A stretch of DNA of 64,000 bases. Origin: Sulfitobacter pontiacus (GTDB lineage: Bacteria; Pseudomonadota; Alphaproteobacteria; Rhodobacterales; Rhodobacteraceae). A program made the position numbers and the translations under genes. The notes under the pieces are model-generated. The model was not told where the DNA came from. It was given only the letters and a program-made list of their open reading frames with translations, and did no database searches. The stretch covers positions 2,443,501 to 2,507,500 of the forward strand of contig NZ_CP160849.1 in NCBI RefSeq assembly GCF_040790665.1, read 5' to 3'. This document shows, in pieces, positions 1 through 64,000 of the stretch. Position 1 is the first letter of the stretch. The number at the start of each line of letters is the position of its first letter.

Positions 1-1
1 C

Positions 2-145
2 GACCGCGCAGAGTTCGAACCCTGCTGGCCGATCCTGTCCGAGGTCTTTGGCGACGCGCCGCCTGCTGCGACAATGATCGAATGCGGGCTGATCGACGAC
101 AAATACCGCATCGAAATCGAAGTCACCGCCTGCCTACCCGGCTGA
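2..145 (+). CDS. RidA/YjgF-family protein, C-terminal fragment
   Basis: The window opens inside a gene; 47 residues remain before a TGA. The end, with a PPAATMIE segment followed by a hydrophobic strand and the closing IEIEVTACLPG, matches the C-terminus of the RidA (YjgF/UK114) family. RidA proteins are small trimeric enzymes that hydrolyse reactive enamine/imine intermediates such as 2-aminoacrylate released by PLP enzymes. RidA proper has a conserved arginine in the ATV-like strand; here that strand reads AATMIE, so this may be one of the Rid subgroups of less certain function. The N-terminal two thirds lie outside the window, so subgroup and start cannot be judged. Confidence 0.65.
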   Translation, partial: DRAEFEPCWPILSEVFGDAPPAATMIECGLIDDKYRIEIEVTACLPG

Positions 146-228
146 AAACCGCGGCTATCTACCCCGAAGCCCGCTAGACCTTTGCGCGGCCTTGGTGCAT
201 ATATCCATCAAAGCTTCAGGAGACCTCT

Positions 229-612
229 ATGGGCATTCTCAACTCTCTTTTGCGCGGCGTGACCTGGTGGAACGGCCAGACGCTGAACACGCAACTGTTC
301 ACGTGGCGCAAGGGCATCAAGGTCGGCGAAGACGCCGAGGGCAATGTGTACTACCGCAACGCGGACAGCAGCAAACGCTGGGTGATCTTCAACGGCGAGA
401 TCGAGGCGACGCGCGTCAACGCGGATTGGCACGGCTGGCTGCACCATTCTTGGGATGAAACCCCCGAGGCGCGTCCGCTGGCGCATAAAACCTGGGAAAA
501 GCCCCACCAAGAGAACCTGACCGGCACCGCCCTGGCCTATGCGCCAGCAGGATCGATCCGCCGCGAAAAGCCTGCGGACCGCGGTGACTACGAGGCGTGG
601 CAGCCCGAATAA
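229..612 (+). CDS. NADH:ubiquinone oxidoreductase 17.2 kDa (NDUFA12-like) subunit
   Basis: 127 residues matching the NDUFA12 / B17.2 family, an accessory subunit of respiratory complex I shared by mitochondria and alphaproteobacteria, where it packs on the peripheral arm. Visible family marks are the aromatic-rich N-terminus (WWNG near residue 14), the segment from GNVYYR to RWVIFNGE in the middle, and the conserved W-H-x-W-L-H-H near residue 68. There is no signal peptide or membrane helix, as expected for a matrix/cytoplasm-facing subunit. The ATG follows AGGAGA at a normal distance. It is not next to the nuo operon in this window, as is common for this gene in Rhodobacterales. Confidence 0.88.
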
Positions 613-619
613 ACGCCAC

Positions 620-646
620 GCGCGCGCCCCGTGATCGGGCGCGCGC
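620..646 (+). terminator. GC-rich hairpin after the NDUFA12-like gene
   Basis: A perfect 10-bp stem (GCGCGCGCCC / GGGCGCGCGC) with a 7-nt loop starts 8 nt after the NDUFA12-like stop codon. There is no T-tract, so it is better read as a 3' end stabiliser or Rho-assisted end than as a canonical intrinsic terminator. Confidence 0.45.
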
Positions 647-703
647 TGCTGCGGCGGCCCGGCTGTGCTGGCGACGCCCTTTGACGTTCAAGGAACCCAT
701 GTG

Positions 704-1057
704 ATGCGCAAGATATTGATGATGCTCGCCATAATGGCCGCACCGGTGCAGGCACAGCAGGTGGCCAGCGCTGAAGGCGGAGTTTTGCGCGCGCTCGACA
801 AGGTATCGGGTGTGTCGCGTGATGTTGAAATGCGCCGTGGCGAAACGGCGCGCGTGGGCAATCTGAATGTGACAATGAACGAATGTCGCTATCCGTCGGG
901 CAACCCTGCGGGCGACGCCTATGCCGAGCTCGAGATCGTCGAGACGGGCGACGAGAACCGGCTTTTTGCAGGCTGGATGATCGCCTCTGCCCCCGCGTTG
1001 TCGGCGCTGGAGCATCCGCGCTATGACATCTGGGTCATCCGCTGCACTACGTCCTGA
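704..1057 (+). CDS. DUF2155 family exported protein
   Basis: 117 residues starting at the ATG at 704, preceded by AAGGA; GTG at 701 is an alternative. The first ~20 residues (MRKILMMLAIMAAPVQAQQ) are a Sec signal peptide with an AQA cleavage site. The mature part matches DUF2155: ALDKVSG near the start, an ARVGNLNVTMNECRYP core with a conserved Cys, and the [27 protein letters not shown] end. Such proteins are periplasmic, restricted mostly to alphaproteobacteria, and of unknown function; the two cysteines could form a disulfide. Its 3' end runs 37 bp into the convergent aat gene. Confidence 0.82.
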   Translation: MRKILMMLAIMAAPVQAQQVASAEGGVLRALDKVSGVSRDVEMRRGETARVGNLNVTMNECRYPSGNPAGDAYAELEIVETGDENRLFAGWMIASAPALSALEHPRYDIWVIRCTTS

Positions 1058-1656
1058 GCGCTGGCCGCAGCGGGCGCTGTGAAATCTGCGGTTTTCATCA
1101 ACGCCATCTCTAGCCGTGCGTGATAGGCCGCGCGGGTGATCTCTTGCGCGCCAAGGGACGCCAGATGCGGGGTCAGGAACTGCGTGTCAAACAGGGTAAA
1201 CCCGCCGCGGTTCAGCCGGTCTACCAGACAGGCCAGCGCGATCTTGGACGCATTGTCGCGCCTTGAAAACATGCTTTCTCCAAAGAACGCACGCCCCAGC
1301 GTGACGCCATAGACCCCGCCCACCAGCATGTCATCCTCCCAGACCTCAAGGGCGTGGGCATGACCAAGCCTATGTAGCTGGGCGTAAAGGCTGAAAATCT
1401 CGGCGTTGATCCAGGTGTCGGCGCGGTCGGCGCAGCCGGTGACAACGTCGTTGAACGCGGTGTTGGTGGTGATGGTAAAGCGCGTGCGCCGCATCGCGCG
1501 CGCCAGAGACCGCGAGATATGGAACCCGTCGAGGGGAAATACGCCCCGACGCCGCGGATCGACCCAGAAAATCTCTGGGTCGTCGCGGTGTTCGGCCATG
1601 GGGAAAATCCCGATGGAATAGCCGTGTAATAACAGCTCGGGCGTGAGGTCAGGCAT
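1021..1656 (-). CDS. aat: Leucyl/phenylalanyl-tRNA--protein transferase
   Basis: 211 residues. Aat moves Leu or Phe from aminoacyl-tRNA onto N-terminal Lys/Arg of proteins, creating N-degrons read by ClpS/ClpAP. Family marks: [10 protein letters not shown] near residue 13, the [18 protein letters not shown] block, W-I-N in the middle, [27 protein letters not shown], and [19 protein letters not shown] towards the end. The chosen ATG at 1656 overlaps the accC stop by 8 nt; a TTG six codons upstream in the same frame is less likely. Lying directly behind accB-accC it is probably translated by coupling. Its last 37 bp overlap the 3' end of the convergent DUF2155 gene. Confidence 0.95.
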
Positions 1657-3001
1657 TGCCCAGGTTGGTTTCAAGCCAATGCTCTAGCCAGTGGATGTTA
1701 TAGTCCCCTGTCAGCACGTCCTGTTCGTCCAGCAGCGCATGGAACAGCGGCACCGTGGTGTCGACCCCATCCACGATCAGCTCGCCCAAGGCGCGACGCA
1801 GACGCGCCAGCGCTTCGGGGCGGTCGCGCCCGTGGACGATGAGCTTGCCGATCAGGCTGTCGTAATAGGGCGGGATTTTATAGCCGTCATACAGCGCGCT
1901 ATCCATCCGCACACCAAGCCCGCCTGGGGCGTGATACTGCGTGATCTTGCCCGGGCAGGGCGAGAAGTTCGGCAGTTTCTCGGCGTTGATCCGGACCTCG
2001 ATCGCGTGACCGTTGATCTGCAGGTCTTCTTGGGTAAAGGACATGTCCATACCGGCAGCAACACGGATCTGTTCACGCACCAGATCGACCCCGAAGATGC
2101 CTTCGGTCACAGGGTGTTCCACCTGCAAACGTGTGTTCATCTCGATGAAGTAGAATTCGCCGTTTTCATAGAGAAATTCGATCGTGCCAGCGCCGATGTA
2201 GTTGATGTTGGCCATCGCATCGGCACAGACTTTACCGATCCGCGCGCGTTCTTCGGCGGTGATCGACGGGCCGGGGGCCTCTTCGAAAACCTTCTGGTGA
2301 CGGCGTTGCAGCGAACAGTCCCGCTCGCCCAGGTGGACAGCACGGCCCTTGCCGTCGCCAAAGACTTGAATCTCGATGTGGCGGGGCGTGGTCAGGTATT
2401 TCTCGATATAGACTTCGTCATTGCCAAAGTTCGATTTACCCTCGGCGCGGGCGGTCATGAAGGCACGTTCCATGTCAGCGGCGGATTGCGCCACTTTCAT
2501 GCCCTTGCCCCCCCCACCGGCGGTCGCCTTGATGATCACCGGATAGCCGATTTCCTCACCGATACGCTTGGCGTCGGCCAATGTGGGCACGCCGCCGTCA
2601 GAACCGGGAACGCAAGGCACGCCAAGCTCTTTCATGGTGTCCTTGGCGGTGATCTTGTCGCCCATGATGCGGATGTGTTCCGCTGTGGGGCCGATGAAGG
2701 TCAGGTCGTGGTCTTCGACGATCTGCACAAAGCCCGCGTTTTCCGACAAGAAACCGTATCCGGGGTGGATCGCTTCGGCGCCGGTGATCTCGCAGGCGGC
2801 GATGATCGACGGGATCGACAGATAGGATTGCTGCGAAGAGGGCGGGCCGATGCAGACAGATTCGTCTGCCATGCGCACATGCATCGCATCGCTGTCAGCC
2901 GTCGAGTGAACGGCGACAGACCCGATGCCCATCTCGCGGGCCGCACGGATCACGCGCAACGCGATCTCGCCGCGGTTTGCGACTAGGATTTTTTTGAACA
3001 T
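1649..3001 (-). CDS. accC: Acetyl-CoA carboxylase, biotin carboxylase subunit
   Basis: 450 residues, the normal length for AccC. It carboxylates the biotin on AccB with bicarbonate and ATP, the first half-reaction of malonyl-CoA synthesis. It shows the N-terminal [19 protein letters not shown] block, the [10 protein letters not shown] motif near residue 79, the glycine-rich ATP loop GGGGKGM around residues 162-168 in an ATP-grasp fold, the [13 protein letters not shown] catalytic motif near residue 290, and the C-terminal carboxylase domain. Ten bases separate it from accB upstream and it overlaps aat downstream, so accB-accC-aat looks like one operon. It is cytoplasmic. Nothing is unusual in the sequence. 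Confidence 0.98.
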
Positions 3002-3011
3002 GGGTTTCGCC

Positions 3012-3518
3012 TTATTCCAGGATCACCAAAGGCGCGCCGAATTCAACGGCGGCGCCGTCTTCTACCAGGATCCGCTTGACCGTGCCGGAGCGTGGCGCTG
3101 GAATGTGGTTCATGGTTTTCATCGCTTCGACGATCAACAGCGTGTCGCCTTCGGAAACGCTTGTTCCGACAGAGATAAACGCGGGCGCGCCGGGTTCGGC
3201 TTGCATATAGACGGTGCCCACCATCGGAGAGACGACTGCGCCGGGGTGATCCGCCGGGTCGCTGTTGTCTGCGGCAGGGGCTGCTGCGGCTGCTGGCGCG
3301 GAGGCCGCGGGGGCAGGCGCTGCATATTGTGCAGGGGCCGACTGCGCCTGTTGCGGCGCGACGATTTGTTGTGGGGGTTTACGGCTGACGCGCACATTCA
3401 GGCTGTCATCCTCGGCGTAATCCCGCTTGACCTGCAATTCGGTCAGATCGTTTTCATTCAGCAACTCGGCGAGCGCCTGGATAAAAGCCACATCGGCGTC
3501 ATGGGTGTTTTTTGTCAT
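3012..3518 (-). CDS. accB: Acetyl-CoA carboxylase, biotin carboxyl carrier protein
   Basis: 168 residues. AccB carries biotin between AccC and the carboxyltransferase AccAD. The N-terminal ~50 residues are a helical, charged interaction region; residues ~50-85 are a flexible Ala/Pro/Gln linker; the last 80 residues are the biotinyl domain with the lysine of EAMKTMN (about K134) as attachment site. The usual EAMKM(M/L)N has Thr in place of the residue after Lys here, as in several Rhodobacterales. It is first in the accB-accC-aat operon; the 249 nt upstream of it (3519-3767) show no gene and no clear terminator for the liv cluster. Confidence 0.97.
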
Positions 3519-3767
3519 ATTTTCCTCAGCCAGTCTAAGTCGATCGGGCGCTGCCTGTGCCCTTGAATTGCTGCCTTATAGGGCATGGGCGCAGCCATGA
3601 AAAGCAAGCAGTTGCCTAACGTAAGCTTGGCCGCGCAAAGCGCGGGATCGGGCAGCGGATCGGGGCGAGGGATATGGGGGATGTGACAGGGGGACGCGGG
3701 CGCGGGAAAATGCCGGTGTGAAACATATGTTTCGTCTAGTTTTCCCGCGCGCGTCGAGGCTTGGCCG

Positions 3768-4523
3768 TCAGATTGCCAGATATTCGGCACGCAGTTCGGC
3801 GTTGTTCAGCACCTCTTCGGCGGTGCCGTCAAACACCACGCCGCCGGTATCAAGGATCACCGCACGATCCGCGAGTTTAAGCGCACGCACCGCGTTTTGT
3901 TCGACCAGAATGGTGGTGATGCCTTGGGATTTGATCAGCGACAGGGTCTTTTCGATCTCGTCCACGATGACGGGGGCAAGCCCCTCATAGGGTTCGTCCA
4001 GCAGCAGCACCTTGATGTCACGGGCCAGCGCACGGGCAATCGCCAGCATCTGTTGCTCGCCGCCCGACAGGGTCACGCCCTCTTGCTTGCGGCGTTCCTT
4101 GAGGCGGGGGAACAACTCGTAGATGCGGTCAAGCGACCAGCCGATGGGCGGGGCGATCTGCGCCAGTTGCAGGTTTTCCTCGACCGTGAGACCCGCGATG
4201 ATGCGGCGGTCTTCGGGGACCAGCGCCAGACCGTTTGCGGCGGCCTCGTGGCTGGCCATCTTGTGCAGCGGCTGGTGGTCCAGCCAGACCTCGCCTTTGC
4301 GCAACTCGGGGTCGCCGATCTGGGCGATGGCCCGCAGGGTAGAGGTTTTCCCCGCCCCGTTGCGGCCCAGAAGTGCCAGAATTTCGCCTTCGTGCACGTT
4401 AAAGCTGACGCCCTGCACGATGTAGCTTTCGCCGTAATAGGCGTGGATGTCCCAGACCGAAAGATAGGCGGGGGCGGTAGCGGCGTGGTTGGCGCTGTTC
4501 GAGAAATCGGGTTTCGTGTTCAT
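3768..4523 (-). CDS. ABC transporter ATP-binding protein, LivF type
   Basis: 251 residues, one of the two ATPases of the importer encoded at 3.8-9.1 kb. Walker A is GRNGAGKT (residues 53-60), the signature is LSGGEQQMLAIARAL and Walker B is VLLLDEPYEGLAP; the glutamate after the aspartate is present, so it should be active. Compared with classic LivF it has about 20 extra residues at the N-terminus. The last gene of the operon (binding protein, LivH, LivM, LivG, LivF), 60 nt after livG. Substrate cannot be read from the ATPase; see the binding protein. Confidence 0.93.
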   Translation of the reverse strand: MNTKPDFSNSANHAATAPAYLSVWDIHAYYGESYIVQGVSFNVHEGEILALLGRNGAGKTSTLRAIAQIGDPELRKGEVWLDHQPLHKMASHEAAANGLALVPEDRRIIAGLTVEENLQLAQIAPPIGWSLDRIYELFPRLKERRKQEGVTLSGGEQQMLAIARALARDIKVLLLDEPYEGLAPVIVDEIEKTLSLIKSQGITTILVEQNAVRALKLADRAVILDTGGVVFDGTAEEVLNNAELRAEYLAI

Positions 4524-4583
4524 GTTCTTGTCCTTGCAAAGCCGTGGAAGCGGGGCGACGCGGGAGGGGGGAGCCCCCGCGCG

Positions 4584-5348
4584 TCAGGCGGCGTCCTGGG
4601 ATTCGCCCAAATACGCCTCGCGCACCTTGGGGTGGCCTTTGATGTTGTCGGGGGTGTCTTCGACCAGCGGGGTGCCTTGCGCCAACACGGTGATCCGTTC
4701 CGCCAGCGAGAACACCACATGCATGTCGTGTTCGATGATGGCGATGGTGATGTCGCGTTCGTCCTTGATCTGCTTCAGCAGGTCGATGGTATTGTTGGTA
4801 TCGGCCCGCGCCATGCCCGCTGTGGGTTCATCCAGCAGCAGCAGGCGCGGATCTTGCGACAGGCACATCGCGATTTCCAACCGACGTTTGTCGCCGCGCG
4901 ACATAGAGGCCGCGTGCATATGTCGCTTGTCGGCGAGCTTCATCTCGACAAGCATCTCCTCGGCTTTTTCGATCACGTCACGTTGGCGCGACATGGCCGT
5001 GAGCGCGTTCATCTGGAACGCCCCGTCACGTTTGGCAAAGCAGGGGATCATCATGTTCTCCTGTACGCTGAGATCACCAAAGATCTCGGGCGTCTGGAAA
5101 ACGCGGGAAATCCCCATCTGGTTGATCTCGTAGGGTTTGCGCCCCAGCACCGACTGCCCGTCGAACATGACCGATCCGGTATCGGGGATCAGCTTGCCCA
5201 CCAGACAGTTCAGCAGCGTGGATTTGCCCGCCCCGTTCGGCCCGATGATCGCATGGACCGAGTTTTCCGCGACGCTGAGGTTCACGTCGCTCAGCGCTTG
5301 CAACCCGCCGAAACGTTTGCCGACATTTTTGACTTCGAGAATGGCCAT
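4584..5348 (-). CDS. ABC transporter ATP-binding protein, LivG type
   Basis: 254 residues, second ATPase of the importer. Walker A is GPNGAGKS (residues 36-43), the Q-loop lies in FQTPEIF near residue 85, and Walker B is RLLLLDEPTAG. The ABC signature is odd: at residues 150-156 it reads SRGDKRR where LivG proteins usually have a Y/S-G-x-Q-R-R form. The following LEIA and all other motifs are normal, so it is probably functional with a variant signature rather than degenerate. 15 nt separate it from livM. Together with LivF it should form a heterodimer under the LivH-LivM channel. Confidence 0.92.
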   Translation of the reverse strand: MAILEVKNVGKRFGGLQALSDVNLSVAENSVHAIIGPNGAGKSTLLNCLVGKLIPDTGSVMFDGQSVLGRKPYEINQMGISRVFQTPEIFGDLSVQENMMIPCFAKRDGAFQMNALTAMSRQRDVIEKAEEMLVEMKLADKRHMHAASMSRGDKRRLEIAMCLSQDPRLLLLDEPTAGMARADTNNTIDLLKQIKDERDITIAIIEHDMHVVFSLAERITVLAQGTPLVEDTPDNIKGHPKVREAYLGESQDAA

Positions 5349-5363
5349 CTGTTCAGCTCCTTC

Positions 5364-6572
5364 TTATTCGGCTGGGGGTGTGTTGCGTTGTGCGGCGGCG
5401 TCTGCCTCGACCGATCCGGCGTTCCGGTCCTTGCGGCGGAACACGCGACCGATACGTTGACCGCCTTCGACCAGACCACCGGGCAGGAAGATCACGACCA
5501 GCATGAACAGCAGGCCCAGCGTCAGGTGCCAGCCCTTGCCCACAAAGGGGTGGATCAACATGATCAGCGTGTCTTCCAGCCCGTCCGGCATAAAGGCGAA
5601 CCAACCGTGCAGCACGTTATCGTTGATCTTGGAAAAGATGTTTTCAAAGTACTTGATAAAGCCCGCGCCCAGAACCGGCCCCAGTAGGGTGCCCGCACCC
5701 CCAAGGATGGTCATCAGCACCACCTCGCCCGAGGCGGTCCACTGCATCCGTTCGGCACCGGCAAGCGGGTCCATTGCGGCCAGCAGGCCACCGGCCAGAC
5801 CGGCATACATGCCAGAGATGACAAAGGCCGCCAGCGTGTAGGGTTTGGTATTCAGGCCCGTGTAGTTCATCCGTTGCTGGTTCGATTTCACCGCCCGCAG
5901 CATCATGCCGAAAGGCGACCGGAAGACGCGGATCGAGATATAGAACGCCAGCAGCATGATCACGGCACACAGGTAATACCCGACCGAGAAGGTGAAGGAC
6001 CACGCCCCGAAATCCAGCGTCGTCGCCGCATTCATCTGCGCCCCGAACAGATTGGGGTAGCTGGGTGCATTCGCCCCATCAAGGATACGCGGATCGCTCA
6101 GCGCGATTTGCAGGCCGGTTTCCCCGTTGGTGATCGGCGTCAGCACCGAATAGGCAAGGTTGAACGACATCTGCGCAAAGGCCAGCGTCAGGATCGAAAA
6201 GTAGATCCCCGACCGGCGTAGCGAGACAAAGCCGATCACGACAGAGAACAGCCCCGCCACGATCACGGACAAAAGGATCGCGGGGATCACGTTCATCGAC
6301 AAGAGCTTCATCATCCACACGGCAGAGTAGGAACCGACCCCCAGAAAGGCCGCGTGACCAAAGGAGAGGTATCCGGTCAACCCGAACAGAATGTTGAACC
6401 CGATGGCAAAGATGCCAAAGATCACAAAGCGCTGCATCAAGTCGGGGTAGCCCGCGTTGAACTGCGCCAGCCCTGATCCGGCGGGGAAGGGGTTGAGGAT
6501 GATAGGGGCTGCCATGGTCAGGAATGCCACCACCAACAGCAGGAGAAAGTCTTTTTTCGTGAGTGAGTGCAT
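5364..6572 (-). CDS. ABC transporter permease, LivM type
   Basis: 402 residues, longer than typical LivM (~330-360). About ten hydrophobic segments; the [24 protein letters not shown] motif near residue 65 and the [24 protein letters not shown] cytoplasmic-loop motif (ATPase docking) are clear. An insertion around residues 150-190 lengthens a loop between two membrane segments, and a hydrophilic tail of ~25 residues (rich in R, D, E, A) follows the last helix. It starts three bases after the livH stop and is surely co-translated. The enlarged loops are shared with the LivH of this operon, which suggests a distinct subfamily rather than the standard leucine importer. Confidence 0.93.
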
Positions 6573-6575
6573 GGG

Positions 6576-7607
6576 TTATTCCTCCATCACGCCTTTGCGG
6601 CCCATCAGGCCACGGGGGCGTGTCAGCAAGATGAGTATCGCGACAACGTAAATGATGATCTGGTCAATGCCGGGCAGGATGTTCTTGACCTCGTTCATGG
6701 AGGCAAAGCTTTCCAGAATGCCCAGCAAGAACCCCGCCAGCACGGCACCGGGCAGCGACCCCATGCCGCCGACCACGACGACCACAAAGCTCAGGACCAG
6801 AAAATCCATACCCATGTGGTAGTTGGGCGAATTGATCGGCGCGTACATGACACCGGCCAGACCGGCGACCGCGGCGGCGATGCCGAACATGATGGTGAAA
6901 CGTTTGTCGATGTTGATGCCCAGCAGACCGACGGTCTCGCGGTCGGCCATACCGGCGCGCACAACCATCCCGAAGGTGGTGAACTGCAAGAAGGCAAAAA
7001 CGCCGCCGATGATCACGGCCGAGAAGGCGAAATAGATCAGACGCCAGTAGGGGTAGATGATCGCATTGGGATCAAAGCCCAGCATCACGCCAAAGTCGAA
7101 CGACCCGCGAAACGCCTCCGGGGCGGAGGTGGGGATCGGGTTCGCGCCGTAGAAATACTTGATCACCTCTTGCAGCACGATCGCCAGACCGAAGGTCACG
7201 AGGATCTGGTCGGCATGGGGGCGCTTGTAGAAATGTTTGATCAACCCGCGCTCCATGACAAAGCCGATGGCCAGCATGATCGGCACGGCAAAGAGGATCG
7301 ACAGGGGAACGGACCAATCCAGCATCCAAGCACCGGCGGTCTCTCCGAACCAGTCCTTGATATAGAGAATGTCCTCGTATTTCGGCTTGCCCAGAAAATC
7401 GACGCCGGAGGGTTCCGATGCCTTATGGCTGAGCGTGAAAATCTTGCTTAGCGTGACGGCGCAGAAGGCACCGATCATGAACAGCGCCCCATGGGCAAAG
7501 TTCACGACACCCAGCGTGCCGAAAATCAACGTCAGACCAAGCGCGATGAGCGCATAGGCTGAACCTTTGTCCAACCCGTTAAGAAGTTGCAAAAGAATGG
7601 CGTCCAT
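6576..7607 (-). CDS. ABC transporter permease, LivH type
   Basis: 343 residues against ~290-310 for ordinary LivH. The N-terminal LNGLDKGSAYALIALGLTLIFGTLGVVNFAHGALFMIGAF is the classic LivH signature, and VVVGGMGSLPGAVLAGFLLGILES near residue 270 is the ATPase-docking loop. The extra length sits between residues ~55 and 100 (an amphipathic insert containing YIKDWFGETAGAW), probably a periplasmic or membrane-edge element. Eighty-eight bases separate it from the binding-protein gene, a normal gap where the more abundant binding protein is made from the first cistron. Confidence 0.93.
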   Translation of the reverse strand: MDAILLQLLNGLDKGSAYALIALGLTLIFGTLGVVNFAHGALFMIGAFCAVTLSKIFTLSHKASEPSGVDFLGKPKYEDILYIKDWFGETAGAWMLDWSVPLSILFAVPIMLAIGFVMERGLIKHFYKRPHADQILVTFGLAIVLQEVIKYFYGANPIPTSAPEAFRGSFDFGVMLGFDPNAIIYPYWRLIYFAFSAVIIGGVFAFLQFTTFGMVVRAGMADRETVGLLGINIDKRFTIMFGIAAAVAGLAGVMYAPINSPNYHMGMDFLVLSFVVVVVGGMGSLPGAVLAGFLLGILESFASMNEVKNILPGIDQIIIYVVAILILLTRPRGLMGRKGVMEE

Positions 7608-7695
7608 CGCGGTGCCCTCGAATTTTTAAGAAGTGAAAGGCGGAAAAGCCCGCCGGCAAGGTAAGGCAGGGGTCGCCCCCTGCCTTAGACTTGAT

Positions 7696-9060
7696 TTACG
7701 CGCCGGGGTTGCAGTCGCCCAACTCGCCGCCCGCAAACATCGGGTGGTCAGGTGCATAGGTGACCTGATCGGCTGGGGTGACTTCGACGATTTCCACGAG
7801 ATCGAATTCATTCTCGGGGTTCTCTTTGCCGCGCACGACCACAACGTCCTTAAAGCACTGGTGGTCATCGGCGCGGTACAGCGTCGGGCCGTTGCCCAGA
7901 CCGTCGAACTCGAACCCGGCAAGGGCTTCGCCGACGGCGCAGGGGTTGAACGAACCGGCACGGGCCACCGCATCCGCGTACAGCAGCGTCTGCGCATAGC
8001 AGGTCTGAGCCGCCTGGCTGGGGGGGAAGCCGTATTTTTCGCCAAAGGACTGAACGAAAGCGTTGGTGCCTTTGTAGCGGTCGCCCATCTGGTTCTCGAG
8101 CTTCCAGTCCCAGTTCTGCGAGCCGACGATACCGGTGATATTCTCACCTGCACCACGGGCCATCAGCTCTGAATAGAGCGGCACGACGATCTCGAAGTTC
8201 TTACCGTTCACCTGCTTTTCGCGCAGGCCGAACTGCACGGCGTTGGTCAGCGAGTTGACCATGTTTCCGCCGTAGTGGTTGAGCACCAGAACATCCGCAC
8301 CGGAGTTCAGGACAGGGGCGATATAGGACGAGAAATCGGTCGCGGCGAGCGGCGTGCGCACGTCGTTGATGGTTTCCCAACCCATGGCTTCGGTCGCGGC
8401 CTGAATGGATTCCTGCTGCGTCCAGCCCCATGTGTAGTCGGCTGTCAGGCTATAGACCTTGCGGTCGTCGCCATAGAGATTCTTCAGCACCGGAGCGAGC
8501 GCCGCAGCGGACATGTAAGCGTTAAAGAAGTGGCGGAAGCCGTTGGCTTTCTTGTCTTTACCCGTGGTGTCGTTCGAATGGGTCAGACCCGCCATAAAGA
8601 TCACGCCGGCCTCTTGGCACAGGCCCTGCACCGCAACCGCCACGCCCGAGCTTGAGCCGCCCGAGATCATGATCGCGCCGTCTTTCTGGATCATCGACTG
8701 CGCCGATGCGCGGGCCGCGTCCGATTTGGTCTGCGTGTCGCCGGTCACGAACTGGACTTTCTTGCCCATGATCCCGTTACCTTCCAGCGCCTTCGAGCTG
8801 AAGGTGTTCAGCATACCGCCGTCGCCCTGACCGTTCAGGTGCTCGACCGCCAGCTCGAACGCGCGCAGCTCGTCTGCGCCTTCGTCCGCGTAGGGGCCCG
8901 ATTGGGGTACGTTAAAGCCAAGCGTCACCGTGTCGCCCGTTGGCGCGTTGGTAAAGCCGGAATGCGCGGCCGCGCTAAGATACGTCGGCAGCGCCAGACC
9001 GGCCCCGGCAGCAGCGCCGGTTTTGATCACGCCACGACGCGTCAAGTTAGAAAATGACAT
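7696..9060 (-). CDS. ABC transporter substrate-binding protein, Tat-exported, HAAT type
   Basis: 454 residues from the ATG at 9060, which has GGAGGA just upstream; an in-frame start 23 codons earlier gives no signal peptide and is rejected. The N-terminus has a twin-arginine motif (LTRRGVIK) before a hydrophobic stretch, so it is exported folded by Tat. The mature part is a periplasmic binding protein of the Leu/Ile/Val-amide-urea type: TVTLGFNVPQSGPYADEG at the start, SGGSSSGVAVAVQ near residue 125 and an AQTCYAQTLLYADAV hinge region late. Two cysteines near the end may pair. First gene of the importer operon and divergent from the regulator at 9292. UrtA (urea) is an alternative, but the family marks do not settle the ligand. 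Confidence 0.9.
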   Translation of the reverse strand: MSFSNLTRRGVIKTGAAAGAGLALPTYLSAAAHSGFTNAPTGDTVTLGFNVPQSGPYADEGADELRAFELAVEHLNGQGDGGMLNTFSSKALEGNGIMGKKVQFVTGDTQTKSDAARASAQSMIQKDGAIMISGGSSSGVAVAVQGLCQEAGVIFMAGLTHSNDTTGKDKKANGFRHFFNAYMSAAALAPVLKNLYGDDRKVYSLTADYTWGWTQQESIQAATEAMGWETINDVRTPLAATDFSSYIAPVLNSGADVLVLNHYGGNMVNSLTNAVQFGLREKQVNGKNFEIVVPLYSELMARGAGENITGIVGSQNWDWKLENQMGDRYKGTNAFVQSFGEKYGFPPSQAAQTCYAQTLLYADAVARAGSFNPCAVGEALAGFEFDGLGNGPTLYRADDHQCFKDVVVVRGKENPENEFDLVEIVEVTPADQVTYAPDHPMFAGGELGDCNPGA

Positions 9061-9268
9061 GTATTTCCTCCCAAATGTTGAAATCACGGCCCGATTATTT
9101 TTCCGGGTCCATGATGCACAGAGGTGCAAATATGATATGAGGGGAAAACTGAAAACCGATCAACAAGCCCCTTGATAAAAACAACTATTCTGTAAATATA
9201 TTCGCACAGATTGAGGGGGAGTTGTAAATTTAATGATATTGCAGCGCAGAAAGCCGTTGATAACGCGA

Positions 9269-9274
9269 TATAAT
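9269..9274 (+). promoter_or_regulatory. Possible -10 box for the signalling operon
   Basis: TATAAT lies 18 nt upstream of the GTG start of the regulator gene, in the 231-nt divergent region shared with the transporter operon. No good -35 hexamer is present at the right distance, so activator dependence or a false match are both possible. This region is also the natural place for an operator of the regulator. Confidence 0.35.
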
Positions 9275-9291
9275 TCGCGCGGGGGTGCCGC

Positions 9292-10587
9292 GTGACCCGC
9301 GATGCGCTGACCGGCAGCCGTATCCGTGAACGTCGGGTGATGGCGGGGCAGAAACAGGCGGACCTTGCCAAGCGGATCGGCATCTCGGCCAGCTATCTGA
9401 ATCTTATTGAACACAACCGTCGCAGAATCGGCGGGAAACTGCTTCTTAACATCGCCGCCGCCCTTGGGGTGGAGCCGACGGCGTTGACCGAAGGGGCCGA
9501 GGCGGCGCTGATCGCTACCCTGCGCGAGGCGGCGGATGATGCGCGGCTCAGCGGGCCGGAGGCGACCCGCGCCGATGAATTTGCCGGGCGGTTCCCGGGC
9601 TGGGCCGATGTGCTGGCCAACGCGCAGCGCCGGATCGCCACGTTAGAGCGTACGGTCGAAACCCTGACCGACCGGCTGGCCCATGACCCGCATCTGGCGG
9701 CCTCTATGCACGAACTGCTGACGACCGCTGCCGCGATCCGGTCCACCGCGTCGATTTTGGCCGATACCAAAACGCTTGAACCCGAATGGCGCGACCGGTT
9801 TCACATCAACATCGATCAGGACAGCCGTCGCCTTGCCGATAGCGCGCAGGCGCTTGTGGGCTATCTTGAGGCCGACCCCGAAATCACCCCCGCCGCCGAT
9901 TCCCCGCAAGAGGAGGTAGAGGCGTTTCTGGCCGCGCATCGCTATCGTTTTGCCACGCTCGAGGTCACCGAAGGGGATGCGGATGCTATCGACAAGCTGA
10001 TCCAGACCGCCCCCGAGTTGCAAAGCGTGGCCGCGCGTCACATCGCGCGCGATGTGTTGCAGCAGATCGCCATCGATGCCGAAGCCCTGCCGATCACGCG
10101 GCTGACACAGGCTCTTGACCGGCTTGGACCCGACCCCGTGGCGCTTGGTGCAGAGCTGCGCCAGCCCGTGGCCCGCGTCTTGCGGCGCATGGCAACGGTG
10201 CCGGAACTGGGGGCAGGGCTGGTGATCTGCGACCGGTCGGGCACGTTGATCTTTCGCAAATCCATCGACGGTTTCGTCGTGCCGCGCTTTGGGGCCTGTT
10301 GCCCGCTTTGGCCGCTGTTTGCCGTTCTGGGCAGCCCGGGCATGGTGCAGAAACAACGGGTCGCGCAATTGGGGCGGGGCCATTCTGCCTTTGACTGTTT
10401 TGCCACCTGCGAAACCCAAAATGTGCGCGATTACAACGCGGTACCCTTGCTTCATTCGGTGATGTTGATCCTGCCTGCGGGGCCGGACAGCGCGCCCGCG
10501 CTTGATGTGGGGGCCACCTGTCGCGTCTGCCCGCGTGCGCAATGTCCGGCGCGGCGCGAACCGTCGATCCTGAATGACGGGGTATAG
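9292..10587 (+). CDS. ScfR/PccR-like XRE regulator with an embedded DHp-like histidine segment
   Basis: 431 residues, GTG start. Residues ~8-62 are an XRE helix-turn-helix (QADLAKRIGISASYLNLIEHNRR). The C-terminal half has marks of the short-chain fatty acyl-CoA regulator family (RamB, ScfR, PccR): an FGACCPLWPLF segment near residue 333 and the end motif CRVCPRAQCPARR. That family normally has an ImmA/IrrE-like centre; no HExxH is visible here. Instead residues ~134-195 align without gaps to the HisKA helix of the kinase encoded downstream, with H140-E-L-L-T144 matching its H683-E-L-R-T687, and IRS and IL conserved. No ATPase domain follows. First of four co-directional genes ending with that kinase; 107 nt separate it from the receiver. 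Inference: a DNA-binding protein that docks to, or exchanges phosphate with, the receiver. Domain calls are by eye. Confidence 0.82.
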   Translation: MTRDALTGSRIRERRVMAGQKQADLAKRIGISASYLNLIEHNRRRIGGKLLLNIAAALGVEPTALTEGAEAALIATLREAADDARLSGPEATRADEFAGRFPGWADVLANAQRRIATLERTVETLTDRLAHDPHLAASMHELLTTAAAIRSTASILADTKTLEPEWRDRFHINIDQDSRRLADSAQALVGYLEADPEITPAADSPQEEVEAFLAAHRYRFATLEVTEGDADAIDKLIQTAPELQSVAARHIARDVLQQIAIDAEALPITRLTQALDRLGPDPVALGAELRQPVARVLRRMATVPELGAGLVICDRSGTLIFRKSIDGFVVPRFGACCPLWPLFAVLGSPGMVQKQRVAQLGRGHSAFDCFATCETQNVRDYNAVPLLHSVMLILPAGPDSAPALDVGATCRVCPRAQCPARREPSILNDGV

Positions 10588-10694
10588 CGCGGGGCAACAG
10601 GCTTTTGACAGGGCAGGGTTTTCCGTGCATCTTGCCGCTCGGCCTACCGAGATCGCGGCACAAGCGACCAGGGCCACAGGGAGGGATTTTGCCA

Positions 10695-11078
10695 ATGGGC
10701 AAGCATGTGGTGCTCGTGGAAGACGAGACGAACATCGCCGAGGCGATACGATTTTTACTCGGCCGTGAGGGCTGGCGCGTCGAAACGCTGGCCAATGGCG
10801 CGACAGCCGTGGAGGTGATCCGCAAGGCCAGCCCCGATCTGGTGATGCTGGATGTGATGCTGCCGGGCAAAAGTGGTTTCGAAATCCTGAAAGAACTGCG
10901 AGCGGATGCGGCGCTGGCCGATCTGCCGATCCTGATGCTGACCGCCCGCGGCCAGACCCGCGACCGCGAAATCGCGCTAGAGGCCGGGGTCAGCCGGTTT
11001 ATGACCAAACCGTTTTCCAACGCCGATATGCTGGCAGCCGTGCGCGATCTGACCGCCGCAGGCACCGCAAAAGCATGA
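10695..11078 (+). CDS. Stand-alone response regulator receiver
   Basis: 127 residues from the ATG at 10695 (GGGAGGGA upstream); a longer in-frame reading has no coding character. A single CheY-like receiver with all key residues: acidic pair in VVLVEDE (E9/D10), phospho-acceptor D53 in LVMLDVMLPGKSGFE, T83 in ILMLTARG and K105 in FMTKPFS. There is no output domain. It overlaps the next gene by ATGA and is followed by the symporter-kinase, so it is the likely partner of that kinase. Without an output domain it must act by protein contact, and the DHp-like segment of the regulator encoded just upstream is an attractive target. Confidence 0.93.
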   Translation: MGKHVVLVEDETNIAEAIRFLLGREGWRVETLANGATAVEVIRKASPDLVMLDVMLPGKSGFEILKELRADAALADLPILMLTARGQTRDREIALEAGVSRFMTKPFSNADMLAAVRDLTAAGTAKA

Positions 11079-11347
11079 GCAAGCCCCCCGGCTCGCCGCT
11101 GTTTCTGGAACGGCGCAGCTACCGGTTTCGCCGCATGATGGATGCCGTCCGGCTGCTGCCCTTGCTGGTGCTGGCCTTCTGGATGGTGCCGCTGCTCTGG
11201 CCTGTGCAGGATGCCCCCGTCGGCGCGGCCGTGCCCATGTCGCACGCGCTGCGCTATGTCTTTGGCGTCTGGCTGGCGGGCATCGTCTTGTGCTTTCTGC
11301 TCTGGCGGCGCACGGCGCGGCAGATTGCTCAGGAAGCTCAAGACTGA
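11075..11347 (+). CDS. Small two-helix membrane protein, possible symporter small subunit
   Basis: 90 residues: a basic N-terminus (ERRSYRFRRMMDAVR), a first membrane segment at about 28-45, a short loop, a second segment at about 58-77, then a basic end (WRRTARQIAQ). It overlaps the receiver (ATGA at 11075) and the kinase (TGATG at 11345-11349), so the three are translated together. The layout, two helices with charged ends directly before a sodium:solute symporter module, is that of the DUF485/YjcH and DUF4212 small subunits encoded before acetate-type symporters. The sequence match is only at the level of layout, so this is an inference; it may help assemble or tune the sensor. Confidence 0.6.
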   Translation: MSKPPGSPLFLERRSYRFRRMMDAVRLLPLLVLAFWMVPLLWPVQDAPVGAAVPMSHALRYVFGVWLAGIVLCFLLWRRTARQIAQEAQD

Positions 11348-14040
11348 TGGTGTCGCTGAACCAGTTGGTTGCGGTCTGTCTGCTTTATGTGGTCGGGCTC
11401 TTTGCCGTGGCCTTCGCGGCAGAGCGTGCGGCGGCACGGGGGCGGGGCGACTGGCTGTTGCGCTCTCCGCTGGTCTATACGCTGTCGCTGTCGATCTATT
11501 GCACCGCGTGGACGTTTTACGGTGCCGTAGGCTATGCCGCGCGGTCGGGGTTGGAGTTCGTGACGATCTACCTTGGCCCGTCGCTGGTGATGATCGGCTG
11601 GTGGTGGGTGCTGCGGCGGTTGGTGCGCATCGGGCGGTCGCATCGGGTGACCTCTGTCGCGGATCTGATTTCTTCGCGCTACGGCAAATCGAACCTGCTG
11701 GCGATCTTGGTCACCATCATGGCGGTGATCGGGGTGACGCCCTATATCGCGCTGCAACTTCAATCGGTTACCCTGTCTCTGTCGATCTTTGCCAGCGCCG
11801 AGCCGGGGGTGACGCCGGGCAGCGACCCGCTGAATTCCGCACAGGCGGCCTTTTGGGTCGCGGTGGGGCTGGCGCTATTCACCGTGCTCTTCGGCACCCG
11901 CAATCTCAACGTGAATGAACGCCACCACGGCGTGGTCATCGCCATCGCTGTCGAGGCGGTGGTCAAGCTGCTGGCCCTCCTGGCCGTCGGCGTTTTCGTG
12001 GTCTGGGGGCTGGCGGGCGGCGTCGATCAGGCGCTGGCGCAGATCGACCGGTCGGCCCTTGGTCAATGGCAGGTCGAGGGCGGCCGTTGGGCCGCGCTGA
12101 CGCTGCTGGCCGCTGCCGCCTTCATCTGCCTGCCGCGGATGTTTCAGGTGCTGGTGGTGGAGAATGACGACGAACGTCACCTGCAAACCGCCAGCTGGGC
12201 CTTCCCGCTGTATCTCATGCTGATGAGCCTGTTTGTCGTGCCGATTGCCGTGGTCGGGCTGGACCTGCTGCCCGAAGGGTCGAATCCCGATCTGTTCGTG
12301 CTGAGCCTGCCGCTCAGCCAAGGGCAAAACAGCCTTGCGATGTTTGCCTTTCTGGGGGGCTTTTCCTCGGCCACGTCGATGGTGATCGTGGCGACGCTGG
12401 CGCTGTCGACGATGGTGAGCAACCATATCGTCATGCCGATCTGGCTCACCTACGGGCAGAACTCGGTGCAGCAATCGGGTGATGTGCGTCATGTGGTGAT
12501 CCTGTCGCGGCGGCTGTCGATCCTGCTGATCATCTCGCTGGGGTATTTCTATTACCGTCTGTCGGGCGGCGGCGGTGCGTTGGCGGCGATCGGGACGATC
12601 TCTTTCGGGGGGGTCGCGCAGTTCCTGCCGGTGTTGCTGGGCGGTATCTTCTGGCGCGGGGCCACGCGCACGGGGGCCGTCTGCGGGCTAAGCGTGGGCT
12701 TTGCGATCTGGGTCTATACGATGCTCTTGCCCAGCTTTGGCGCAGGCGCGGCGCTATCGGTTGCGACCTTTCAGGACGGGCTGTTCGGCATGACCTGGCT
12801 GCGCCCCGAAGCCTTGTTTGGAATCAACGGTTTGGACCCCACTGTTCACGCAGTGATCTGGAGCCTTTCGCTCAACGCGCTGGTCTTTGTCGCCGTGTCC
12901 CTGTTCAGCTTTCCCGCCCCTGTCGAGCGGCTGCAAGGCGCGCAATTTGTCAATATCTTCGACCATTCCACCGCCGCCCGCGGGTGGAGCGCGTCCGTCG
13001 CGGCCAGCGAGGATCTGATGATCATGGCGCAGCGGATTTTGGGCCCCGCCGAGGCGCAGGGATTTTTCCGCGCGCAAGCCCAGTTGCAGGAAAAATCGGA
13101 TGGTTTGCCAGAGCCCACGCCGCGTTTTGTCCAGGCGCTGGAGCGTGAATTGGCGGCCTCGGTCGGGGCGGCGACGGCCCATGCGATGGTGTCGCAGCTG
13201 GTTGGCGGTGCCTCTGTCTCGGTGCAGGATCTGCTGGCGGTGGCGGACGAATCGGCGCAGATGCTGGAGTATTCAAGCCAGCTTGAAATCAAATCGCGCG
13301 AGCTGACCGATACCGCCGCGAAGCTGCGCCGCGCCAATGACAAGCTGACGCAACTGTCGCATCAGAAAGACAGTTTTCTGAGCCAGATCAGCCATGAACT
13401 GCGCACGCCCATGACCTCTATCCGGTCGTTCTCCGAGATTCTGCGCGACGCCCAGGGGCTGGGGCCCGAGGAAAAGACGCGCTATGCCTCGATCATCCAC
13501 TCCGAAACCATCCGGCTGACGCGGTTGCTGGACGATCTGCTGGACCTGTCTGTGCTGGAAAACGGCGAGGTATCGTTGAACCGTCAGCGCGGGTCGCTGC
13601 GCGATGTGCTGGATCAGGCCGTGACCACAGCGCGCGCCGCCAATACCCGCGCGATTACCATCGACCGCGATCTGCCAGGGGAGGAGGTGATGTTGGAGAC
13701 GGATCTGGACCGACTGGTGCAGGTTTTCATCAACCTTATCACAAATGCGCAGAAGTATTGCGTTGCCGACGACCCTCAGCTGTCGATCCGCGCCCACCAG
13801 CAGGGGCCTCGCATCATTGTGGACCTGATCGACAATGGCGCGGGGATCGATGCTGCGTCTCAGGAATTGATTTTCGAAAAGTTTAGTCGTTTGCCCGGGC
13901 AGGGCGGCGAGGGGGCCGGTCTGGGACTGGCGATATGCCGCGAGATTATCAAACGTTTGCAGGGGGATATCTCGTATCTTACCGAAGTGTCGGGCACCGG
14001 TTTTCGGGTTGAACTGCCGTTGGCGCAGAACGGGGCCTAG
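11347..14040 (+). CDS. Sensor histidine kinase with N-terminal sodium:solute symporter domain
   Basis: 897 residues; the ATG at 11347 overlaps the previous stop. Residues ~1-530 are a sodium:solute symporter (SSSF) module with ~13 membrane segments, including YSLSIYCTAWTFYGAVGYAARSG near residue 46 and RNLNVNERHHGVV. Then come a soluble region, a coiled coil (residues ~640-675), a HisKA helix with phospho-acceptor H683 in SHELRTPM, and a HATPase with N-box NLITNAQKY, G1 DNGAGI and G2 GEGAGLGLAI. The architecture is like CrbS/PutP-type sensors, where transport is read by the kinase; CrbS controls acetate use in Vibrio and Pseudomonas. No receiver is fused; the lone receiver at 10695 supplies it. 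The ligand is unknown. Confidence 0.93.
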   Translation: MVSLNQLVAVCLLYVVGLFAVAFAAERAAARGRGDWLLRSPLVYTLSLSIYCTAWTFYGAVGYAARSGLEFVTIYLGPSLVMIGWWWVLRRLVRIGRSHRVTSVADLISSRYGKSNLLAILVTIMAVIGVTPYIALQLQSVTLSLSIFASAEPGVTPGSDPLNSAQAAFWVAVGLALFTVLFGTRNLNVNERHHGVVIAIAVEAVVKLLALLAVGVFVVWGLAGGVDQALAQIDRSALGQWQVEGGRWAALTLLAAAAFICLPRMFQVLVVENDDERHLQTASWAFPLYLMLMSLFVVPIAVVGLDLLPEGSNPDLFVLSLPLSQGQNSLAMFAFLGGFSSATSMVIVATLALSTMVSNHIVMPIWLTYGQNSVQQSGDVRHVVILSRRLSILLIISLGYFYYRLSGGGGALAAIGTISFGGVAQFLPVLLGGIFWRGATRTGAVCGLSVGFAIWVYTMLLPSFGAGAALSVATFQDGLFGMTWLRPEALFGINGLDPTVHAVIWSLSLNALVFVAVSLFSFPAPVERLQGAQFVNIFDHSTAARGWSASVAASEDLMIMAQRILGPAEAQGFFRAQAQLQEKSDGLPEPTPRFVQALERELAASVGAATAHAMVSQLVGGASVSVQDLLAVADESAQMLEYSSQLEIKSRELTDTAAKLRRANDKLTQLSHQKDSFLSQISHELRTPMTSIRSFSEILRDAQGLGPEEKTRYASIIHSETIRLTRLLDDLLDLSVLENGEVSLNRQRGSLRDVLDQAVTTARAANTRAITIDRDLPGEEVMLETDLDRLVQVFINLITNAQKYCVADDPQLSIRAHQQGPRIIVDLIDNGAGIDAASQELIFEKFSRLPGQGGEGAGLGLAICREIIKRLQGDISYLTEVSGTGFRVELPLAQNGA

Positions 14041-14284
14041 CAATTTTTTCGGTTCTCTAAAGGGAATCGTAACCTCTCTGCATCATTTCATAGGGGTGAA
14101 ATGGCAGTGAAGGAGGCGTGCGATGGTGTAAGGGATGTGAGTTTCGTCGGTTGATGCCGGTGACATCAGATGCGGGGTGACAGCGCCGTTTTGGCGCTAT
14201 CCGTTGGTATGGCTTCTGCAACGGCGCGGCTGGCCTGATCCTTGGCGGATCAACCGGTGGCGCGTTGACTTCGGCGCGTTGCGG

Positions 14285-14707
14285 TTACGCGTAGGGGGCG
14301 CTGAGCACGCCGCGCATGTGGCTTAGGTCGTAGCCACCAGCCCGTGCGGCCTCAATCAGCGCGTCTGCCGGTTGTTCGCCTGCCTGACCCAAGGCCCAAG
14401 CGATGGTCGACCGTGTGCCCGAGGCGCAATAGGCCATAACAACCTCGTCCTGCGCCACGCCGATCTCGCGGTTACGGGCAATAACATCTGGGGTCATCGT
14501 TTGGTGCGTCAGCTCTTGCACCGCAAAGCGCAGTCCAGCCGCCTCTGCCGCGGCCTGGATGGCGGCATGCTGATGGCTGGGGGGCACTTCCGCGTCGGGA
14601 CGGTTGCACAGGATCAAGGTAACGCCAGCCTCTTTGATCGCCTCCATATCGGAGGGGTCGATCTGAGGGGCAGCAAAGAAGCGGGGGGTGATTTGACGAA
14701 TATCCAT
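14285..14707 (-). CDS. DUF442 / TIGR01244 sulfur-metabolism phosphatase-like protein
   Basis: 140 residues from the ATG at 14707; a longer frame into the upstream gene is rejected. The opening MDIRQITPRFFAAPQI, the segment LILCNRPDAE and the loop VVMAYCASGTRS (Cys94, C-x5-R) match TIGR01244, a dual-specificity-phosphatase fold found fused to persulfide dioxygenases or beside rhodaneses in sulfide-response operons. Activity on protein phosphate is doubtful; a sulfur-transfer role is favoured in the literature. It lies 8 nt behind two YeeE/YedE permease halves, which supports a job in handling imported sulfur. The 244 nt between this gene and the kinase gene hold only weak hairpins. Confidence 0.85.
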   Translation of the reverse strand: MDIRQITPRFFAAPQIDPSDMEAIKEAGVTLILCNRPDAEVPPSHQHAAIQAAAEAAGLRFAVQELTHQTMTPDVIARNREIGVAQDEVVMAYCASGTRSTIAWALGQAGEQPADALIEAARAGGYDLSHMRGVLSAPYA

Positions 14708-14715
14708 AGTTTGAC

Positions 14716-15147
14716 TTATCCAGCCGCCCGCGTTGTGTCTAGTATCCGCCGCGCTTTGGGGGCGATCATCATACCCGCCAGCATGGTGATCAGAAAAATC
14801 AGGCCCCCCAAGCCGCCAAACCCAAGCGACGCCAGGGCAGGCCCCGGGCACAGCCCGACCAGCCCCCATCCCGCGCCAAAGAGCACGGCCCCCACGATCA
14901 GCTTGCGGTCCAGCCGCGGGTCGGGGCGTTCGGGGAAATCACCGCCCACCACGGGCCGCCGCCCACGGGTGAACGCCCAAGCGACCGCCATCGGCAAAAT
15001 GGCCCCGCCCATGACAAAGGCGAGCGTCGGATCCCAATCCCCGAAGAAATCCAGAAACCCCTGGACCTTTTGGGTATCGGTCATGCCCGACAGATATAGC
15101 CCGGTGCCAAACAAAGCCCCGGCGAGGGCGGCAAGCATATTGCGCAT
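14716..15147 (-). CDS. YeeE/YedE (DUF6691) permease half, PmpB-like
   Basis: 143 residues from the ATG at 15147, one base after the stop of the partner gene. About four membrane segments; GLYLSGMTDTQKVQGFLDFFGDWDPTLAFVMGGA at the start and FGAGWGLVGLCPGPAL, with the conserved cysteine near residue 107, are typical of the second half of YeeE-type thiosulfate/sulfur permeases. In the full-length E. coli TsuA such cysteines relay thiosulfate across the membrane. It needs the upstream half to make the channel. Substrate is inferred from the family and the DUF442 neighbour. Confidence 0.87.
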   Translation of the reverse strand: MRNMLAALAGALFGTGLYLSGMTDTQKVQGFLDFFGDWDPTLAFVMGGAILPMAVAWAFTRGRRPVVGGDFPERPDPRLDRKLIVGAVLFGAGWGLVGLCPGPALASLGFGGLGGLIFLITMLAGMMIAPKARRILDTTRAAG

Positions 15148-15148
15148 C

Positions 15149-15580
15149 TCAGACCCCTCCGACAAGGGCGCGCAGGGCGACAACCATCAGCGCGCCTGCC
15201 GCGATATAAACGAGCGTCGCAACGATACCGCGTGGGCTCAGCCGCGAAATGCCGCAGACCCCGTGACCCGAGGTGCAGCCATTGCCGATGCGCGTGCCCA
15301 GCCCGACCAGCAGACCGGCCGCGCCGACCAGCCACAGGTTCTCTGTCAGGTTGGTGGTCGCAGGGACGGGGGCGAAGGATGCTATCACCGCAGGGAAGAT
15401 GATCAGCGCCGCCAGAAAGCTGCCGCGTTCGGCCCAAGCGCCGCGCGCCGATCCGTCCACCAGCCCGCCGATAATGCCGCTGGCCCCCATGATGCGGCCG
15501 TTGCCCAACAGGTAGACCGCAGCGCCGCCGCCAATCATCAGGCCGCCAATCAGGCCCCAAATCCAATCTGCTTCAATCAT
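15149..15580 (-). CDS. YeeE/YedE permease half, PmpA-like
   Basis: 143 residues. Membrane protein with the motif GTRIGNGCTSGHGVCGISRLSPRG near residue 95-118, the cysteine-bearing half of YeeE/YedE permeases. First gene of the three-gene sulfur operon (this, the partner half, DUF442). In many proteobacteria such split pairs are controlled by the ArsR-type persulfide sensor BigR; no such regulator is encoded in the window. The 183 nt upstream hold an AT-rich stretch close to the start and a 21-bp tandem repeat further up that could be regulatory. Confidence 0.88.
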   Translation of the reverse strand: MIEADWIWGLIGGLMIGGGAAVYLLGNGRIMGASGIIGGLVDGSARGAWAERGSFLAALIIFPAVIASFAPVPATTNLTENLWLVGAAGLLVGLGTRIGNGCTSGHGVCGISRLSPRGIVATLVYIAAGALMVVALRALVGGV

Positions 15581-15702
15581 ATGCTATATCGCCCTTTCGT
15601 ACCGCCGTAAGCGGCGGGTGTCGGGAAAACATATAATGAATGCTGAATGTGTGGCAAGCCGCAAGCGCGAGGTTGACGCTGTGTTGGTCTCCGAGCGCTT
15701 GC

Positions 15703-15738
15703 TATCTATAGAGACAGGGGCGTTATCTATAGAGACAG
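15703..15738. repeat. Tandem 21-bp direct repeat upstream of the YeeE operon
   Basis: The 15-mer TATCTATAGAGACAG occurs twice, at 15703-15717 and 15724-15738, with a period of 21 bp (two helical turns). The core CTATAG is itself palindromic. It lies 123-158 bp upstream of the first YeeE gene and 26 bp beyond the end of the next gene. Helical phasing suggests tandem sites for one protein, but a chance duplication is possible. Confidence 0.6.
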
Positions 15739-15763
15739 AGGCAGAAAGTGGCCGTCACTTGCC

Positions 15764-16003
15764 TTAGCCGAGGATGATACCGACTACGACCATCATCAGC
15801 CCGATCACCGACAGCAGCAATGCGCCAAGGTTCATCGGCAGCACTTTTTGCAGGACGATCCGCATCTCTTCTTCGGGCAGGGCGGCGCGTTTGGCACGGG
15901 CCACGCGCAGGATACACCAGACAAGCCCGACCAACCCTACAAAGGAGATCGCCGCGCCCGCCCAGATCAGGACGTCAAAGAGTGAAAGAGATGCATTTTC
16001 CAT
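15764..16003 (-). CDS. Small two-helix membrane protein, hypothetical
   Basis: 79 residues from the ATG at 16003; a TTG 12 codons upstream is possible but less likely. Two hydrophobic segments (about 9-28 and 53-76) flank a charged loop (RVARAKRAALPEEEMR) that should be cytoplasmic. It resembles widespread short inner-membrane proteins of Rhodobacterales with no known role. It is divergent from gapR and lies upstream of the sulfur permease operon, separated by 183 nt, so a common transcript is uncertain. No ribosome binding site is obvious, which lowers confidence in the start. Confidence 0.7.
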   Translation of the reverse strand: MENASLSLFDVLIWAGAAISFVGLVGLVWCILRVARAKRAALPEEEMRIVLQKVLPMNLGALLLSVIGLMMVVVGIILG

Positions 16004-16110
16004 AGGCCGCGAGCTATCCGAATTCCGCCCAATGGGCAAGAGTGGCTTGCGGCAGCGCAGGCACGCGGGTAGTCAATGCGCTGACCCATTCAAGACATAG
16101 GACGCCCCAG

Positions 16111-16398
16111 ATGAGCGACAGTGCCACCAATCCCGAATCCCAAGACGCCATCGGTGATGCCACATATCGCGTGACCGCGAATGAGCTGCGCCAGTTCGTA
16201 GAGCGGATCGAACGGCTGGATGCCGAGAAGAAAGACCTCGCCGAACAGCAAAAAGAGGTCATGGCCGAGGCGAAATCCCGCGGTTACGACACCAAGGTGC
16301 TGCGCAAGATAATCGCTCTGCGCAAGCGTGAAGCGGATGATATCGCCGAAGAAGAAGCCGTGCTTGAGATGTATAAAGAAGCGCTTGGCATGTCCTGA
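16111..16398 (+). CDS. gapR: GapR-like DUF2312 nucleoid protein
   Basis: 95 residues from the ATG at 16111. It matches DUF2312: TANELRQFVERIERLDAEKKDLAEQQKEVMAEAKSRGYDTKVLRKIIALRKRE, a long coiled coil followed by a helix bearing basic residues. In Caulobacter this family is GapR, a tetramer that clamps overtwisted DNA ahead of replication and transcription and supports topoisomerases. The acidic first 20 residues are a flexible lead. It is a single gene, divergent from the small membrane protein. Length and motif agree with the family. Confidence 0.93.
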   Translation: MSDSATNPESQDAIGDATYRVTANELRQFVERIERLDAEKKDLAEQQKEVMAEAKSRGYDTKVLRKIIALRKREADDIAEEEAVLEMYKEALGMS

Positions 16399-16611
16399 GC
16401 CGGATGCGGTGCCTCGGGGGCTGATTATGCGCCCACTGGACGCCGCGCGAGACGTTTAATGCCATCGGTACGCGGGGGCAGGGGGCAATTCGCCCCGTCC
16501 CACGGGACCCCGCCGCCAAATCCGCTTGCGCCCAAGCGCAGGCCCCAATAGAAGAGCGGAAATTTTTCCGCCCGCGCCCCGCAATGCGCGGCCTTACCCT
16601 ATGGAGCAAAC

Positions 16612-17943
16612 ATGCAGGTCAACGAGACGCTGAACGAAGGTCTGAAACGCGGCTATGCCATCACTGTGACAGCAGCTGAGCTGGAGGCCAAGGTCAACGA
16701 AAAGCTGGCCGAAGCGCAGCCCGAAGTCGAGATGAAGGGTTTCCGCAAAGGTAAAGTGCCAATGGCGTTGCTGAAAAAGCAATTCGGCCAAAAGGTTATG
16801 GGCGAAGCAATGCAGGAAAGCATTGATGGCGCCATGCAAGAGCATTTTGAAAAATCCGGCGATCGCCCTGCGATGCAGCCCGACGTCAAAATGGCGAATG
16901 AAGACTGGAAAGAAGGCGACGACGTCGAGGTCACCATGACCTACGAAGCACTGCCCGAGATCCCAGAAGTCGACCTGTCGTCCATCACGCTGGAAAAAAT
17001 GGTTGTCAAAGCCGATGACGCCGCCGTTGAAGAGGCGCTGGCCAACCTGGCAGAGACCGCACAGGACTTTGAAGCCCGCGAAGAGGGTGCCAAGGCAGAA
17101 GACGGCGACCAGATCACATTCGATTTCCTCGGCAAAGTAGACGGCGAAGCCTTTGAAGGCGGCGCGGCGGAAGATTACCCGCTGGTGCTGGGCTCCAACT
17201 CCTTCATCCCCGGTTTCGAAGAGCAGCTGGTCGGTGTTGTAGCAGGCGACGAGAAAGACGTAACGGTTTCCTTCCCGGAAGATTACCAAGCACCTCATCT
17301 CGCCGGCAAAGAAGCCGTGTTCGAGTGCAAGATTAAAGAAGTGAAAAAGCCTGTTGCCGCGAAAGTGGACGACGAGCTGGCCAAGAAATTCGGTGCCGAA
17401 GATCTGGCCGCGCTGAAATCCCAGATCGCAGAGCGTCTGGAAGCGGAATATGCCGGTGCGTCGCGCGCTGTCATGAAACGCGGTCTGCTGGACGAGCTGG
17501 ACAAGCTGGTCAGCTTTGACCTGCCGCCGTCGCTGGTCGAAGCCGAAGCAGGCCAGATCGCGCACCAGCTGTGGCACGAAGACAACCCCGACGTTCAGGG
17601 CCATGACCACCCGGAAATCGAAACCACCGACGAGCACAAGAAGCTCGCCGAGCGCCGCGTGCGTCTTGGCCTGCTGCTGGCCGAGCTGGGTCAGAAAGCC
17701 GAAGTTCAGGTCACCGACGCGGAAATGACGCAAGCGATCATGAACCAGGCACGTCAGTACCCTGGTCAGGAACGTCAGTTCTTTGAATTCGTTCAGCAAA
17801 ACCAGCAGATGCAACAGCAGATGCGCGCTCCTTTGTTCGAGGACAAAGTCGTTGATCACGTGTTTGAACAGGCGACATTGAACGAGAAAGAAGTGTCGAA
17901 AGAAGACCTGCAGAAAGCCGTAGAAGAGCTGGAAGACGAATAA
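16612..17943 (+). CDS. tig: Trigger factor
   Basis: 443 residues. Ribosome-bound chaperone and prolyl isomerase that meets nascent chains. Residues 1-~145 are the ribosome-binding domain with the signature [16 protein letters not shown] near residue 44; ~150-245 are the FKBP-type isomerase domain ([20 protein letters not shown] and [17 protein letters not shown]); the rest is the helical substrate-cradling domain, ending with a long acidic/Gln-rich helix. Codon use is more biased to preferred codons than in neighbours, as expected for a highly expressed gene. A strong terminator follows, so it is monocistronic. The 213 nt before it contain no gene. Confidence 0.97.
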
Positions 17944-17974
17944 GTCTTTCCCCTTTTTCGGTATGACAAAGATC

Positions 17975-18003
17975 AAAGCCGTCCCGATTGGGGCGGCTTT
18001 TTT
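17975..18003 (+). terminator. Intrinsic terminator of tig
   Basis: Stem AAAGCCG-CCC / GGG-CGGCTTT with loop GATT, followed by a run of T at 17998-18003. It lies 32 nt after the tig stop codon. Confidence 0.9.
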
Positions 18004-18080
18004 CGTTAGACGGCTGGGGAGTTATTCGTTTTAGTGCAGCAAAATGCGGCAGTTCCGATCAAGGGGAGGGTGGTAGACAC

Positions 18081-18791
18081 ATGTCAGATCAAGCCAGCAA
18101 CAGGGCGCGCCGCGCCGCGAGAGCAAAGACACCCCTGACCGAGGAGGAGCGCAAAGCCCGCCGGCGTGCGAAGCGGAACCTGCGTCAGGCCGAGGCGATG
18201 GGTTTTCTCAAGGGGGTGACGGCGATGCTGAAGCCTGGCGATCTGGCGATGGACTGCGGGGCCAATGTGGGTGTCGTGACCCGTTTGTTGGCCGACACAG
18301 GCGCCGAGGTGATCAGCTATGAACCCGACCCTTATGCGTTTGAACAGCTCACGACGGCTGTGAAAGACCGCGCGAACGTGCGTCTTGTCAACGCGGCGGT
18401 TGGGGCTAGCTCGGGCACTGTGCGGCTGATGCGGGCTGCGAACTTTGACGACAATATGAAGGGGGCATCGGTCAAAAGCACAATCGTCGACGGCGGGCGT
18501 ACGATTGACGCAGGCAATTATGTCGATGTCGCATTGCTCAATTTTCTGGAAATCATCAGGGCTGAAATCGATAAACGCGGCGAGATCGCTTTTGTGAAGA
18601 TGGACATCGAAGGCGCGGAGCTTGATCTGCTTGAGGCGATGGATGCAGCGGATTTGATCAAGGGGATCAGGTGCTTGGTCGTGGAGACCCATGAGCGCAA
18701 GTTCGCGGATCTCAGACCGAGGTTCCGCGCGCTGCGCGAAACCTTTGCTGCGAAATACCCTGCGCGACAGGTGAACCTCGACTGGATCTGA
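18081..18791 (+). CDS. FkbM family methyltransferase
   Basis: 236 residues from the ATG at 18081 (AGGGGAGGG upstream). Residues 1-40 are very basic (RARRAARAK, ERKARRRAKRN), perhaps for binding nucleic acid or membrane surfaces. The SAM-binding motif DCGANVGVVTRLL is at 58-70, the acidic strand VISYEPDP follows, and the FkbM mark FVKMDIEGAELDLLEAM lies near residue 173. FkbM enzymes O-methylate sugars, polyketides and other small molecules; the substrate is not readable here. It stands alone between tig and a lytic transglycosylase gene on the other strand. No sugar or polyketide genes are nearby. Confidence 0.88.
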   Translation: MSDQASNRARRAARAKTPLTEEERKARRRAKRNLRQAEAMGFLKGVTAMLKPGDLAMDCGANVGVVTRLLADTGAEVISYEPDPYAFEQLTTAVKDRANVRLVNAAVGASSGTVRLMRAANFDDNMKGASVKSTIVDGGRTIDAGNYVDVALLNFLEIIRAEIDKRGEIAFVKMDIEGAELDLLEAMDAADLIKGIRCLVVETHERKFADLRPRFRALRETFAAKYPARQVNLDWI

Positions 18792-18839
18792 GAGAGGCAC
18801 ACCTGCGCCCATGGGGCAGCGCGGCGCGCCTTAGGGGGC

Positions 18840-19322
18840 TCAGCCTTTGCGCAGGCCGGTTTCAACCAGCATACCGCGCCGTTTGGCCTCGTAATAATAG
18901 CCGCGGGCGTACCACTTGATTGCGGTGGCGTGATCGCCATCAGACAGCAGCCAAGCGCCGCGCAGGTATTTGACGCCGTATTTCAAGTTTACATCAGGAT
19001 CGAGAAGATCGCCGGCATCGCCGCGAAACCCCATGCCGCGTGCGGTGGCGGGCAGGATTTGCAGCAGGCCGAAGTAGGGCCCATTGCGGGCCTCTGGACG
19101 GTGGGTGCTTTCACGGATGGCAAGACGGTGGACCAACGGGCGGGGGACGTCGTAGTGGTCGGCCCATTTGTTGATCAGCCCGCGCAGCTCGGGCGTCTCG
19201 TTGGGATAGAGCGGCAGCTTGCGGGGCGCGGGGGCGGGCTCTGGCGCGGTACTGGCGCAGGCAGAGAGGGCAGGTGTGCAAAGCAACATCTGGCAAAGGG
19301 AACGACGTGTGAGGGCGATCAT
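18840..19322 (-). CDS. Lytic transglycosylase lipoprotein
   Basis: 160 residues from the ATG at 19322 (an ATG at 19337 is also possible). The start MIALTRRSLCQMLLCTPALSAC is a lipoprotein signal with lipobox LSAC and Cys22 as the lipidated residue. A Pro/Ala linker leads into an SLT domain: AIRESTHRPEARNGPYFGLLQI with catalytic Glu71, then PATARGMGF and ATAIKWYARGYYYEAKRRG. Such enzymes cut the MurNAc-GlcNAc bond with 1,6-anhydro formation. It is shorter than MltC or Slt and resembles the small SLT lipoproteins of Rhodobacterales. It is monocistronic, with no terminator seen. Confidence 0.88.
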   Translation of the reverse strand: MIALTRRSLCQMLLCTPALSACASTAPEPAPAPRKLPLYPNETPELRGLINKWADHYDVPRPLVHRLAIRESTHRPEARNGPYFGLLQILPATARGMGFRGDAGDLLDPDVNLKYGVKYLRGAWLLSDGDHATAIKWYARGYYYEAKRRGMLVETGLRKG

Positions 19323-19445
19323 GCGTGTGACTCGCATCGTTGACGGGAGCCAAATGCTTACAACGCCGGGGGCACCGCGCAACAAGGGCAGCGCCGGATG
19401 GGCAGAGGGTCGCTTAGCACAGGGCGGCATATTGCCGATGTCGCA

Positions 19446-19484
19446 ATGAAAAACGCCGCCGCTGAGAGGTCAGCGGCGGCGTTT
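19446..19484 (-). terminator. Intrinsic terminator of rpsF-rpsR-rplI
   Basis: Perfect 15-bp stem (AAACGCCGCCGCTGA / TCAGCGGCGGCGTTT) with a 4-nt loop at 19451-19484; on the minus strand it ends in a T-run. It begins 23 nt after the rplI stop codon. Confidence 0.93.
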
Positions 19485-19507
19485 CATTTGGAATCAGATC
19501 GGAAGGC

Positions 19508-20128
19508 TTAGGCTTGCGCTTCGTCTTCGTCTGTTTTCTCGACAGCTTCTGCCAGATCGTCGTCGTCGGATGCGGCGGAGCCGATATCGTCGAACAGTTC
19601 AGAGATCTCGAATTCGGCTGCAGCTTCTTCTTCTGCGGCCAGTTCCTGGATCGACTTGCCTGCGGCCTGAAGCTCGGCCTCTTCAGGGGAACGTGCAACG
19701 TTCAGCTGAATGGTGGCTTCGACTTCGGGGTGCAGGATGACGGTGACGTCATGCAGGCCCAGGTCTTTGATCGGGCTGCCCAGAACGACCTGTTTGCGGT
19801 CGATGGTGAAGCCTTCGGCTGTAGCAACGTCTGCCGCGTCACGGGTCGTAACCGAACCGTAAAGCGCACCCGAATCGGAGGCGGAGCGGATGACGATGAA
19901 CTGCTGACCGTTAAGCTTGTCGGACAGTGCTTCGGCTTCTTTTTTGGTCTCGAGGTTTTGTGCCTCAAGCTGGGCTTTCTGACCTTCAAAGGCTTCGATG
20001 TTGGCTTTGGAAGCCGACAGCGCTTTGCCTTGGGGCAGCAGGAAGTTGCGTGCGTAGCCGGGCTTTACGTCCACGACTTCGCCCATTTGGCCCAGTTTGG
20101 CCACACGTTCCAGAAGGATAACTTGCAT
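19508..20128 (-). CDS. rplI: 50S ribosomal protein L9
   Basis: 206 residues; the classic L9 is ~150. The N-terminal RNA-binding domain ([36 protein letters not shown]) and the long connecting helix are standard, then the C-terminal domain with [13 protein letters not shown]. An extra ~50-residue acidic tail rich in Glu, Asp and Ala follows ([18 protein letters not shown]...), as seen in many alphaproteobacterial L9 proteins. Last gene of rpsF-rpsR-rplI, 11 nt after rpsR, and closed by a strong terminator. Confidence 0.98.
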
Positions 20129-20139
20129 GTGCTTTCTCC

Positions 20140-20367
20140 TTACTTAACGGCGTAGGGCAGCAGGGCGAGGAAGCGGGCGCGTTTGATGGCACGGGCCAAT
20201 TCACGCTGCTTTTTCGCGGAGACTGCGGTGATGCGGGAAGGAACGATTTTGCCGCGCTCAGAGATGTAGCGCTGCAGAAGACGTGTGTCTTTGTAATCGA
20301 TTGCCGGTGCGTTGTCGCCCGAGAAGGGGCAGACCTTACGACGGCGGAAAAATGGTTTAGCGGCCAT
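20140..20367 (-). CDS. rpsR: 30S ribosomal protein S18
   Basis: 75 residues with the family core [62 protein letters not shown]. It is a small basic protein that pairs with S6 on the 30S platform. A single Cys is present in the N-terminal part. The gene is second in the rpsF-rpsR-rplI operon, 29 nt after rpsF. Confidence 0.98.
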
Positions 20368-20396
20368 GGTTTATGTCCTTTATTGCAAGCTGATGA

Positions 20397-20759
20397 TCAA
20401 CGACGTTCGCGGCGTTCGCCACGCTCGGGGCGCTCGTCACGTTTCTGCATCTGAACCGATGGCAGCTCTTTGTGCTCATCAACTTTGATGGTCAGAACGC
20501 GCATCACGTCATCATGCAAACGCATCAGGCGTTCCATTTCCTGTACGGCGGTCGCTGGTGCGTCCGAACGCAGGAAGGCATAGTGGCCCTTGCGGTTTTT
20601 GTTGATCTTGTAGGCCATCGTTTTAACGCCCCAGTATTCGCTGTCGACGAGCTTGCCGTCGTTGTCAGCCAAAACTGTGCCAAAATGTTCGATAAGGCCT
20701 TCTGCTTGCGTGTTGGACAAGTCCTGACGCGCAATCATAACATGCTCATAAAGCGGCAT
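20397..20759 (-). CDS. rpsF: 30S ribosomal protein S6
   Basis: 120 residues from MPLYEHVMIARQD; the start at 20759 has GGAG eight bases upstream, and a reading two codons longer is rejected. Core motifs: VKTMAYKINKNRKGHYAFLRSDA and the C-terminal strand LIR/VLTIKVDEH. The tail is highly charged (RDERPERGERRERR), probably RNA-contacting. First gene of the operon; a promoter-like sequence lies about 110 nt upstream, leaving a leader of some 100 nt in which an S6:S18 feedback element could sit, although no such structure could be confirmed by eye. Confidence 0.97.
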   Translation of the reverse strand: MPLYEHVMIARQDLSNTQAEGLIEHFGTVLADNDGKLVDSEYWGVKTMAYKINKNRKGHYAFLRSDAPATAVQEMERLMRLHDDVMRVLTIKVDEHKELPSVQMQKRDERPERGERRERR

Positions 20760-20867
20760 GTGCACTCCTATTTATATCAAGGCGCATTTCATAGGCAGGG
20801 CATTTGCGTTTTGCGGCCCCACCACGAGAGTCTGCGCGGTTCAAAAGATGATGCAAAACGAAGGGCC

Positions 20868-20895
20868 GATATACACGGTTTTGCAGGCAGGGCAA
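20868..20895 (-). promoter_or_regulatory. Candidate promoter of rpsF-rpsR-rplI
   Basis: Read on the minus strand: TTGCCC (20895-20890), 16-bp spacer, TATATC (20873-20868). It predicts transcription starting near 20861, about 100 nt before rpsF. The 291-nt region shared with the divergent hypothetical gene at 21051 holds no other clear feature. Confidence 0.5.
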
Positions 20896-21050
20896 GGGTG
20901 CGTTGGCGCTATGGCACGGGCGTCTATCGATTTGGGGCGGATGATCCTTTGAAAAGTACCACTTCGATCACGGTCGCGCCTCTTTTTCGTCATGAACCCA
21001 TACGAGAACTGAAGCGGAGATCACACGGTTAAGCAAGGTTTATCAGAGCA

Positions 21051-21545
21051 ATGGGCGCAGTTACGAATTTCTCCGCGGATAGTCTTCAGTTTTCGGCACA
21101 GGCCGGAATGGTAGATGGCTCTCGGGCGGTGGTGCGCAGCCTCCAGCGGTTGTTGGGGGCGGCCTTGGTGCTGGCGGCGTCGGGGTTGTGGCTGACGCCG
21201 GGGTCGAACTTTGGGTCAGATGTGATGCTGTTCAAGGTCGGGCTGTCGGCGGTGTCTGTGATGTTGGGGGCAAGCCTTTTGCTGTCGGGGCAAAAGCCGG
21301 CGCTGCCCGAGATCCAGATCGACACGCTGCGGCGCGAGCTGCGTCTGGTGCGTCCGCGCACGGTGGGGGCGCAACGGGTGCTGCAACGCTGCAGTTTTGG
21401 CGATCTGGGACGCGTGGAGCGTATTGGCCGCAACTTCCACTTCTGGGACACGCGCGGCAATTTCATCGTTGATGTCCATATTGCAGAGCGCCGCGTGGTC
21501 GATAACCTGACCTTTAGCCTGCGCGACTCCGGTCAGGCGATCTGA
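21051..21545 (+). CDS. Hypothetical membrane protein
   Basis: 164 residues not assignable to a named family. After ~30 soluble residues there are two hydrophobic segments (about 34-50 and 57-80), then an 80-residue soluble domain: IQIDTLRRELRLVRPRTVGAQRVLQRCSFGDLGRVERIGRNFHFWDTRGNFIVDVHIAERRVVDNL. The alternating polar/hydrophobic pattern suggests a beta-rich fold such as a small PH- or SMR-like domain. It is monocistronic, divergent from rpsF and followed by a YceI gene. The coding frame is clear from GC3 bias and the absence of a better frame, but the role is unknown. Confidence 0.75.
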   Translation: MGAVTNFSADSLQFSAQAGMVDGSRAVVRSLQRLLGAALVLAASGLWLTPGSNFGSDVMLFKVGLSAVSVMLGASLLLSGQKPALPEIQIDTLRRELRLVRPRTVGAQRVLQRCSFGDLGRVERIGRNFHFWDTRGNFIVDVHIAERRVVDNLTFSLRDSGQAI

Positions 21546-21692
21546 GCGCAGCGCGGCCGTTATGTGCGTGTTTATCGCATGTCTGACGCGCGACTGTTCG
21601 CCAATGCGCACTAACTGTTGAACACTGCTGGGTTGCTGAAACGCTGAAATGCTTCATGTATGGTGCAGACAAACGCCAACAGGAGTATTCCA

Positions 21693-22268
21693 ATGACCAT
21701 GAAGTCTGTCCTTCTCGCTACCGCCCTGACACTGGGTGCCACCTCTGCTTTCGCCGCCGAGAAATATGTGCTGGACGCAAGCCACAGCCAGATCGTTTTC
21801 ACCTATAACCACCTTGGGTTCTCGACCACCACGTCGATGTTCAGCGGTTTTGACGGTGAAATCATGCTGGACGAGGCAGAGCCCGCGAACTCCTCTGTCT
21901 CCGTATCTTTCCCGGTCAAAGACATGATCACCGGCTGGGAACCCCGCACCGAACACTTCATGACCGCTGATTTCTTTGGTGCCGAAGATGGCGACATGGT
22001 GACGTTCGAATCCACCGGTATCGAGGTCACAGGCGAAAAGACCGCATTGATCACCGGTGATCTGACCATGAACGATGTGACCAAATCCGTTGTGCTGGAT
22101 GCCAAGCTGAACCAGATGGGCGAGCATCCGATGGCCAAGAAGCCTTGGGCCGGTTTCGACGCGACGACCACGGTCACACGCACCGATTTCAACCTTGGTC
22201 AGTTCGCGCCGTTCGTCAGCGACGAAGTGCAAGTGAACATCTCTATCGAAGCGATGAAGGCTGAATAA
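21693..22268 (+). CDS. YceI family periplasmic protein
   Basis: 191 residues from the ATG at 21693 with AGGAG upstream. Signal peptide of ~22 residues (VLLATALTLGATSAFAAE). The mature domain is the YceI lipocalin-like barrel: YVLDASHSQIVFTYNHLGFSTTTSMFSGFDGEIMLD at the start, then GWEPRTEHFMTADFF and FDATTTVTRTDFNLGQFAPFVSDEVQVNISIEA at the end. YceI barrels bind isoprenoid-quinone-like lipids. It is convergent with a cytochrome b561-YceI fusion, so the locus encodes two YceI domains, one soluble and one tethered to a haem protein. Confidence 0.93.
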   Translation: MTMKSVLLATALTLGATSAFAAEKYVLDASHSQIVFTYNHLGFSTTTSMFSGFDGEIMLDEAEPANSSVSVSFPVKDMITGWEPRTEHFMTADFFGAEDGDMVTFESTGIEVTGEKTALITGDLTMNDVTKSVVLDAKLNQMGEHPMAKKPWAGFDATTTVTRTDFNLGQFAPFVSDEVQVNISIEAMKAE

Positions 22269-22295
22269 GCTTTCCACCGTTTATTAAGAAACGAG

Positions 22296-22323
22296 AACGC
22301 CGGGGCGGGACCCCGGCGTTTTT
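22296..22323 (+). terminator. Terminator between convergent YceI genes
   Basis: Stem AACGCCGGGG / CCCCGGCGTT with a 5-nt loop followed by T5 on the plus strand, 28 nt after the YceI stop. The A-run on the other side is weak, so it mainly serves the plus-strand gene. Confidence 0.88.
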
Positions 22324-22371
22324 GCGTTTATGGGGGGCGGGGCCCTAGGGCCCGCGCCGACGTTGGCGGGA

Positions 22372-23583
22372 TTACTGCCCGCGTGTGGCGGTGAGGTCGA
22401 TATTCACCGTGACGCTGAACGCCAGCGTGCTTTCGTCCGTCACCGTTTCCCCGATGCCGAAGTTGCGGCGGTCCAGCGTGGTGGAGCCTGTCATCCGGGC
22501 AGTGTCGTCCTGCAACGTCAGGGTGAAAGGCAGGTCGACCGGCATCGTCTGATCCTTGATCGTCAGGCTGCCCGCTGCGACATAGCCGTCGGCGGTGGCA
22601 TTGATATCAGCCTGAAAAATCGCGGTGGGGAAGGCCTCGCTGTTGAAGAAATCCGCCCCCATCGCCTGATCCGTCACCGACCCGAGGCTCAGCGACGGGA
22701 TCGCGACCGTGGTCGTTACGTCGCCCGCTTTGCCGGATTGTACGGTGTCGTCAAATGTGATCGCGGATGTCCAGTCGGCAAAGCTGCCAGCCACGACGGA
22801 CCCGAACTGCGTGACCTCTAGCGCGATGGTACCGTCCTGCACTTGCCAGTCAGAGGCGACATCCTCTAGCGCGGCGGTTTCGGTCGGGGCGGGTTGATCG
22901 CTTTGCTGGCCCAAGCCAAGGCCCAGCCCCAGCCCGAGGGCAATCGCGGCGACCCAGACGACGGTGGCGGTGATCACCGGCGCGGCAGAGTGGTGTTGAG
23001 CAGGCAGCGGGCCGACGACGGCTTCGCCCGGCAACATCCGACGCAGGGTCGAATCGCGGTCCACAACGTGGTGCTTCACCGCGCCGGCGATATGCAGGAT
23101 CAACGCGCCGATCAGCAGTTTGCCCGAGATGACGTGCAGCGCGCCAAAGGCGTGCTCTACTGTTGTGTTCTTGGGAATAAACGGCAGCGACTGCCCCAGC
23201 GGCCACCAGATCGGCGCAAAGCCAGAGGCGGCGGCGTGGTTGATCCAGCCGGCCAGCGGGACGATCACCAGCGACCCATAGAGCACCCAATGCACCGTTT
23301 CCGCCAGCCAGCTTTCAAGACGGTGATCCGCGTTCAGCAGCCCCGGTTTGGGTTGGGTAAAGGCCCAGACGATGCGGGCAAGGGCGACAAAGAAGACCGT
23401 CACGCCCAGTGTTTTGTGCAGCGAGAACAGCCACGCTTTGCGGGTCAGCGCCGCTTGCGTATCGTGGGGCAGATCGCTGGCATAAAGGCCAAGGGCGATC
23501 AGCGTGAGGATCAGCAGGGCGGTGAGCCAGTGAAAGAACTTGGTCACCCCGCCGTAGCGGATTGAGGTATTGGTTAAGGCCAT
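22372..23583 (-). CDS. Cytochrome b561 - YceI fusion protein
   Basis: 403 residues from the ATG at 23583. Residues ~1-180 are a di-haem cytochrome b561 (CybB type): four membrane segments with histidines in VTKFFHWLTAL, FSLHKTLGVTVF, ETVHWVLYGSL and HVISGKLLIGALILHIAGAVKHH. A linker with one more membrane segment (residues ~210-230, VITATVVWVAAIALGLGLGLGL) leads to a periplasmic YceI domain (~245-400). CybB exchanges electrons between quinol and periplasmic acceptors, and YceI may present the quinone-like lipid. Fusions of this kind occur elsewhere in proteobacteria. The stand-alone YceI gene faces it tail to tail. Confidence 0.92.
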   Translation of the reverse strand: MALTNTSIRYGGVTKFFHWLTALLILTLIALGLYASDLPHDTQAALTRKAWLFSLHKTLGVTVFFVALARIVWAFTQPKPGLLNADHRLESWLAETVHWVLYGSLVIVPLAGWINHAAASGFAPIWWPLGQSLPFIPKNTTVEHAFGALHVISGKLLIGALILHIAGAVKHHVVDRDSTLRRMLPGEAVVGPLPAQHHSAAPVITATVVWVAAIALGLGLGLGLGQQSDQPAPTETAALEDVASDWQVQDGTIALEVTQFGSVVAGSFADWTSAITFDDTVQSGKAGDVTTTVAIPSLSLGSVTDQAMGADFFNSEAFPTAIFQADINATADGYVAAGSLTIKDQTMPVDLPFTLTLQDDTARMTGSTTLDRRNFGIGETVTDESTLAFSVTVNIDLTATRGQ

Positions 23584-23729
23584 CTGGGTGCTCCGTCGCG
23601 AAATGGGTCGTTTCTGCTTACTGCAACGGGGCTTGGGGACCAATGCGGATCAGCGCACAGTCGCCGTGCAGGCTTGTTTGACGGCCACCCACGCGCTAAA
23701 GCGCTGGAAACGCAAATTCGGGGGACTTT

Positions 23730-24662
23730 ATGACCATTGCATTCGTATATCCGGGCCAAGGCGCGCAAACCATCGGTATGGGCCGCGATCTGGCCGACGC
23801 CTATCCGGCGGCAAAGGCCGTGTTTGACGAGGTGGACGAAGCCTTGGGCGAAAAGCTGTCGACGCTGATCTGGGAAGGCGACGCGGACGAGCTGACGCTG
23901 ACACAGAACGCGCAGCCTGCGCTGATGGCGACCTCTATGGCGGCGATGGCGGCGTTGAAGGCCGAAGGCGTTACCGTCGACAAGGCGGCGTATGTCGCGG
24001 GCCATTCGCTGGGTGAATATGCCGCACTCTGCGCGGCGGGGACATTCTCGCTTGCCGATACGGCGCGGTTGCTGCGCATCCGGGGGCGCGCGATGCAGGC
24101 GGCTGTGCCCGTGGGGCAGGGCGCTATGGCCGCCCTTCTGGGGCTGAGCTTTGATCAGGCCGAGGCCGTCGCCGCAGAGGCCGCACAGGGCGAGGTCTGT
24201 CAGGTCGCCAACCAGAACGATCCGGCGCAGAATGTCGTTTCGGGCAGCAAGGCTGCCGTGGAACGCGCGATTGATCTGGCGAAAGCGGCCGGTGCCAAGC
24301 GTGCGCTGCTTTTGCCTGTGTCTGCTCCGTTCCACTGTGCCCTGATGGCCCCCGCCGCAGAAGAGATGGCCGGTGCGCTGGCGGATGTGACAATGAACGC
24401 CCCTGCCGTGCCCGTGGTGGCGAATGTGGTGGCCGAGGCGGTCACCGATCCCGAACAGATCCGCAAGCTGCTGATCGAGCAGGTCACCGGTCAGGTGCGC
24501 TGGATGTCGTCGGTTGAATGGATGGGCGCGCAGGGCGTGACCGAGGTCTGGGAAATCGGCGCGGGCAAGGCGCTGTCCGGCATGATCCGCCGCATCAACA
24601 AGGAAATCACCTGCGTGAACATCGGCACCGCTGCCGATGCCGCTGCCGTGAAAACGGCCTGA
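23730..24662 (+). CDS. fabD: Malonyl-CoA:ACP transacylase
   Basis: 310 residues. FabD loads malonate from malonyl-CoA onto acyl carrier protein. Marks: FVYPGQGAQTIGMG at the N-terminus, the nucleophile elbow GHSLGEYAAL with Ser93, an arginine in LLRIRGRAMQ that binds the malonyl carboxylate, and the active-site histidine in PVSAPFHCALM near residue 200. First gene of fabD-fabG; fabG starts 24 nt later. It is cytoplasmic and normal in length. Confidence 0.98.
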   Translation: MTIAFVYPGQGAQTIGMGRDLADAYPAAKAVFDEVDEALGEKLSTLIWEGDADELTLTQNAQPALMATSMAAMAALKAEGVTVDKAAYVAGHSLGEYAALCAAGTFSLADTARLLRIRGRAMQAAVPVGQGAMAALLGLSFDQAEAVAAEAAQGEVCQVANQNDPAQNVVSGSKAAVERAIDLAKAAGAKRALLLPVSAPFHCALMAPAAEEMAGALADVTMNAPAVPVVANVVAEAVTDPEQIRKLLIEQVTGQVRWMSSVEWMGAQGVTEVWEIGAGKALSGMIRRINKEITCVNIGTAADAAAVKTA

Positions 24663-24686
24663 GAAAGGCCGCGAAAGGAATTACAT

Positions 24687-25424
24687 ATGTTTGATCTTAC
24701 TGGAAAAAATGCGCTGGTCACCGGGGCTTCGGGTGGTATCGGCGCGGAAATCGCGCGCAGCCTGCATGCCCGTGGCGCCACCGTGGGCCTGTCCGGCACC
24801 CGCACCGAACCGCTTGAGGCGCTGGCCGCCGAGCTGGGCGAGCGCGCCCATGTGCTGCCCTGTAACCTGAGCGATATGGAAGCCGTTGACGCGCTGCCCA
24901 AACAGGCGGCCGAGGCGATGGGATCGGTTGATATTCTGGTCAATAACGCCGGCATCACCCGCGACAACCTGTTCATGCGCATGTCGGATGATGAATGGAA
25001 TTCGGTCCTGAACGTCAACCTGACCGCGACGTTCAAGCTGTGCAAAGGCGTGATGCGCGGCATGATGAAGGCGCGTTGGGGCCGGATCGTGAATATCTCG
25101 AGCGTGGTCGGGGCCACCGGTAACCCCGGTCAGGCGAACTATGCCGCGTCCAAGGCCGGTATGGTGGGCATGTCCAAATCGCTTGCCTATGAGGTTGCCA
25201 GCCGCGGGATCACCGTGAACGCGGTCGCCCCCGGTTTCATTACCACGGCAATGACGGACAAGCTGACCGACGACCAAAAGGCGGGAATCATGGGGCAAAT
25301 CCCTGCGGGCCGTATGGGCGAAGCATCCGAAATCGCGTCGGCTGTTGTCTATCTGGCAAGTGCGGAAGCCGCCTATGTTACCGGAACCACCTTGCATGTG
25401 AACGGCGGCATGGCCATGTTGTGA
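24687..25424 (+). CDS. fabG: 3-oxoacyl-ACP reductase
   Basis: 245 residues. NADPH-dependent reduction of 3-ketoacyl-ACP. Rossmann glycine motif VTGASGGIGAEIAR at 11-24, NNAGITRDN at 86-94, and the catalytic Ser139, Tyr152 and Lys156 (ISSVVGATGNPGQANYAASKAG). The C-terminus YVTGTTLHVNGGMAML is the classic FabG end. It is co-transcribed with fabD; a 201-nt gap with a promoter-like sequence then precedes acpP. Confidence 0.98.
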   Translation: MFDLTGKNALVTGASGGIGAEIARSLHARGATVGLSGTRTEPLEALAAELGERAHVLPCNLSDMEAVDALPKQAAEAMGSVDILVNNAGITRDNLFMRMSDDEWNSVLNVNLTATFKLCKGVMRGMMKARWGRIVNISSVVGATGNPGQANYAASKAGMVGMSKSLAYEVASRGITVNAVAPGFITTAMTDKLTDDQKAGIMGQIPAGRMGEASEIASAVVYLASAEAAYVTGTTLHVNGGMAML

Positions 25425-25442
25425 CCCTGCGCTGCAAAGCGT

Positions 25443-25470
25443 TTGCCAAATCTGCGTCTTGTGCTAAATG
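25443..25470 (+). promoter_or_regulatory. Candidate acpP promoter
   Basis: TTGCCA (25443-25448), 16-bp spacer, TAAATG (25465-25470). Transcription would start near 25477 and leave a leader of ~150 nt before acpP. A separate strong promoter fits the need for far more AcpP than FabD/FabG. Confidence 0.5.
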
Positions 25471-25625
25471 GGGCGCAGAATCCATCATAGGGAGGCTTGA
25501 TTGCCCCCCTTACCTTGTGACAACAAGGGCCATAGCCGCCCCTCGGGGCACGATCCATACGGACCGCATAAGGTTCTGACGGAAACAGAAGAGGGCAGGA
25601 TTGCCCGAATGAATGAGGACTGAAT

Positions 25626-25859
25626 ATGAGCGACGTCGCAGACCGCGTAAAGAAGATCGTTGTAGAGCACCTGGGTGTTGAAGAAGACAAAGTTGTTGAG
25701 AACGCATCGTTCATCGACGATCTTGGCGCAGACAGCCTCGACACTGTTGAGCTGGTTATGGCGTTCGAAGAAGAGTTCGGCATCGAGATCCCCGATGACG
25801 CAGCCGAGAACATCCAGACCTTCGGCGATGCGGTCAAGTTCATCAAAGAAGCGTCCTAA
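25626..25859 (+). CDS. acpP: Acyl carrier protein
   Basis: 77 residues, very acidic. The phosphopantetheine site is Ser37 in [15 protein letters not shown], and the helix-II recognition acidic residues follow. Length and sequence are those of the housekeeping AcpP of fatty acid synthesis. It is preceded by AATGAGGACTGAAT rather than a strong Shine-Dalgarno and followed by a strong terminator, so it can be made as a short, abundant mRNA. Codon use is strongly biased. Confidence 0.98.
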
Positions 25860-25913
25860 GACGTTTTCGCCAGCCGCAGCCCCATAGGCGTCGCGGCGGC
25901 ACGAGATTTAGAG

Positions 25914-25948
25914 AACGGCGTTCTTCCTAGCGGAAGGGCGCCGTTTTT
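25914..25948 (+). terminator. Intrinsic terminator of acpP
   Basis: A long stem, AACGGCG-TTCTTCC / GGAAGGGCGCCGTT with loop TAGC, followed by TTTTT. It lies 55 nt after acpP. Confidence 0.88.
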
Positions 25949-26038
25949 GCTTGGGGGGACCGCGCGTCACTTGTCTTGCGCGGGCTGCGGCGTGACACTG
26001 GCTGCGACAGAAATTCAAGCGTGAAGGTAATTCACCAC

Positions 26039-26572
26039 ATGTCGCGATCAGTACCGACCATCAATACCGCCCGTCTCACCCTGCGCGCCATGCGGGCCGA
26101 AGACTTCCCCCGTTATGCTGACATCTGGGCCATGCCCGCCGTGGTGACCCATATTACCGGCAAGCCCAAACCCAAGGCCGAAAGCTGGGATGCGTTTCTG
26201 CGCAATGCGGGCCATTGGCAGATTGTCGGGTTTGGTCAATGGGCGATCCAGTCGCGCGGCACCCGCGAGATGGAAGGTCAGGTCGGGTTTTTCTTTGGTT
26301 CCCGCGGGTTTGGCGACGATTTCGATCCCTTTCCCGAGGCCGGTTGGGTACTGGCCCCCGAAGCGCAGGGCACGGGGCTGGGGCTGGAAGCCGCGCGCGC
26401 GGCGCATGACTGGTTCGACCGCGTGGTGACGGGGCGCACGGTGTGCATGATCGCCGTGGCGAATGTATCGTCGCTGCGGCTGGCCGAGACCCTGGGATAT
26501 ACCGCGCTGCGCGACATAGAGCTTGACGGCGACAAGATACGTCTGATGACGCGCAAAGGCCCGCCGGTCTGA
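26039..26572 (+). CDS. GNAT family N-acetyltransferase (RimJ/RimL type)
   Basis: 177 residues from the ATG at 26039. The start TINTARLTLRAMRAEDFPRYADIW is the usual N-terminal motif of RimJ/RimL-like GNATs; GWVLAPEAQGTGLGLEAARAAHDW near residue 105 carries the acetyl-CoA-binding R/Q-x-x-G-x-G/A loop (here QGTGLG), and NVSSLRLAETLGY is the C-terminal motif. Such enzymes acetylate protein N-termini or small amines; the substrate is not predictable. It is a lone gene inserted between acpP and fabF, on the same strand. Confidence 0.88.
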   Translation: MSRSVPTINTARLTLRAMRAEDFPRYADIWAMPAVVTHITGKPKPKAESWDAFLRNAGHWQIVGFGQWAIQSRGTREMEGQVGFFFGSRGFGDDFDPFPEAGWVLAPEAQGTGLGLEAARAAHDWFDRVVTGRTVCMIAVANVSSLRLAETLGYTALRDIELDGDKIRLMTRKGPPV

Positions 26573-26595
26573 CCGTGGCTTGGGCGCTTCGCGTC

Positions 26596-26625
26596 TTGAA
26601 ATTTACGGTCTCGGCAAGGTATAGC
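26596..26625 (+). promoter_or_regulatory. Candidate fabF-mltG promoter
   Basis: TTGAAA (26596-26601), 18-bp spacer, TATAGC (26620-26625), about 28 nt upstream of the fabF start. It lies in the 87-nt gap after the GNAT gene. Confidence 0.5.
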
Positions 26626-26659
26626 CGGTCAACGCAAAGAAACACCAAGGGGCTTGGAT

Positions 26660-27919
26660 ATGCGCAGAGTAGTAGTGACAGGTTTGGGATTGGTAACTCC
26701 GTTGGCCGATGGCGTGGAGGCCAGCTGGTCCAGAATTTTGGATGGTCAATCCGGAGCGGGCAAGATCACGGGCTTCGATCCCAGCAAGCTGGTCACTCAA
26801 TACGCCTGCGAAGTGCCGCTTGGCGACGGTACGGATGGTACCTTTAACGGCGACAAGTATATGGAGCCGAAAGAACAGCGCAAAGTGGATACCTTTATCC
26901 TGTTCGGCATGGCCGCAGCACAGCAAGCGGTCGAGGATTCCGGCTGGATGCCCACGGACCGCGAAGATCTGGAACGCACCGGCGTCTTGATCGGGTCGGG
27001 CATCGGGGGCCTGAACTCTATCGCGAACACTGCCGTGATGATGCACGAGAAAGGCCCGCGCCGCGTGAGCCCGTTCTTTGTGCCCGGCGCGCTGATCAAC
27101 CTGATCTCGGGTCAGGTATCGATTCGCTATGGATTCCGCGGCCCGAACCATTCGGTTGTGACCGCCTGTTCCACCGGTGCCCATGCGATTGGTGACGCAA
27201 GCCGTCTGATCCAGCATGGCGACGCGGATGTGATGATTGCCGGCGGGGCCGAGGCCGCGATTTGCGAGATCGGCATGGCCGGGTTCAACGCCTGTAAGGC
27301 GCTGTCCACCAAGCGGGGCGACGACCCCACCAAGGCAAGCCGCCCCTATGACGCGGATCGTGACGGTTTCGTCATGGGCGAGGGCGCGGGCATTGTCGTG
27401 CTGGAAGAATACGAACACGCCAAGGCACGTGGCGCGAAAATCTATGCCGAAGTGCTTGGCTATGGTCTGTCGGGCGATGCCTATCACATCACCGCCCCCG
27501 CCGAGGATGGCGACGGGGCCGAACGGTCCATGCGCAACGCCCTGCGTGGTGCCGGGCTGGAGCCAAAAGACATCGACTATATCAACGCGCATGGCACATC
27601 GACCATGGCTGATGTGATCGAACTGGGCGCGGTCGAGCGGATGCTGGGCGACGCGGTTGAGACGGTCACCATGTCGTCGACGAAATCCGCGACCGGTCAC
27701 CTGTTGGGGGCTGCTGGCGCGATCGAGGCGATCTTCTCTATCCTCGCGATCCGCGATCAGGTGGCCCCACCGACCATCAACCTCGACAATCCTGCGGTTG
27801 AAACCAAGATCGATCTGGCCCCGAACAAGAAGGTCGAGCGCAAGATTGATGTCGCGCTGAGCAACTCTTTCGGCTTTGGTGGCACCAACGCGAGCGTGAT
27901 CTTCGGGAAAGCATCCTAA
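26660..27919 (+). CDS. fabF: 3-oxoacyl-ACP synthase II
   Basis: 419 residues from the ATG at 26660 (AAGGGG upstream; a TTG two codons earlier is rejected). FabF elongates acyl-ACP by condensation with malonyl-ACP. Catalytic Cys170 is in VTACSTGAHAIGDA, the two histidines in INAHGTSTMA and SATGHLLGAAGAIEAIFS, and the end FGFGGTNASVIF is typical. The stop codon overlaps the mltG start (TAATG), so the two are translationally coupled. Confidence 0.98.
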   Translation: MRRVVVTGLGLVTPLADGVEASWSRILDGQSGAGKITGFDPSKLVTQYACEVPLGDGTDGTFNGDKYMEPKEQRKVDTFILFGMAAAQQAVEDSGWMPTDREDLERTGVLIGSGIGGLNSIANTAVMMHEKGPRRVSPFFVPGALINLISGQVSIRYGFRGPNHSVVTACSTGAHAIGDASRLIQHGDADVMIAGGAEAAICEIGMAGFNACKALSTKRGDDPTKASRPYDADRDGFVMGEGAGIVVLEEYEHAKARGAKIYAEVLGYGLSGDAYHITAPAEDGDGAERSMRNALRGAGLEPKDIDYINAHGTSTMADVIELGAVERMLGDAVETVTMSSTKSATGHLLGAAGAIEAIFSILAIRDQVAPPTINLDNPAVETKIDLAPNKKVERKIDVALSNSFGFGGTNASVIFGKAS

Positions 27920-29103
27920 TGTGGCGTCATATCGCGTCTAACGCTGTTACGTTTCTGATTTTAGGCTTGTTTTTGTTAGGCGGGATTATCCTGTGGGGGC
28001 GGGGGCAGTATGATGCCCCCGGTCCGCTGTCGCAGGCGATCTGCCTGCAGGTGGAGCGCGGGTCGAACATGCGTGCCGTGGGCGATGATCTTGCTACGCA
28101 AGAGGCCGTAAGCTCGGCTGCGATCTTCCGTCTTGGGGCAGAGTATGAGGAAAAGACCCGCGACCTGAAGGCGGGGAGCTTTCTGATCCAGCCCGAAGCC
28201 TCGATGAAAGAGATCGTAGACACCGTGACACGCGGCGGGGCAAGCACCTGCGGTACCGAAGTTGTCTACCGCATCGGTGTGAACCGCATCAGCACGCAGG
28301 TGCGCGAGCTGGACCCCGTAACAAGCCGTTTCGTCGAGCGTGCCGAATTCACCCCCGGTGAGGATGAGGTGCCAGAGGTCTATACCCAGACCAAGGCGAA
28401 GGCCGACACGCGGTTCCGCATCGCGATGGCAGAGGGCGTGACAAGCTGGCAGGTGGCCGAGGCGTTGAAAGCCATCGACCTGCTGTCTGGCGAGATCGCG
28501 GCGGTGCCTGCGGAGGGATCTTTGGCCCCCGACAGCTATGAGGTGTCCGAAGGGGACGACCGTGCCGAAATCCTGACGCGTATGGCCGCGGCACAAGAAC
28601 AGCGTTTGGCCGAAGCCTGGGAGGCTCGCGATCCGGGGCTGCCTGTCGAGACGCCTGAGGAACTGTTGATCCTTGCCTCTATCGTCGAGAAGGAAACCGG
28701 CGTACCGGAAGAGCGCGAACAGGTGGCGAGCGTTTTCGTCAACCGTTTGAACCAAGGCATGCGTCTGCAGACGGACCCGACCGTGATCTACGGGATCACC
28801 AACGGGCAGGGCGTCTTGGGGCGTGGTCTGCGCCGCAGCGAGCTGCGCAAGGAGACTCCGTTCAACACCTACGTCATCGATGCGCTGCCACCGACGCCGA
28901 TTGCGAACCCCGGACGTGCGAGCCTGATGGCTGCGGCACAACCGGCCAGCGAGGACTATGTTTTCTTTGTTGCTGATGGCACCGGCGGTCACGCTTTTGC
29001 CGAGACATTGGAAGAGCATAACGCCAATGTCGCACGCTGGCGCAAGATCGAGGCGGAGCGTGGCGCGGAAGCGGCGGGCAATGCGTCGACGGGCGGGAAC
29101 TAA
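27919..29103 (+). CDS. mltG: Endolytic peptidoglycan transglycosylase
   Basis: 394 residues. N-terminal membrane anchor (residues ~8-25), a LysM-like region, then the YceG/MltG catalytic domain: the catalytic glutamate is in LLILASIVEKETGVPEER (about Glu257), followed by FVNRLNQGMRLQTDPTVIYGI and the end motif NPGRASLMAAAQPASEDYVFFVADGTGGHAF. MltG cuts nascent glycan strands and so sets their length. It is coupled to fabF by overlap. The GTA promoter region starts right behind it, with a terminator hairpin 140 nt downstream. Confidence 0.97.
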   Translation: MWRHIASNAVTFLILGLFLLGGIILWGRGQYDAPGPLSQAICLQVERGSNMRAVGDDLATQEAVSSAAIFRLGAEYEEKTRDLKAGSFLIQPEASMKEIVDTVTRGGASTCGTEVVYRIGVNRISTQVRELDPVTSRFVERAEFTPGEDEVPEVYTQTKAKADTRFRIAMAEGVTSWQVAEALKAIDLLSGEIAAVPAEGSLAPDSYEVSEGDDRAEILTRMAAAQEQRLAEAWEARDPGLPVETPEELLILASIVEKETGVPEEREQVASVFVNRLNQGMRLQTDPTVIYGITNGQGVLGRGLRRSELRKETPFNTYVIDALPPTPIANPGRASLMAAAQPASEDYVFFVADGTGGHAFAETLEEHNANVARWRKIEAERGAEAAGNASTGGN

Positions 29104-29133
29104 GCGTCAGAGCGGGCGCGGATTTGGGTTAAA

Positions 29134-29149
29134 TTAGGAATTTATTAAC
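29134..29149. promoter_or_regulatory. CtrA-like box upstream of the GTA cluster
   Basis: TTAG-N7-TTAAC, one mismatch from the alphaproteobacterial CtrA site TTAA-N7-TTAAC, in an AT-rich stretch 41 nt upstream of the predicted -35 of the GTA promoter. A further TTAA half-site lies at 29129-29132. CtrA is required for GTA production in Rhodobacter, in known cases largely through other regulators, so direct binding here is an inference. Confidence 0.5.
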
Positions 29150-29189
29150 CATCGTAAGGGCTTGGAAGGTTTTGGTAACCTTGTTTTCC

Positions 29190-29218
29190 TTGACTTTGCG
29201 TCCGCTCTGACATAGAAA
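29190..29218 (+). promoter_or_regulatory. Candidate GTA cluster promoter
   Basis: TTGACT (29190-29195), 17-bp spacer, TAGAAA (29213-29218). Transcription would start near 29225, about 100 nt before g1. It is the only good sigma70-type match in the 221 nt between mltG and g1. Confidence 0.55.
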
Positions 29219-29243
29219 TACGTCCATGCTAGAAGACATGGGC

Positions 29244-29279
29244 AAACGGCCCCGGATTAAGTTCCGGTGGCCGTTTTTT
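29244..29279 (+). terminator. Terminator hairpin in the GTA leader
   Basis: Stem AAACGGCC / GGCCGTTT extended by CCGG / CCGG, then TTTTTT. It ends 45 nt before g1 and lies about 20 nt after the predicted start of the GTA transcript. It may end mltG read-through, attenuate the GTA transcript, or both. Confidence 0.8.
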
Positions 29280-29324
29280 CGTGTCTGCTCGGGTTGGAGG
29301 TCCAAAACGAGAGGTAAGAGCAAG

Positions 29325-29669
29325 ATGACGATGAATACCCCGGAACAGGAAATTGCTGCCAGTGAAGAGCAGCTTCAGGCGTTGCAGGTCGCGATCCGCG
29401 ATTTGCGCCGCGAGATAGAGAGCCTGCGCGAACAGGCCCGATCCGGGGAGGAAGTAAACGAAACAGCAGCGTCGAAGGCATTGGGTAAGGCCAGTGGCAT
29501 GGTGGCGACCTGCGTCAAGGTGGAGACCTATCTGAATGAGTGCAGAAACAGACAAGCGGGCATTGCCCGAGGGGGATACGCGCTGGACATGGAAAGGGCG
29601 CGGGCTGACATCGGGTGCAAGCTGGATCGGCTCCGCCGATGTTGCGGTGCAAGACCGGTTCCTGAATGA
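29325..29669 (+). CDS. g1: GTA g1, small terminase subunit
   Basis: 114 residues from the ATG at 29325. An N-terminal coiled coil (EQLQALQVAIRDLRREIESLREQ) is followed by a helical region ending with GYALDMERARADIGCKLDRLRRC, which fits GTA g1. In R. capsulatus g1 was shown to be TerS, the DNA-recognition partner of the large terminase, with low sequence specificity as needed for packaging random host DNA. The last 134 nt overlap the annotated start of g2 in another frame. A longer reading upstream to 29226 runs through the terminator hairpin and is rejected. Confidence 0.85.
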   Translation: MTMNTPEQEIAASEEQLQALQVAIRDLRREIESLREQARSGEEVNETAASKALGKASGMVATCVKVETYLNECRNRQAGIARGGYALDMERARADIGCKLDRLRRCCGARPVPE

Positions 29670-30948
29670 TCTGGATGAGGGAGAGCTTTTAGCTCTCCCT
29701 TTTTTGTTCGAGTTCTGGGCCATGCCGCATCAGCTGCCCCCGACAGGCGATTGGCGGTCGTGGGTGATCATGGGCGGGCGCGGTGCGGGCAAGACGCGTG
29801 CGGGGGCGGAATGGGTGCGTGCGCAGGTCGAAGGGTCGCGGCCCTTGGATGCGGGGCGCTGTCGCCGCGTGGCGCTGGTGGGAGAGACCATCGAGCAGGT
29901 GCGCGAGGTGATGATCTTTGGCGACAGCGGGATATTGGCGTGCTCGCCCGCGGATCGGCGACCGGATTGGGAGGCGACGCGCAAGCGGTTGGTCTGGCCC
30001 AATGGGGCCGTGGCGACGGTGCATACGGCGCATGACCCAGAGGGGCTGCGCGGGCCGCAGTTTGACGCGGCTTGGGTGGACGAGCTGGCCAAGTGGAAAA
30101 AGGCCGAAGAGACGTGGGACCAGTTGCAGTTCGCTTTGCGGTTGGGGGAGGACCCGCGGGTCTGTGTGACCACGACTCCGCGCAATGTCGGCGTGCTGAA
30201 AAACCTGCTGGCGTCGCCGTCGACCGTGACCACCCATGCCCCGACAGAGGCGAATGCCGCGAACCTTGCGGGCTCTTTCCTGGAGGAGGTGCGGGCGCGC
30301 TATCGCGGGACGCGGTTGGGCCGACAGGAACTGGACGGTGTGTTGCTGGCTGATGCGGAAGGGGCGCTGTGGACCTCCGAGCGGATCGAGGCCGGGCGGG
30401 TGCGGGATGTGCCCTTGCTGGACCGGATCGTCGTGGGGTTGGACCCTGCGACCACCGCAGGCGCGGGGTCGGATGAATGCGGGATCGTGGTGGTGGGTGC
30501 CCAGACCCAAGGCCCGCCGCAGGATTGGCGCGCCGTGGTGCTGGCCGACTGCACGGTGCAGGGGGCGACCCCGTCGGGCTGGGCGCGCGCGGCGATCAGC
30601 GCGATGGAGCAGTACGGGGCGGATCGCCTTGTCGCCGAGGTCAATCAGGGCGGGCAGATGGTGGCGGAGGTCTTGCGTCAGGTCGACCCATTGGTGCCGG
30701 TCAAATCGGTTCATGCCAGCCGTGGCAAGGTGGCGCGGGCGGAGCCTGTGGCGGCACTTTATGAGCAGGGGCGCGTGGGGCATGTGGCGGGGTTGGACGC
30801 GCTGGAGGACCAGATGTGCCGGATGACAGCGCGGGGCTTTGAGGGCGGCGGATCGCCGGACCGCGTCGATGCGCTGGTCTGGGCGCTGCATGAGCTGATG
30901 ATCGAGCCTGCGGCACAGTGGCGGATGCCCGGGGTGCGAGGATTATGA
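29536..30948 (+). CDS. g2: GTA g2, large terminase
   Basis: 470 residues as read from the ATG at 29536; the true start could be downstream, but conserved-looking sequence (ASWIGSADVAVQDRFLNDL) already lies within the overlap with g1. The ATPase has Walker A GGRGAGKTRAG (Lys86), a Walker B-like AAWVDELAKW, and a coupling motif TTTPRNVGVL. The nuclease half has the RNase H-like acidic strand IVVGLDPATTAG. It pumps ~4 kb pieces of host DNA into preformed heads. The stop overlaps a 44-codon ORF (ATGA). Confidence 0.95.
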   Translation: MSAETDKRALPEGDTRWTWKGRGLTSGASWIGSADVAVQDRFLNDLDEGELLALPFLFEFWAMPHQLPPTGDWRSWVIMGGRGAGKTRAGAEWVRAQVEGSRPLDAGRCRRVALVGETIEQVREVMIFGDSGILACSPADRRPDWEATRKRLVWPNGAVATVHTAHDPEGLRGPQFDAAWVDELAKWKKAEETWDQLQFALRLGEDPRVCVTTTPRNVGVLKNLLASPSTVTTHAPTEANAANLAGSFLEEVRARYRGTRLGRQELDGVLLADAEGALWTSERIEAGRVRDVPLLDRIVVGLDPATTAGAGSDECGIVVVGAQTQGPPQDWRAVVLADCTVQGATPSGWARAAISAMEQYGADRLVAEVNQGGQMVAEVLRQVDPLVPVKSVHASRGKVARAEPVAALYEQGRVGHVAGLDALEDQMCRMTARGFEGGGSPDRVDALVWALHELMIEPAAQWRMPGVRGL

Positions 30949-31079
30949 GCGCGTTGCGGAAGAGAGCGGCCCTTCGGGGAGAGTTTCACGGGCAAAATGA
31001 AGCGCTGTTGCGGGTGGGGCGTTCGCTCTGGTCGGGCGGCGTTAAGGGATTGGTGAGATCTTCATGGGGCGGTCAATGA
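30945..31079 (+). CDS. Putative 44-aa basic peptide between GTA g2 and g3
   Basis: A 44-codon ORF whose ATG overlaps the g2 stop (ATGA at 30945-30948) and which ends 2 nt before the Shine-Dalgarno of g3. It therefore fills a 148-nt gap that would otherwise be empty in a cluster where most genes overlap. The peptide opens MSALRKRAALRGEF, has several Arg/Lys and almost no acidic residues after position 19, and no membrane helix. I know no such gene in the standard RcGTA list. It could instead be a spacer that happens to be open. Codon GC3 is similar to its neighbours. Confidence 0.5.
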   Translation: MSALRKRAALRGEFHGQNEALLRVGRSLWSGGVKGLVRSSWGGQ

Positions 31080-31096
31080 GCAGGGAGAGCAGCGGC

Positions 31097-32272
31097 ATGG
31101 TTTTTGATTTTCTCAAACGGGGGGCGGTTGAGGTGGTTGCGGAGAAGAAAGCCTCTGCCACGGGGCCTGTCGTTGCGGTTCAGACCAGCGGGCGCGTGGC
31201 CTGGAGCCCGCGCGATGTGGTCAGCCTGACGCGCAGCGGGTTTTGCGGCAACCCTGTGGGGTTTCGGTCGGTGAAGCTGATTGCGGAGGCCGCGGCGGCC
31301 CTGCCGCTGGTGTTGCAGGATGCCGCGCAAAGGTTCGAGGCGCATCCGCTGCTGGATCTGGTGGCACGGCCCAATGGGGCGCAGGGGCGTGCGGAGCTGC
31401 TGGAGGCGCTTTATGCGCAGCTGTTGTTGACGGGCAACGGCTATATCGAGGCGGTTGGCGCGGGGCCGGTGCCGGTGGAGCTGCATGTTTTGCGGTCGGA
31501 TCGCATGTCGGTGGTGCCGGGGGCGGATGGTTGGCCGGTGGCCTATGAATATGCCGTCGGCGGGCGCAAGCATCGGTTTGACGTGGCCGGGGATACGGCC
31601 GCGATCTGTCACATCAAGAATTTCCACCCGCAGGATGACCATTATGGGTTCAGCCCGTTGCAGGCGGCGGCGATGGCCTTGGATGTGCATGGCGCGGCTT
31701 CGCGCTGGAGCAAGGCGTTGCTGGATAATGCGGCGCGGCCATCGGGGGCGATTGTGTATCGCGGTGCGGAGGGGCAGGGCAAGCTGAGCGATGATCAGTA
31801 TGACCGTCTGGTCAGCGAGATGGAGAGCCATCATCAAGGCGCGCGCAATGCGGGGCGGCCGATGCTGTTGGAAGGCGGGTTGGATTGGAAGCCGATGGGA
31901 TTTTCGCCCTCGGACATGGAGTTTCACCGCACCAAGGAGGCGGCGGCGCGGGAAGTCGCGCTGGCCTTTGGGGTGCCGCCGATGCTGCTGGGGATCGCGG
32001 GGGATGCGACCTATGCCAATTATCAGGAGGCGCATCGGGCGTTCTACCGGCTGACGGTCCTGCCTTTGGCCACGCGGGTTGCCGCGGCGCTTGGTGCGTG
32101 GCTGGCGGGGTTCACGCATGAGGCAGTGACGTTGAAGCCCGATTTGGATCAGGTGCCCGCCCTGGCGCAGGAGCGTGACGCGCAATGGGCGCGGGTGGCG
32201 GGGGCGGATTTCCTGTCGCAGGCGGAAAAGCGGTCCTTGTTGGGGCTGCCAGCGGTGGCGGCGGATGGTTGA
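31097..32272 (+). CDS. g3: GTA g3, portal protein
   Basis: 391 residues from the ATG at 31097, chosen because AGGGAGAG lies 7 nt upstream and because GTA portals begin with this FDFL motif (MVFDFLKRG); two earlier ATGs are less likely. It is an HK97-type phage portal: SRSGFCGNPVGFRSVKLIAEAAAALPLVL near residue 50, LLTGNGYIEAVG, HIKNFHPQDDHYGFSPLQAAAMALDVHGAASRW and GVPPMLLGIAGDATYANYQEAHRAFYRLTVLPLA. Twelve copies form the DNA entry/exit ring of the capsid. Its end overlaps g3.5. Confidence 0.95.
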   Translation: MVFDFLKRGAVEVVAEKKASATGPVVAVQTSGRVAWSPRDVVSLTRSGFCGNPVGFRSVKLIAEAAAALPLVLQDAAQRFEAHPLLDLVARPNGAQGRAELLEALYAQLLLTGNGYIEAVGAGPVPVELHVLRSDRMSVVPGADGWPVAYEYAVGGRKHRFDVAGDTAAICHIKNFHPQDDHYGFSPLQAAAMALDVHGAASRWSKALLDNAARPSGAIVYRGAEGQGKLSDDQYDRLVSEMESHHQGARNAGRPMLLEGGLDWKPMGFSPSDMEFHRTKEAAAREVALAFGVPPMLLGIAGDATYANYQEAHRAFYRLTVLPLATRVAAALGAWLAGFTHEAVTLKPDLDQVPALAQERDAQWARVAGADFLSQAEKRSLLGLPAVAADG

Positions 32273-32489
32273 GGAGATGGGATATGACCGGTTTGAATGT
32301 GCGCCGGGGTTGCGGTTGCAGGCGCATGAGAGGGTGAGCGCGATCCACCACGAGAATCTTTTGCAGCGGCTAGACCGGCTGGAAGAGATGATGGAGCGGC
32401 TGGAGCGGCGGTTGTGGTTGACCGTCTATGGTGTGGTCGCGGTGATTTTGGCGCAGGCGGTACAGTCGTTTCTGGTGGTCGCGCCGTAG
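32265..32489 (+). CDS. g3.5: GTA g3.5, head formation protein (rcc01685 family)
   Basis: 74 residues from the ATG at 32265, which overlaps the g3 stop; MGYDRF at 32277 is an alternative start. The sequence YDRFECAPGLRLQAHERVSAIHHENLLQRLDRLEEMMERLERRLWLTVYGVVAVILAQAVQSFL matches the small GTA head formation family: a helical charged region followed by one membrane-like helix of ~20 residues. Its exact role in head assembly is not known. It sits between portal and protease as in R. capsulatus. Confidence 0.85.
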   Translation: MVEEMGYDRFECAPGLRLQAHERVSAIHHENLLQRLDRLEEMMERLERRLWLTVYGVVAVILAQAVQSFLVVAP

Positions 32490-32514
32490 CAATTTGAACG
32501 CAAGGGAGGGTGTC

Positions 32515-33129
32515 ATGGAAGATGGCATGCGCTTCGGCCTCGGGTCGGAGAACGGGAGAGGTTTGCCCCATATGGGCGCTGGGTTGGAGCATAAGTTCGC
32601 GCGTTTCGACGAGGGGCTTGTGGTGGAGGGCGGCACCGAGATCAGCGGCTATGCCAGCCTGTTCGGGCGGGTCGATCAGGGTGGTGATCTGGTGGCACGG
32701 GGGGCCTATGGCGCGTCGCTGGCGGCGGCGGAGGCCGCGGGGCGCCGGATCAAGATGCTATGGCAGCATGATCCGGCACAGCCCATCGGTGTGTGGGACG
32801 AGCTGCGCGAGGATGCGCGGGGGCTTTGGGTCAAGGGGCGGCTGCTGGACAGTGTGGCGCGGGGCCGCGAGGCGGCGGCCTTGATCGAGGCAGGGGCGAT
32901 TGATGGCCTGAGCATCGGCTATCGCACGCAGCGGGCGGCCAAGAATGACGCGGGCCAGCGGGTGCTGCAGACCCTGGACCTGTGGGAGGTGTCGCTGGTG
33001 ACCTTTCCCATGCTCCCCACGGCGCGGATCGCGGCCAAAGGGGATTTTATCGCCATCGGAGACGTCTTGCGCGGCATGGCCGGTGTCTTTGACGAGGCGC
33101 GGCGGAATTTGAAACGGAACGGAGGGTAA
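32515..33129 (+). CDS. g4: GTA g4, prohead protease
   Basis: 204 residues from the ATG at 32515, with AAGGGAGGG upstream; an earlier TTG is rejected. HK97-type prohead protease: ISGYASLFGRVDQGGDLVARGAYGASL near residue 43, the histidine in MLWQHDPAQPIGVW and the serine in IDGLSIGYRTQRA form the catalytic centre, and LWEVSLVTFPMLPTARI follows. It cleaves the N-terminal arm of the capsid protein during maturation. Four nt separate it from the capsid gene. Confidence 0.93.
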   Translation: MEDGMRFGLGSENGRGLPHMGAGLEHKFARFDEGLVVEGGTEISGYASLFGRVDQGGDLVARGAYGASLAAAEAAGRRIKMLWQHDPAQPIGVWDELREDARGLWVKGRLLDSVARGREAAALIEAGAIDGLSIGYRTQRAAKNDAGQRVLQTLDLWEVSLVTFPMLPTARIAAKGDFIAIGDVLRGMAGVFDEARRNLKRNGG

Positions 33130-33133
33130 GCGG

Positions 33134-34309
33134 ATGGAACGACACGAGGATGACATGGGCACCGAGCCCCGAGGCGCGGTCGAGGAGATGCGCCGCGCTG
33201 TGGGTGGATTTGTGCAGAATTTCAAAGGGTTTCAGGACGAGATGACGACCAAGTTGCAACAAACAGAAGAGCGAATGACTATGTTGGATCGAAAGATGAC
33301 TTTGCCGGCGCGCACACCATTGGCGGGGGCTGTAGAGACGGGCGCGCCGCATCAGAAGGCGCTGCATGCCTATATCCGCAACGGCGACGACGACGGGTTG
33401 CGCGGGCTTGAGCTGGAGAGCAAGGCGCTGTCGGCGGCGGTGAATTCGGATGGTGGCTATCTGGTGGACCCGCAGACCTCGGATCGGGTGAAATCGGTGT
33501 TGAATGCAACGGCCTCTATCCGGGCGATTGCGTCGGTGGTGCAGGTCGAGGCGACCTCTTACGACGTGCTGGTGGATCATGCGGATGTGGGTGCCGGTTG
33601 GGCGACAGAAACGGGGGCCGTGTCCGAGACCGATACGCCGCAGATCGACCGGATTACCATCCCGCTGCACGAGTTGAGCGCGCTGCCCAAAGCCTCGCAG
33701 CGGTTGCTGGATGACAGTGCCTTTGACATCGAAGCCTGGTTGGCCGGGCGGATCGCCGATAAATTCTCGCGGGCAGAGGCCGCGGCCTTTATCCACGGGG
33801 ACGGGATCGACAAGCCCAAGGGGTTTCTGGCCCATGCCACGGTCGACAATGTGATCTGGGAGTGGGGCAATCTGGGCTATGTGCCCACCGGTGTCGCAGG
33901 CGAGATCACGGCGGATGCGGTGGTTGATCTGGTCTATGCGCTTGGGGCGCAGTACCGCGCGCAGGCGAGTTTTGTGATGAGCTCGAAGACCGCGGGCATT
34001 GTGCGCAAGCTCAAGGATCTGGACGGGCGGTTCCTGTGGTCTGACGGGATGACGCAGGGCCAGCCCGCGCGGCTGATGGGCTATCCGGTGCTGGTGGCCG
34101 AGGATATGCCCGATGTGGCGGCGGATTCATTCTCGGTCGCCTTCGGTGATTTTGCAGCCGGTTACACCGTAGCAGAGCGGCCCGACCTGCGGATCCTGCG
34201 CGATCCCTTCAGCGCCAAGCCGCATGTGCTGTTCTATGCCACCAAACGGGTGGGCGGCGACGTGAGCGACTTTGCCGCGATCAAGCTGCTGAAATTCGGC
34301 ACCGCCTAA
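33134..34309 (+). CDS. g5: GTA g5, major capsid protein
   Basis: 391 residues; GGAGGG lies 7 nt before the ATG. The first ~100 residues are the helical delta/scaffold arm (EEMRRAVGGFVQNFKGFQDEMTTKLQQTEERMTMLDRKM) expected to be removed by g4. The HK97 fold starts around LSAAVNSDGGYLVDPQTSD and includes YDVLVDHADVGAGWATETGAVSETDTPQIDRITIP and FIHGDGIDKPKGFLAH. It builds the small T=3-like oblate GTA head. It is followed by the largest gap in the cluster (156 nt) with hairpins. Confidence 0.96.
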   Translation: MERHEDDMGTEPRGAVEEMRRAVGGFVQNFKGFQDEMTTKLQQTEERMTMLDRKMTLPARTPLAGAVETGAPHQKALHAYIRNGDDDGLRGLELESKALSAAVNSDGGYLVDPQTSDRVKSVLNATASIRAIASVVQVEATSYDVLVDHADVGAGWATETGAVSETDTPQIDRITIPLHELSALPKASQRLLDDSAFDIEAWLAGRIADKFSRAEAAAFIHGDGIDKPKGFLAHATVDNVIWEWGNLGYVPTGVAGEITADAVVDLVYALGAQYRAQASFVMSSKTAGIVRKLKDLDGRFLWSDGMTQGQPARLMGYPVLVAEDMPDVAADSFSVAFGDFAAGYTVAERPDLRILRDPFSAKPHVLFYATKRVGGDVSDFAAIKLLKFGTA

Positions 34310-34352
34310 GGCGCGGGGTCGAATAGGGGGCTGGCGGTGGCTGGCCCCATCC

Positions 34353-34377
34353 CCCGGGCGCGCTGTGATGCGCCGGG
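34353..34377 (+). other. Intercistronic hairpin after the capsid gene
   Basis: Stem CCCGG-CGC / GCGCCGGG with one bulged G and an 8-nt loop, 44 nt after g5. A weaker stem CCGAC / GTCGG lies at 34399-34419. No T-run, so not a terminator. It could protect the 3' end of the upstream message or lower expression past the capsid, as the capsid is needed in far more copies. Confidence 0.45.
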
Positions 34378-34465
34378 TGCATTGCCTAGCTGCTGCCTCC
34401 GACCGAGCGATGCAGTCGGGGTGCGCGTTCGGGGGGCTTTGGCGGGCTAGATTTGGAGCGATGAG

Positions 34466-35062
34466 ATGTTGATCGAAGAGACAGGGGTGGCGGAGGCCGA
34501 TCTGCCGCTGGAGCCGTTCAAGGCGCATTTGCGGATGGGCAGCGGTTTTGGCACCGAAACCGTACAAGAGTCCGTTTTGGCGAGCTTTTTGCGTGCCGCC
34601 ATTGCCGCGATTGAGGCGCGTACAGGTAAGGCGCTGATCTCGCGGTTGTTTACCATGACCGTGCAAGAGTGGGCGGACCCGCAGGCGCAGGCTTTGCCCG
34701 TGGGGCCGGTCCGGCAGATCGTGAGCGTCACCGTGGTGGCGCGGGATGCGATGGAGACGGTGATCGAGCCGCAGCGCTATTGGCTGGTGCGCGATATGCA
34801 GGCGCCGCTGCTGAAGCCATCAGGGGCGATGCTGCCGTTCATTCCGCCGCAAGGGTCGGTGCAGGTCGTGTTCGAGGCGGGGCTTGGGGAAAGCTGGGGC
34901 GCTGTGCCCGCGGATTTGCAGCAGGCCGTGCTGATGCTGGCAGCGCATTACTATGAATACCGCCACGAGACCCGCCTTGGGGACGGCTGCATGCCCTTTG
35001 GGGTGAGCAGCCTGATCGAGCGCTACCGCCCGCTGCGGATCGGTTTGGGGGCACGCGCATGA
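34466..35062 (+). CDS. g6: GTA g6, head-tail connector adaptor
   Basis: 198 residues. It matches the phage gp6-like/phi PLA-RTEP adaptor family: an N-terminal helix pair (LEPFKAHLRMG, VLASFLRAAIAAIEARTGKALI), a beta hinge (LPVGPVRQIVSVTVV...YWLVRDMQAPLLKP) and the C-terminal VPADLQQAVLMLAAHYYEYRHE. Adaptors form a ring beneath the portal to which the stopper and tail are joined. It overlaps g7 by ATGA. Confidence 0.88.
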   Translation: MLIEETGVAEADLPLEPFKAHLRMGSGFGTETVQESVLASFLRAAIAAIEARTGKALISRLFTMTVQEWADPQAQALPVGPVRQIVSVTVVARDAMETVIEPQRYWLVRDMQAPLLKPSGAMLPFIPPQGSVQVVFEAGLGESWGAVPADLQQAVLMLAAHYYEYRHETRLGDGCMPFGVSSLIERYRPLRIGLGARA

Positions 35063-35397
35063 GCCGGCTGTCGTTGAGCCGCCGCTTGGTGTTGGAGGCG
35101 CAGGTGCCTCAGCCTGATGGTGCCGGCGGAGAGAGCCGGAGCTGGGTGCGTGTGGGGGATCTCTGGGCGGATGTTACGGCGCGGCGGGGCCGGCGTTTGG
35201 GGCGTGGCGGTGTTGCGGTGAGCCGCGGGGTCTATGTGGTGACGGTACGCGGTGCGCCAGTGGGCGATCCCGCGCGCCCCTTGCCGCAGCAGCGCTTTCG
35301 CGAGGGGACACGGGTTTATCAGATCCAGTCGGTGGCCGAGCAGGACGCACAGGGGCGGTATCTGGCCTGCCTGACCCATGAGGAGGTGGCGGTATGA
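35059..35397 (+). CDS. g7: GTA g7, head closure (stopper) protein
   Basis: 112 residues, rich in beta strands: RRLVLEAQVPQPDGAGGESRSWVRVGDLWADVTARRGRR and the end YQIQSVAEQDAQGRYLACLTHEEV. This is the SPP1 gp16 / HK97 gp7-like head-tail joining family, which closes the head after packaging. ATGA overlaps join it to both g6 and g8. Confidence 0.87.
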   Translation: MSRLSLSRRLVLEAQVPQPDGAGGESRSWVRVGDLWADVTARRGRRLGRGGVAVSRGVYVVTVRGAPVGDPARPLPQQRFREGTRVYQIQSVAEQDAQGRYLACLTHEEVAV

Positions 35398-35804
35398 GCT
35401 ATGGCATGGGGTTTGCCCTGCAACAGGCGGTCTTTGGCGTGTTGAGCACGGATCAGGAGATCACGGCGCTGGTGGGGGATGCGGTTTTTGATGCGGCTCC
35501 TGCGGGGGAGGTGCCGGCGCTGTATGTGCAGTTGGGGTCCGAAGCGGTGCGCGATGCCTCTGACGGGACGGGCGGCGGGGCGGAGCATCGGTTCACGGTT
35601 CTTGTCGTCACGCATCATGCGGGGTTCGCCCCCGCGAAACAGGTGGCCGCTGCGGTGAGTGATGCGCTGGTCGGTGGGCAGTTTGGCCTGAGCCGCGGGC
35701 GGCTGGTGAGCTTGCGGTTCGAGCGGGCCGTCGCACGACAGGTCGGAGCGGATGCGCGCCGCCAGATAGAGATGCGGTTCAGGGCGCGGGTTCAGGACGG
35801 CTGA
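35394..35804 (+). CDS. g8: GTA g8, tail terminator (DUF3168)
   Basis: 136 residues. DUF3168 marks: the helix GFALQQAVFGVLSTDQEITALVGDAVFDAAPAGEVPALYVQLGSE at the start and HRFTVLVVTHHAGFAPAKQVAAAVSDAL in the middle. Members form the ring that ends the tail tube and docks it to the head. It overlaps g7 and is followed by the tail tube gene after 34 nt. Confidence 0.87.
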   Translation: MSYGMGFALQQAVFGVLSTDQEITALVGDAVFDAAPAGEVPALYVQLGSEAVRDASDGTGGGAEHRFTVLVVTHHAGFAPAKQVAAAVSDALVGGQFGLSRGRLVSLRFERAVARQVGADARRQIEMRFRARVQDG

Positions 35805-35838
35805 GCCGAAGTATCAGGAAATTAACAGGAGAGTGGAT

Positions 35839-36279
35839 ATGGCTGTTCAAGCGGGCAAAGATCTTTTGGTCAAGGTGGACATGACGAGCGATGGTCAGTT
35901 CGAAACGATCGCGGGGCTGCGTGCCACGCGGGTGAGCTTTAACGCGGAGCCGGTTGAGGTGACCTCGCTTGACAGTGAGGGGGGCTGGCGGGAGCTGCTG
36001 GCGGGCGCGGGCGTCCGATCTGCCGCAATCAGCGGGTCGGGGGTGTTTCGCGATGCGGGCACGGATGAACGAGCGCGGCAGTTGTTCTTTGACGGGCTGA
36101 CGCCGGATTTTCAGATCGTGATCCCCAGCTTCGGCATTATCGAGGGGCCGTTCCAGGTGGCGGCCATTGAATATGGCGGGTCGCTGAATGGCGAGGCGAC
36201 CTATGAGCTGAGCCTGCAATCCGCGGGGCAGCTGAGCTTTACCGCGGATATGGCAGACGCGCCCGAGGGCGGGGTCTGA
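35839..36279 (+). CDS. g9: GTA g9, major tail tube protein
   Basis: 146 residues from the ATG at 35839 (AGGAGAG upstream; a GTG two codons earlier is possible). It matches the TP901-1 type major tail protein family: AVQAGKDLLVKVDMTSDGQFETIAGLRATRVSFNAEPVEVTS, then GSGVFRDAGTDERARQLFFDG and YELSLQSAGQLSFTA. Stacked hexamers form the GTA tail tube. Two nt separate it from g10. Confidence 0.92.
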   Translation: MAVQAGKDLLVKVDMTSDGQFETIAGLRATRVSFNAEPVEVTSLDSEGGWRELLAGAGVRSAAISGSGVFRDAGTDERARQLFFDGLTPDFQIVIPSFGIIEGPFQVAAIEYGGSLNGEATYELSLQSAGQLSFTADMADAPEGGV

Positions 36280-36281
36280 TT

Positions 36282-36596
36282 ATGGTGAACCGGTGGCGAG
36301 GGGATGTGGCGCTGGTGGTGAATGGTCAGCGACGCGTGGCACGGCTGACCCTGGGGGCCTTGGCCGAGCTGGAGGAGACGCTGGAGGAGCCGTCTCTGGT
36401 GGCTTTGGTCGAGCGGTTCGAGGGGCATCGGTTCAGCAGTCGGGATGTGCTGTTGCTGTTGGCCGCGGGCCTGCGTGCAGGGGGGACTGAGGTAAGTGCC
36501 GAGACGCTTGCGCAAGCCGAGATCGAGGGCGGGCCGGTTGCCGCCTCTCAGGCCGCCGCAGAGCTTTTGGCGCGTGCCTTTGTTGTGCCGGTATGA
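36282..36596 (+). CDS. g10: GTA g10, tail assembly chaperone-like
   Basis: 104 residues. GTA transfer agent family protein with the start RWRGDVALVVNGQRRVARLTLGALAELEE and the helical rest ending ASQAAAELLARAF. It occupies the place of the lambda gpG / HK97 gp13 tail assembly chaperone, which binds the tape measure. In long-tailed phages a frameshift extends this protein; here g10.1 overlaps by ATGA in another frame and may play the second part as a separate protein. Confidence 0.85.
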   Translation: MVNRWRGDVALVVNGQRRVARLTLGALAELEETLEEPSLVALVERFEGHRFSSRDVLLLLAAGLRAGGTEVSAETLAQAEIEGGPVAASQAAAELLARAFVVPV

Positions 36597-36826
36597 GCGT
36601 GCCGCCCAAGAGGACCACGACAGAGACCGCGCCGGGGATGGACTGGGCTGCGCTACTGCGGGCGGGGCTGAGGGGATTGTCGCTGACGCCCGACGCATTC
36701 TGGGCGCTCACGCCGGCGGAGCTGCAACTGATGCTGGGGAGCGAGGCGGGGCGGGCTCCGCTGTTGGGGGATGGATTGGCAGCCTTGATGGCGGCTTATC
36801 CCGATAGGCAGAGAGAGGAAGACTGA
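36593..36826 (+). CDS. g10.1: GTA g10.1 (rcc01693 family)
   Basis: 77 residues with the core MDWAALLRAGLRGLSLTPDAFWALTPAELQLMLG, the pattern of the rcc01693 / DUF2376-like phage protein that follows g10 in GTA clusters. W and ALTPAEL are the family marks. It overlaps g10 (ATGA) and g11 (TGATG), consistent with a small second tail chaperone made together with both. Confidence 0.85.
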   Translation: MSVPPKRTTTETAPGMDWAALLRAGLRGLSLTPDAFWALTPAELQLMLGSEAGRAPLLGDGLAALMAAYPDRQREED

Positions 36827-37485
36827 TGGCACAGGATGATACATTCGAGGGGCTAGACGATGGCGCAGAGCGGTTGAATGAGACGCTTGGCGCGACGGCC
36901 ACGCTGGTGGCTGGTTTCGATGCCGAACTGCGCCGTATGCGCAGCGCATTGGCCGCGACAGGCAAGGATGTCGCGACGTTAGAGAAGGGGCTGAGCCGTG
37001 GATTGCGCAAGGCTTTTGATGGTGTCGCGTTTGACGGGATGAAACTGTCGGATGCGCTGTCCACCGTGGCGCGGTCGATGGTGAACACGACTTATAACGC
37101 GGCGATGAAGCCGGTGTCCGATCACGTCGGCGGGCTGATCAGTCAGGGCGTGGGATCACTGGTGCAGGGAATACTTCCCTTTGCCGACGGGGCACCGTTT
37201 TCCCAAGGACGTGTGATGCCTTTTGCCCAAGGGGGGATTGTCAGCACCGCCACAGGCTTTGGCATGCGTGGGGGGATGGGGCTGATGGGCGAGGCCGGAC
37301 CGGAGGCGATCATGCCCTTGGCGCGGGGGCCGGACGGTAAGCTGGGTGTCAAAGGCGGCGCGAGCGGCGGGACGACCGTGGTCATGAACATCACCACCCC
37401 TGATGCGCAGGGATTCCAACGCAGTCAAAGCCAGATCGCCGCTCAGCTGAGCCGCGCGCTGAACGCTGGCAACCGTAACCGCTAG
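36826..37485 (+). CDS. g11: GTA g11, tape measure protein
   Basis: 219 residues, very short for a tape measure, as is usual for GTAs with tails of only ~50 nm. A coiled-coil N-terminal half (LNETLGATATLVAGFDAELRRMRSALAATGKD) is followed by the family end: DGAPFSQGRVMPFAQGGIVSTATGFGM, MGLMGEAGPEAIMPLARGPDGKLGV. The protein fills the tail tube and sets its length. ATGA-type overlap with g10.1; 12 nt to g12. Confidence 0.9.
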   Translation: MAQDDTFEGLDDGAERLNETLGATATLVAGFDAELRRMRSALAATGKDVATLEKGLSRGLRKAFDGVAFDGMKLSDALSTVARSMVNTTYNAAMKPVSDHVGGLISQGVGSLVQGILPFADGAPFSQGRVMPFAQGGIVSTATGFGMRGGMGLMGEAGPEAIMPLARGPDGKLGVKGGASGGTTVVMNITTPDAQGFQRSQSQIAAQLSRALNAGNRNR

Positions 37486-37497
37486 GGGAGCAAGCCG

Positions 37498-38130
37498 ATG
37501 AATTTTCACGATGTCAGATTTCCACCTAGCCTGAGCTTTGGGTCCCTCGGGGGGCCGCAACGCCGTACCGATGTGGTGACGCTCGCCAACGGGTATGAGG
37601 AGCGCAACACCCCCTGGGCCCATTCACGCCGTGTGTATGATGCGGGGCTGGGGATGCGCTCTATCGACGATGTCCAAGCGCTCACGGGGTTCTTTGAGGC
37701 GCGTATGGGGCAGATGTACGGGTTTCGCTGGAAGGATTGGGCGGATTTCAAATCCTGCGCCTCTTCGGTCGGGGTCACGTTCGAGGATCAGAGCCTTGGT
37801 TTCGGGGATGGTGTTCGGACGGACTATCAACTGGTCAAGACCTATAGCTCGGGCGGGCATAGCTATGTCAGGCCTATTACCAAGCCGGTTGCCGGAACCG
37901 TGCGCGTCGGGATAGAGCAGGACGCCCTGCAAGAGGGGAGCGATTATGAGGTTGACGTGAGCACGGGCATCATCCGTTTCGCCCATGCGCCGGACCCCGA
38001 AATGCAAGTGTTGGCGGGGTTCGAATTCGACGTGCCTGTCCGCTTTGACACGGATCGCATTCTGGTCAGCGTTGCCAGCTTTCAGGCGGGGCAGGTGCCG
38101 GATGTGCCTGTGATCGAGGTGCGGGTATGA
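37498..38130 (+). CDS. g12: GTA g12, distal tail protein (DUF2460)
   Basis: 210 residues. TIGR02217/DUF2460 marks: FHDVRFPPSLSFGSLGGPQRRTDVVTLANGYEERNTPWAHSRRVYDAG at the start and FFEARMGQMYGFRWKDWADFKSC near residue 65. It forms the distal tail hexamer between the tube and the baseplate hub. It overlaps g13 by ATGA. Confidence 0.93.
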   Translation: MNFHDVRFPPSLSFGSLGGPQRRTDVVTLANGYEERNTPWAHSRRVYDAGLGMRSIDDVQALTGFFEARMGQMYGFRWKDWADFKSCASSVGVTFEDQSLGFGDGVRTDYQLVKTYSSGGHSYVRPITKPVAGTVRVGIEQDALQEGSDYEVDVSTGIIRFAHAPDPEMQVLAGFEFDVPVRFDTDRILVSVASFQAGQVPDVPVIEVRV

Positions 38131-39017
38131 GCGGGGCGGGCAAGGACGCGGTGTTGGCGCATGCGCGCACGGGTCTGACGACGCTGTGCACGGCCTGGGC
38201 AATCCGGCGGCGGGACGGGGTGACGCTCGCGTTTACCGACCATGATCAGCCGCTCGGGTTCGACGGGTTGGCGTTTCGTGCGGATAGCGGGCTGAGTGCG
38301 CGGGCCTTGGCGCAGAGCACGGGGCTGTCGGTGGATAACACAGAGGCGCTGGGCGCGCTGAGCGATGACGCGATCCGCGAGGACGAGATCGAGCAGGGGC
38401 GCTTTGACGGGGCGGAGGTGTGCTGCTGGCGGGTGAACTGGGCCGATGTGACCGCCCGCTGCATGATCTTTCGCGGCACGATTGGCGAGATGCAGCGCGC
38501 GGGCGGTGCCTTTCGCGCAGAGCTGCGCGGGCTGACCGAGGCATTGAACCGGCCCTTGGGGCGGGTGTTTCAGAAGCCCTGCACCGCGGTGCTGGGGGAT
38601 GCGGCCTGCGGGTTTGATCTGGCGACGGCGGGCTATGCTGTCACACTCGCCGCGCAGAAGCACGAAGACGGGCGGGTGTTCCGTTGGGAGGGGATCAACG
38701 GGTTTGACGACGCATGGTTCGCGCGGGGGCGGCTTGAGGTGCTGGACGGCCCTGCGGCGGGGCTTTGGGGTATGATCAAACACGACCGGGTGCTGGAGGG
38801 TCGGCGCGAGGTCGAGCTGTGGGAGCCGATCCGCGGTGCAATCACCGCCGGGCAACGGCTGAGACTGGTGGCAGGCTGCGATAAACGCCACACCACCTGT
38901 CGGCTGAAGTTCAACAACCTGCTGAACTTTCAGGGCTTTCCTGATGTGCCGAGCGCGGATTGGATGATGGCGGTGCCGAAATCCTCGGGTACCAATACCG
39001 GCGGATCGTTAAGATGA
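38127..39017 (+). CDS. g13: GTA g13, baseplate hub (DUF2163)
   Basis: 296 residues. TIGR02218/DUF2163: WAIRRRDGVTLAFTDHDQPLGFDGLAFRADSGLSA at the start and CDKRHTTCRLKFNNLLNFQGFPDVPSADW at the end. Four cysteines, C152 and C161 (KPCTAVLGDAACGFD) and C251 and C258 (GCDKRHTTC), are spaced as in tail hubs that bind an iron-sulfur cluster. It forms the trimeric hub that carries g14 and g15. ATGA overlaps on both sides. Confidence 0.93.
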   Translation: MSGAGKDAVLAHARTGLTTLCTAWAIRRRDGVTLAFTDHDQPLGFDGLAFRADSGLSARALAQSTGLSVDNTEALGALSDDAIREDEIEQGRFDGAEVCCWRVNWADVTARCMIFRGTIGEMQRAGGAFRAELRGLTEALNRPLGRVFQKPCTAVLGDAACGFDLATAGYAVTLAAQKHEDGRVFRWEGINGFDDAWFARGRLEVLDGPAAGLWGMIKHDRVLEGRREVELWEPIRGAITAGQRLRLVAGCDKRHTTCRLKFNNLLNFQGFPDVPSADWMMAVPKSSGTNTGGSLR

Positions 39018-39460
39018 GCGCGCGCGGGACCGCCGTAGTGTCTGCGGCGCGGGGATGGATCGGTACGCCCTACGTGCATCAGGCGGCGCGCAAGGGGGCG
39101 GGCTGTGACTGCCTTGGCCTGTTGCGCGGTATCTGGCGCGAGGTGGTGGGGGAGGAGCCCGAGACGATCCCTTCCTATTCAATGGACTGGTCAGAACCAC
39201 AGGGGGACGAGCGGCTTTGGCGTGCTGCGCTGCGTCACCTCTCGCCCAAGGTCCTGAGCGATGAGGCCCCCGGTGACGTGCTGTTGTTCCGCATGCGCAG
39301 CGGGTCGGTGGCGAAACATCTGGGCGTGGCGGCAGAGGTCGGCGCGCAGGCGAGCTTTATCCACGGCTACAGCGGGCATGGGGTGACGGAAAGCCCGCTG
39401 AGCCTGCCGTGGCGCAGGCGCATTGTGGCGCGTTTTGAATTCCCGGCGGAGGCGATCTGA
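39014..39460 (+). CDS. g14: GTA g14, NlpC/P60 cell-wall peptidase
   Basis: 148 residues from the ATG at 39014, overlapping g13. NlpC/P60 fold: ARGWIGTPYVHQAARKGAGCDCLGLLRGIWRE with the catalytic cysteine at C33 (GCDCLG), and a later histidine in SVAKHLGVAAEV. It is expected to cut peptide bridges in the recipient wall so that the GTA can inject. It overlaps g15 by one base (TGATG). Confidence 0.93.
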   Translation: MSARGTAVVSAARGWIGTPYVHQAARKGAGCDCLGLLRGIWREVVGEEPETIPSYSMDWSEPQGDERLWRAALRHLSPKVLSDEAPGDVLLFRMRSGSVAKHLGVAAEVGAQASFIHGYSGHGVTESPLSLPWRRRIVARFEFPAEAI

Positions 39461-42400
39461 TGGCGACGATACTTCTTTCAACCGCAGGTGCGGCGATTGG
39501 CGGCTCTGTCGGGGGCACATTGGCGGGCTTGTCTTCGGTCGCCATTGGGCGTGCCGTGGGGGCGACCCTTGGCCGTGTGATCGACCAGCGGCTGCTGGGG
39601 CAAGGGGCGCAGGCGGTCGAGACCGGCAAGGTTGACCGCTTTCGTTTGACCCAGGCGGGCGAGGGCGCGGCGATTGCGCAGGTCTATGGCCGGATGCGTG
39701 TCGGGGGACAGGTGATCTGGGCCTCGGATTTCGCCGAGACGACGACGGTGACGGGCGGCGGCGGTGGCAAGGGCGCGCCCTCGACCCCGCAGACGACGGA
39801 ATACAGCTATAGCGTCAGCCTCGCCATCGCCCTGTGCGAAGGGGAGATCACCAGCATTGGCCGGATCTGGGCGGATGGGGAGGAAATCTCGGCCCACGCG
39901 CTGAATATGGCGGTTTATCGCGGGACGCGCGATCAACTGCCCGACCCGACGATTGCCGCGATCGAGGGGGCGGACGCGGTGCCGGCCTATCGTGGCACGG
40001 CCTATGTGGTGATGGAGAACCTCGGGCTGGGGCAATTCGGCAACCGCGTGCCGCAGTTTTCCTTCGAGGTGCTGCGCGCAGAGGAACCGGATGCGCCTGC
40101 CGCCGACATCAGTGTCACCCATGGGGTCAAAGGTGTCGCGCTGATTCCCGGCACAGGGGAATACGCGTTAGCGACGACTCCGGTGCATTATACCGACGGG
40201 CAGGGTGGCCGGTGGAGCGCCAATGTCTCTACCCCCGATGGGCGCAGTGATTTCACCGCCGCGCTGGAGGATGCCACGCAGGACTTGCCGCAGCTGGCTG
40301 CCGCGTCGCTGGTCGTCTCGTGGTTCGGCGATGATCTGCGGTGCGGAGAATGCCGCCTGCGCCCCAAGGTGGAAAGCGCCGAGGACGAGGGCGAAAACAT
40401 GCCGTGGCAGGTGGCTGGTCTGACCCGCGGCACCGCCGAGGTGATCGCCCGCGAGGACGACCGTCCGGTCTATGGTGGCACCCCCGCAGATGCCGCGGTG
40501 ATCGAGGCGATCCATGCCATTCAGGCGGCGGGCAAGGCGGTGATGTTCTACCCGTTCATCCTGATGGACCAGCTAGAAGGGAATGCTTTGCCCGATCCCT
40601 ATAGCGATGCGGGTACCCAGCCCAAGCTGCCTTGGCGGGGGCGGATCACACTGGCGAAAGCGCCGGGTCAGGCGGGCAGCTCTGACGGGACGCTGAGCGC
40701 GCATAACGAGGTGGCGGCGTTCTTTGGCACGGTCACGGCGGCGGATTTTACCGTTGCGGGCGGGCAGGTCATCTATTCCGGACCGCAGGAATGGTCGATG
40801 TCGCGGTTCATCCTGCATTATGCCGCCCTGTGCAAAGCCGCAGGCGGGGTAGAGGCCTTCTGCATCGGCACCGAGATGCGCGGGCTGACGCAGATCCGCG
40901 GGGCGGGGAACAGCTTTGTCGCGGTGCAGGCGTTTCGCGCGCTGGCCGCAGAGGCGCGGCTGCTTTTGGGCGCGGGCACCAAGATCAGCTATGCCGCGGA
41001 TTGGTCCGAATATTTCGGCTATCACCCGCAGGATGGCAGCGGCGATGTGTTCTTTCACCTTGATCCGCTGTGGGCCGACGACACGATCGATTTCATCGGC
41101 ATCGACAATTATATGCCGCTGTCCGATTGGCGCGACGGTACAGATCATCTGGACGCGCAGCAAAGCGACAGCATTTATGCGCTCGACTATCTGGCGGGTA
41201 ATGTTGCGGGAGGCGAAGGGTTTGACTGGTATTACCATTCGCCCGAGGCGCGCGCGGCGCAACGCCGTACGCCGATCACCGATGGCACCCATGGGGAGCC
41301 TTGGGTTTATCGCTACAAGGATCTGCGCGGCTGGTGGGAGAACCTGCACCACAATCGTATCGGCGGTGCGCGCGCAGCAGAGCCGACGGGCTGGCTGCCC
41401 GGGTCCAAGCCCATCTGGTTTACGGAATACGGCTGCGCGGCGGTGGACAAGGGGACCAACCAGCCGAATAAGTTTCTTGACCTCAAAAGCTCTGAAAGCA
41501 GTTTGCCGCGCTATTCATCGGGCGCGCGGGATGAGTTGATGCAGATGCAATATCTGCGTGCCGTGGCGGATCATTGGCGGGATCCGGCGCATAATCCGAT
41601 CTCGGCGGCCTATGGCGGGCCGATGGTGGATATGACCCGCGCCTTTGTTTGGGCCTGGGACACGCGGCCCTATCCTTTCTTTCCCAATAATCGCGCACTG
41701 TGGAGCGATGGTCGCAATTACGCCCGTGGGCATTGGCTGAACGGCCGCAGTGCGGCGCTGCCTTTGTCCGAGCTCGTGGCGGCGATCTGCCGTCGTGCTG
41801 GTGTTAACGATTTCGATACCTCTGGGCTGTATGGCTATGTCCGCGGCTATGTGGTGGACGAGGTGGCTGATGCGCGCGCGGCGTTGCAGCCGTTGATGCT
41901 GCGCTATGGCTTTGATGCGGTGGAACGCGACGGGGTGTTGCGTTTCATCATGCGGGACGGATTGGATGCCGTGCCGCTGAACAGAGAAACGTTGGCTGTT
42001 TCGGGTGATCTGGAGGCACCGGTGGAACAGTCCCGTGAGGCAGAGGCGGAACTTTCGGGGCGTCTGCGCTTGCGGTTTGTGCAGGCGGATGGCGATTACG
42101 AGGTGATCGCGGAAGAGGCGATCTTGCCTGACGACGCGACCCATGCGGTGGCGATGTCAGAGTTCAATATGGCGCTCACCCGGGCGGAGGGGCACCAGAC
42201 AGCTGAACGCTGGCTGATAGAGGCGCGTGTGGCACGCGAAGGGGTGCGTCTGGCGTTGCCGCCGTCGATGATGGATGTGGGCGCGGGCGATGTGATTGCC
42301 TTGCCGCCAGACGATGGCGAGGGGGAGGCGCTGTACCGTGTGGATCGGGTCGAGATGGGGGAGATGTCTTTGATCGAGGCCGTGCGGATCGAGCCCGAGG

Positions 42401-43392
42401 TCTATGACCCCGCGCCCTTCGATGACGAATTGGTCGCGTTGAAACCCTTTGTCGCGCCCGTACCGGTGAACGCGCTGTTTCTGGACCTGCCGCTGCTGCG
42501 CGGTGACGAGGTGCCCCATGCGCCGCATATTGCGGCCAGCGCACGGCAATGGCCGGGCAACGTCGCGGTCTATGCCTCTGGCGGGGAAACGAATTTCAGG
42601 TTGAACACCCTGATGCCCTTACGCGCGACAATGGGGGGCACGCAAAACGACATGGCACATGCGCGCCCCGGTGTGGTGGATCGCGGGCAGGCGCTGCAGG
42701 TCACGCTGACCAGCGGTGTGTTAGAAAGTGTTGATGAGGCCGATCTGCTGGGCGGGGCCAATCTGGCAGCGATCGGCGACGGCTCTGCCGACCGGTGGGA
42801 GGTGTTCCAGTTCGCGCGGGCCGATCTGATCGCCCCGCAAACTTATCTTCTGCGCGACCGGCTGCGCGGGCAAGCGGGGTCGGATGGGGTGATGCCGGAT
42901 GTCTGGCCAGCGGGATCGCAGTTTGTGCTGCTCGACTCTGTCCCTCGCCAGATCGAGCTGAGCCCGAACCTGTTGCGGATCGCGCAGACCTATCGCATCG
43001 GGCCTGCGGGCCGTCCGCTGAACGACCCAAGCTACGTTCAAAAAACCGAGAGCTTTGACGGCACCGGGCTGCGCCCCTATCGGCCCTGCCACCTGCGAAT
43101 AACAGAAGAGGCGGGGGCGTTGCGGTTTGGCTGGATACGCCGGACGCGGATCAATGGCGACGGGTGGACGGAGTTCGATGTGCCACTGGCCGAGGAAAGC
43201 GAGCAATATCAGCTGCGTATCCTGCAAAACGGTGTTGTCCTGCGCGAAGAGCTCGTGGACCGCGCAAGCTGGACCTATACCGCCCAAATGCGCGCAGCTG
43301 ACGGGGCGGCGGGGCCTGCGTTGATCAGTGTTGCGCAGGTTTCTGCGCTATACGGGGCGGGGACCGCGCTGTTTGGCGAGATCAATTTGTGA
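39460..43392 (+). CDS. g15: GTA g15, megatron (tail tip and host-contact protein)
   Basis: 1310 residues, the usual size. A glycine-rich hydrophobic start (AGAAIGGSVGGTLAGLSS) that may act in the membrane; the phage-tail part with YSYSVSLAIALCEGEITSIGRIWADGEEI near residue 110; a TIM-barrel glycoside-hydrolase-like domain around residues 430-740 (MSRFILHYAALC, FIGIDNYMPLSDWRDG, KPIWFTEYGCAAVDKG); and C-terminal fibronectin-like and receptor-binding parts (VALKPFVAPVPVNALF onward). It closes the tail and leads penetration of the recipient envelope. Last gene of the cluster. Confidence 0.95.
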   Translation: MATILLSTAGAAIGGSVGGTLAGLSSVAIGRAVGATLGRVIDQRLLGQGAQAVETGKVDRFRLTQAGEGAAIAQVYGRMRVGGQVIWASDFAETTTVTGGGGGKGAPSTPQTTEYSYSVSLAIALCEGEITSIGRIWADGEEISAHALNMAVYRGTRDQLPDPTIAAIEGADAVPAYRGTAYVVMENLGLGQFGNRVPQFSFEVLRAEEPDAPAADISVTHGVKGVALIPGTGEYALATTPVHYTDGQGGRWSANVSTPDGRSDFTAALEDATQDLPQLAAASLVVSWFGDDLRCGECRLRPKVESAEDEGENMPWQVAGLTRGTAEVIAREDDRPVYGGTPADAAVIEAIHAIQAAGKAVMFYPFILMDQLEGNALPDPYSDAGTQPKLPWRGRITLAKAPGQAGSSDGTLSAHNEVAAFFGTVTAADFTVAGGQVIYSGPQEWSMSRFILHYAALCKAAGGVEAFCIGTEMRGLTQIRGAGNSFVAVQAFRALAAEARLLLGAGTKISYAADWSEYFGYHPQDGSGDVFFHLDPLWADDTIDFIGIDNYMPLSDWRDGTDHLDAQQSDSIYALDYLAGNVAGGEGFDWYYHSPEARAAQRRTPITDGTHGEPWVYRYKDLRGWWENLHHNRIGGARAAEPTGWLPGSKPIWFTEYGCAAVDKGTNQPNKFLDLKSSESSLPRYSSGARDELMQMQYLRAVADHWRDPAHNPISAAYGGPMVDMTRAFVWAWDTRPYPFFPNNRALWSDGRNYARGHWLNGRSAALPLSELVAAICRRAGVNDFDTSGLYGYVRGYVVDEVADARAALQPLMLRYGFDAVERDGVLRFIMRDGLDAVPLNRETLAVSGDLEAPVEQSREAEAELSGRLRLRFVQADGDYEVIAEEAILPDDATHAVAMSEFNMALTRAEGHQTAERWLIEARVAREGVRLALPPSMMDVGAGDVIALPPDDGEGEALYRVDRVEMGEMSLIEAVRIEPEVYDPAPFDDELVALKPFVAPVPVNALFLDLPLLRGDEVPHAPHIAASARQWPGNVAVYASGGETNFRLNTLMPLRATMGGTQNDMAHARPGVVDRGQALQVTLTSGVLESVDEADLLGGANLAAIGDGSADRWEVFQFARADLIAPQTYLLRDRLRGQAGSDGVMPDVWPAGSQFVLLDSVPRQIELSPNLLRIAQTYRIGPAGRPLNDPSYVQKTESFDGTGLRPYRPCHLRITEEAGALRFGWIRRTRINGDGWTEFDVPLAEESEQYQLRILQNGVVLREELVDRASWTYTAQMRAADGAAGPALISVAQVSALYGAGTALFGEINL

Positions 43393-43424
43393 TAAACTGC
43401 GCGTGTAAACCCTTGGCTTTGCGT

Positions 43425-43452
43425 TTGGCACTTGGGCGGAACCTGCTATATC
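43425..43452 (+). promoter_or_regulatory. Candidate cysE promoter
   Basis: TTGGCA (43425-43430), 16-bp spacer, TATATC (43447-43452), 24 nt before the cysE ATG and 33 nt after the g15 stop. It suggests that cysE can be expressed apart from the GTA genes. Confidence 0.55.
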
Positions 43453-43476
43453 GTGGGGACAAAGAAGGATGGTCTT

Positions 43477-44298
43477 ATGGCAAATGCACGCACGAATATC
43501 GCCACGGTGGATCCGGTTTGGGATCAGATCCAGACGGAAGCACAGAATGCTGTCCGCGATGAGCCGCTGATTGGCGGTTTTGTCCACGCCACGATTCTGC
43601 ACCATAAATCCATCGAGAAAGCGCTATCCTACCGTATCGCGGCGAAGCTGGCCTCGAATGAAATGTCGATGATGGTGGTCCATGAGATGGTGGAGGAGGC
43701 CTTTGCCAGTGATCCCGACCTGATCAAGGCGGCACGTGCCGATCTGGTGGCGATTTACGAGCGTGACCCCGCCTGCCACCGGCTGTTGCAACCGATCCTG
43801 TATTTCAAAGGCTATCAGGCCGTGCAGGCCTACCGTGTGGGCCATCACCTGTGGAAACAAGGTAAACGGGATCTGGCCTATTTCGTGCAGATGCGCGTGA
43901 GCGAGATTTTTGGCGTCGATATCCACCCTGCCGCGACGATCGGCAAGGGAATCATGATCGACCACGCCCATTCCGTCGTGATTGGCGAAACCGCGGTCGT
44001 GGGCGACAACGTGTCGATGCTGCACTCGGTCACTTTGGGCGGGACGGGCAAGGAGGAGCAGGATCGTCACCCGAAGATTGGCAACGGCGTATTGATCGGC
44101 GCGGGGGCGAAGGTGTTGGGTAATATCTCTATCGGGCATTGCTCGCGCATTGCGGCGGGGTCTGTCGTGCTGGAATCGGTGCCGCCCTGCAAGACCGTCG
44201 CGGGCATCCCTGCGCGCGTTGTCGGTGAAGCGGGCTGCGATCAGCCGTCGGTCTTGATGGACCACATGCTGGGGCCGCAGGGCGAAATTAATATGTAA
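43477..44298 (+). CDS. cysE: Serine O-acetyltransferase
   Basis: 273 residues from the ATG at 43477. CysE acetylates serine with acetyl-CoA, the first step of cysteine synthesis. N-terminal helical domain (VWDQIQTEAQNAVRDEPLIGGFVHATIL) and a left-handed beta helix of hexapeptide repeats with DIHPAATIGKGIMIDHAHSVVIGETAVVGDNVSMLHSVTLGGTGK, HPKIGNGVLIGAGAKVLGN and the catalytic His. Being directly beside the GTA cluster is a recurrent Rhodobacterales arrangement, though its own promoter suggests independent use. Confidence 0.96.
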   Translation: MANARTNIATVDPVWDQIQTEAQNAVRDEPLIGGFVHATILHHKSIEKALSYRIAAKLASNEMSMMVVHEMVEEAFASDPDLIKAARADLVAIYERDPACHRLLQPILYFKGYQAVQAYRVGHHLWKQGKRDLAYFVQMRVSEIFGVDIHPAATIGKGIMIDHAHSVVIGETAVVGDNVSMLHSVTLGGTGKEEQDRHPKIGNGVLIGAGAKVLGNISIGHCSRIAAGSVVLESVPPCKTVAGIPARVVGEAGCDQPSVLMDHMLGPQGEINM

Positions 44299-44335
44299 TT
44301 TTGGGGCTTGGGGCCGGGCGCCTTAGTCGCGAGGC

Positions 44336-44374
44336 AAAAAGGCCGGACCCGTCATTGGGGCCGGCCTTTTTTTT
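44336..44374. terminator. Bidirectional terminator between cysE and pdhC
   Basis: Stem AAAAAGGCCGG / CCGGCCTTTTT with a 14-nt loop and T8 on the plus side and A-run (T on minus) on the other. It serves cysE on the plus strand and pdhC on the minus strand. Confidence 0.9.
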
Positions 44375-44435
44375 GTGAGGCCGGGGGCTGTCTGCCCCCG
44401 GACCCCCGAGGATTTGGATCCATTTGGAAGAGGGG

Positions 44436-45779
44436 TTACGCCAGCATCATCATGGGGTTTTCGAGATTGTCCTTGATGGCGCTGAGCAGCTGCGCGCCCA
44501 AGGCTCCGTCGATGACGCGGTGATCGACAGAGAGGGTGACTGACATCACCGTGGCGACGGCGAGTTCCCCGTCCTTGCCGACGACGGGTTTCTTGACCCC
44601 TGCGCCGACGGCCAAAATCGCGCCATGGGGTGGGTTGATGACCGCGTCGAAGTTGTCGATCCCGAACATGCCGAGGTTCGAGATGGCGAAGCTGCCGCCC
44701 TGATATTCATGCGGCGCAAGCTTGCGGTCGCGTGCACGGGTGGCGAGGTCTTTCATCTCTGCCGAGAGGGTCGAGAGCGATTTCATCTCGGCGTCTTTCA
44801 GCACAGGCGTGAACAGGCCGCCTTCGATGGCCACGGCGACGGCCACATCCGAGGGCTTGAGCTTGAGGATGCGGTCACCGGCCCAGACTGCATTGGCGTC
44901 AGACACGGTTTGCAGCGCCAGAGCGCAGGCCTTGATGATGAAGTCATTGACCGACAGCTTCACGTCGCGGGCTTCGAGTTGCTTGTTCAGCTCACCGCGG
45001 AACTTCAGAAGCGCGTCGAGCTCGATGTCGCGGCGCAGGTAGAAATGCGGGATCGACTGTTTGGCTTCGGTCAGGCGCGCGGCGATGGTCTTGCGCATGC
45101 CGTTGAGGGAGATTTCCTCGAACGCGCGGCCTTCGTAGATTTTCATCACAGCGTCGGCGGAAGGGCCCGCAGCAGGGGCCGCTGTGGCTGCCGGTGCGCT
45201 GGCGGTTTGCGTGCTTTCGGCCGGTTTGGCTTTGGTGCTACCGGCGGAGGCTGCCTCCACATCTGCTTTGATAATGCGACCATGCGGGCCAGAGCCGGAG
45301 AGTTCGGTCAGGTCCACGCCTTTGTCTGCCGCGATGCGACGGGCCAGCGGTGTCACAAATAGCCGTTTGCCGTCACTGCCCTTGGGCGCGGCGGGGGCGG
45401 ATGTGCCTGTGTCGTTGGCGTCGCTTTCGCCGCGGCCGTAGCCTTTTTCAGGGGCCGCGTCCTGGTCGGGGGCATCTTCCTTGGCGCTGTCCTTGGCAGC
45501 CGGGGCAGGGGCGCTGTCAATGTCTGACGCTTCTTCGCCCTCTTCCAGCAGCACGGCGATGGGGGTGTTCACCTTGACGCCTTCGCTGCCGTCACCGATC
45601 AGGATCTTCCCGATGGTGCCTTCGTCGACGGCTTCGAATTCCATCGTCGCCTTGTCGGTTTCAATCTCGCACAGGATATCACCGGAGGAGACGCTATCCC
45701 CTTCAGAGACAAGCCATTTCGCCAGCGTGCCTTCTTCCATCGTGGGGCTGAGGGCGGGCATGAGGATTTCTATGGGCAT
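44436..45779 (-). CDS. pdhC: Pyruvate dehydrogenase E2, dihydrolipoamide acetyltransferase
   Basis: 447 residues. One lipoyl domain (residues 1-80, lipoyl-lysine in [14 protein letters not shown]), an Ala/Pro-rich linker, the E1/E3-binding domain ([34 protein letters not shown]) and the acetyltransferase with [21 protein letters not shown] and the catalytic [15 protein letters not shown] near the end. It makes acetyl-CoA in the core of the PDH complex. Last gene of pdhA-pdhB-pdhC; 12 nt follow pdhB. Its lipoyl domain is close in DNA to that of pdhB. Confidence 0.97.
45610..45647. repeat. 38-bp identical block in the pdhC lipoyl domain (copy 1)
   Basis: 38 consecutive bases are identical to 47020-47057 in pdhB, in the same orientation and 1410 bp apart. 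They encode the residues just after the lipoyl lysine. The surrounding ~240 bp of each lipoyl domain are also very similar. Confidence 0.85.
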
Positions 45780-45791
45780 GTGGACCGCTCC

Positions 45792-47189
45792 TTACTTGTA
45801 GGTGACTTTTTTGACCGCCGCGATGACCTCGTCCGTGGTGACAAGCGCCAGTTTTTCGAGGTTTGCGGCATAGGGCATGGGCACATCTTTGCCGGTGCAG
45901 TTGATCACCGGTGCGTCCAGATAGTCAAAGGCTTCCTGCATGATCACGCTGGAGATGTAGTTCCCAACGGAGCCTTGTGGCCAGCCCTCTTCGACGGTGA
46001 CAAGGCGGTTGGTCTTCATCACCGACTTGATGATGCTGGCGGTGTCCATCGGACGCAGGGTGCGCAGGTCGATGACTTCGGCGTCGATGCCTTCTTCGGC
46101 CAGCTTTTCAGCGGCTTCCAGCGCATAGGTCATGCCGATGCCAAAGCTGACGATCGTGACATCCGTGCCCTCGCGCCAGATGCGGGCCTTGCCGAAGGGG
46201 ACGGTATAATCCTCGACATCGGGCACATCGAAGGATTTGCCGTACATGATTTCATTTTCAAGGAAAACGACGGGGTTGGGGTCGCGGATCGCGGTTTTCA
46301 TCAAGCCTTTGGCATCGGAGGCAGAGTAGGGCATCGCCACCTTGAGGCCGGGGATCTGCATGTACCACGCGGCGTAGTCTTGGCTGTGCTGCGCGCCGAC
46401 GCGGGCAGCGGCCCCGTTTGGTCCGCGGAAGACCATTGGTGCGCCCATCTGACCGCCGGACATATACAGCGTTTTCGCGGCGGAGTTCAGGATGTGGTCG
46501 ATCGCCTGCATGGCAAAGTTCCAGGTCATGAATTCGACGATGGGGCGCAGCCCGCCAAAGGCAGCACCCACACCGATACCGGCAAACCCGTGTTCGGTGA
46601 TCGGCGTGTCGATGATCCGCTTGGCCCCGAATTCATCCAGCAAACCCTGGGAGATTTTATAGGCACCTTCGTATTCGGCGACTTCCTCGCCCATCAGGAA
46701 CACATCTTCGTCGCGGCGCATTTCTTCGGCCATGGCATCGCGCAGGGCCTCGCGGACGGTCTGCTGTTTCAGCTTGGTGCCTTCGGGCCAGTCGGGCGTG
46801 GTGTCGGTTTCCGGGGCTTTCGGGGCCTCGGCGTCGGGCTTGGCGGCGGCGGGCGCTTTGTCGGATTTAGCGTCGTCGCTGTCGTCGGCTTTGGTCTGTT
46901 CCGCCGGTGCGGCGCTGGACGCGCTGTCGATGTCAGAGGCGTCTTCGCCTTCTTCCAGCAGCACGGCAATGGGGGTGTTGACCTTGACGCCTTCGGTGCC
47001 GGCGTCGATCAGGATCTTGCCGATGGTGCCTTCGTCGACGGCTTCGAATTCCATCGTGGCCTTGTCGGTTTCGATCTCGGCCATGATGTCACCCGAGGAC
47101 ACGGTGTCGCCCTCTTTGACCAGCCATTTGGCAAGCGTGCCTTCTTCCATTGTGGGGCTCAGTGCGGGCATGAGAATTTCGATTGCCAT
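45792..47189 (-). CDS. pdhB: Pyruvate dehydrogenase E1 beta with N-terminal lipoyl domain
   Basis: 465 residues. Residues 1-80 are a lipoyl domain ([14 protein letters not shown]), 81-140 an Ala/Asp/Lys-rich linker and 140-465 the E1 beta subunit ([70 protein letters not shown]). With E1 alpha it decarboxylates pyruvate using thiamine diphosphate. An own lipoyl domain on E1 beta is typical of alphaproteobacteria. Three nt separate it from pdhA. Confidence 0.97.
47020..47057. repeat. 38-bp identical block in the pdhB lipoyl domain (copy 2)
   Basis: Identical to 45610-45647 in pdhC. The two lipoyl domains differ mostly at third positions outside the block, which suggests conversion between the copies or strong constraint. 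Confidence 0.85.
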
Positions 47190-47192
47190 GGT

Positions 47193-48203
47193 TCAAGCCT
47201 CCTGTGGGACTTCGGTTGCGTAGATATCTGTCCAAAGCTCTTCTGCCGCGGGTTCGGGGCTTTCTTTGGCAAACTCCGCGCTTGCGTTAACGATTTCCTT
47301 GATCTCTTTGTCGATCGCTTTCAGATCGTCCTCGCTGGCGTGTTTATGTTCCAGCAGGATGTTGCGCACCTGTTCGATGGGGTCGCGTTCGTCGCGCATT
47401 TTTTGCACTTCTTCGCGGGTCCGGTATTTGGCCGGGTCCGACATGGAATGCCCGCGATAGCGGTATGTCTTGATTTCCAGAATATAGGGGCCGTCGCCCG
47501 AGCGGCAGTGTTTCACCGCGCGTTCGCCCGCGTCCTTGACCGCCAGCACATCCATGCCATCCACCGCTTCGCCGGGGATGCCGAAAGCCTTGCCGCGTTC
47601 CCAGATTTCAGCGCTGGAGGTAGAGCGCTGCTGCGAGGTGCCCATGGCATATTGGTTGTTTTCGATGATGAAAATCACCGGCAGTTTCCACAGGGCGGCC
47701 ATGTTGAACGTCTCGTAGACCTGACCCTGGTTCGCGGCACCATCCCCGAAATAGGTAAAGGTAACGTTGTCGTTGCCCTTATACTTGTCCGCAAAGGCGA
47801 TGCCCGCGCCAAGGGGCACGTTTGCACCCACGATACCGTGGCCGCCGTAGAATTTCTTCTCTTTCGAGAACATATGCATAGACCCGCCCTTACCGCGGGA
47901 ATAGCCGCCTTCGCGGCCGGTGAGTTCGGCCATTACCCCGTCGGGGTTCATGCCGCAGGCCAGCATATGCCCGTGGTCGCGGTAGGTGGTGATGCGGCTG
48001 TCGCCGTCCTTGGCCGTGGCTTCAAGCCCGACAACCACCGCTTCTTGTCCGATATACAGGTGGCAAAAACCACCGATCAGCCCCATGCCGTAAAGCTGGC
48101 CCGCTTTTTCCTCGAACCGCCGGATCAGCAGCATATCGCGGTAATAGGCCTTGAGCTCTTCGGCGCTGGCGTTTGTCTTTTTCGTCGGTTTCTGGGCAGC
48201 CAT
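47193..48203 (-). CDS. pdhA: Pyruvate dehydrogenase E1 alpha
   Basis: 336 residues. E1 alpha binds thiamine diphosphate: the GDGAANQGQVYETFNMAALWKLPVIFIIENNQYAMGT segment (residues ~165-200) is the TPP motif, and YRYRGHSMSDPAKYRTREEV near residue 265 is the phosphorylation-loop region of the mitochondrial enzyme. First gene of pdhABC. GGAGGAA lies just before the start, and a palindrome 40 nt upstream is shared with lpd. The operon is divergent from nothing close: ftsB lies further up on the same strand. Confidence 0.97.
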   Translation of the reverse strand: MAAQKPTKKTNASAEELKAYYRDMLLIRRFEEKAGQLYGMGLIGGFCHLYIGQEAVVVGLEATAKDGDSRITTYRDHGHMLACGMNPDGVMAELTGREGGYSRGKGGSMHMFSKEKKFYGGHGIVGANVPLGAGIAFADKYKGNDNVTFTYFGDGAANQGQVYETFNMAALWKLPVIFIIENNQYAMGTSQQRSTSSAEIWERGKAFGIPGEAVDGMDVLAVKDAGERAVKHCRSGDGPYILEIKTYRYRGHSMSDPAKYRTREEVQKMRDERDPIEQVRNILLEHKHASEDDLKAIDKEIKEIVNASAEFAKESPEPAAEELWTDIYATEVPQEA

Positions 48204-48242
48204 GGGGCAATTCCTCCGTAGTTTGTCCCGCGCACGCGCAAA

Positions 48243-48262
48243 ATAGTTTAGCGTTAAACTAT
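48243..48262. promoter_or_regulatory. Palindromic operator upstream of pdhA
   Basis: ATAGTTTA-GCGT-TAAACTAT, perfect 8-bp arms with a 4-bp centre, 40-59 nt upstream of pdhA and overlapping a likely -10. The same arms occur upstream of lpd at 61217-61236. The regulator is not known to me. Confidence 0.75.
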
Positions 48263-48380
48263 CTCTTATCGGATTCGAGCAATGATGGCGAGAGGCATTT
48301 ACAAGTCACGCAATACCCTGCTGGCGGGGCGTGAATTTTTTATGACGCTGCGGGGGATTATGCCGGATGACGCGCGGGTA

Positions 48381-48680
48381 TCAGCGGATCACGATTTCGT
48401 CGGCGCGGATCATCCCCAGCACCTTGCGGGTCTGTTCGTCCAGCAGGTCGAGATCAAGATATTCGTCAGACAGACGATGGGTCAGGTTCTCCATCCGCGC
48501 CACATCGATCTGCACCTGTGCAAGCTGTACCCGCAGATCCTGAGCTTCGGCCACGATCTCGGCGCGGCGGAACAGGCCGTAGTTGCCCTGAATCGCCGCG
48601 AAGGCGAAATAGAGGCTCAGCGCGAAGGCGATCGCGAAAAACAAGAGAGTGCCAAAAGCGGGTTTGCTGCTGCGGTTCAT
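48381..48680 (-). CDS. ftsB: FtsB/DivIC septum formation initiator
   Basis: 99 residues. A short cytoplasmic start, one membrane helix (residues ~10-30, TLLFFAIAFALSLYFAFAAI), then a periplasmic coiled coil (AEIVAEAQDLRVQLAQVQIDVARMENLTHRLSD) and an EYLDLDLLDEQTRKVLGMI end. This is the DivIC/FtsB family of the FtsQLB divisome subcomplex. It is monocistronic or the lead to pdhABC (177 nt separate them). It lies behind pgk on the same strand, separated by 180 nt that contain no gene. Confidence 0.9.
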   Translation of the reverse strand: MNRSSKPAFGTLLFFAIAFALSLYFAFAAIQGNYGLFRRAEIVAEAQDLRVQLAQVQIDVARMENLTHRLSDEYLDLDLLDEQTRKVLGMIRADEIVIR

Positions 48681-48860
48681 GTATCTGCCTTTAATCGTCT
48701 CTTAGTGGACGTTCCCCCAGTATGACACAGGTGATTCGCGAAGGGAATCCCCCGTCTTGCGATTGGCAAGAAAATGTTCATCTTTTTAGGGGGTTGGGCA
48801 AGGATGTCGCATATCTTTCCCGCCAGTCGCATCGCTGTGCCACGACTGGCGGGGATAAGG

Positions 48861-50054
48861 TCAGGCGTCCAGCGCGGCAACGCCGGGGAGGGTCTTGCCT
48901 TCCATCCATTCGAGAAAGGCACCGCCCGCGGTGGAGATATAGGTGAAATCATCCGCCGCACCTGCCTGGTTCAATGCGGCCACGGTGTCGCCACCGCCCG
49001 CCACAGAGATCAGCGCGCCGTCGAGTGTCAGCGCAGCCGCTGCCTTGGCCGCGGCGACTGTCGCGGTGTCGAAGGGGGCGATCTCGAACGCGCCCATGGG
49101 GCCGTTCCAGATCAGAGTTTTCAGGCCGTCAAACGCGTCTTTGACCAGTTCAACCGTCTTTGGGCCTGCGTCCAGTACCATCTGATCCGGTGCCAGCACG
49201 GTATCGGCCCCAAGGGCTGCGACCTCATGCGCCGCATGGGCGGCGAACTCACGCGCGACAAGCCCATCTACGGGCAGCAGGACGCGGCAGCCGGCCTTTT
49301 CGGCCTGTGCCAGAATATCCTTGGCGGTGTCGTAAAAATCGGGTTCAGACAGGGACTTGCCCAGATCAGCGCCCTGCGCGCCCAGAAACGTATTGGCCAT
49401 GCCGCCCCCGATCACCAACAGATCCAGCCGGTTCACGAGGTTTTCCAACAGCTCGATCTTGGTCGATACTTTGGCACCGCCCACCACCGCGCCGACGGGG
49501 CGTTTCGGAGTGGCCAGCGCGGCCTCAAGCGCCGAAAGCTCGGCCTGCATCAAACGGCCCGCACAAGAGGGCAAGAGCCGCGCGACCCCTTCGGTCGACG
49601 CATGGGCACGGTGCGCGGCAGAGAAGGCATCATTGCAATAGATATCGCCCAAACCGGCCAGACGTTTGGCAAAAACGGGGTCGTTCTCGGTCTCGCCCGG
49701 ATAGAAACGGATGTTTTCGAGCAGCAATACATCGGCGGCGTTGATCTCTTCGGTGCCCGCCTCGGCGGCCTCGAGCGTTTCGGCCAGCACGACTTTGCGG
49801 CCCAGGGCAGACTCTAGCGCGGGCAGGACGACACGCAGGCTCAGATCCTGCACGCGTTTGCCCTTGGGGCGGCCAAAATGCGCCAGCAACACAGGGGTGC
49901 CACCTTGTTCCAGAATGTCGCGCAGGGTGGGGATGATCCGCTGGATGCGGGTGTCGTCCGTCACCTTGCCGTTTTCAACCGGCACGTTGATATCCACGCG
50001 CACCAGAACCCGCTTGCCGCGCAGATCCATGTCATCCAATGCTTTCCAGCCCAT
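48861..50054 (-). CDS. pgk: Phosphoglycerate kinase
   Basis: 397 residues from the ATG at 50054 (GAGGGA upstream; a 30-codon longer reading is rejected). Marks: [23 protein letters not shown] at the start, HFGRPKGKR, and the end [44 protein letters not shown] with the hinge and nucleotide-binding glycines. It catalyses 1,3-bisphosphoglycerate + ADP to 3-phosphoglycerate + ATP. It is divergent from the cyclophilin pair, 131 nt away, and apparently monocistronic. Confidence 0.97.
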
Positions 50055-50185
50055 CTTGTCCCTCGTGTAAAACCACAATTCCCGTCGTGTTTTGCCGTTA
50101 TTGCCGTCAGGGTCAATGGACCCGCTTGGCAATTGCGCTTGCACGTCCTAGGTAATTGCCAACGAAATTCTTAAAGGAGACCGGC

Positions 50186-50692
50186 ATGGCCGAGATCAAA
50201 GACCCCGAAAACACGATCCTGATGGAACTGAAGGGCGGCACTGTCACCATCCAGCTGTTGCCAGATGTGGCCCCCAAACACGTAGAGCGTATGAAAGAAC
50301 TGGCCCGCGCCGGTAAATACGACAACGTGGCCTTTCACCGCGTGATCGAAGGGTTCATGGCGCAGACGGGCGACGTGGCCAACGGCAACATGGAAGACAA
50401 TTTCAACCTGCGCGCCGCGGGGACCGGTGGGTCGGACATGCCGAACCTGCCAGCCGAATTCTCCAAAGTGCCACACGCCCGTGGCAGCATCGGTGCGGCG
50501 CGTTCCGCCAACCCCGATAGCGCGAACAGCCAGTTCTTCATCAACTTCAAAGACAACGACTTCTTGAACGGTCAGTACACCGTGTACGGTCAGGTCATCT
50601 CGGGGATGGAGCATGTGGACGCGATCACCCGTGGCGAGCCGCCAGCGAACCCTGATCGCATGATCAGCGTCAAGGTTGCCGCTGATGCGTAA
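50186..50692 (+). CDS. Cyclophilin-type peptidyl-prolyl isomerase, cytoplasmic
   Basis: 168 residues from the ATG at 50186 with AAAGGAGA upstream. Cyclophilin fold with the catalytic arginine in FHRVIEGFMAQTGD (about residues 50-63), SANPDSANSQFFINFKDNDFLNGQYTVYGQV and the end region. No signal peptide, so PpiB-like. The 3' end overlaps the next cyclophilin gene by 8 nt. The pair is a common arrangement in Rhodobacterales, one in each compartment. Confidence 0.95.
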   Translation: MAEIKDPENTILMELKGGTVTIQLLPDVAPKHVERMKELARAGKYDNVAFHRVIEGFMAQTGDVANGNMEDNFNLRAAGTGGSDMPNLPAEFSKVPHARGSIGAARSANPDSANSQFFINFKDNDFLNGQYTVYGQVISGMEHVDAITRGEPPANPDRMISVKVAADA

Positions 50693-51239
50693 TCTGATTG
50701 CAGCAGGCGTTGCCTCTGCCGTGATGGCAGGGGCGGCTTTTGCGGATGGTCTGGCGATCACCGTGGATGGCGAAGCGCAAGGCACCATCAAGATCGATCT
50801 GGCCGAAGATGTGGCCCCCGCGCATGTGGCACGGCTGAAGGAGCTGGCCGAAGCAGGGGCATACGATGGCGTGGTGTTTCACCGCGTGATCGACGGGTTC
50901 ATGGCGCAGACCGGTGACGTCGAATTTGGCAAGGCCGGTGGGGACACAGGCCGCGCGGGCATGGGCGGTTCCGACTTGCCCGATCTGCCTGCCGAATTCT
51001 CGGACATCCCCTTTGACCGCGGTGTTGTCGGCATGGCCCGCAGCCAAAGCCCGGATTCCGCGAACTCGCAGTTCTTTATCATGTTTGACCAGGGGCACTT
51101 CCTGAACGGGCAATACACCGTTGTGGGCAAAGTGACCGAAGGGCTGGACGTGCTGGACGCGATCAAGCGCGGGACCGGCGGTAACGGTGCTGTCACCGGC
51201 ACGCCCGACCGTATGGTCGAGGTCAAGGTGACCGAATAA
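50685..51239 (+). CDS. Cyclophilin-type peptidyl-prolyl isomerase, periplasmic
   Basis: 184 residues from the ATG at 50685, which overlaps the previous stop. Signal peptide of ~23 residues (MRNLIAAGVASAVMAGAAFAD). The mature part has FHRVIDGFMAQTGDVEFGK, RSQSPDSANSQFFIMFDQGHFLNGQYTVVGKV and ends RMVEVKVTE. PpiA-like, periplasmic. It is closely related to its upstream neighbour, so the two look like a tandem duplication with one copy gaining export. A strong terminator follows. Confidence 0.95.
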   Translation: MRNLIAAGVASAVMAGAAFADGLAITVDGEAQGTIKIDLAEDVAPAHVARLKELAEAGAYDGVVFHRVIDGFMAQTGDVEFGKAGGDTGRAGMGGSDLPDLPAEFSDIPFDRGVVGMARSQSPDSANSQFFIMFDQGHFLNGQYTVVGKVTEGLDVLDAIKRGTGGNGAVTGTPDRMVEVKVTE

Positions 51240-51325
51240 TCATCGCGTAGGGCAGGGGTGCTTGCGCCCTTGCCTCGCTTTGGTCGCGCAGCACTTCGCA
51301 GTCGAAGATTTTGATATCACAACGT

Positions 51326-51357
51326 AAAAGGGCGTCGCAGCAGTGCGACGCCCTTTT
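51326..51357. terminator. Bidirectional terminator after the cyclophilin pair
   Basis: Stem AAAAGGGCGTCGCA / TGCGACGCCCTTTT with a 4-nt loop. Near-symmetric A and T runs let it serve the cyclophilins (plus) and bactofilin (minus). Confidence 0.92.
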
Positions 51358-51378
51358 ACATTCATCACCCTTGTCCGA

Positions 51379-51879
51379 TCAGGACGCCGGGTTCGGCTTT
51401 TGTGCAGGGGCGGATTTCGCGCCGGGGTTCAGCGGGTCGTCCTGACGCTGAACGGAGCCTTCGAAATGCGCACCGGATTCGATGGCGATGGTCTTGTGGA
51501 TGATGTCGCCTTCGACGCGGGCGGTCGATGTCAGGCGGACTTTCAGACCGCGCACGCGGCCCACGATACGGCCGTTGATCACAACGTCATCGGCGATCAC
51601 TTCGCCTTTGATGGTCGCGGTTTCGCCGATGGTCAGCAGGTGGGCGCGAATGTCGCCTTCCACGGTGCCTTCAACCTGGATGTCGCCGGTTGTTTTCAGG
51701 TTGCCGGTGATGTGCAGATCGGAGGACAGCACGGAGGCAGGTGGTTTTGTCTTGGGCGCGCTGGCCTTGAATTCGCTTTGCTTGGGCGCAGTCGGTGCAG
51801 AGGATGACGGTGCAGCGGTGCTGGACGTGTCTGCGTCGGATTTAGGAGCGGGATCATTGATTTTGCTTTTAGAAAACAT
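51379..51879 (-). CDS. Bactofilin
   Basis: 166 residues. The central bactofilin (DUF583) domain, residues ~50-150, shows the beta-helix repeats SSDLHITGNLKTTGDIQVEGTVEGDIRAHLLTIGETATIKGEVIADDVVINGRIVGRVRGLKVRLTSTARVEGDIIHKTIAIESGAHFEGSVQR. Flanking Ser/Pro/Lys/Ala-rich tails are disordered, as usual. Bactofilins form filaments without nucleotide that recruit cell-wall enzymes at chosen places. It overlaps the end of the M23 gene by 11 nt, so both come from one mRNA. Confidence 0.93.
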   Translation of the reverse strand: MFSKSKINDPAPKSDADTSSTAAPSSSAPTAPKQSEFKASAPKTKPPASVLSSDLHITGNLKTTGDIQVEGTVEGDIRAHLLTIGETATIKGEVIADDVVINGRIVGRVRGLKVRLTSTARVEGDIIHKTIAIESGAHFEGSVQRQDDPLNPGAKSAPAQKPNPAS

Positions 51880-53197
51880 CGTTTGCAGCCTTGATAAAGA
51901 TCATTGGATTTACAGCCTTGCCACCGACACGGACTTCGTAATGCAGGTGGACACCAGTAGACCGTCCTGATGTTCCCATATCACCTATCCGCTGTCCGCG
52001 CGATACCCTTTGGCCGACTTTTACGCGCAATTTGGATTGGTGCGCGTAACGTGTCTCGACCCCGAATTCATGTTGAATTTTTACCAACCGCCCATATCCC
52101 GAGCTCCAGCCGGCGTGGGTGACGACGCCCTCGGCTGTCGCGTAAATGGGCGTGCCCATACCCGCAGCAAAGTCGGTTCCGCTATGCATTCTGCGCCCGC
52201 CCGTCTTTGGATCCCGGCGGTAGCCATACGGGCTGCTGAACCGGAAAGACGACTTGAGCGGGCTCGCAAAGGGCGCTTTTTGCGCGGCAATGCGGTACAT
52301 ATTCAGCTTGTCCATCTGGCTTAGCAGCCGGTTGGCACGCAGCGTATCCGGAGAAGGAACCTCCCCCCGTGTAGAGAAGCTGAGAGGCATGAGCGGGCCG
52401 CCTTGACCGGAATAACCGCGCCGCACCGTCGCCAGCATCCGGTCGGTCGGCATGCCCGCGCTGCGGAACATCTTATCAAGCGGCGCAACAGAGACGGTCA
52501 TAGCCTCTTCAAGCTGGCGGAAAATCGCGTCGTTCTGTTCGCGCATCAAGGCCAGCTTCTGGTTCAGTTCATCCGCCTGGATCAGCGCGTCTTGGGCATC
52601 AATCACCACCTGATCGCGTTCGGCGGCGGTACGCTCAAGCGCCTCTGCCAGCAGGGAAATCGGGGCGGAGGATCCATTGGCGGCTGTCTTGGACTTGCCG
52701 TCGCCTTCCGCGGCCCCTTCCAGTTCCGCGACCTGGGTGCGCGCAGCTTCGCGGTCTTTCATCGTGTCGCGCAGGGTGCTTTGAATAACTTCGATGCCGG
52801 TCTCAAGCTCGCGGCGGCGCGTCTCGGATTGCAGCAGCTCGGACTGCATGACCGAAATCTGCTTCAGCGCGGCGTTAAACCGTTCCTGCGCGGCAACGGC
52901 CTCTTCCGCGCGCCCATTGCGCTGCGCTGAAAGATCGCTCAACCGGGCCTGATAGGTGCGTTGGTCGCGTTTGGCTTGTTCGCGAAAATTGCCCGACCCG
53001 ATGCTGTCCATCAGGATCACGGCGGTGGCGACGATCGACCAGGCCACAAACAAAGACGCCCCGGTGAAGACGAAAAGCTGGGTAACGGGGCGCAGGCGGA
53101 TAAAGCGTGTGTCGGTATCGGATTTCAGAAAAACGCGGCGTTCGGGAAAAAACCGTTCAAGCGCCGAATGAATTTTGATCGCAAACCTTGTCCGCAC
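51869..53197 (-). CDS. M23/LytM peptidase with coiled coil
   Basis: 442 residues. A membrane helix at ~37-58 (VTQLFVFTGASLFVAWSIVATAV), a long periplasmic coiled coil to ~residue 225, and a LytM domain at the C-terminus with the zinc ligands in HSGTDFAAGMGTPIYATAEGVV and the HLHYEVRVGGKAVNPMIF motif, so it should be an active endopeptidase. It resembles the LmdC-type enzymes encoded with bactofilins in stalked alphaproteobacteria, where the pair remodels the wall. A CtrA-like box lies 124 nt upstream. Confidence 0.92.
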   Translation of the reverse strand: MRTRFAIKIHSALERFFPERRVFLKSDTDTRFIRLRPVTQLFVFTGASLFVAWSIVATAVILMDSIGSGNFREQAKRDQRTYQARLSDLSAQRNGRAEEAVAAQERFNAALKQISVMQSELLQSETRRRELETGIEVIQSTLRDTMKDREAARTQVAELEGAAEGDGKSKTAANGSSAPISLLAEALERTAAERDQVVIDAQDALIQADELNQKLALMREQNDAIFRQLEEAMTVSVAPLDKMFRSAGMPTDRMLATVRRGYSGQGGPLMPLSFSTRGEVPSPDTLRANRLLSQMDKLNMYRIAAQKAPFASPLKSSFRFSSPYGYRRDPKTGGRRMHSGTDFAAGMGTPIYATAEGVVTHAGWSSGYGRLVKIQHEFGVETRYAHQSKLRVKVGQRVSRGQRIGDMGTSGRSTGVHLHYEVRVGGKAVNPMIFIKAANDVF

Positions 53198-53320
53198 GCG
53201 TGGTATCCTTGTTCCGTCCCTGTCACAGCACGCAAGGCCCCCACCGCGCGCTGATTGTCACCCGCCGTGCTTAGCCAGTGGGGGTCCGTCGGGCAACCCT
53301 TCAGACTTTCCCACCGGCGG

Positions 53321-53336
53321 TTAATGAAAGTTTAAC
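53321..53336. promoter_or_regulatory. CtrA-like box upstream of the M23-bactofilin operon
   Basis: TTAA-TGAAAGT-TTAAC, an exact match to the CtrA full site TTAA-N7-TTAAC, in an AT-rich patch 124 nt upstream of the M23 start. The only exact full site noticed in the window. Confidence 0.65.
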
Positions 53337-53386
53337 GACAAATTTGGCAATAAATTGCCGATTCAACGGTTTGGAGGGCGAATATT

Positions 53387-54196
53387 TTAAACACTCTCGG
53401 TCAACGGCCAGTAAAAATCCGGTGGAATCCCGGCCTCTGCCCGCTTCTCTTCGTTGAACGGGGGCTTGAGAACACCGTGGAAATAGGTGCGCACCAGATC
53501 GTGGAACGCCTCTTTCGGGTCAAGCTCGTGACGCCCGCACAAGAAGTGGAACCACTTTGACCCATAGGCCACATGCGCGACCTCTTCGGCGTAAATCACC
53601 TCAAGCGCGTCGACGGCCTGCGTGGCCTTGGCGCTTTTGAACACCTGAATCATATTGGGCGTCACATCGAGCCCGCGCGCCTCAAGCACCATAGGCACAA
53701 CGGCGAGACGCCCCATGAAATCATCCACCGTATCCTCGGCAGCGCGCCACATACCAGCATGGGCGGGCAAGGCCCCGTAGTGGCTGCCCAAAGCTTCAAG
53801 ACAATCGCACATCAGATTGAAATGTTTGGATTCATCGTCGGCGGCGCTGACCCAATCATCGTAAAATCCCATGGGCATTTTGACATCGGTAAAGCGCGCG
53901 ATAATGTCCCAGTGTAGATCAACCGCGTTCAATTCGATATGGGCCACGGCGTGCAGCAAGGCGATGCGCCCTTCGGGCGATCCGGGCTTGCGGTGGGGCA
54001 CATCGCGGGGCGACAAAAGTTCTGGCTGGTCGGGGCGGGCGGGGCGCAACGGCGGGTTGGACGTGCCGATTTCCGGTGCCTCGCCTGCGGCGCGGGCAGC
54101 CCGCCACTCGGCTGCGTACTTGTGAGAAAGCGCAGTTTTCTCACGGCCATCCGCAGTGCGCAGCACGTTTTCCGCCATTTGGGCCAGCGCGATCAT
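53387..54196 (-). CDS. DUF455 family ferritin-like protein
   Basis: 269 residues. DUF455 is a ferritin-like four-helix family related to MiaE. Possible metal ligands are in HAVAHIELNAVDLHWD and DDESKHFNLMCDCLEALGSHYGALPAH, with a second pair in ALEVIYAEEVAHVAYGSKWFHFLCGR (Glu/His), giving a di-iron type arrangement. The substrate is unknown; an rRNA/tRNA hydroxylase role has been proposed for relatives but not shown. It overlaps bcp by ATGA, so they are co-translated. Confidence 0.85.
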   Translation of the reverse strand: MIALAQMAENVLRTADGREKTALSHKYAAEWRAARAAGEAPEIGTSNPPLRPARPDQPELLSPRDVPHRKPGSPEGRIALLHAVAHIELNAVDLHWDIIARFTDVKMPMGFYDDWVSAADDESKHFNLMCDCLEALGSHYGALPAHAGMWRAAEDTVDDFMGRLAVVPMVLEARGLDVTPNMIQVFKSAKATQAVDALEVIYAEEVAHVAYGSKWFHFLCGRHELDPKEAFHDLVRTYFHGVLKPPFNEEKRAEAGIPPDFYWPLTESV

Positions 54197-54654
54197 AGGG
54201 CGCGCACCGCGTCCAGTACCTCTTCCACGTGACCGGCGACTTTCACCTTGCGCCAGATGCGGGCGATATTGCCGCTCGCATCGATCAGATAGGTGGCGCG
54301 TTCGATCCCCATGGATTTTTTGCCGTACATATTCTTTTCGACCCAGACGCCATAGGCTTCGGTCACGGCCCCATCGATATCGGCCAGCAGGGGAACCGTC
54401 AGGGCATGTTTGGCCGCAAAACGGTCGTGTTTTGCCATCGTGTCACGGGATACGCCAAAAACCACGGCACCGGCGTCGGCAAATGCTTCAAGATGTTCGG
54501 AGAAGCCCACGGCCTCCTTGGTGCAGCCCGGCGTGTCGTCACGGGGGTAGAAATACAAAACCACAGCCTTGCCTCGCAGATCGGAGAGCGAAATTTCGCC
54601 ACCCCCCGTCACAGGAAGCGTAAAGTCTGGTGCAGGTTGGGAAATCTCTGGCAT
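54193..54654 (-). CDS. bcp: Bcp-type peroxiredoxin lacking the resolving cysteine
   Basis: 153 residues. Thioredoxin-fold thiol peroxidase with the peroxidatic Cys44 in YPRDDTPGCTKEAVGF. E. coli Bcp has a second Cys five residues on (TPGCT-x-x-AC); here that position is Val49, and there is no other cysteine in the protein. It must therefore act as a 1-Cys enzyme, reduced by glutathione/glutaredoxin or another thiol. First gene of the bcp-DUF455 operon, and divergent from the AsmA-like gene 99 nt away. Confidence 0.95.
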   Translation of the reverse strand: MPEISQPAPDFTLPVTGGGEISLSDLRGKAVVLYFYPRDDTPGCTKEAVGFSEHLEAFADAGAVVFGVSRDTMAKHDRFAAKHALTVPLLADIDGAVTEAYGVWVEKNMYGKKSMGIERATYLIDASGNIARIWRKVKVAGHVEEVLDAVRAL

Positions 54655-54753
54655 GGGTCACTTTCTTATGTATTGGAAGCCGTTGTCTGCACTGTCATAC
54701 TAGTCGGGCTTGGCAAAACTTAAACCCCAAGCCGCCCTAAAAACCGGACGCCC

Positions 54754-57700
54754 ATGCCCAACACCAGCGCAGCCCCCCGCAGCCCCAAGCGGAGACGACT
54801 TTGGCAAGCCACCAAATGGTCGCTGCTGGTTATTTCGCTGATTGTTGCCACCATCGCGGGGGCTGCCATCTATATGATCCGCAGCCCCATTGTCGTGCCG
54901 GAATGGCTCGAGACGCGCATCGAAGAGCGGTTTGCCAAAGATATGCCGCTTGCGCGGATCGGCTTTGGAGAGATGGTGTTGATCGTGGACGAAGGGTGGC
55001 GGCCGCGCGTTCGGCTGCGGGACGTGAATATCACCAACCCCCAAGGGGTTAGCTTTGCCGCCTTCCGCGAAGTGCGGGCCAGTTTTTCCATTCAGGGCCT
55101 GCTGGCAGGCGATGTGCAGCCGCGCGATATTGCGATGTCCGGGGTGGTGGCCAATTTGCGTCGCGATAAGGATGGCCGCGTCGCGCTGAGCGCGGCGAGC
55201 GGGACTGCCCCGGCAGAGCGGCGGGCGGCCACGATGCCGCAGTTGATCGGCCAGCTTGATACGGTGTTCGAGACGAAGGCGCTGTCGCGGCTGCGGTCGA
55301 TAGAGCTGCGCGCCCTGACCTTGCGCTACACCGATCTGCAGTCCGACAGGATGTGGACGGTGGATGGCGGGCGGCTGTTGCTGGACCGCGAAGGCGATAA
55401 CCTGCGGATGACGGCCGAGCTCGCCGTTTTGGGCGGGGGGGCGGATGTTGCCACGCTTTCTGCCAACTACAGCAGCAAAATCGGCGATACCGCGTCGCAG
55501 TTCGGTGTGAATTTCGATGGCGTGAGCGCGGGCGACATCGCGGTGCAGAACCCAGCGTTTGCTTGGTTGAAAGTGCTGCGCGCGTCTATCTCCGGTTCGG
55601 TGCGCAGCAGCCTTGACGAGGACGGCACCTTCGAGCCGCTGAACGCGACTCTGCAAATCGGGGCCGGGGTGGTTCAGCCTAATGAGCGTGCTACGCCGAT
55701 CCCCTTTGACGGGGCCCGCAGCTATTTCAGCTATGACCCAGATCAGCGTCTGCTGCGTTTTGACGAGCTTTCGGTCGAAAGCAAATGGGTGTCGGGCCGG
55801 ATCGAGGGGGCCGCAAGTCTGGGTATTGATGACAGCGGTAAACTGGGCGAGCTGGTCGCACAGGTTCGTCTGCGCGATCTGGTGGCTGACCCTGCCGATA
55901 TTTATGACACCCCTGTGTCGATTGAGGGTGCCGATCTGGATGCCAAAATCACTTTCAACCCGTTTCACATGTCCGTCGGCCGTATGGATATCGTCGACGG
56001 GGGGACGACGTTGAACCTGTCGGGGGATTTGCGGGCGGGGCCGCAGGGGTGGCAAGTTGCGCTGGATGCGGGGTTGAACGCGTTGAAACCAGCGCGCCTG
56101 CTTGAGCTTTGGCCAGAAAACGTCAAACCAAAGACCCGCAAGTGGGTGGACGAAAATATCTACGCCGGCGCGTTGAGCGACGTTGACCTTGCCTTTCGTT
56201 TGAAGCCGGGCGCGGCACCGCAAGCATACCTCGACTTTGACTTTCAGGGTGCCGAGGTTCGATTTTTGCGCACCATGCCGAATATCACCGACGGCAGCGG
56301 TCATGCGAGCCTTTCGCGCAACCGCTTTGTTGTCAGCGTGGATACCGGGGTGATCACACCGCCCGACGAGACGCCGGTGTCGGTGAACGGGTCTTCGTTC
56401 ATCATGCCGGATGTCACGGTCAAGGACGGCCCTCCCGGCATCGTTCGGTTGCGCGCCGATGCGGACATCACATCGGTCCTGGCGCTGTTGAACCGGCCCC
56501 CGTTGCAGGCAATGGACAAGGCCAACCTGCCGGTTGACGTCGTCGATGCACGGGCCCAGTTGGCGGGCACTTTGTCCTTTCCGATGAAAAAAGGCTCTGA
56601 CCCGAAGCTGACGATCTTCGACATAAACGGAACGCTGGCGGAATTCCAAAGCGACCGTCTGGTCAAAGATCGCGCGCTGCGTGCCGACCAGCTGACATTG
56701 AACGCGTCCAACAGCGGCCTGACGATCAAGGGCGAGGGCGAGCTGGACGGCGTTCCCTTTGACGGCGAATGGTCCCAACCCTTCGGGAAGGCGGGCGCTG
56801 CGAGCAGTGTCAGGGCAGATATTGCGCTGAACGCCAAAACGCTCGAGACTTTCAAGATCGCGCTGCCCCCTGATACGATCGCAGGTGAAGGGCGGGCGTG
56901 GTTCGCGATGGATCTGGTTAAAGGCCAACCCCCTGATTTTTCTGTCATATCGGATCTGCGGGGTTTGCGCATCACCGTTCCACAGATCGGCTGGACCAAA
57001 GCGCGATCCCAGACGGGCACGTTGGAGATATCGGGGCGGCTTGGGCCGGTTCCAGACGTCGATACCTTGAAGATCAGCGCCGCGGGGCTGTCGGCGCAGG
57101 GAGATGTCACATTGCACCCAAGTGGTGCGTTGGACAGATTGCAATTTCACCGATTGCAGGTCGGGAACTGGCTGGATGTGCCTGTTGATCTGATCGGGCA
57201 GGGGGCAGGTCGCCCGGTGCAGGTGGTGGTGAAAGGCGGCCGTCTTGATTTGCGCAGGGCGGAGCTCGGAAAAAGCAAGCCCAGCGGGGTCGCGAGCCCG
57301 CCGATGTTGTTGTCGCTGGATCGACTGCAAGTCACGGATAAAATTGCCCTGACAGGAATGCAGGGCGAATTTAACGTCGCGCGTGGCCTTGATGGACGGT
57401 TCACGGCAGCCTTGAACGGGGGCGCGCCGGTTTCGGGTCGCGTCGTACCCAAGGATGGCCGTAGCGCGGTGCAATTGACGGCAACCGATGCTGGTGGCGT
57501 TTTGAGGTCTGCCAACATTGCACAACAAGTCCACGGCGGCGCGCTTTCGTTGACCCTGGTACCCACCGGATCGGGCGGGGCTTTCGACGGTCATGCAGAG
57601 ATTAAAGACGTTCGTATCAAGGACGCCCCAACGATTGCAGCGCTGGTGAACGCAGTTTCCGTGGTCGGGCTGATCAACGAGTTGAACGGGGACGGGATAT

Positions 57701-58098
57701 ATTTTGACACGGTCGAAGCTGATTTTCGCCTGTCTTCCAATCGCGTCAACCTGACCCAAGCCAGCGCGACGGGGGCGTCGCTTGGGATTTCTATGGATGG
57801 GGTTTTTGCCACTGACACCGGCCAGATGGCGCTGCAGGGTGTGATCTCTCCTGTATATATGTTGAACGGAATAGCCAGTTTTCTGACCCGCAAGGGCGAG
57901 GGGCTTTTGGGTTTCAACTACTCTATCGGCGGGACGGTGCAGAACCCGTCTGTCTCGGTGAACCCGCTGTCGGGGTTTGTGCCCGGTGCGATGCGGGATA
58001 TTTTTCGCAGCACTCCACGCACGACGCCCGCTCAGGATGGGGGGGCTGCCACCCCCGCGCCACAAAAACCTGTTGCTCAACGCTTTGAGGGGCGCTAA
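54754..58098 (+). CDS. AsmA/YhdP-like (DUF3971) lipid-transfer-type protein
   Basis: 1114 residues. A cytoplasmic start with basic residues (PRSPKRRRLWQATKWS), one membrane helix (residues ~26-48) and a ~1050-residue periplasmic part. It shows DUF3971 and AsmA_2 marks: VRLRDVNITNPQGVSFAAFREVRASFSIQGLLAGDVQPRDIAMSG early, and FRLSSNRVNLTQASATGASLGISMDGVFATDTGQMALQGVISPVYMLNGIASF near the end. YhdP-type proteins bridge the two membranes as hydrophobic grooves and move phospholipids outward. It is followed by queA after 9 nt. Confidence 0.92.
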   Translation: MPNTSAAPRSPKRRRLWQATKWSLLVISLIVATIAGAAIYMIRSPIVVPEWLETRIEERFAKDMPLARIGFGEMVLIVDEGWRPRVRLRDVNITNPQGVSFAAFREVRASFSIQGLLAGDVQPRDIAMSGVVANLRRDKDGRVALSAASGTAPAERRAATMPQLIGQLDTVFETKALSRLRSIELRALTLRYTDLQSDRMWTVDGGRLLLDREGDNLRMTAELAVLGGGADVATLSANYSSKIGDTASQFGVNFDGVSAGDIAVQNPAFAWLKVLRASISGSVRSSLDEDGTFEPLNATLQIGAGVVQPNERATPIPFDGARSYFSYDPDQRLLRFDELSVESKWVSGRIEGAASLGIDDSGKLGELVAQVRLRDLVADPADIYDTPVSIEGADLDAKITFNPFHMSVGRMDIVDGGTTLNLSGDLRAGPQGWQVALDAGLNALKPARLLELWPENVKPKTRKWVDENIYAGALSDVDLAFRLKPGAAPQAYLDFDFQGAEVRFLRTMPNITDGSGHASLSRNRFVVSVDTGVITPPDETPVSVNGSSFIMPDVTVKDGPPGIVRLRADADITSVLALLNRPPLQAMDKANLPVDVVDARAQLAGTLSFPMKKGSDPKLTIFDINGTLAEFQSDRLVKDRALRADQLTLNASNSGLTIKGEGELDGVPFDGEWSQPFGKAGAASSVRADIALNAKTLETFKIALPPDTIAGEGRAWFAMDLVKGQPPDFSVISDLRGLRITVPQIGWTKARSQTGTLEISGRLGPVPDVDTLKISAAGLSAQGDVTLHPSGALDRLQFHRLQVGNWLDVPVDLIGQGAGRPVQVVVKGGRLDLRRAELGKSKPSGVASPPMLLSLDRLQVTDKIALTGMQGEFNVARGLDGRFTAALNGGAPVSGRVVPKDGRSAVQLTATDAGGVLRSANIAQQVHGGALSLTLVPTGSGGAFDGHAEIKDVRIKDAPTIAALVNAVSVVGLINELNGDGIYFDTVEADFRLSSNRVNLTQASATGASLGISMDGVFATDTGQMALQGVISPVYMLNGIASFLTRKGEGLLGFNYSIGGTVQNPSVSVNPLSGFVPGAMRDIFRSTPRTTPAQDGGAATPAPQKPVAQRFEGR

Positions 58099-58107
58099 CG
58101 GGCGCGT

Positions 58108-59172
58108 ATGAAACTCAGTGACTTCGATTTTGAACTGCCCGAGCGTTTGATCGCGACACGCCCTGCGGTCCCCCGTACGTCGGCCAAGATGCTGGTTGCG
58201 CAGGGTGATCATATCACTGACACGACTGTCGCCAATATCAGCGATTGGTTGCGTCCAGGGGATCGGCTGGTGCTGAATGACACAAGGGTTATTCCGGCGC
58301 GGTTGTCGGGGGTTCGCCGCCGGGACAGCGCACAGGGTCCGGTGCAGGCGCGTATCGAAGTAACCTTGCTGGAGCCACGGGGCGATGCGGACTGGACAGC
58401 GCTGATCAAGCCGTTGAAAAAGCTCAAGATTGACGAGACTGTCGTCTTTAGCGCCGATCTTTCTGCGCGTTTGATTGGCGTCGAGGATGGGCAGGGTCGA
58501 CTGCGCTTCAACTGCAGCGGCGACGATTTTGACGCCGCGCTGAATGATGCCGGTGCGATGCCATTGCCGCCCTATATTGCGGGCAAGCGTCCGGCAGACG
58601 CGCAGGACATGACGGATTATCAAACCGTTTTCGCCAAGAATGCGGGCGCAGTGGCCGCGCCTACGGCGTCGCTCCACTTTGATCAGTTGCTGCTGGATCA
58701 GCTCGCCGAGATGGGGGTGCGCTTTAGCCACGTCACCTTGCATGTGGGCGCGGGGACGTTTCTGCCCGTGAAGGTCGATGACATTGCTGACCATAAAATG
58801 CACAGCGAGTGGGGGCAGGTGAGCGCGCAGGCAGCTGCCGAAATCTCCGCCACCAAAGCTGCTGGCGGGCGGGTCATACCCGTTGGGACCACTGCCTTGC
58901 GGCTGGTCGAGACCGCTGCGCGGTCCGGGAATATCCAACCCTGGGAAGGGGATACCGATATTTTCATTACCCCCGGTTTTGAATTCAATGTCGCAGACGC
59001 GTTGATGACGAATTTCCATCTTCCGAAGTCGACCCTCATGATGCTCGTTTCGGCATTGATGGGGCAGAAAACTATACAAAAGATTTACAATCACGCGATT
59101 GAATCGAATTATCGGTTTTTCTCCTATGGCGATGCGTCGCTGCTCTTTCCAAAGACGCAAATAAACGCCTGA
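58108..59172 (+). CDS. queA: tRNA preQ1(34) S-adenosylmethionine ribosyltransferase-isomerase
   Basis: 354 residues. QueA moves the ribosyl of SAM onto preQ1 in tRNA to make epoxyqueuosine. Marks: [30 protein letters not shown] at the start, [72 protein letters not shown] and the end MLVSALMGQ / [12 protein letters not shown]. It lies 9 nt behind the AsmA-like gene and is probably in the same message. tgt is not in the window. Confidence 0.97.
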
Positions 59173-59246
59173 ATGTCGTTCGGGGGGGTGACACCTCTTG
59201 GGATCGCCGTCAGGGAGGGGGCTGATCGCGTTAAAGGATTCGTAAG

Positions 59247-60509
59247 ATGTTTCAGGTACTGAGCAGCGCATGGGCGCTTTTGTTGGGCATGTGTTTGCTG
59301 ATGGTGGGCAACGGCATGCAAGGTACGCTCTTGGGGATTCGCGGCGGGATCGAGGCATTTTCGACCTTCGAAATGTCGATCGTGATGTCGGCATATTTCG
59401 TGGGCTTTTTGGGCGGCTCGCGTATGGCACCGGGTATGATCCGGCGCGTCGGTCACGTGCGTGTCTTCGCGGCGCTGGCGTCGATGATCTCGGCTGTCAT
59501 GATCCTGTATCCGACCTTTCCGAACGTCGCTGTCTGGTCGGTGGGCCGCGTGTTGATCGGCTTTTGTTTTTCTGCGGTTTACGTGACAGCAGAAAGCTGG
59601 CTCAACAACGCCGCTACTAACGAAAACCGGGGGCAGGCGCTGTCATTGTATATGATCGTGCAAACCTTTGGCATCGTTATTGCGCAAGCGCTTTTGCTCA
59701 CCGCGGACCCTTCAGGCTTTGTCCTGTTCGTTATTCCGTCGGTTTTGGTCAGCGTGGCGGTGACGCCAATTTTGCTGTCGATCAGCCCGACGCCCGCGTT
59801 TGACACCACCAAACCGATGAGCTTGCGCGAACTGGCCGGCTTCTCGCCCTTGGGGTGTGTCGGCATGTTCCTGTTGGGCGGGGTCTTTTCGGCGCAGTTC
59901 GGCATGGCCTCGGTTTACGGTGCCGAAGCCGGGCTGACCGTGGCGCAGATTTCGATCTTCGTTGCGACGTTTTTTGTGGGTTCGGTGGTTTTGCAATATC
60001 CGATCGGTTGGGTTTCGGACCGGATGGACCGTCGTCTTTTGATCGTTATCACCTCCATCATTGGGGGTATCGGGTCTGTCATCGGCATGCTGTTGGGGCA
60101 TAACTTTAGCGTGCTGCTGCTGACCGCCTTTGTCGTAGGTGGCATGTCTAACCCATTGTATTCGCTTCTTATTGCGCACACGAACGACTTCCTTGAACCC
60201 GAGGATATGGCCGCGGCATCCGGTGGCATGATCTTTATTAACGGGTTGGGCGCTATTCTGGGTCCGGTGATCACCGGCTGGATGATGGGCACCGCGCTCG
60301 GGCCGGGCGGGTTCTACCTGTTCACGGCGGTTCTGTTCTTTGCTTTGGCGGTCTACGCGTCCTACCGCGCGACGGTGCGTCCGGCCATTCCTGCGGATGA
60401 AACGGGTAACTACATCCCGATTTACCCCGCTGCGACGACCGTTGCGGTCGAATTGGCGCAAGAATACGCGATCGAGAGCGAACAAACCGCCGAAGCGGAG
60501 CCGACCTAG
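59247..60509 (+). CDS. MFS transporter (YcaD-like)
   Basis: 420 residues with 12 membrane segments. N-terminal half: LLGMCLLMVGNGMQGTLLGIRGG, a loop with GSRMAPGMIRRVGHVRVFA and the GFCFSAVYVTAESWLNNAATNENRGQALSLYMIVQTFG segment typical of the YcaD/Mfs-type subfamily; second half: QYPIGWVSDRMDRRLLIV (the repeated Rx3-4R-type loop) and EDMAAASGGMIFINGLGAILGP. The C-terminus is cytoplasmic and acidic. The substrate is unknown. It follows queA after 74 nt. Confidence 0.9.
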   Translation: MFQVLSSAWALLLGMCLLMVGNGMQGTLLGIRGGIEAFSTFEMSIVMSAYFVGFLGGSRMAPGMIRRVGHVRVFAALASMISAVMILYPTFPNVAVWSVGRVLIGFCFSAVYVTAESWLNNAATNENRGQALSLYMIVQTFGIVIAQALLLTADPSGFVLFVIPSVLVSVAVTPILLSISPTPAFDTTKPMSLRELAGFSPLGCVGMFLLGGVFSAQFGMASVYGAEAGLTVAQISIFVATFFVGSVVLQYPIGWVSDRMDRRLLIVITSIIGGIGSVIGMLLGHNFSVLLLTAFVVGGMSNPLYSLLIAHTNDFLEPEDMAAASGGMIFINGLGAILGPVITGWMMGTALGPGGFYLFTAVLFFALAVYASYRATVRPAIPADETGNYIPIYPAATTVAVELAQEYAIESEQTAEAEPT

Positions 60510-60514
60510 ACGTT

Positions 60515-60551
60515 TTGCTAATTCGTTACATCTTGTGTCTAATGAAATTAG
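60515..60551 (+). promoter_or_regulatory. Candidate promoter and palindrome before the DUF924 gene
   Basis: TTGCTA (60515-60520), 17-bp spacer, TCTAAT (60538-60543). The palindrome CTAAT-GAA-ATTAG (60539-60551) covers the -10 and start, a natural operator position. Confidence 0.5.
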
Positions 60552-60590
60552 AAAAATTTGATCTTTTCTGTGGTCAAAGGAGGCAAGGCT

Positions 60591-61157
60591 ATGAAAACGC
60601 GTGAGGACGTACGTCGGTTCTGGCTGGATGAAACTGGGCCTGCGGGATGGTATGCGGTGGATGATGACCTTGATGCCGCGATCCGGTCACAGTTTCTGGA
60701 CACCTGGTCGCTTATCGGGACCCATCGGTTGGACCATTGGCTGACCGATGCGAAAGGCACTTTGGCCTATCTCATTCTAGCGGATCAGTTTCCGCGCAAT
60801 ATGTTTCGTGGGCAGGGGAAGGCGTTTTCGACCGATCTGCGGGCCCTGCGGGCAGCTCAAACCGCTGTGCGCAACGAATGGGATAGACTTATTGCGCCGC
60901 CTGAACGGCAATTTTTTTACCTTCCGTTCATGCATTCAGAAAGTCTGACCGATCAGGATCACTGCGTTCGGCTGGTCGTTGACCGTATGCCCGACGCCGA
61001 GGATACGCTGCGGCATGCGCGCGCGCATCGAAAGGTGATCCGGCAATTCGGCAGATTTCCCTATCGCAACAACGCCTTGGGTCGGCGAAGCACCGCCGCT
61101 GAAACCGAATATCTTGACGACGGGGGGTATGCCTATACCCTGCGGACACTCACGTAA
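60591..61157 (+). CDS. DUF924 family protein
   Basis: 188 residues from the ATG at 60591 (AAAGGAGG upstream). DUF924 marks: VRRFWLDETGPAGWYAVDDDLDAAIRSQFLDTW, LAYLILADQFPRNMFRGQGKAFSTDLRAL, FFYLPFMHSESLTDQDHCV and FGRFPYRNNALGR. All-helical TPR-like soluble protein, widespread in proteobacteria, function unknown. It is monocistronic with its own promoter; lpd follows after 107 nt with a separate operator. Confidence 0.88.
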   Translation: MKTREDVRRFWLDETGPAGWYAVDDDLDAAIRSQFLDTWSLIGTHRLDHWLTDAKGTLAYLILADQFPRNMFRGQGKAFSTDLRALRAAQTAVRNEWDRLIAPPERQFFYLPFMHSESLTDQDHCVRLVVDRMPDAEDTLRHARAHRKVIRQFGRFPYRNNALGRRSTAAETEYLDDGGYAYTLRTLT

Positions 61158-61216
61158 GTGCGGGTTAGGCGGTTTGATCCTGGGTCGGAATTCTCCGAGT
61201 TGCTGACGCTCGCGAG

Positions 61217-61236
61217 ATAGTTTACCACTAAACTAA
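61217..61236. promoter_or_regulatory. Palindromic operator upstream of lpd
   Basis: ATAGTTTA-CCAC-TAAACTAA, the same arms as at 48243-48262 before pdhA (one mismatch at the outer base), 29-48 nt upstream of the lpd ATG. Confidence 0.72.
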
Positions 61237-61264
61237 ATTTCAATACGTGCTGCGAGGTTGCATA

Positions 61265-62659
61265 ATGGCTGCGAAATCCTTTGATCTGATCGTGATTGGT
61301 GCGGGGCCGGGGGGCTATGTTGCGGCCATCCGGGGCGCGCAACTGGGGCTTTCGGTCGCCATTGTAGAGCGTGAGCACCTAGGCGGCATTTGTCTTAACT
61401 GGGGCTGTATCCCGACCAAAGCGCTTTTGCGGTCGTCGGAAGTATTCCACCTGATGCAGCGGGCAAGCGAGTTTGGCCTGAAGGCAGACAATATCGGCTA
61501 TGATCTGGAGGCAGTTGTCAAGCGGTCGCGCAAGGTTGCGGGGCAGCTGTCCGGCGGTATCGGGCATTTGATGAAAAAGAACAAAGTCTCGGTCTTCATG
61601 GGCGCGGCAACGTTAGCGGGCAAAGGTAAAGTGTCGGTTAAGTCGAAAGACGGGGAAGAGACGCTGATCGCCAAGAATATCGTACTGGCGACCGGTGCGC
61701 GGGCCCGCAACCTGCCTGGGCTGGAAGCAGACGGAAAACGCGTGTGGATGTACAAGGATGCCTTGCAGCCGCCCCATATGCCGAAAAAGCTGCTGGTGAT
61801 CGGATCTGGCGCGATCGGTATCGAATTCGCAAGCTTTTACAATACCTTGGGCGCAGACACGACTGTTGTCGAGGTGATGGATCGTATCCTTCCCGTCGAG
61901 GATGAAGAGATCAGCAAATTTGCGAAAAAGCAGTTCGAAAAACAGGGCATGAAGATCATGCAGAAGGCCGTTGTCAAACAACTGGACCGCGCTGATGACA
62001 AGGTGACTGCCCATATCGAAACGGGCGGCAAGGTGACCAAGCATGAGTTTGACACCGTGATCTCCGCCGTAGGTATCGTTGGCAATGTCGAGGATCTTGG
62101 GCTGGAGGATCTGGGCGTGAAAATTGATCGGACCCATGTCGTGACCGATGAATATTGCCGGACCGGCGTCGAGGGGCTGTATGCCATCGGTGACATCGCC
62201 GGTGCCCCTTGGTTGGCGCATAAAGCCTCGCACGAGGGGGTGATGGTCGCCGAATTGATCGCGGGTCAACACACGCACCCGGTCAAACCGGAATCCATCG
62301 CCGGCTGCACCTATTGTCACCCGCAGGTCGCGTCCGTCGGGTATACGGAAGCCAAGGCGAAAGAGCTTGGCTTTGACGTTAAGGTGGGTCGCTTCCCCTT
62401 TATCGGGAATGGCAAGGCGATTGCCCTTGGCGAGCCCGAGGGGATGATCAAAACCGTCTTTGACGCAAAAACAGGCGAATTGCTTGGCGCGCATATGGTG
62501 GGCGCCGAGGTGACCGAGCTGATCCAGGGCTATGTCGTGGGGCGTCAGCTTGAGACCACCGAAGAAGACCTGATGAACACCGTCTTCCCGCACCCGACCT
62601 TGTCAGAAATGATGCATGAATCCGTGCTGGATGCTTACGGACGCGTTATTCATATGTAG
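61265..62659 (+). CDS. lpd: Dihydrolipoyl dehydrogenase
   Basis: 464 residues from the ATG at 61265. FAD motif IVIGAGPGGYVAAIRGAQLG at 9-28, redox pair in GGICLNWGCIPTKAL (Cys43, Cys48), NAD motif IGSGAIGIEFASF near residue 180, and the C-terminal catalytic HPTLSEMMHESVLDAYGR. As E3 it reoxidises lipoyl groups of PDH and 2-oxoacid complexes. It stands alone, 13 kb from pdhABC, but shares the operator with pdhA, which links it to PDH. Confidence 0.97.
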   Translation: MAAKSFDLIVIGAGPGGYVAAIRGAQLGLSVAIVEREHLGGICLNWGCIPTKALLRSSEVFHLMQRASEFGLKADNIGYDLEAVVKRSRKVAGQLSGGIGHLMKKNKVSVFMGAATLAGKGKVSVKSKDGEETLIAKNIVLATGARARNLPGLEADGKRVWMYKDALQPPHMPKKLLVIGSGAIGIEFASFYNTLGADTTVVEVMDRILPVEDEEISKFAKKQFEKQGMKIMQKAVVKQLDRADDKVTAHIETGGKVTKHEFDTVISAVGIVGNVEDLGLEDLGVKIDRTHVVTDEYCRTGVEGLYAIGDIAGAPWLAHKASHEGVMVAELIAGQHTHPVKPESIAGCTYCHPQVASVGYTEAKAKELGFDVKVGRFPFIGNGKAIALGEPEGMIKTVFDAKTGELLGAHMVGAEVTELIQGYVVGRQLETTEEDLMNTVFPHPTLSEMMHESVLDAYGRVIHM

Positions 62660-62694
62660 CCTTTGCCCGCGCATAGCGGGGTCCTGATCTTTGC

Positions 62695-62730
62695 AACGCC
62701 CGGTGACAAATTCAATGTTGCCGGGCGTTT
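62695..62730 (+). terminator. Terminator of lpd
   Basis: Stem AACGCCCGG / CCGGGCGTT, with further pairing towards the loop, then TTT; 36 nt after lpd. Confidence 0.75.
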
Positions 62731-62770
62731 GCCGTCGTAATGGCAGCCCAAAATGCGCCGCGATAATGTC

Positions 62771-62785
62771 GTTCCCCTTGTGTTC
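62771..62785. promoter_or_regulatory. SOS box (LexA site) upstream of uvrA
   Basis: GTTC-CCCTTGT-GTTC, an exact match to the alphaproteobacterial LexA consensus GTTC-N7-GTTC, 64-78 nt before the uvrA start. Confidence 0.85.
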
Positions 62786-62848
62786 TTATTTTTTCGTTGG
62801 AGAATCCGTAGCACGCACCTATGTACTAAGCGTTAACGGGGGTCCGAT

Positions 62849-64000
62849 ATGGCTGAGCTAAAGAACATCGAAGTGCGCGGCGCGCGCGAACACAATCTAA
62901 AGAACATCGACGTGGACATTCCGCGCGATAAGCTGGTTGTGATTACCGGGCTTTCCGGGTCGGGTAAATCGAGCCTCGCGTTCGATACGATCTATGCCGA
63001 AGGGCAGCGACGCTATGTGGAATCGCTCAGCGCCTATGCGCGGCAATTCCTTGATATGATGCAGAAACCCGATGTGGATCACATCAGCGGCCTGTCGCCA
63101 GCGATTTCGATTGAACAGAAGACCACGTCGAAAAACCCCCGCTCTACCGTGGGGACGGTCACCGAGATTTATGACTATATGCGCCTGCTTTTTGCGCGCG
63201 TCGGCACGCCCTATTCCCCCGCGACCGGCAAGCCAATCGAGGCGCAGCAGGTGCAGGATATGGTCGACCGCGTGATGACCATGCCCGAAGGCACGCGCGC
63301 CTACCTGTTGGCCCCGATCATTCGTGACCGGAAGGGCGAGTACCGCAAAGAGTTCCTTGAGCTGCGCAAGCAGGGCTTTCAGCGAGTAAAAGTGAACGGC
63401 GAATTTTACGAACTGGACGAGCCGCCCACGCTGGACAAGAAGTTCCGCCATGACATCGACGTGGTTGTCGACCGTATCGTGGTGCGTGAGGGGCTAGAGA
63501 CACGCTTGGCGGATTCCCTGCGCACAGCGCTTGATCTGGCTGATGGGATCGCCGTGCTGGAAACCGCCCCGACCGAGGGCGAGCCCGAGCGTCATACCTT
63601 CAGCGAAAAATTTGCCTGTCCTGTCAGCGGCTTCACGATCCCCGAGATCGAGCCGCGTCTGTTTTCATTCAACGCTCCTTTCGGTGCCTGTCCGTCCTGT
63701 GATGGTCTGGGCAAGGAGTTGTTTTTTGATGAACGCCTTGTGGTGCCCGACCAGAACCTCAAGGTCTATGACGGTGCGCTGGCCCCGTGGCGCAAGGGTA
63801 AGTCCCCGTATTTCAAGCAAACGATCGAAGCCATCGCAAAACACTATCAATTTAGTGAAAATACGCGGTGGAAAGATCTGCCCGAGAAGGTGCAGCAGGT
63901 GTTCCTGCATGGCTCCGGCAAGGAAGAGATCAAGTTCCGCTATGACGAAGGCGGCCGTGTGTACGAGGTCAGCCGCGTTTTCGAAGGGGTGATCCCCAAT
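62849..64000 (+). CDS. uvrA: Excinuclease ABC subunit A, N-terminal part
   Basis: The first 384 residues of UvrA; the gene runs off the window. Walker A of the first ATPase is GLSGSGKSS (about residues 31-39), followed by [69 protein letters not shown] first zinc-finger region with CPVSGFTI and ACPSCDGLG follows around residue 255-290. UvrA recognises helix-distorting DNA damage and loads UvrB. The GGGGGTCCGAT before the ATG includes a weak ribosome site, and the SOS box suggests LexA control. Confidence 0.97.

Follow-up and report, generated by a model that had tools for sequence, protein, structure and literature searches.

The regulator gene that heads the table below encodes a protein of the ScfR family into which a DHp module, homologous to that of a sensor histidine kinase encoded close by on the same strand, has been inserted between the XRE domain and the PrpR-like half. 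The gene for a lone receiver lies between the two in the window, i.e. the whole stretch of 64,000 nucleotides of Sulfitobacter pontiacus DNA that was analysed. In the reading that we favour, with moderate confidence, the regulator is the detached DNA-binding output of this receiver, which would reach it through the DHp module; docking, phosphotransfer, the function of the candidate operator and the direction of regulation are what we infer from the comparisons described here.

Table 1. Features of the regulator locus and its neighbours, in window coordinates.
Feature	Position	Strand	Basis
XRE - DHp-like - PrpR-like/ScfR regulator	9292..10587	+	ORF, 431 aa, GTG start
XRE helix-turn-helix, residues 11-64	9322..9483	+	PF01381, E=2.2e-10
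DHp-like module with leading helix, residues 110-196	9619..9879	+	homology, predicted helices
H140-E-L-L-T144, counterpart of the HisKA phospho-histidine motif	9709..9723	+	conservation in 260 loci
ScfR C-terminal domain, residues 310-426, with C337, C410, C413 and C418	10219..10569	+	PF09856, E=1.1e-11
TGTAAA-N26-TGTAAA direct repeat (32-bp period), candidate operator, divergent intergenic region	9191..9228	+	conservation
Divergent ABC transporter substrate-binding protein, UrtA-like	7696..9129	-	domain matches
Single-domain receiver, 127 aa, E9/D10, D53, T83, K105	10695..11078	+	PF00072, E=1.1e-26, computed on a longer ORF from 10605
SLC5-type (CbrA-like) sensor histidine kinase, DHp H683, no C-terminal receiver	11347..14040	+	HisKA, HATPase_c

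BLASTP aligned residues 116-181 of the regulator with residues 658-724 of the kinase at 38% identity (E=4e-6, for this single pairwise comparison), with no gap from D132 to L181 and with H140-E-L-L-T144 on H683-E-L-R-T687. The preliminary description of this DNA, made from the sequence, had noticed a gap-free alignment at about one-third identity and the same pairing of the two motifs. When the single regulator sequence was compared with the whole genome, the neighbouring kinase was reached at only E=0.0155, and the doubt that one sequence leaves is removed by a profile of the family. This profile (A1) covers residues 110-200 in 64 relatives, that is, 68 representatives less L169 and L186, which have no H140, the paralogue L002, and L083, whose sequence contains an X. 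In its own genome, the best match of A1 after itself was the DHp of the neighbouring kinase (48.7 bits, E=2.1e-12), followed by two other HisKA kinases at E=0.03 and 0.13, the next kinase scoring 15.9 bits; the genome holds 27 HisKA matches (E<=0.01), and a local rerun on these loci gave 44.5 bits for the neighbouring kinase and 13.4 for the next. Among 30 other alphaproteobacterial genomes, the DHp of the SLC5 kinase was the best non-self match in all 25 that hold this kinase (43.8-55.6 bits), 7 of which gave no regulator match at E<=1e-15. The 5 genomes that lack the SLC5 kinase reached 18.8 bits at best, and 2 of them gave nothing at E<=0.1. The profile search, the 27-locus rerun and the 30-genome search together rule out a chance resemblance. 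The regulator shares homology with the DHp (HisKA, PF00512) of the kinase over residues ~110-196, and the mixture of DNA-binding and DHp modules in one protein, which had been proposed at the outset, is borne out by the A1 profile.

Against the PDB, the best matches of the profile were DHps of histidine kinases, HK853 being named among them (E=0.012), with H140 on the H of H-E-L-R-T. Pfam HisKA was matched by 32 of the 64 relatives scanned singly (best E=6.5e-7). The whole regulator of the window gave no Pfam HisKA match at E<=1, and its 91-residue stretch alone matched no Pfam family at E<=10; the relationship to HisKA thus holds at the level of the family and not, in Pfam, for the window protein by itself. 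A reverse profile, built from the DHps of the neighbour kinases, found the regulator (24.7 bits, E=2.4e-7 within the small set of 27 loci), but 12 of the genome's other kinases scored higher. The homology therefore runs both ways and the special likeness one way, which might mean that the module came from the lineage of this kinase and then diverged, or that the two have a binding partner in common. In a tree of DHps (77 rows, 94 columns), those of regulators and kinases lie on one side of a branch with support of 66/96, in an analysis with long branches and an unsettled bootstrap, and a group of the kinase DHps alone was not rejected (p-AU 0.625). The tree is compatible with more than one origin for the module, which is most like the DHp of its partner SLC5-type kinase.

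Both ends of the protein are those of an ScfR regulator, as had been recognised from the sequence. The XRE domain matches PF01381 with 40.9 bits (cut-off 23) and the cysteine-rich end matches PF09856 with 45.2 bits (gathering cut-off 24); the latter family is matched, at E<=0.1, by all 58 rows of a reduced set (A2), which additionally leaves out L019 and five fragments. C337 is kept in 258 of 260 loci (one H, one gap), and C410, C413 and C418 are each kept in 256 (4 gaps each). By analogy with PrpR, an ScfR protein that binds acyl-CoA and a [4Fe-4S] cluster according to the available text of PMC6765138, these four cysteines are putative [4Fe-4S] ligands. With the RamB equivalog NF038139 the regulator scores 106.9 bits, below the curated cut-off of 700, and a Pfam search at E<=1 found no HATPase_c in it. 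The preliminary description had correctly remarked that HExxH is absent; this is no peculiarity, since PrpR, in the same available text, is also without those residues. Its further suggestion that a DHp-like helix takes the place of the usual centre has to be abandoned: the A2 scan and the structural model rule out a replacement of the sensor centre and place the module between the XRE domain and the PrpR-like half.

In the whole-protein model (mean pLDDT 90.1) a long helix is predicted at residues 102-131, followed by helices at 133-158 and 164-193. Foldseek, given the hairpin alone, returned kinases in 16 of the first 18 rows, counting the kinase-like LvrB, with weak E-values. Compared with other members of the ScfR family (PccR, RamB, MccR/PrpR), the window regulator has an extra DHp-type hairpin between the XRE domain and the sensor half. 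No description of a DHp in an ScfR protein was found in the titles and abstract openings of the open PMC papers that literature searches returned; Pden_1785 of Paracoccus denitrificans is called an ScfR-network protein next to a two-component system in the available part of PMC10370305. A second ScfR-like protein is encoded in the genome (L002/L003, G000:C1, about 2195982-2200298). It aligns to residues 7-109 and 242-425 of the regulator, and the DHp-like module is absent from the aligned stretch.

Over the 260 loci, which include the window and many close relatives, so that these counts, like those of neighbours and upstream regions below, are not independent, residue 140 is H in 257, Y in 2 and Q in 1. 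Residue 144 is S in 201, T in 49, N in 3, D in 5 and G in 2, and hence S, T or N in 253, while residue 141 is E in 195, D in 23 and another residue in 42, leaving 218 loci with E or D. The H-E-x-x-T motif that had first drawn attention is thus well kept at the histidine and at +4 and looser at E141. Among 28 long, distant relatives in the first alignment, 25 have the histidine and E141 is mostly lost. D132, I155, F170 and L181 are invariant in 260 of 260 loci and so exceed H140, for which reason conservation alone is no proof of phospho-acceptance; the line of invariant positions in A1 was not used for H140, because the rows without histidine at this position (L169, L186) had been removed. In the two genomes with Q140 (G534, G447) the kinase sits on another contig. 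At the two loci with Y140 (L217, L300) receiver and kinase adjoin the regulator, and loss of the histidine is therefore not simply tracking loss of the partners. A conserved H140 and S, T or N at +4, combined with a loosened constraint on the acid at +1, would point to phosphotransfer or a phosphatase more than to an autokinase, given the roles that the histidine, the acid at H+1 and the residue at H+4 play in these reactions.

The receiver and the SLC5-type kinase lie downstream of the regulator in 240 of the 260 loci, in agreement with the arrangement in the window, and contig ends interrupt 4 of the remaining 20. Where neighbours were displaced or missing, a full-length kinase was present in all 16 genomes searched (one of which, G447, lies outside the 260 loci), in some cases a few kilobases off, and all 8 displaced kinases that were fetched have a single-domain receiver directly before them. 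Regulator matches were obtained in 176 of 199 genomes of the family (E<=1e-30) and in 189 of 195 genomes of the order (E<=1e-15), all matches listed being from the same family. In a class sample of 289 genomes, 41 have a regulator match (E<=1e-15). The full-length kinase (E<=1e-200) occurs in 46 of the 289, including 39 of these 41; the two without the kinase (G358, G586) have weak full-length regulator matches. Most genomes sampled in the window's family contain the system, which also occurs in several further families of the Alphaproteobacteria.

The catalytic residues of both partners are intact. In the receiver E9, D10, D53 and K105 are kept in 240 of 240 cases and T83 in 237, and its length is 121-149 residues in 241 of 241, with no output domain. 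H683, E684 and T687 of the kinase are kept in 235 of 240, the remaining 5 being gaps. Residues 3-571 of the kinase match PDB 10ed_A, listed as a histidine kinase, at E=2.8e-75; this entry is presumably the SLC5-type CbrA transceptor treated in the available text of PMC13022988. Pfam SSF gave no match in the kinase at E<=1.

Receiver-contact positions were taken, from PDB titles, for a rewired HK853-RR468 complex (HK853 268, 271, 275, 294 and 297). The corresponding columns in the window read A-S-I-N-Q in the regulator and S-S-I-I-S in the kinase. At 14 loci with long regulators the kinases mostly have S-S-I-I-D/N/E and the regulators mostly A-S-I-I-S/E/D. In the short regulators (225 loci, among them that of the window) residue 173 is N, against I in the kinase, and the contact patch is accordingly similar without being identical. 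Most regulator and kinase rows (239 of the 240 paired loci were counted) combine S or A at H+11 with I at H+15, a pair absent from all 25 of the genome's other kinases that were compared (of 26 with HisKA, one fell below the score filter); at H+11 the kinase has A in 71% and the regulator S in 92%. Covariation between regulator and receiver was analysed by MI and mean-field DCA. No interface could be recognised there, nor between kinase and receiver, which served as the positive control; the pair of A147 and receiver L21, second in both analyses, is not leaned on.

The intergenic region upstream of the regulator carries a conserved direct repeat. TGTAAA recurs at exactly 32 bp in 122 of 250 upstream regions, the next spacings being found in 10 each. 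With TTGTAAA and one mismatch, the 32-bp spacing occurs in 150 of 250 and the next spacing in 28, and one simple shuffle gave 0 of 250. The window copy is the only exact copy in the genome, which, together with the conservation of the repeat in upstream regions, suggests a local target. Allowing one mismatch adds 3 genome copies (4 in total), against 6 for a reversed control pattern; the relaxed repeat is thus no commoner than the control, and it is position and conservation alone that point to a candidate operator. The PrpR/RamB-type box TTTGCAAA is rare (2 of 77 upstream regions). The divergently encoded substrate-binding protein scores 54.5 bits, far below the UrtA cut-off of 492.75, and is followed by UrtABCDE-like ABC genes of the branched-chain/urea type to about 3768 (window 3768-9129). 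Of 119 loci fetched, 76 have a relative of this protein in divergent orientation next to the regulator, Ruegeria loci being among those without. Elsewhere in the window, positions 28001-40000 have a GC skew of about 0.2 and a GC content of 0.64-0.65, above the other 4-kb blocks.

A receiver without a DNA-binding part, encoded beside an ScfR protein with a DHp, is most simply read as reaching DNA through that DHp. The kinase would phosphorylate the lone receiver, which would dock on the DHp hairpin of the regulator as it does on the kinase, and would either leave its phosphoryl group on H140 or act through docking alone. The change would then reach the XRE domains through the helix next to the hairpin and tune their binding, probably to TGTAAA-N26-TGTAAA, and so set how strongly the divergent ABC transporter and the regulator's own operon are expressed. 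The receiver input would be combined with a metabolite signal sensed in the C-terminal half of the regulator. A more specific proposal, a His-Asp-His phosphorelay that ends on H140, in which the phospho-histidine sets DNA binding and the DHp was copied from the system's own kinase, is possible but doubtful.

Other roles of the module have to be weighed against this one. It might be a dimerisation hairpin only, with a structural histidine and no contact with the receiver. This seems rather unlikely, as it accounts neither for the gene association nor for the likeness of the module to a single kinase in all 25 genomes, and H+4 stays S, T or N in 253 of 260 loci. Contact could instead be made with the kinase, by a DHp-DHp heterodimer or by trans-phosphorylation from the CA domain, so that the regulator would be held at the membrane or directly phosphorylated. 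Kinase and regulator do co-occur, and the profile of the module is closest to the DHp of that kinase; the accompanying receiver without output would, however, be left without explanation, and we consider a role of this kind improbable.

The module might also act as a phosphatase or phosphate sink. In one ligand state the regulator would drain phosphate from the receiver, giving metabolic feedback on the kinase pathway, and the receiver would act elsewhere. Such a function would agree with the retained histidine and S, T or N at +4 and with the relaxed acid at +1, as judged from the usual roles of these residues. T or N is usual at H+4 in kinases, whereas S stands there in 201 of 260 loci, and an unsystematic look identified no other output of the receiver; a sink appears improbable.

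An SLC5-type kinase is common to the window system and the SLC5/STAC systems CrbS/CrbR, RpuS/RpuR and CbrA/CbrB. In S. fredii, according to the available text of PMC9100948, two SLC5/STAC systems pair LuxR-type response regulators with hybrid kinases that carry REC at the C-terminus, whereas in the window the kinase has no REC and is accompanied by a lone receiver and an ScfR protein. No LuxR-type DNA-binding response regulator is found beside the kinase, the neighbouring receiver having 127 residues and no output domain. In Caulobacter, the kinase-type DHp of DivL reads the phosphorylated receiver DivK without phosphotransfer, as described in the accessible part of PMC4211667; use of a kinase-type DHp as a reader of a receiver, in Alphaproteobacteria, would be the point of likeness, and the rare Y140 loci recall Tyr550 of DivL (same source). 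DivL differs in that it keeps CA and PAS domains, is without the histidine and does not bind DNA. The histidine phosphotransferase ChpT, from the partial account available, is also comparable, being a kinase-like dimer that exchanges phosphate with a receiver and is not a kinase. Spo0B is a phosphotransferase of the same type. Both pass phosphate to a DNA-binding response regulator, whereas here the DHp is within the DNA-binding protein, which has no HATPase domain.

Single-domain receivers are often without a known output. If the favoured reading is true, this one acts through a distinct transcription factor equipped with a relative of the docking module of the kinase, and two-component signalling would be joined with the acyl-CoA-sensing ScfR regulators, which are usually treated apart. 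The system would then be a clear case of a partner-shared domain rewiring a pathway. Should the relay to H140 be true, two-component and acyl-CoA/Fe-S sensing would converge on one protein.

In three genomes (G542, G459, G612) the SLC5 kinase is present, no regulator was found at E<=1e-15, and a small protein ends in a DHp-like hairpin with H-E-L-x-T-P. The genes of these proteins lie apart from that of the kinase (L425:2550-2783, L427:2415-2678 and L426:2292-2765), and the products have 77, 87 and 157 residues, respectively, the start of the last being uncertain. They are possibly stand-alone partners of a lone receiver.
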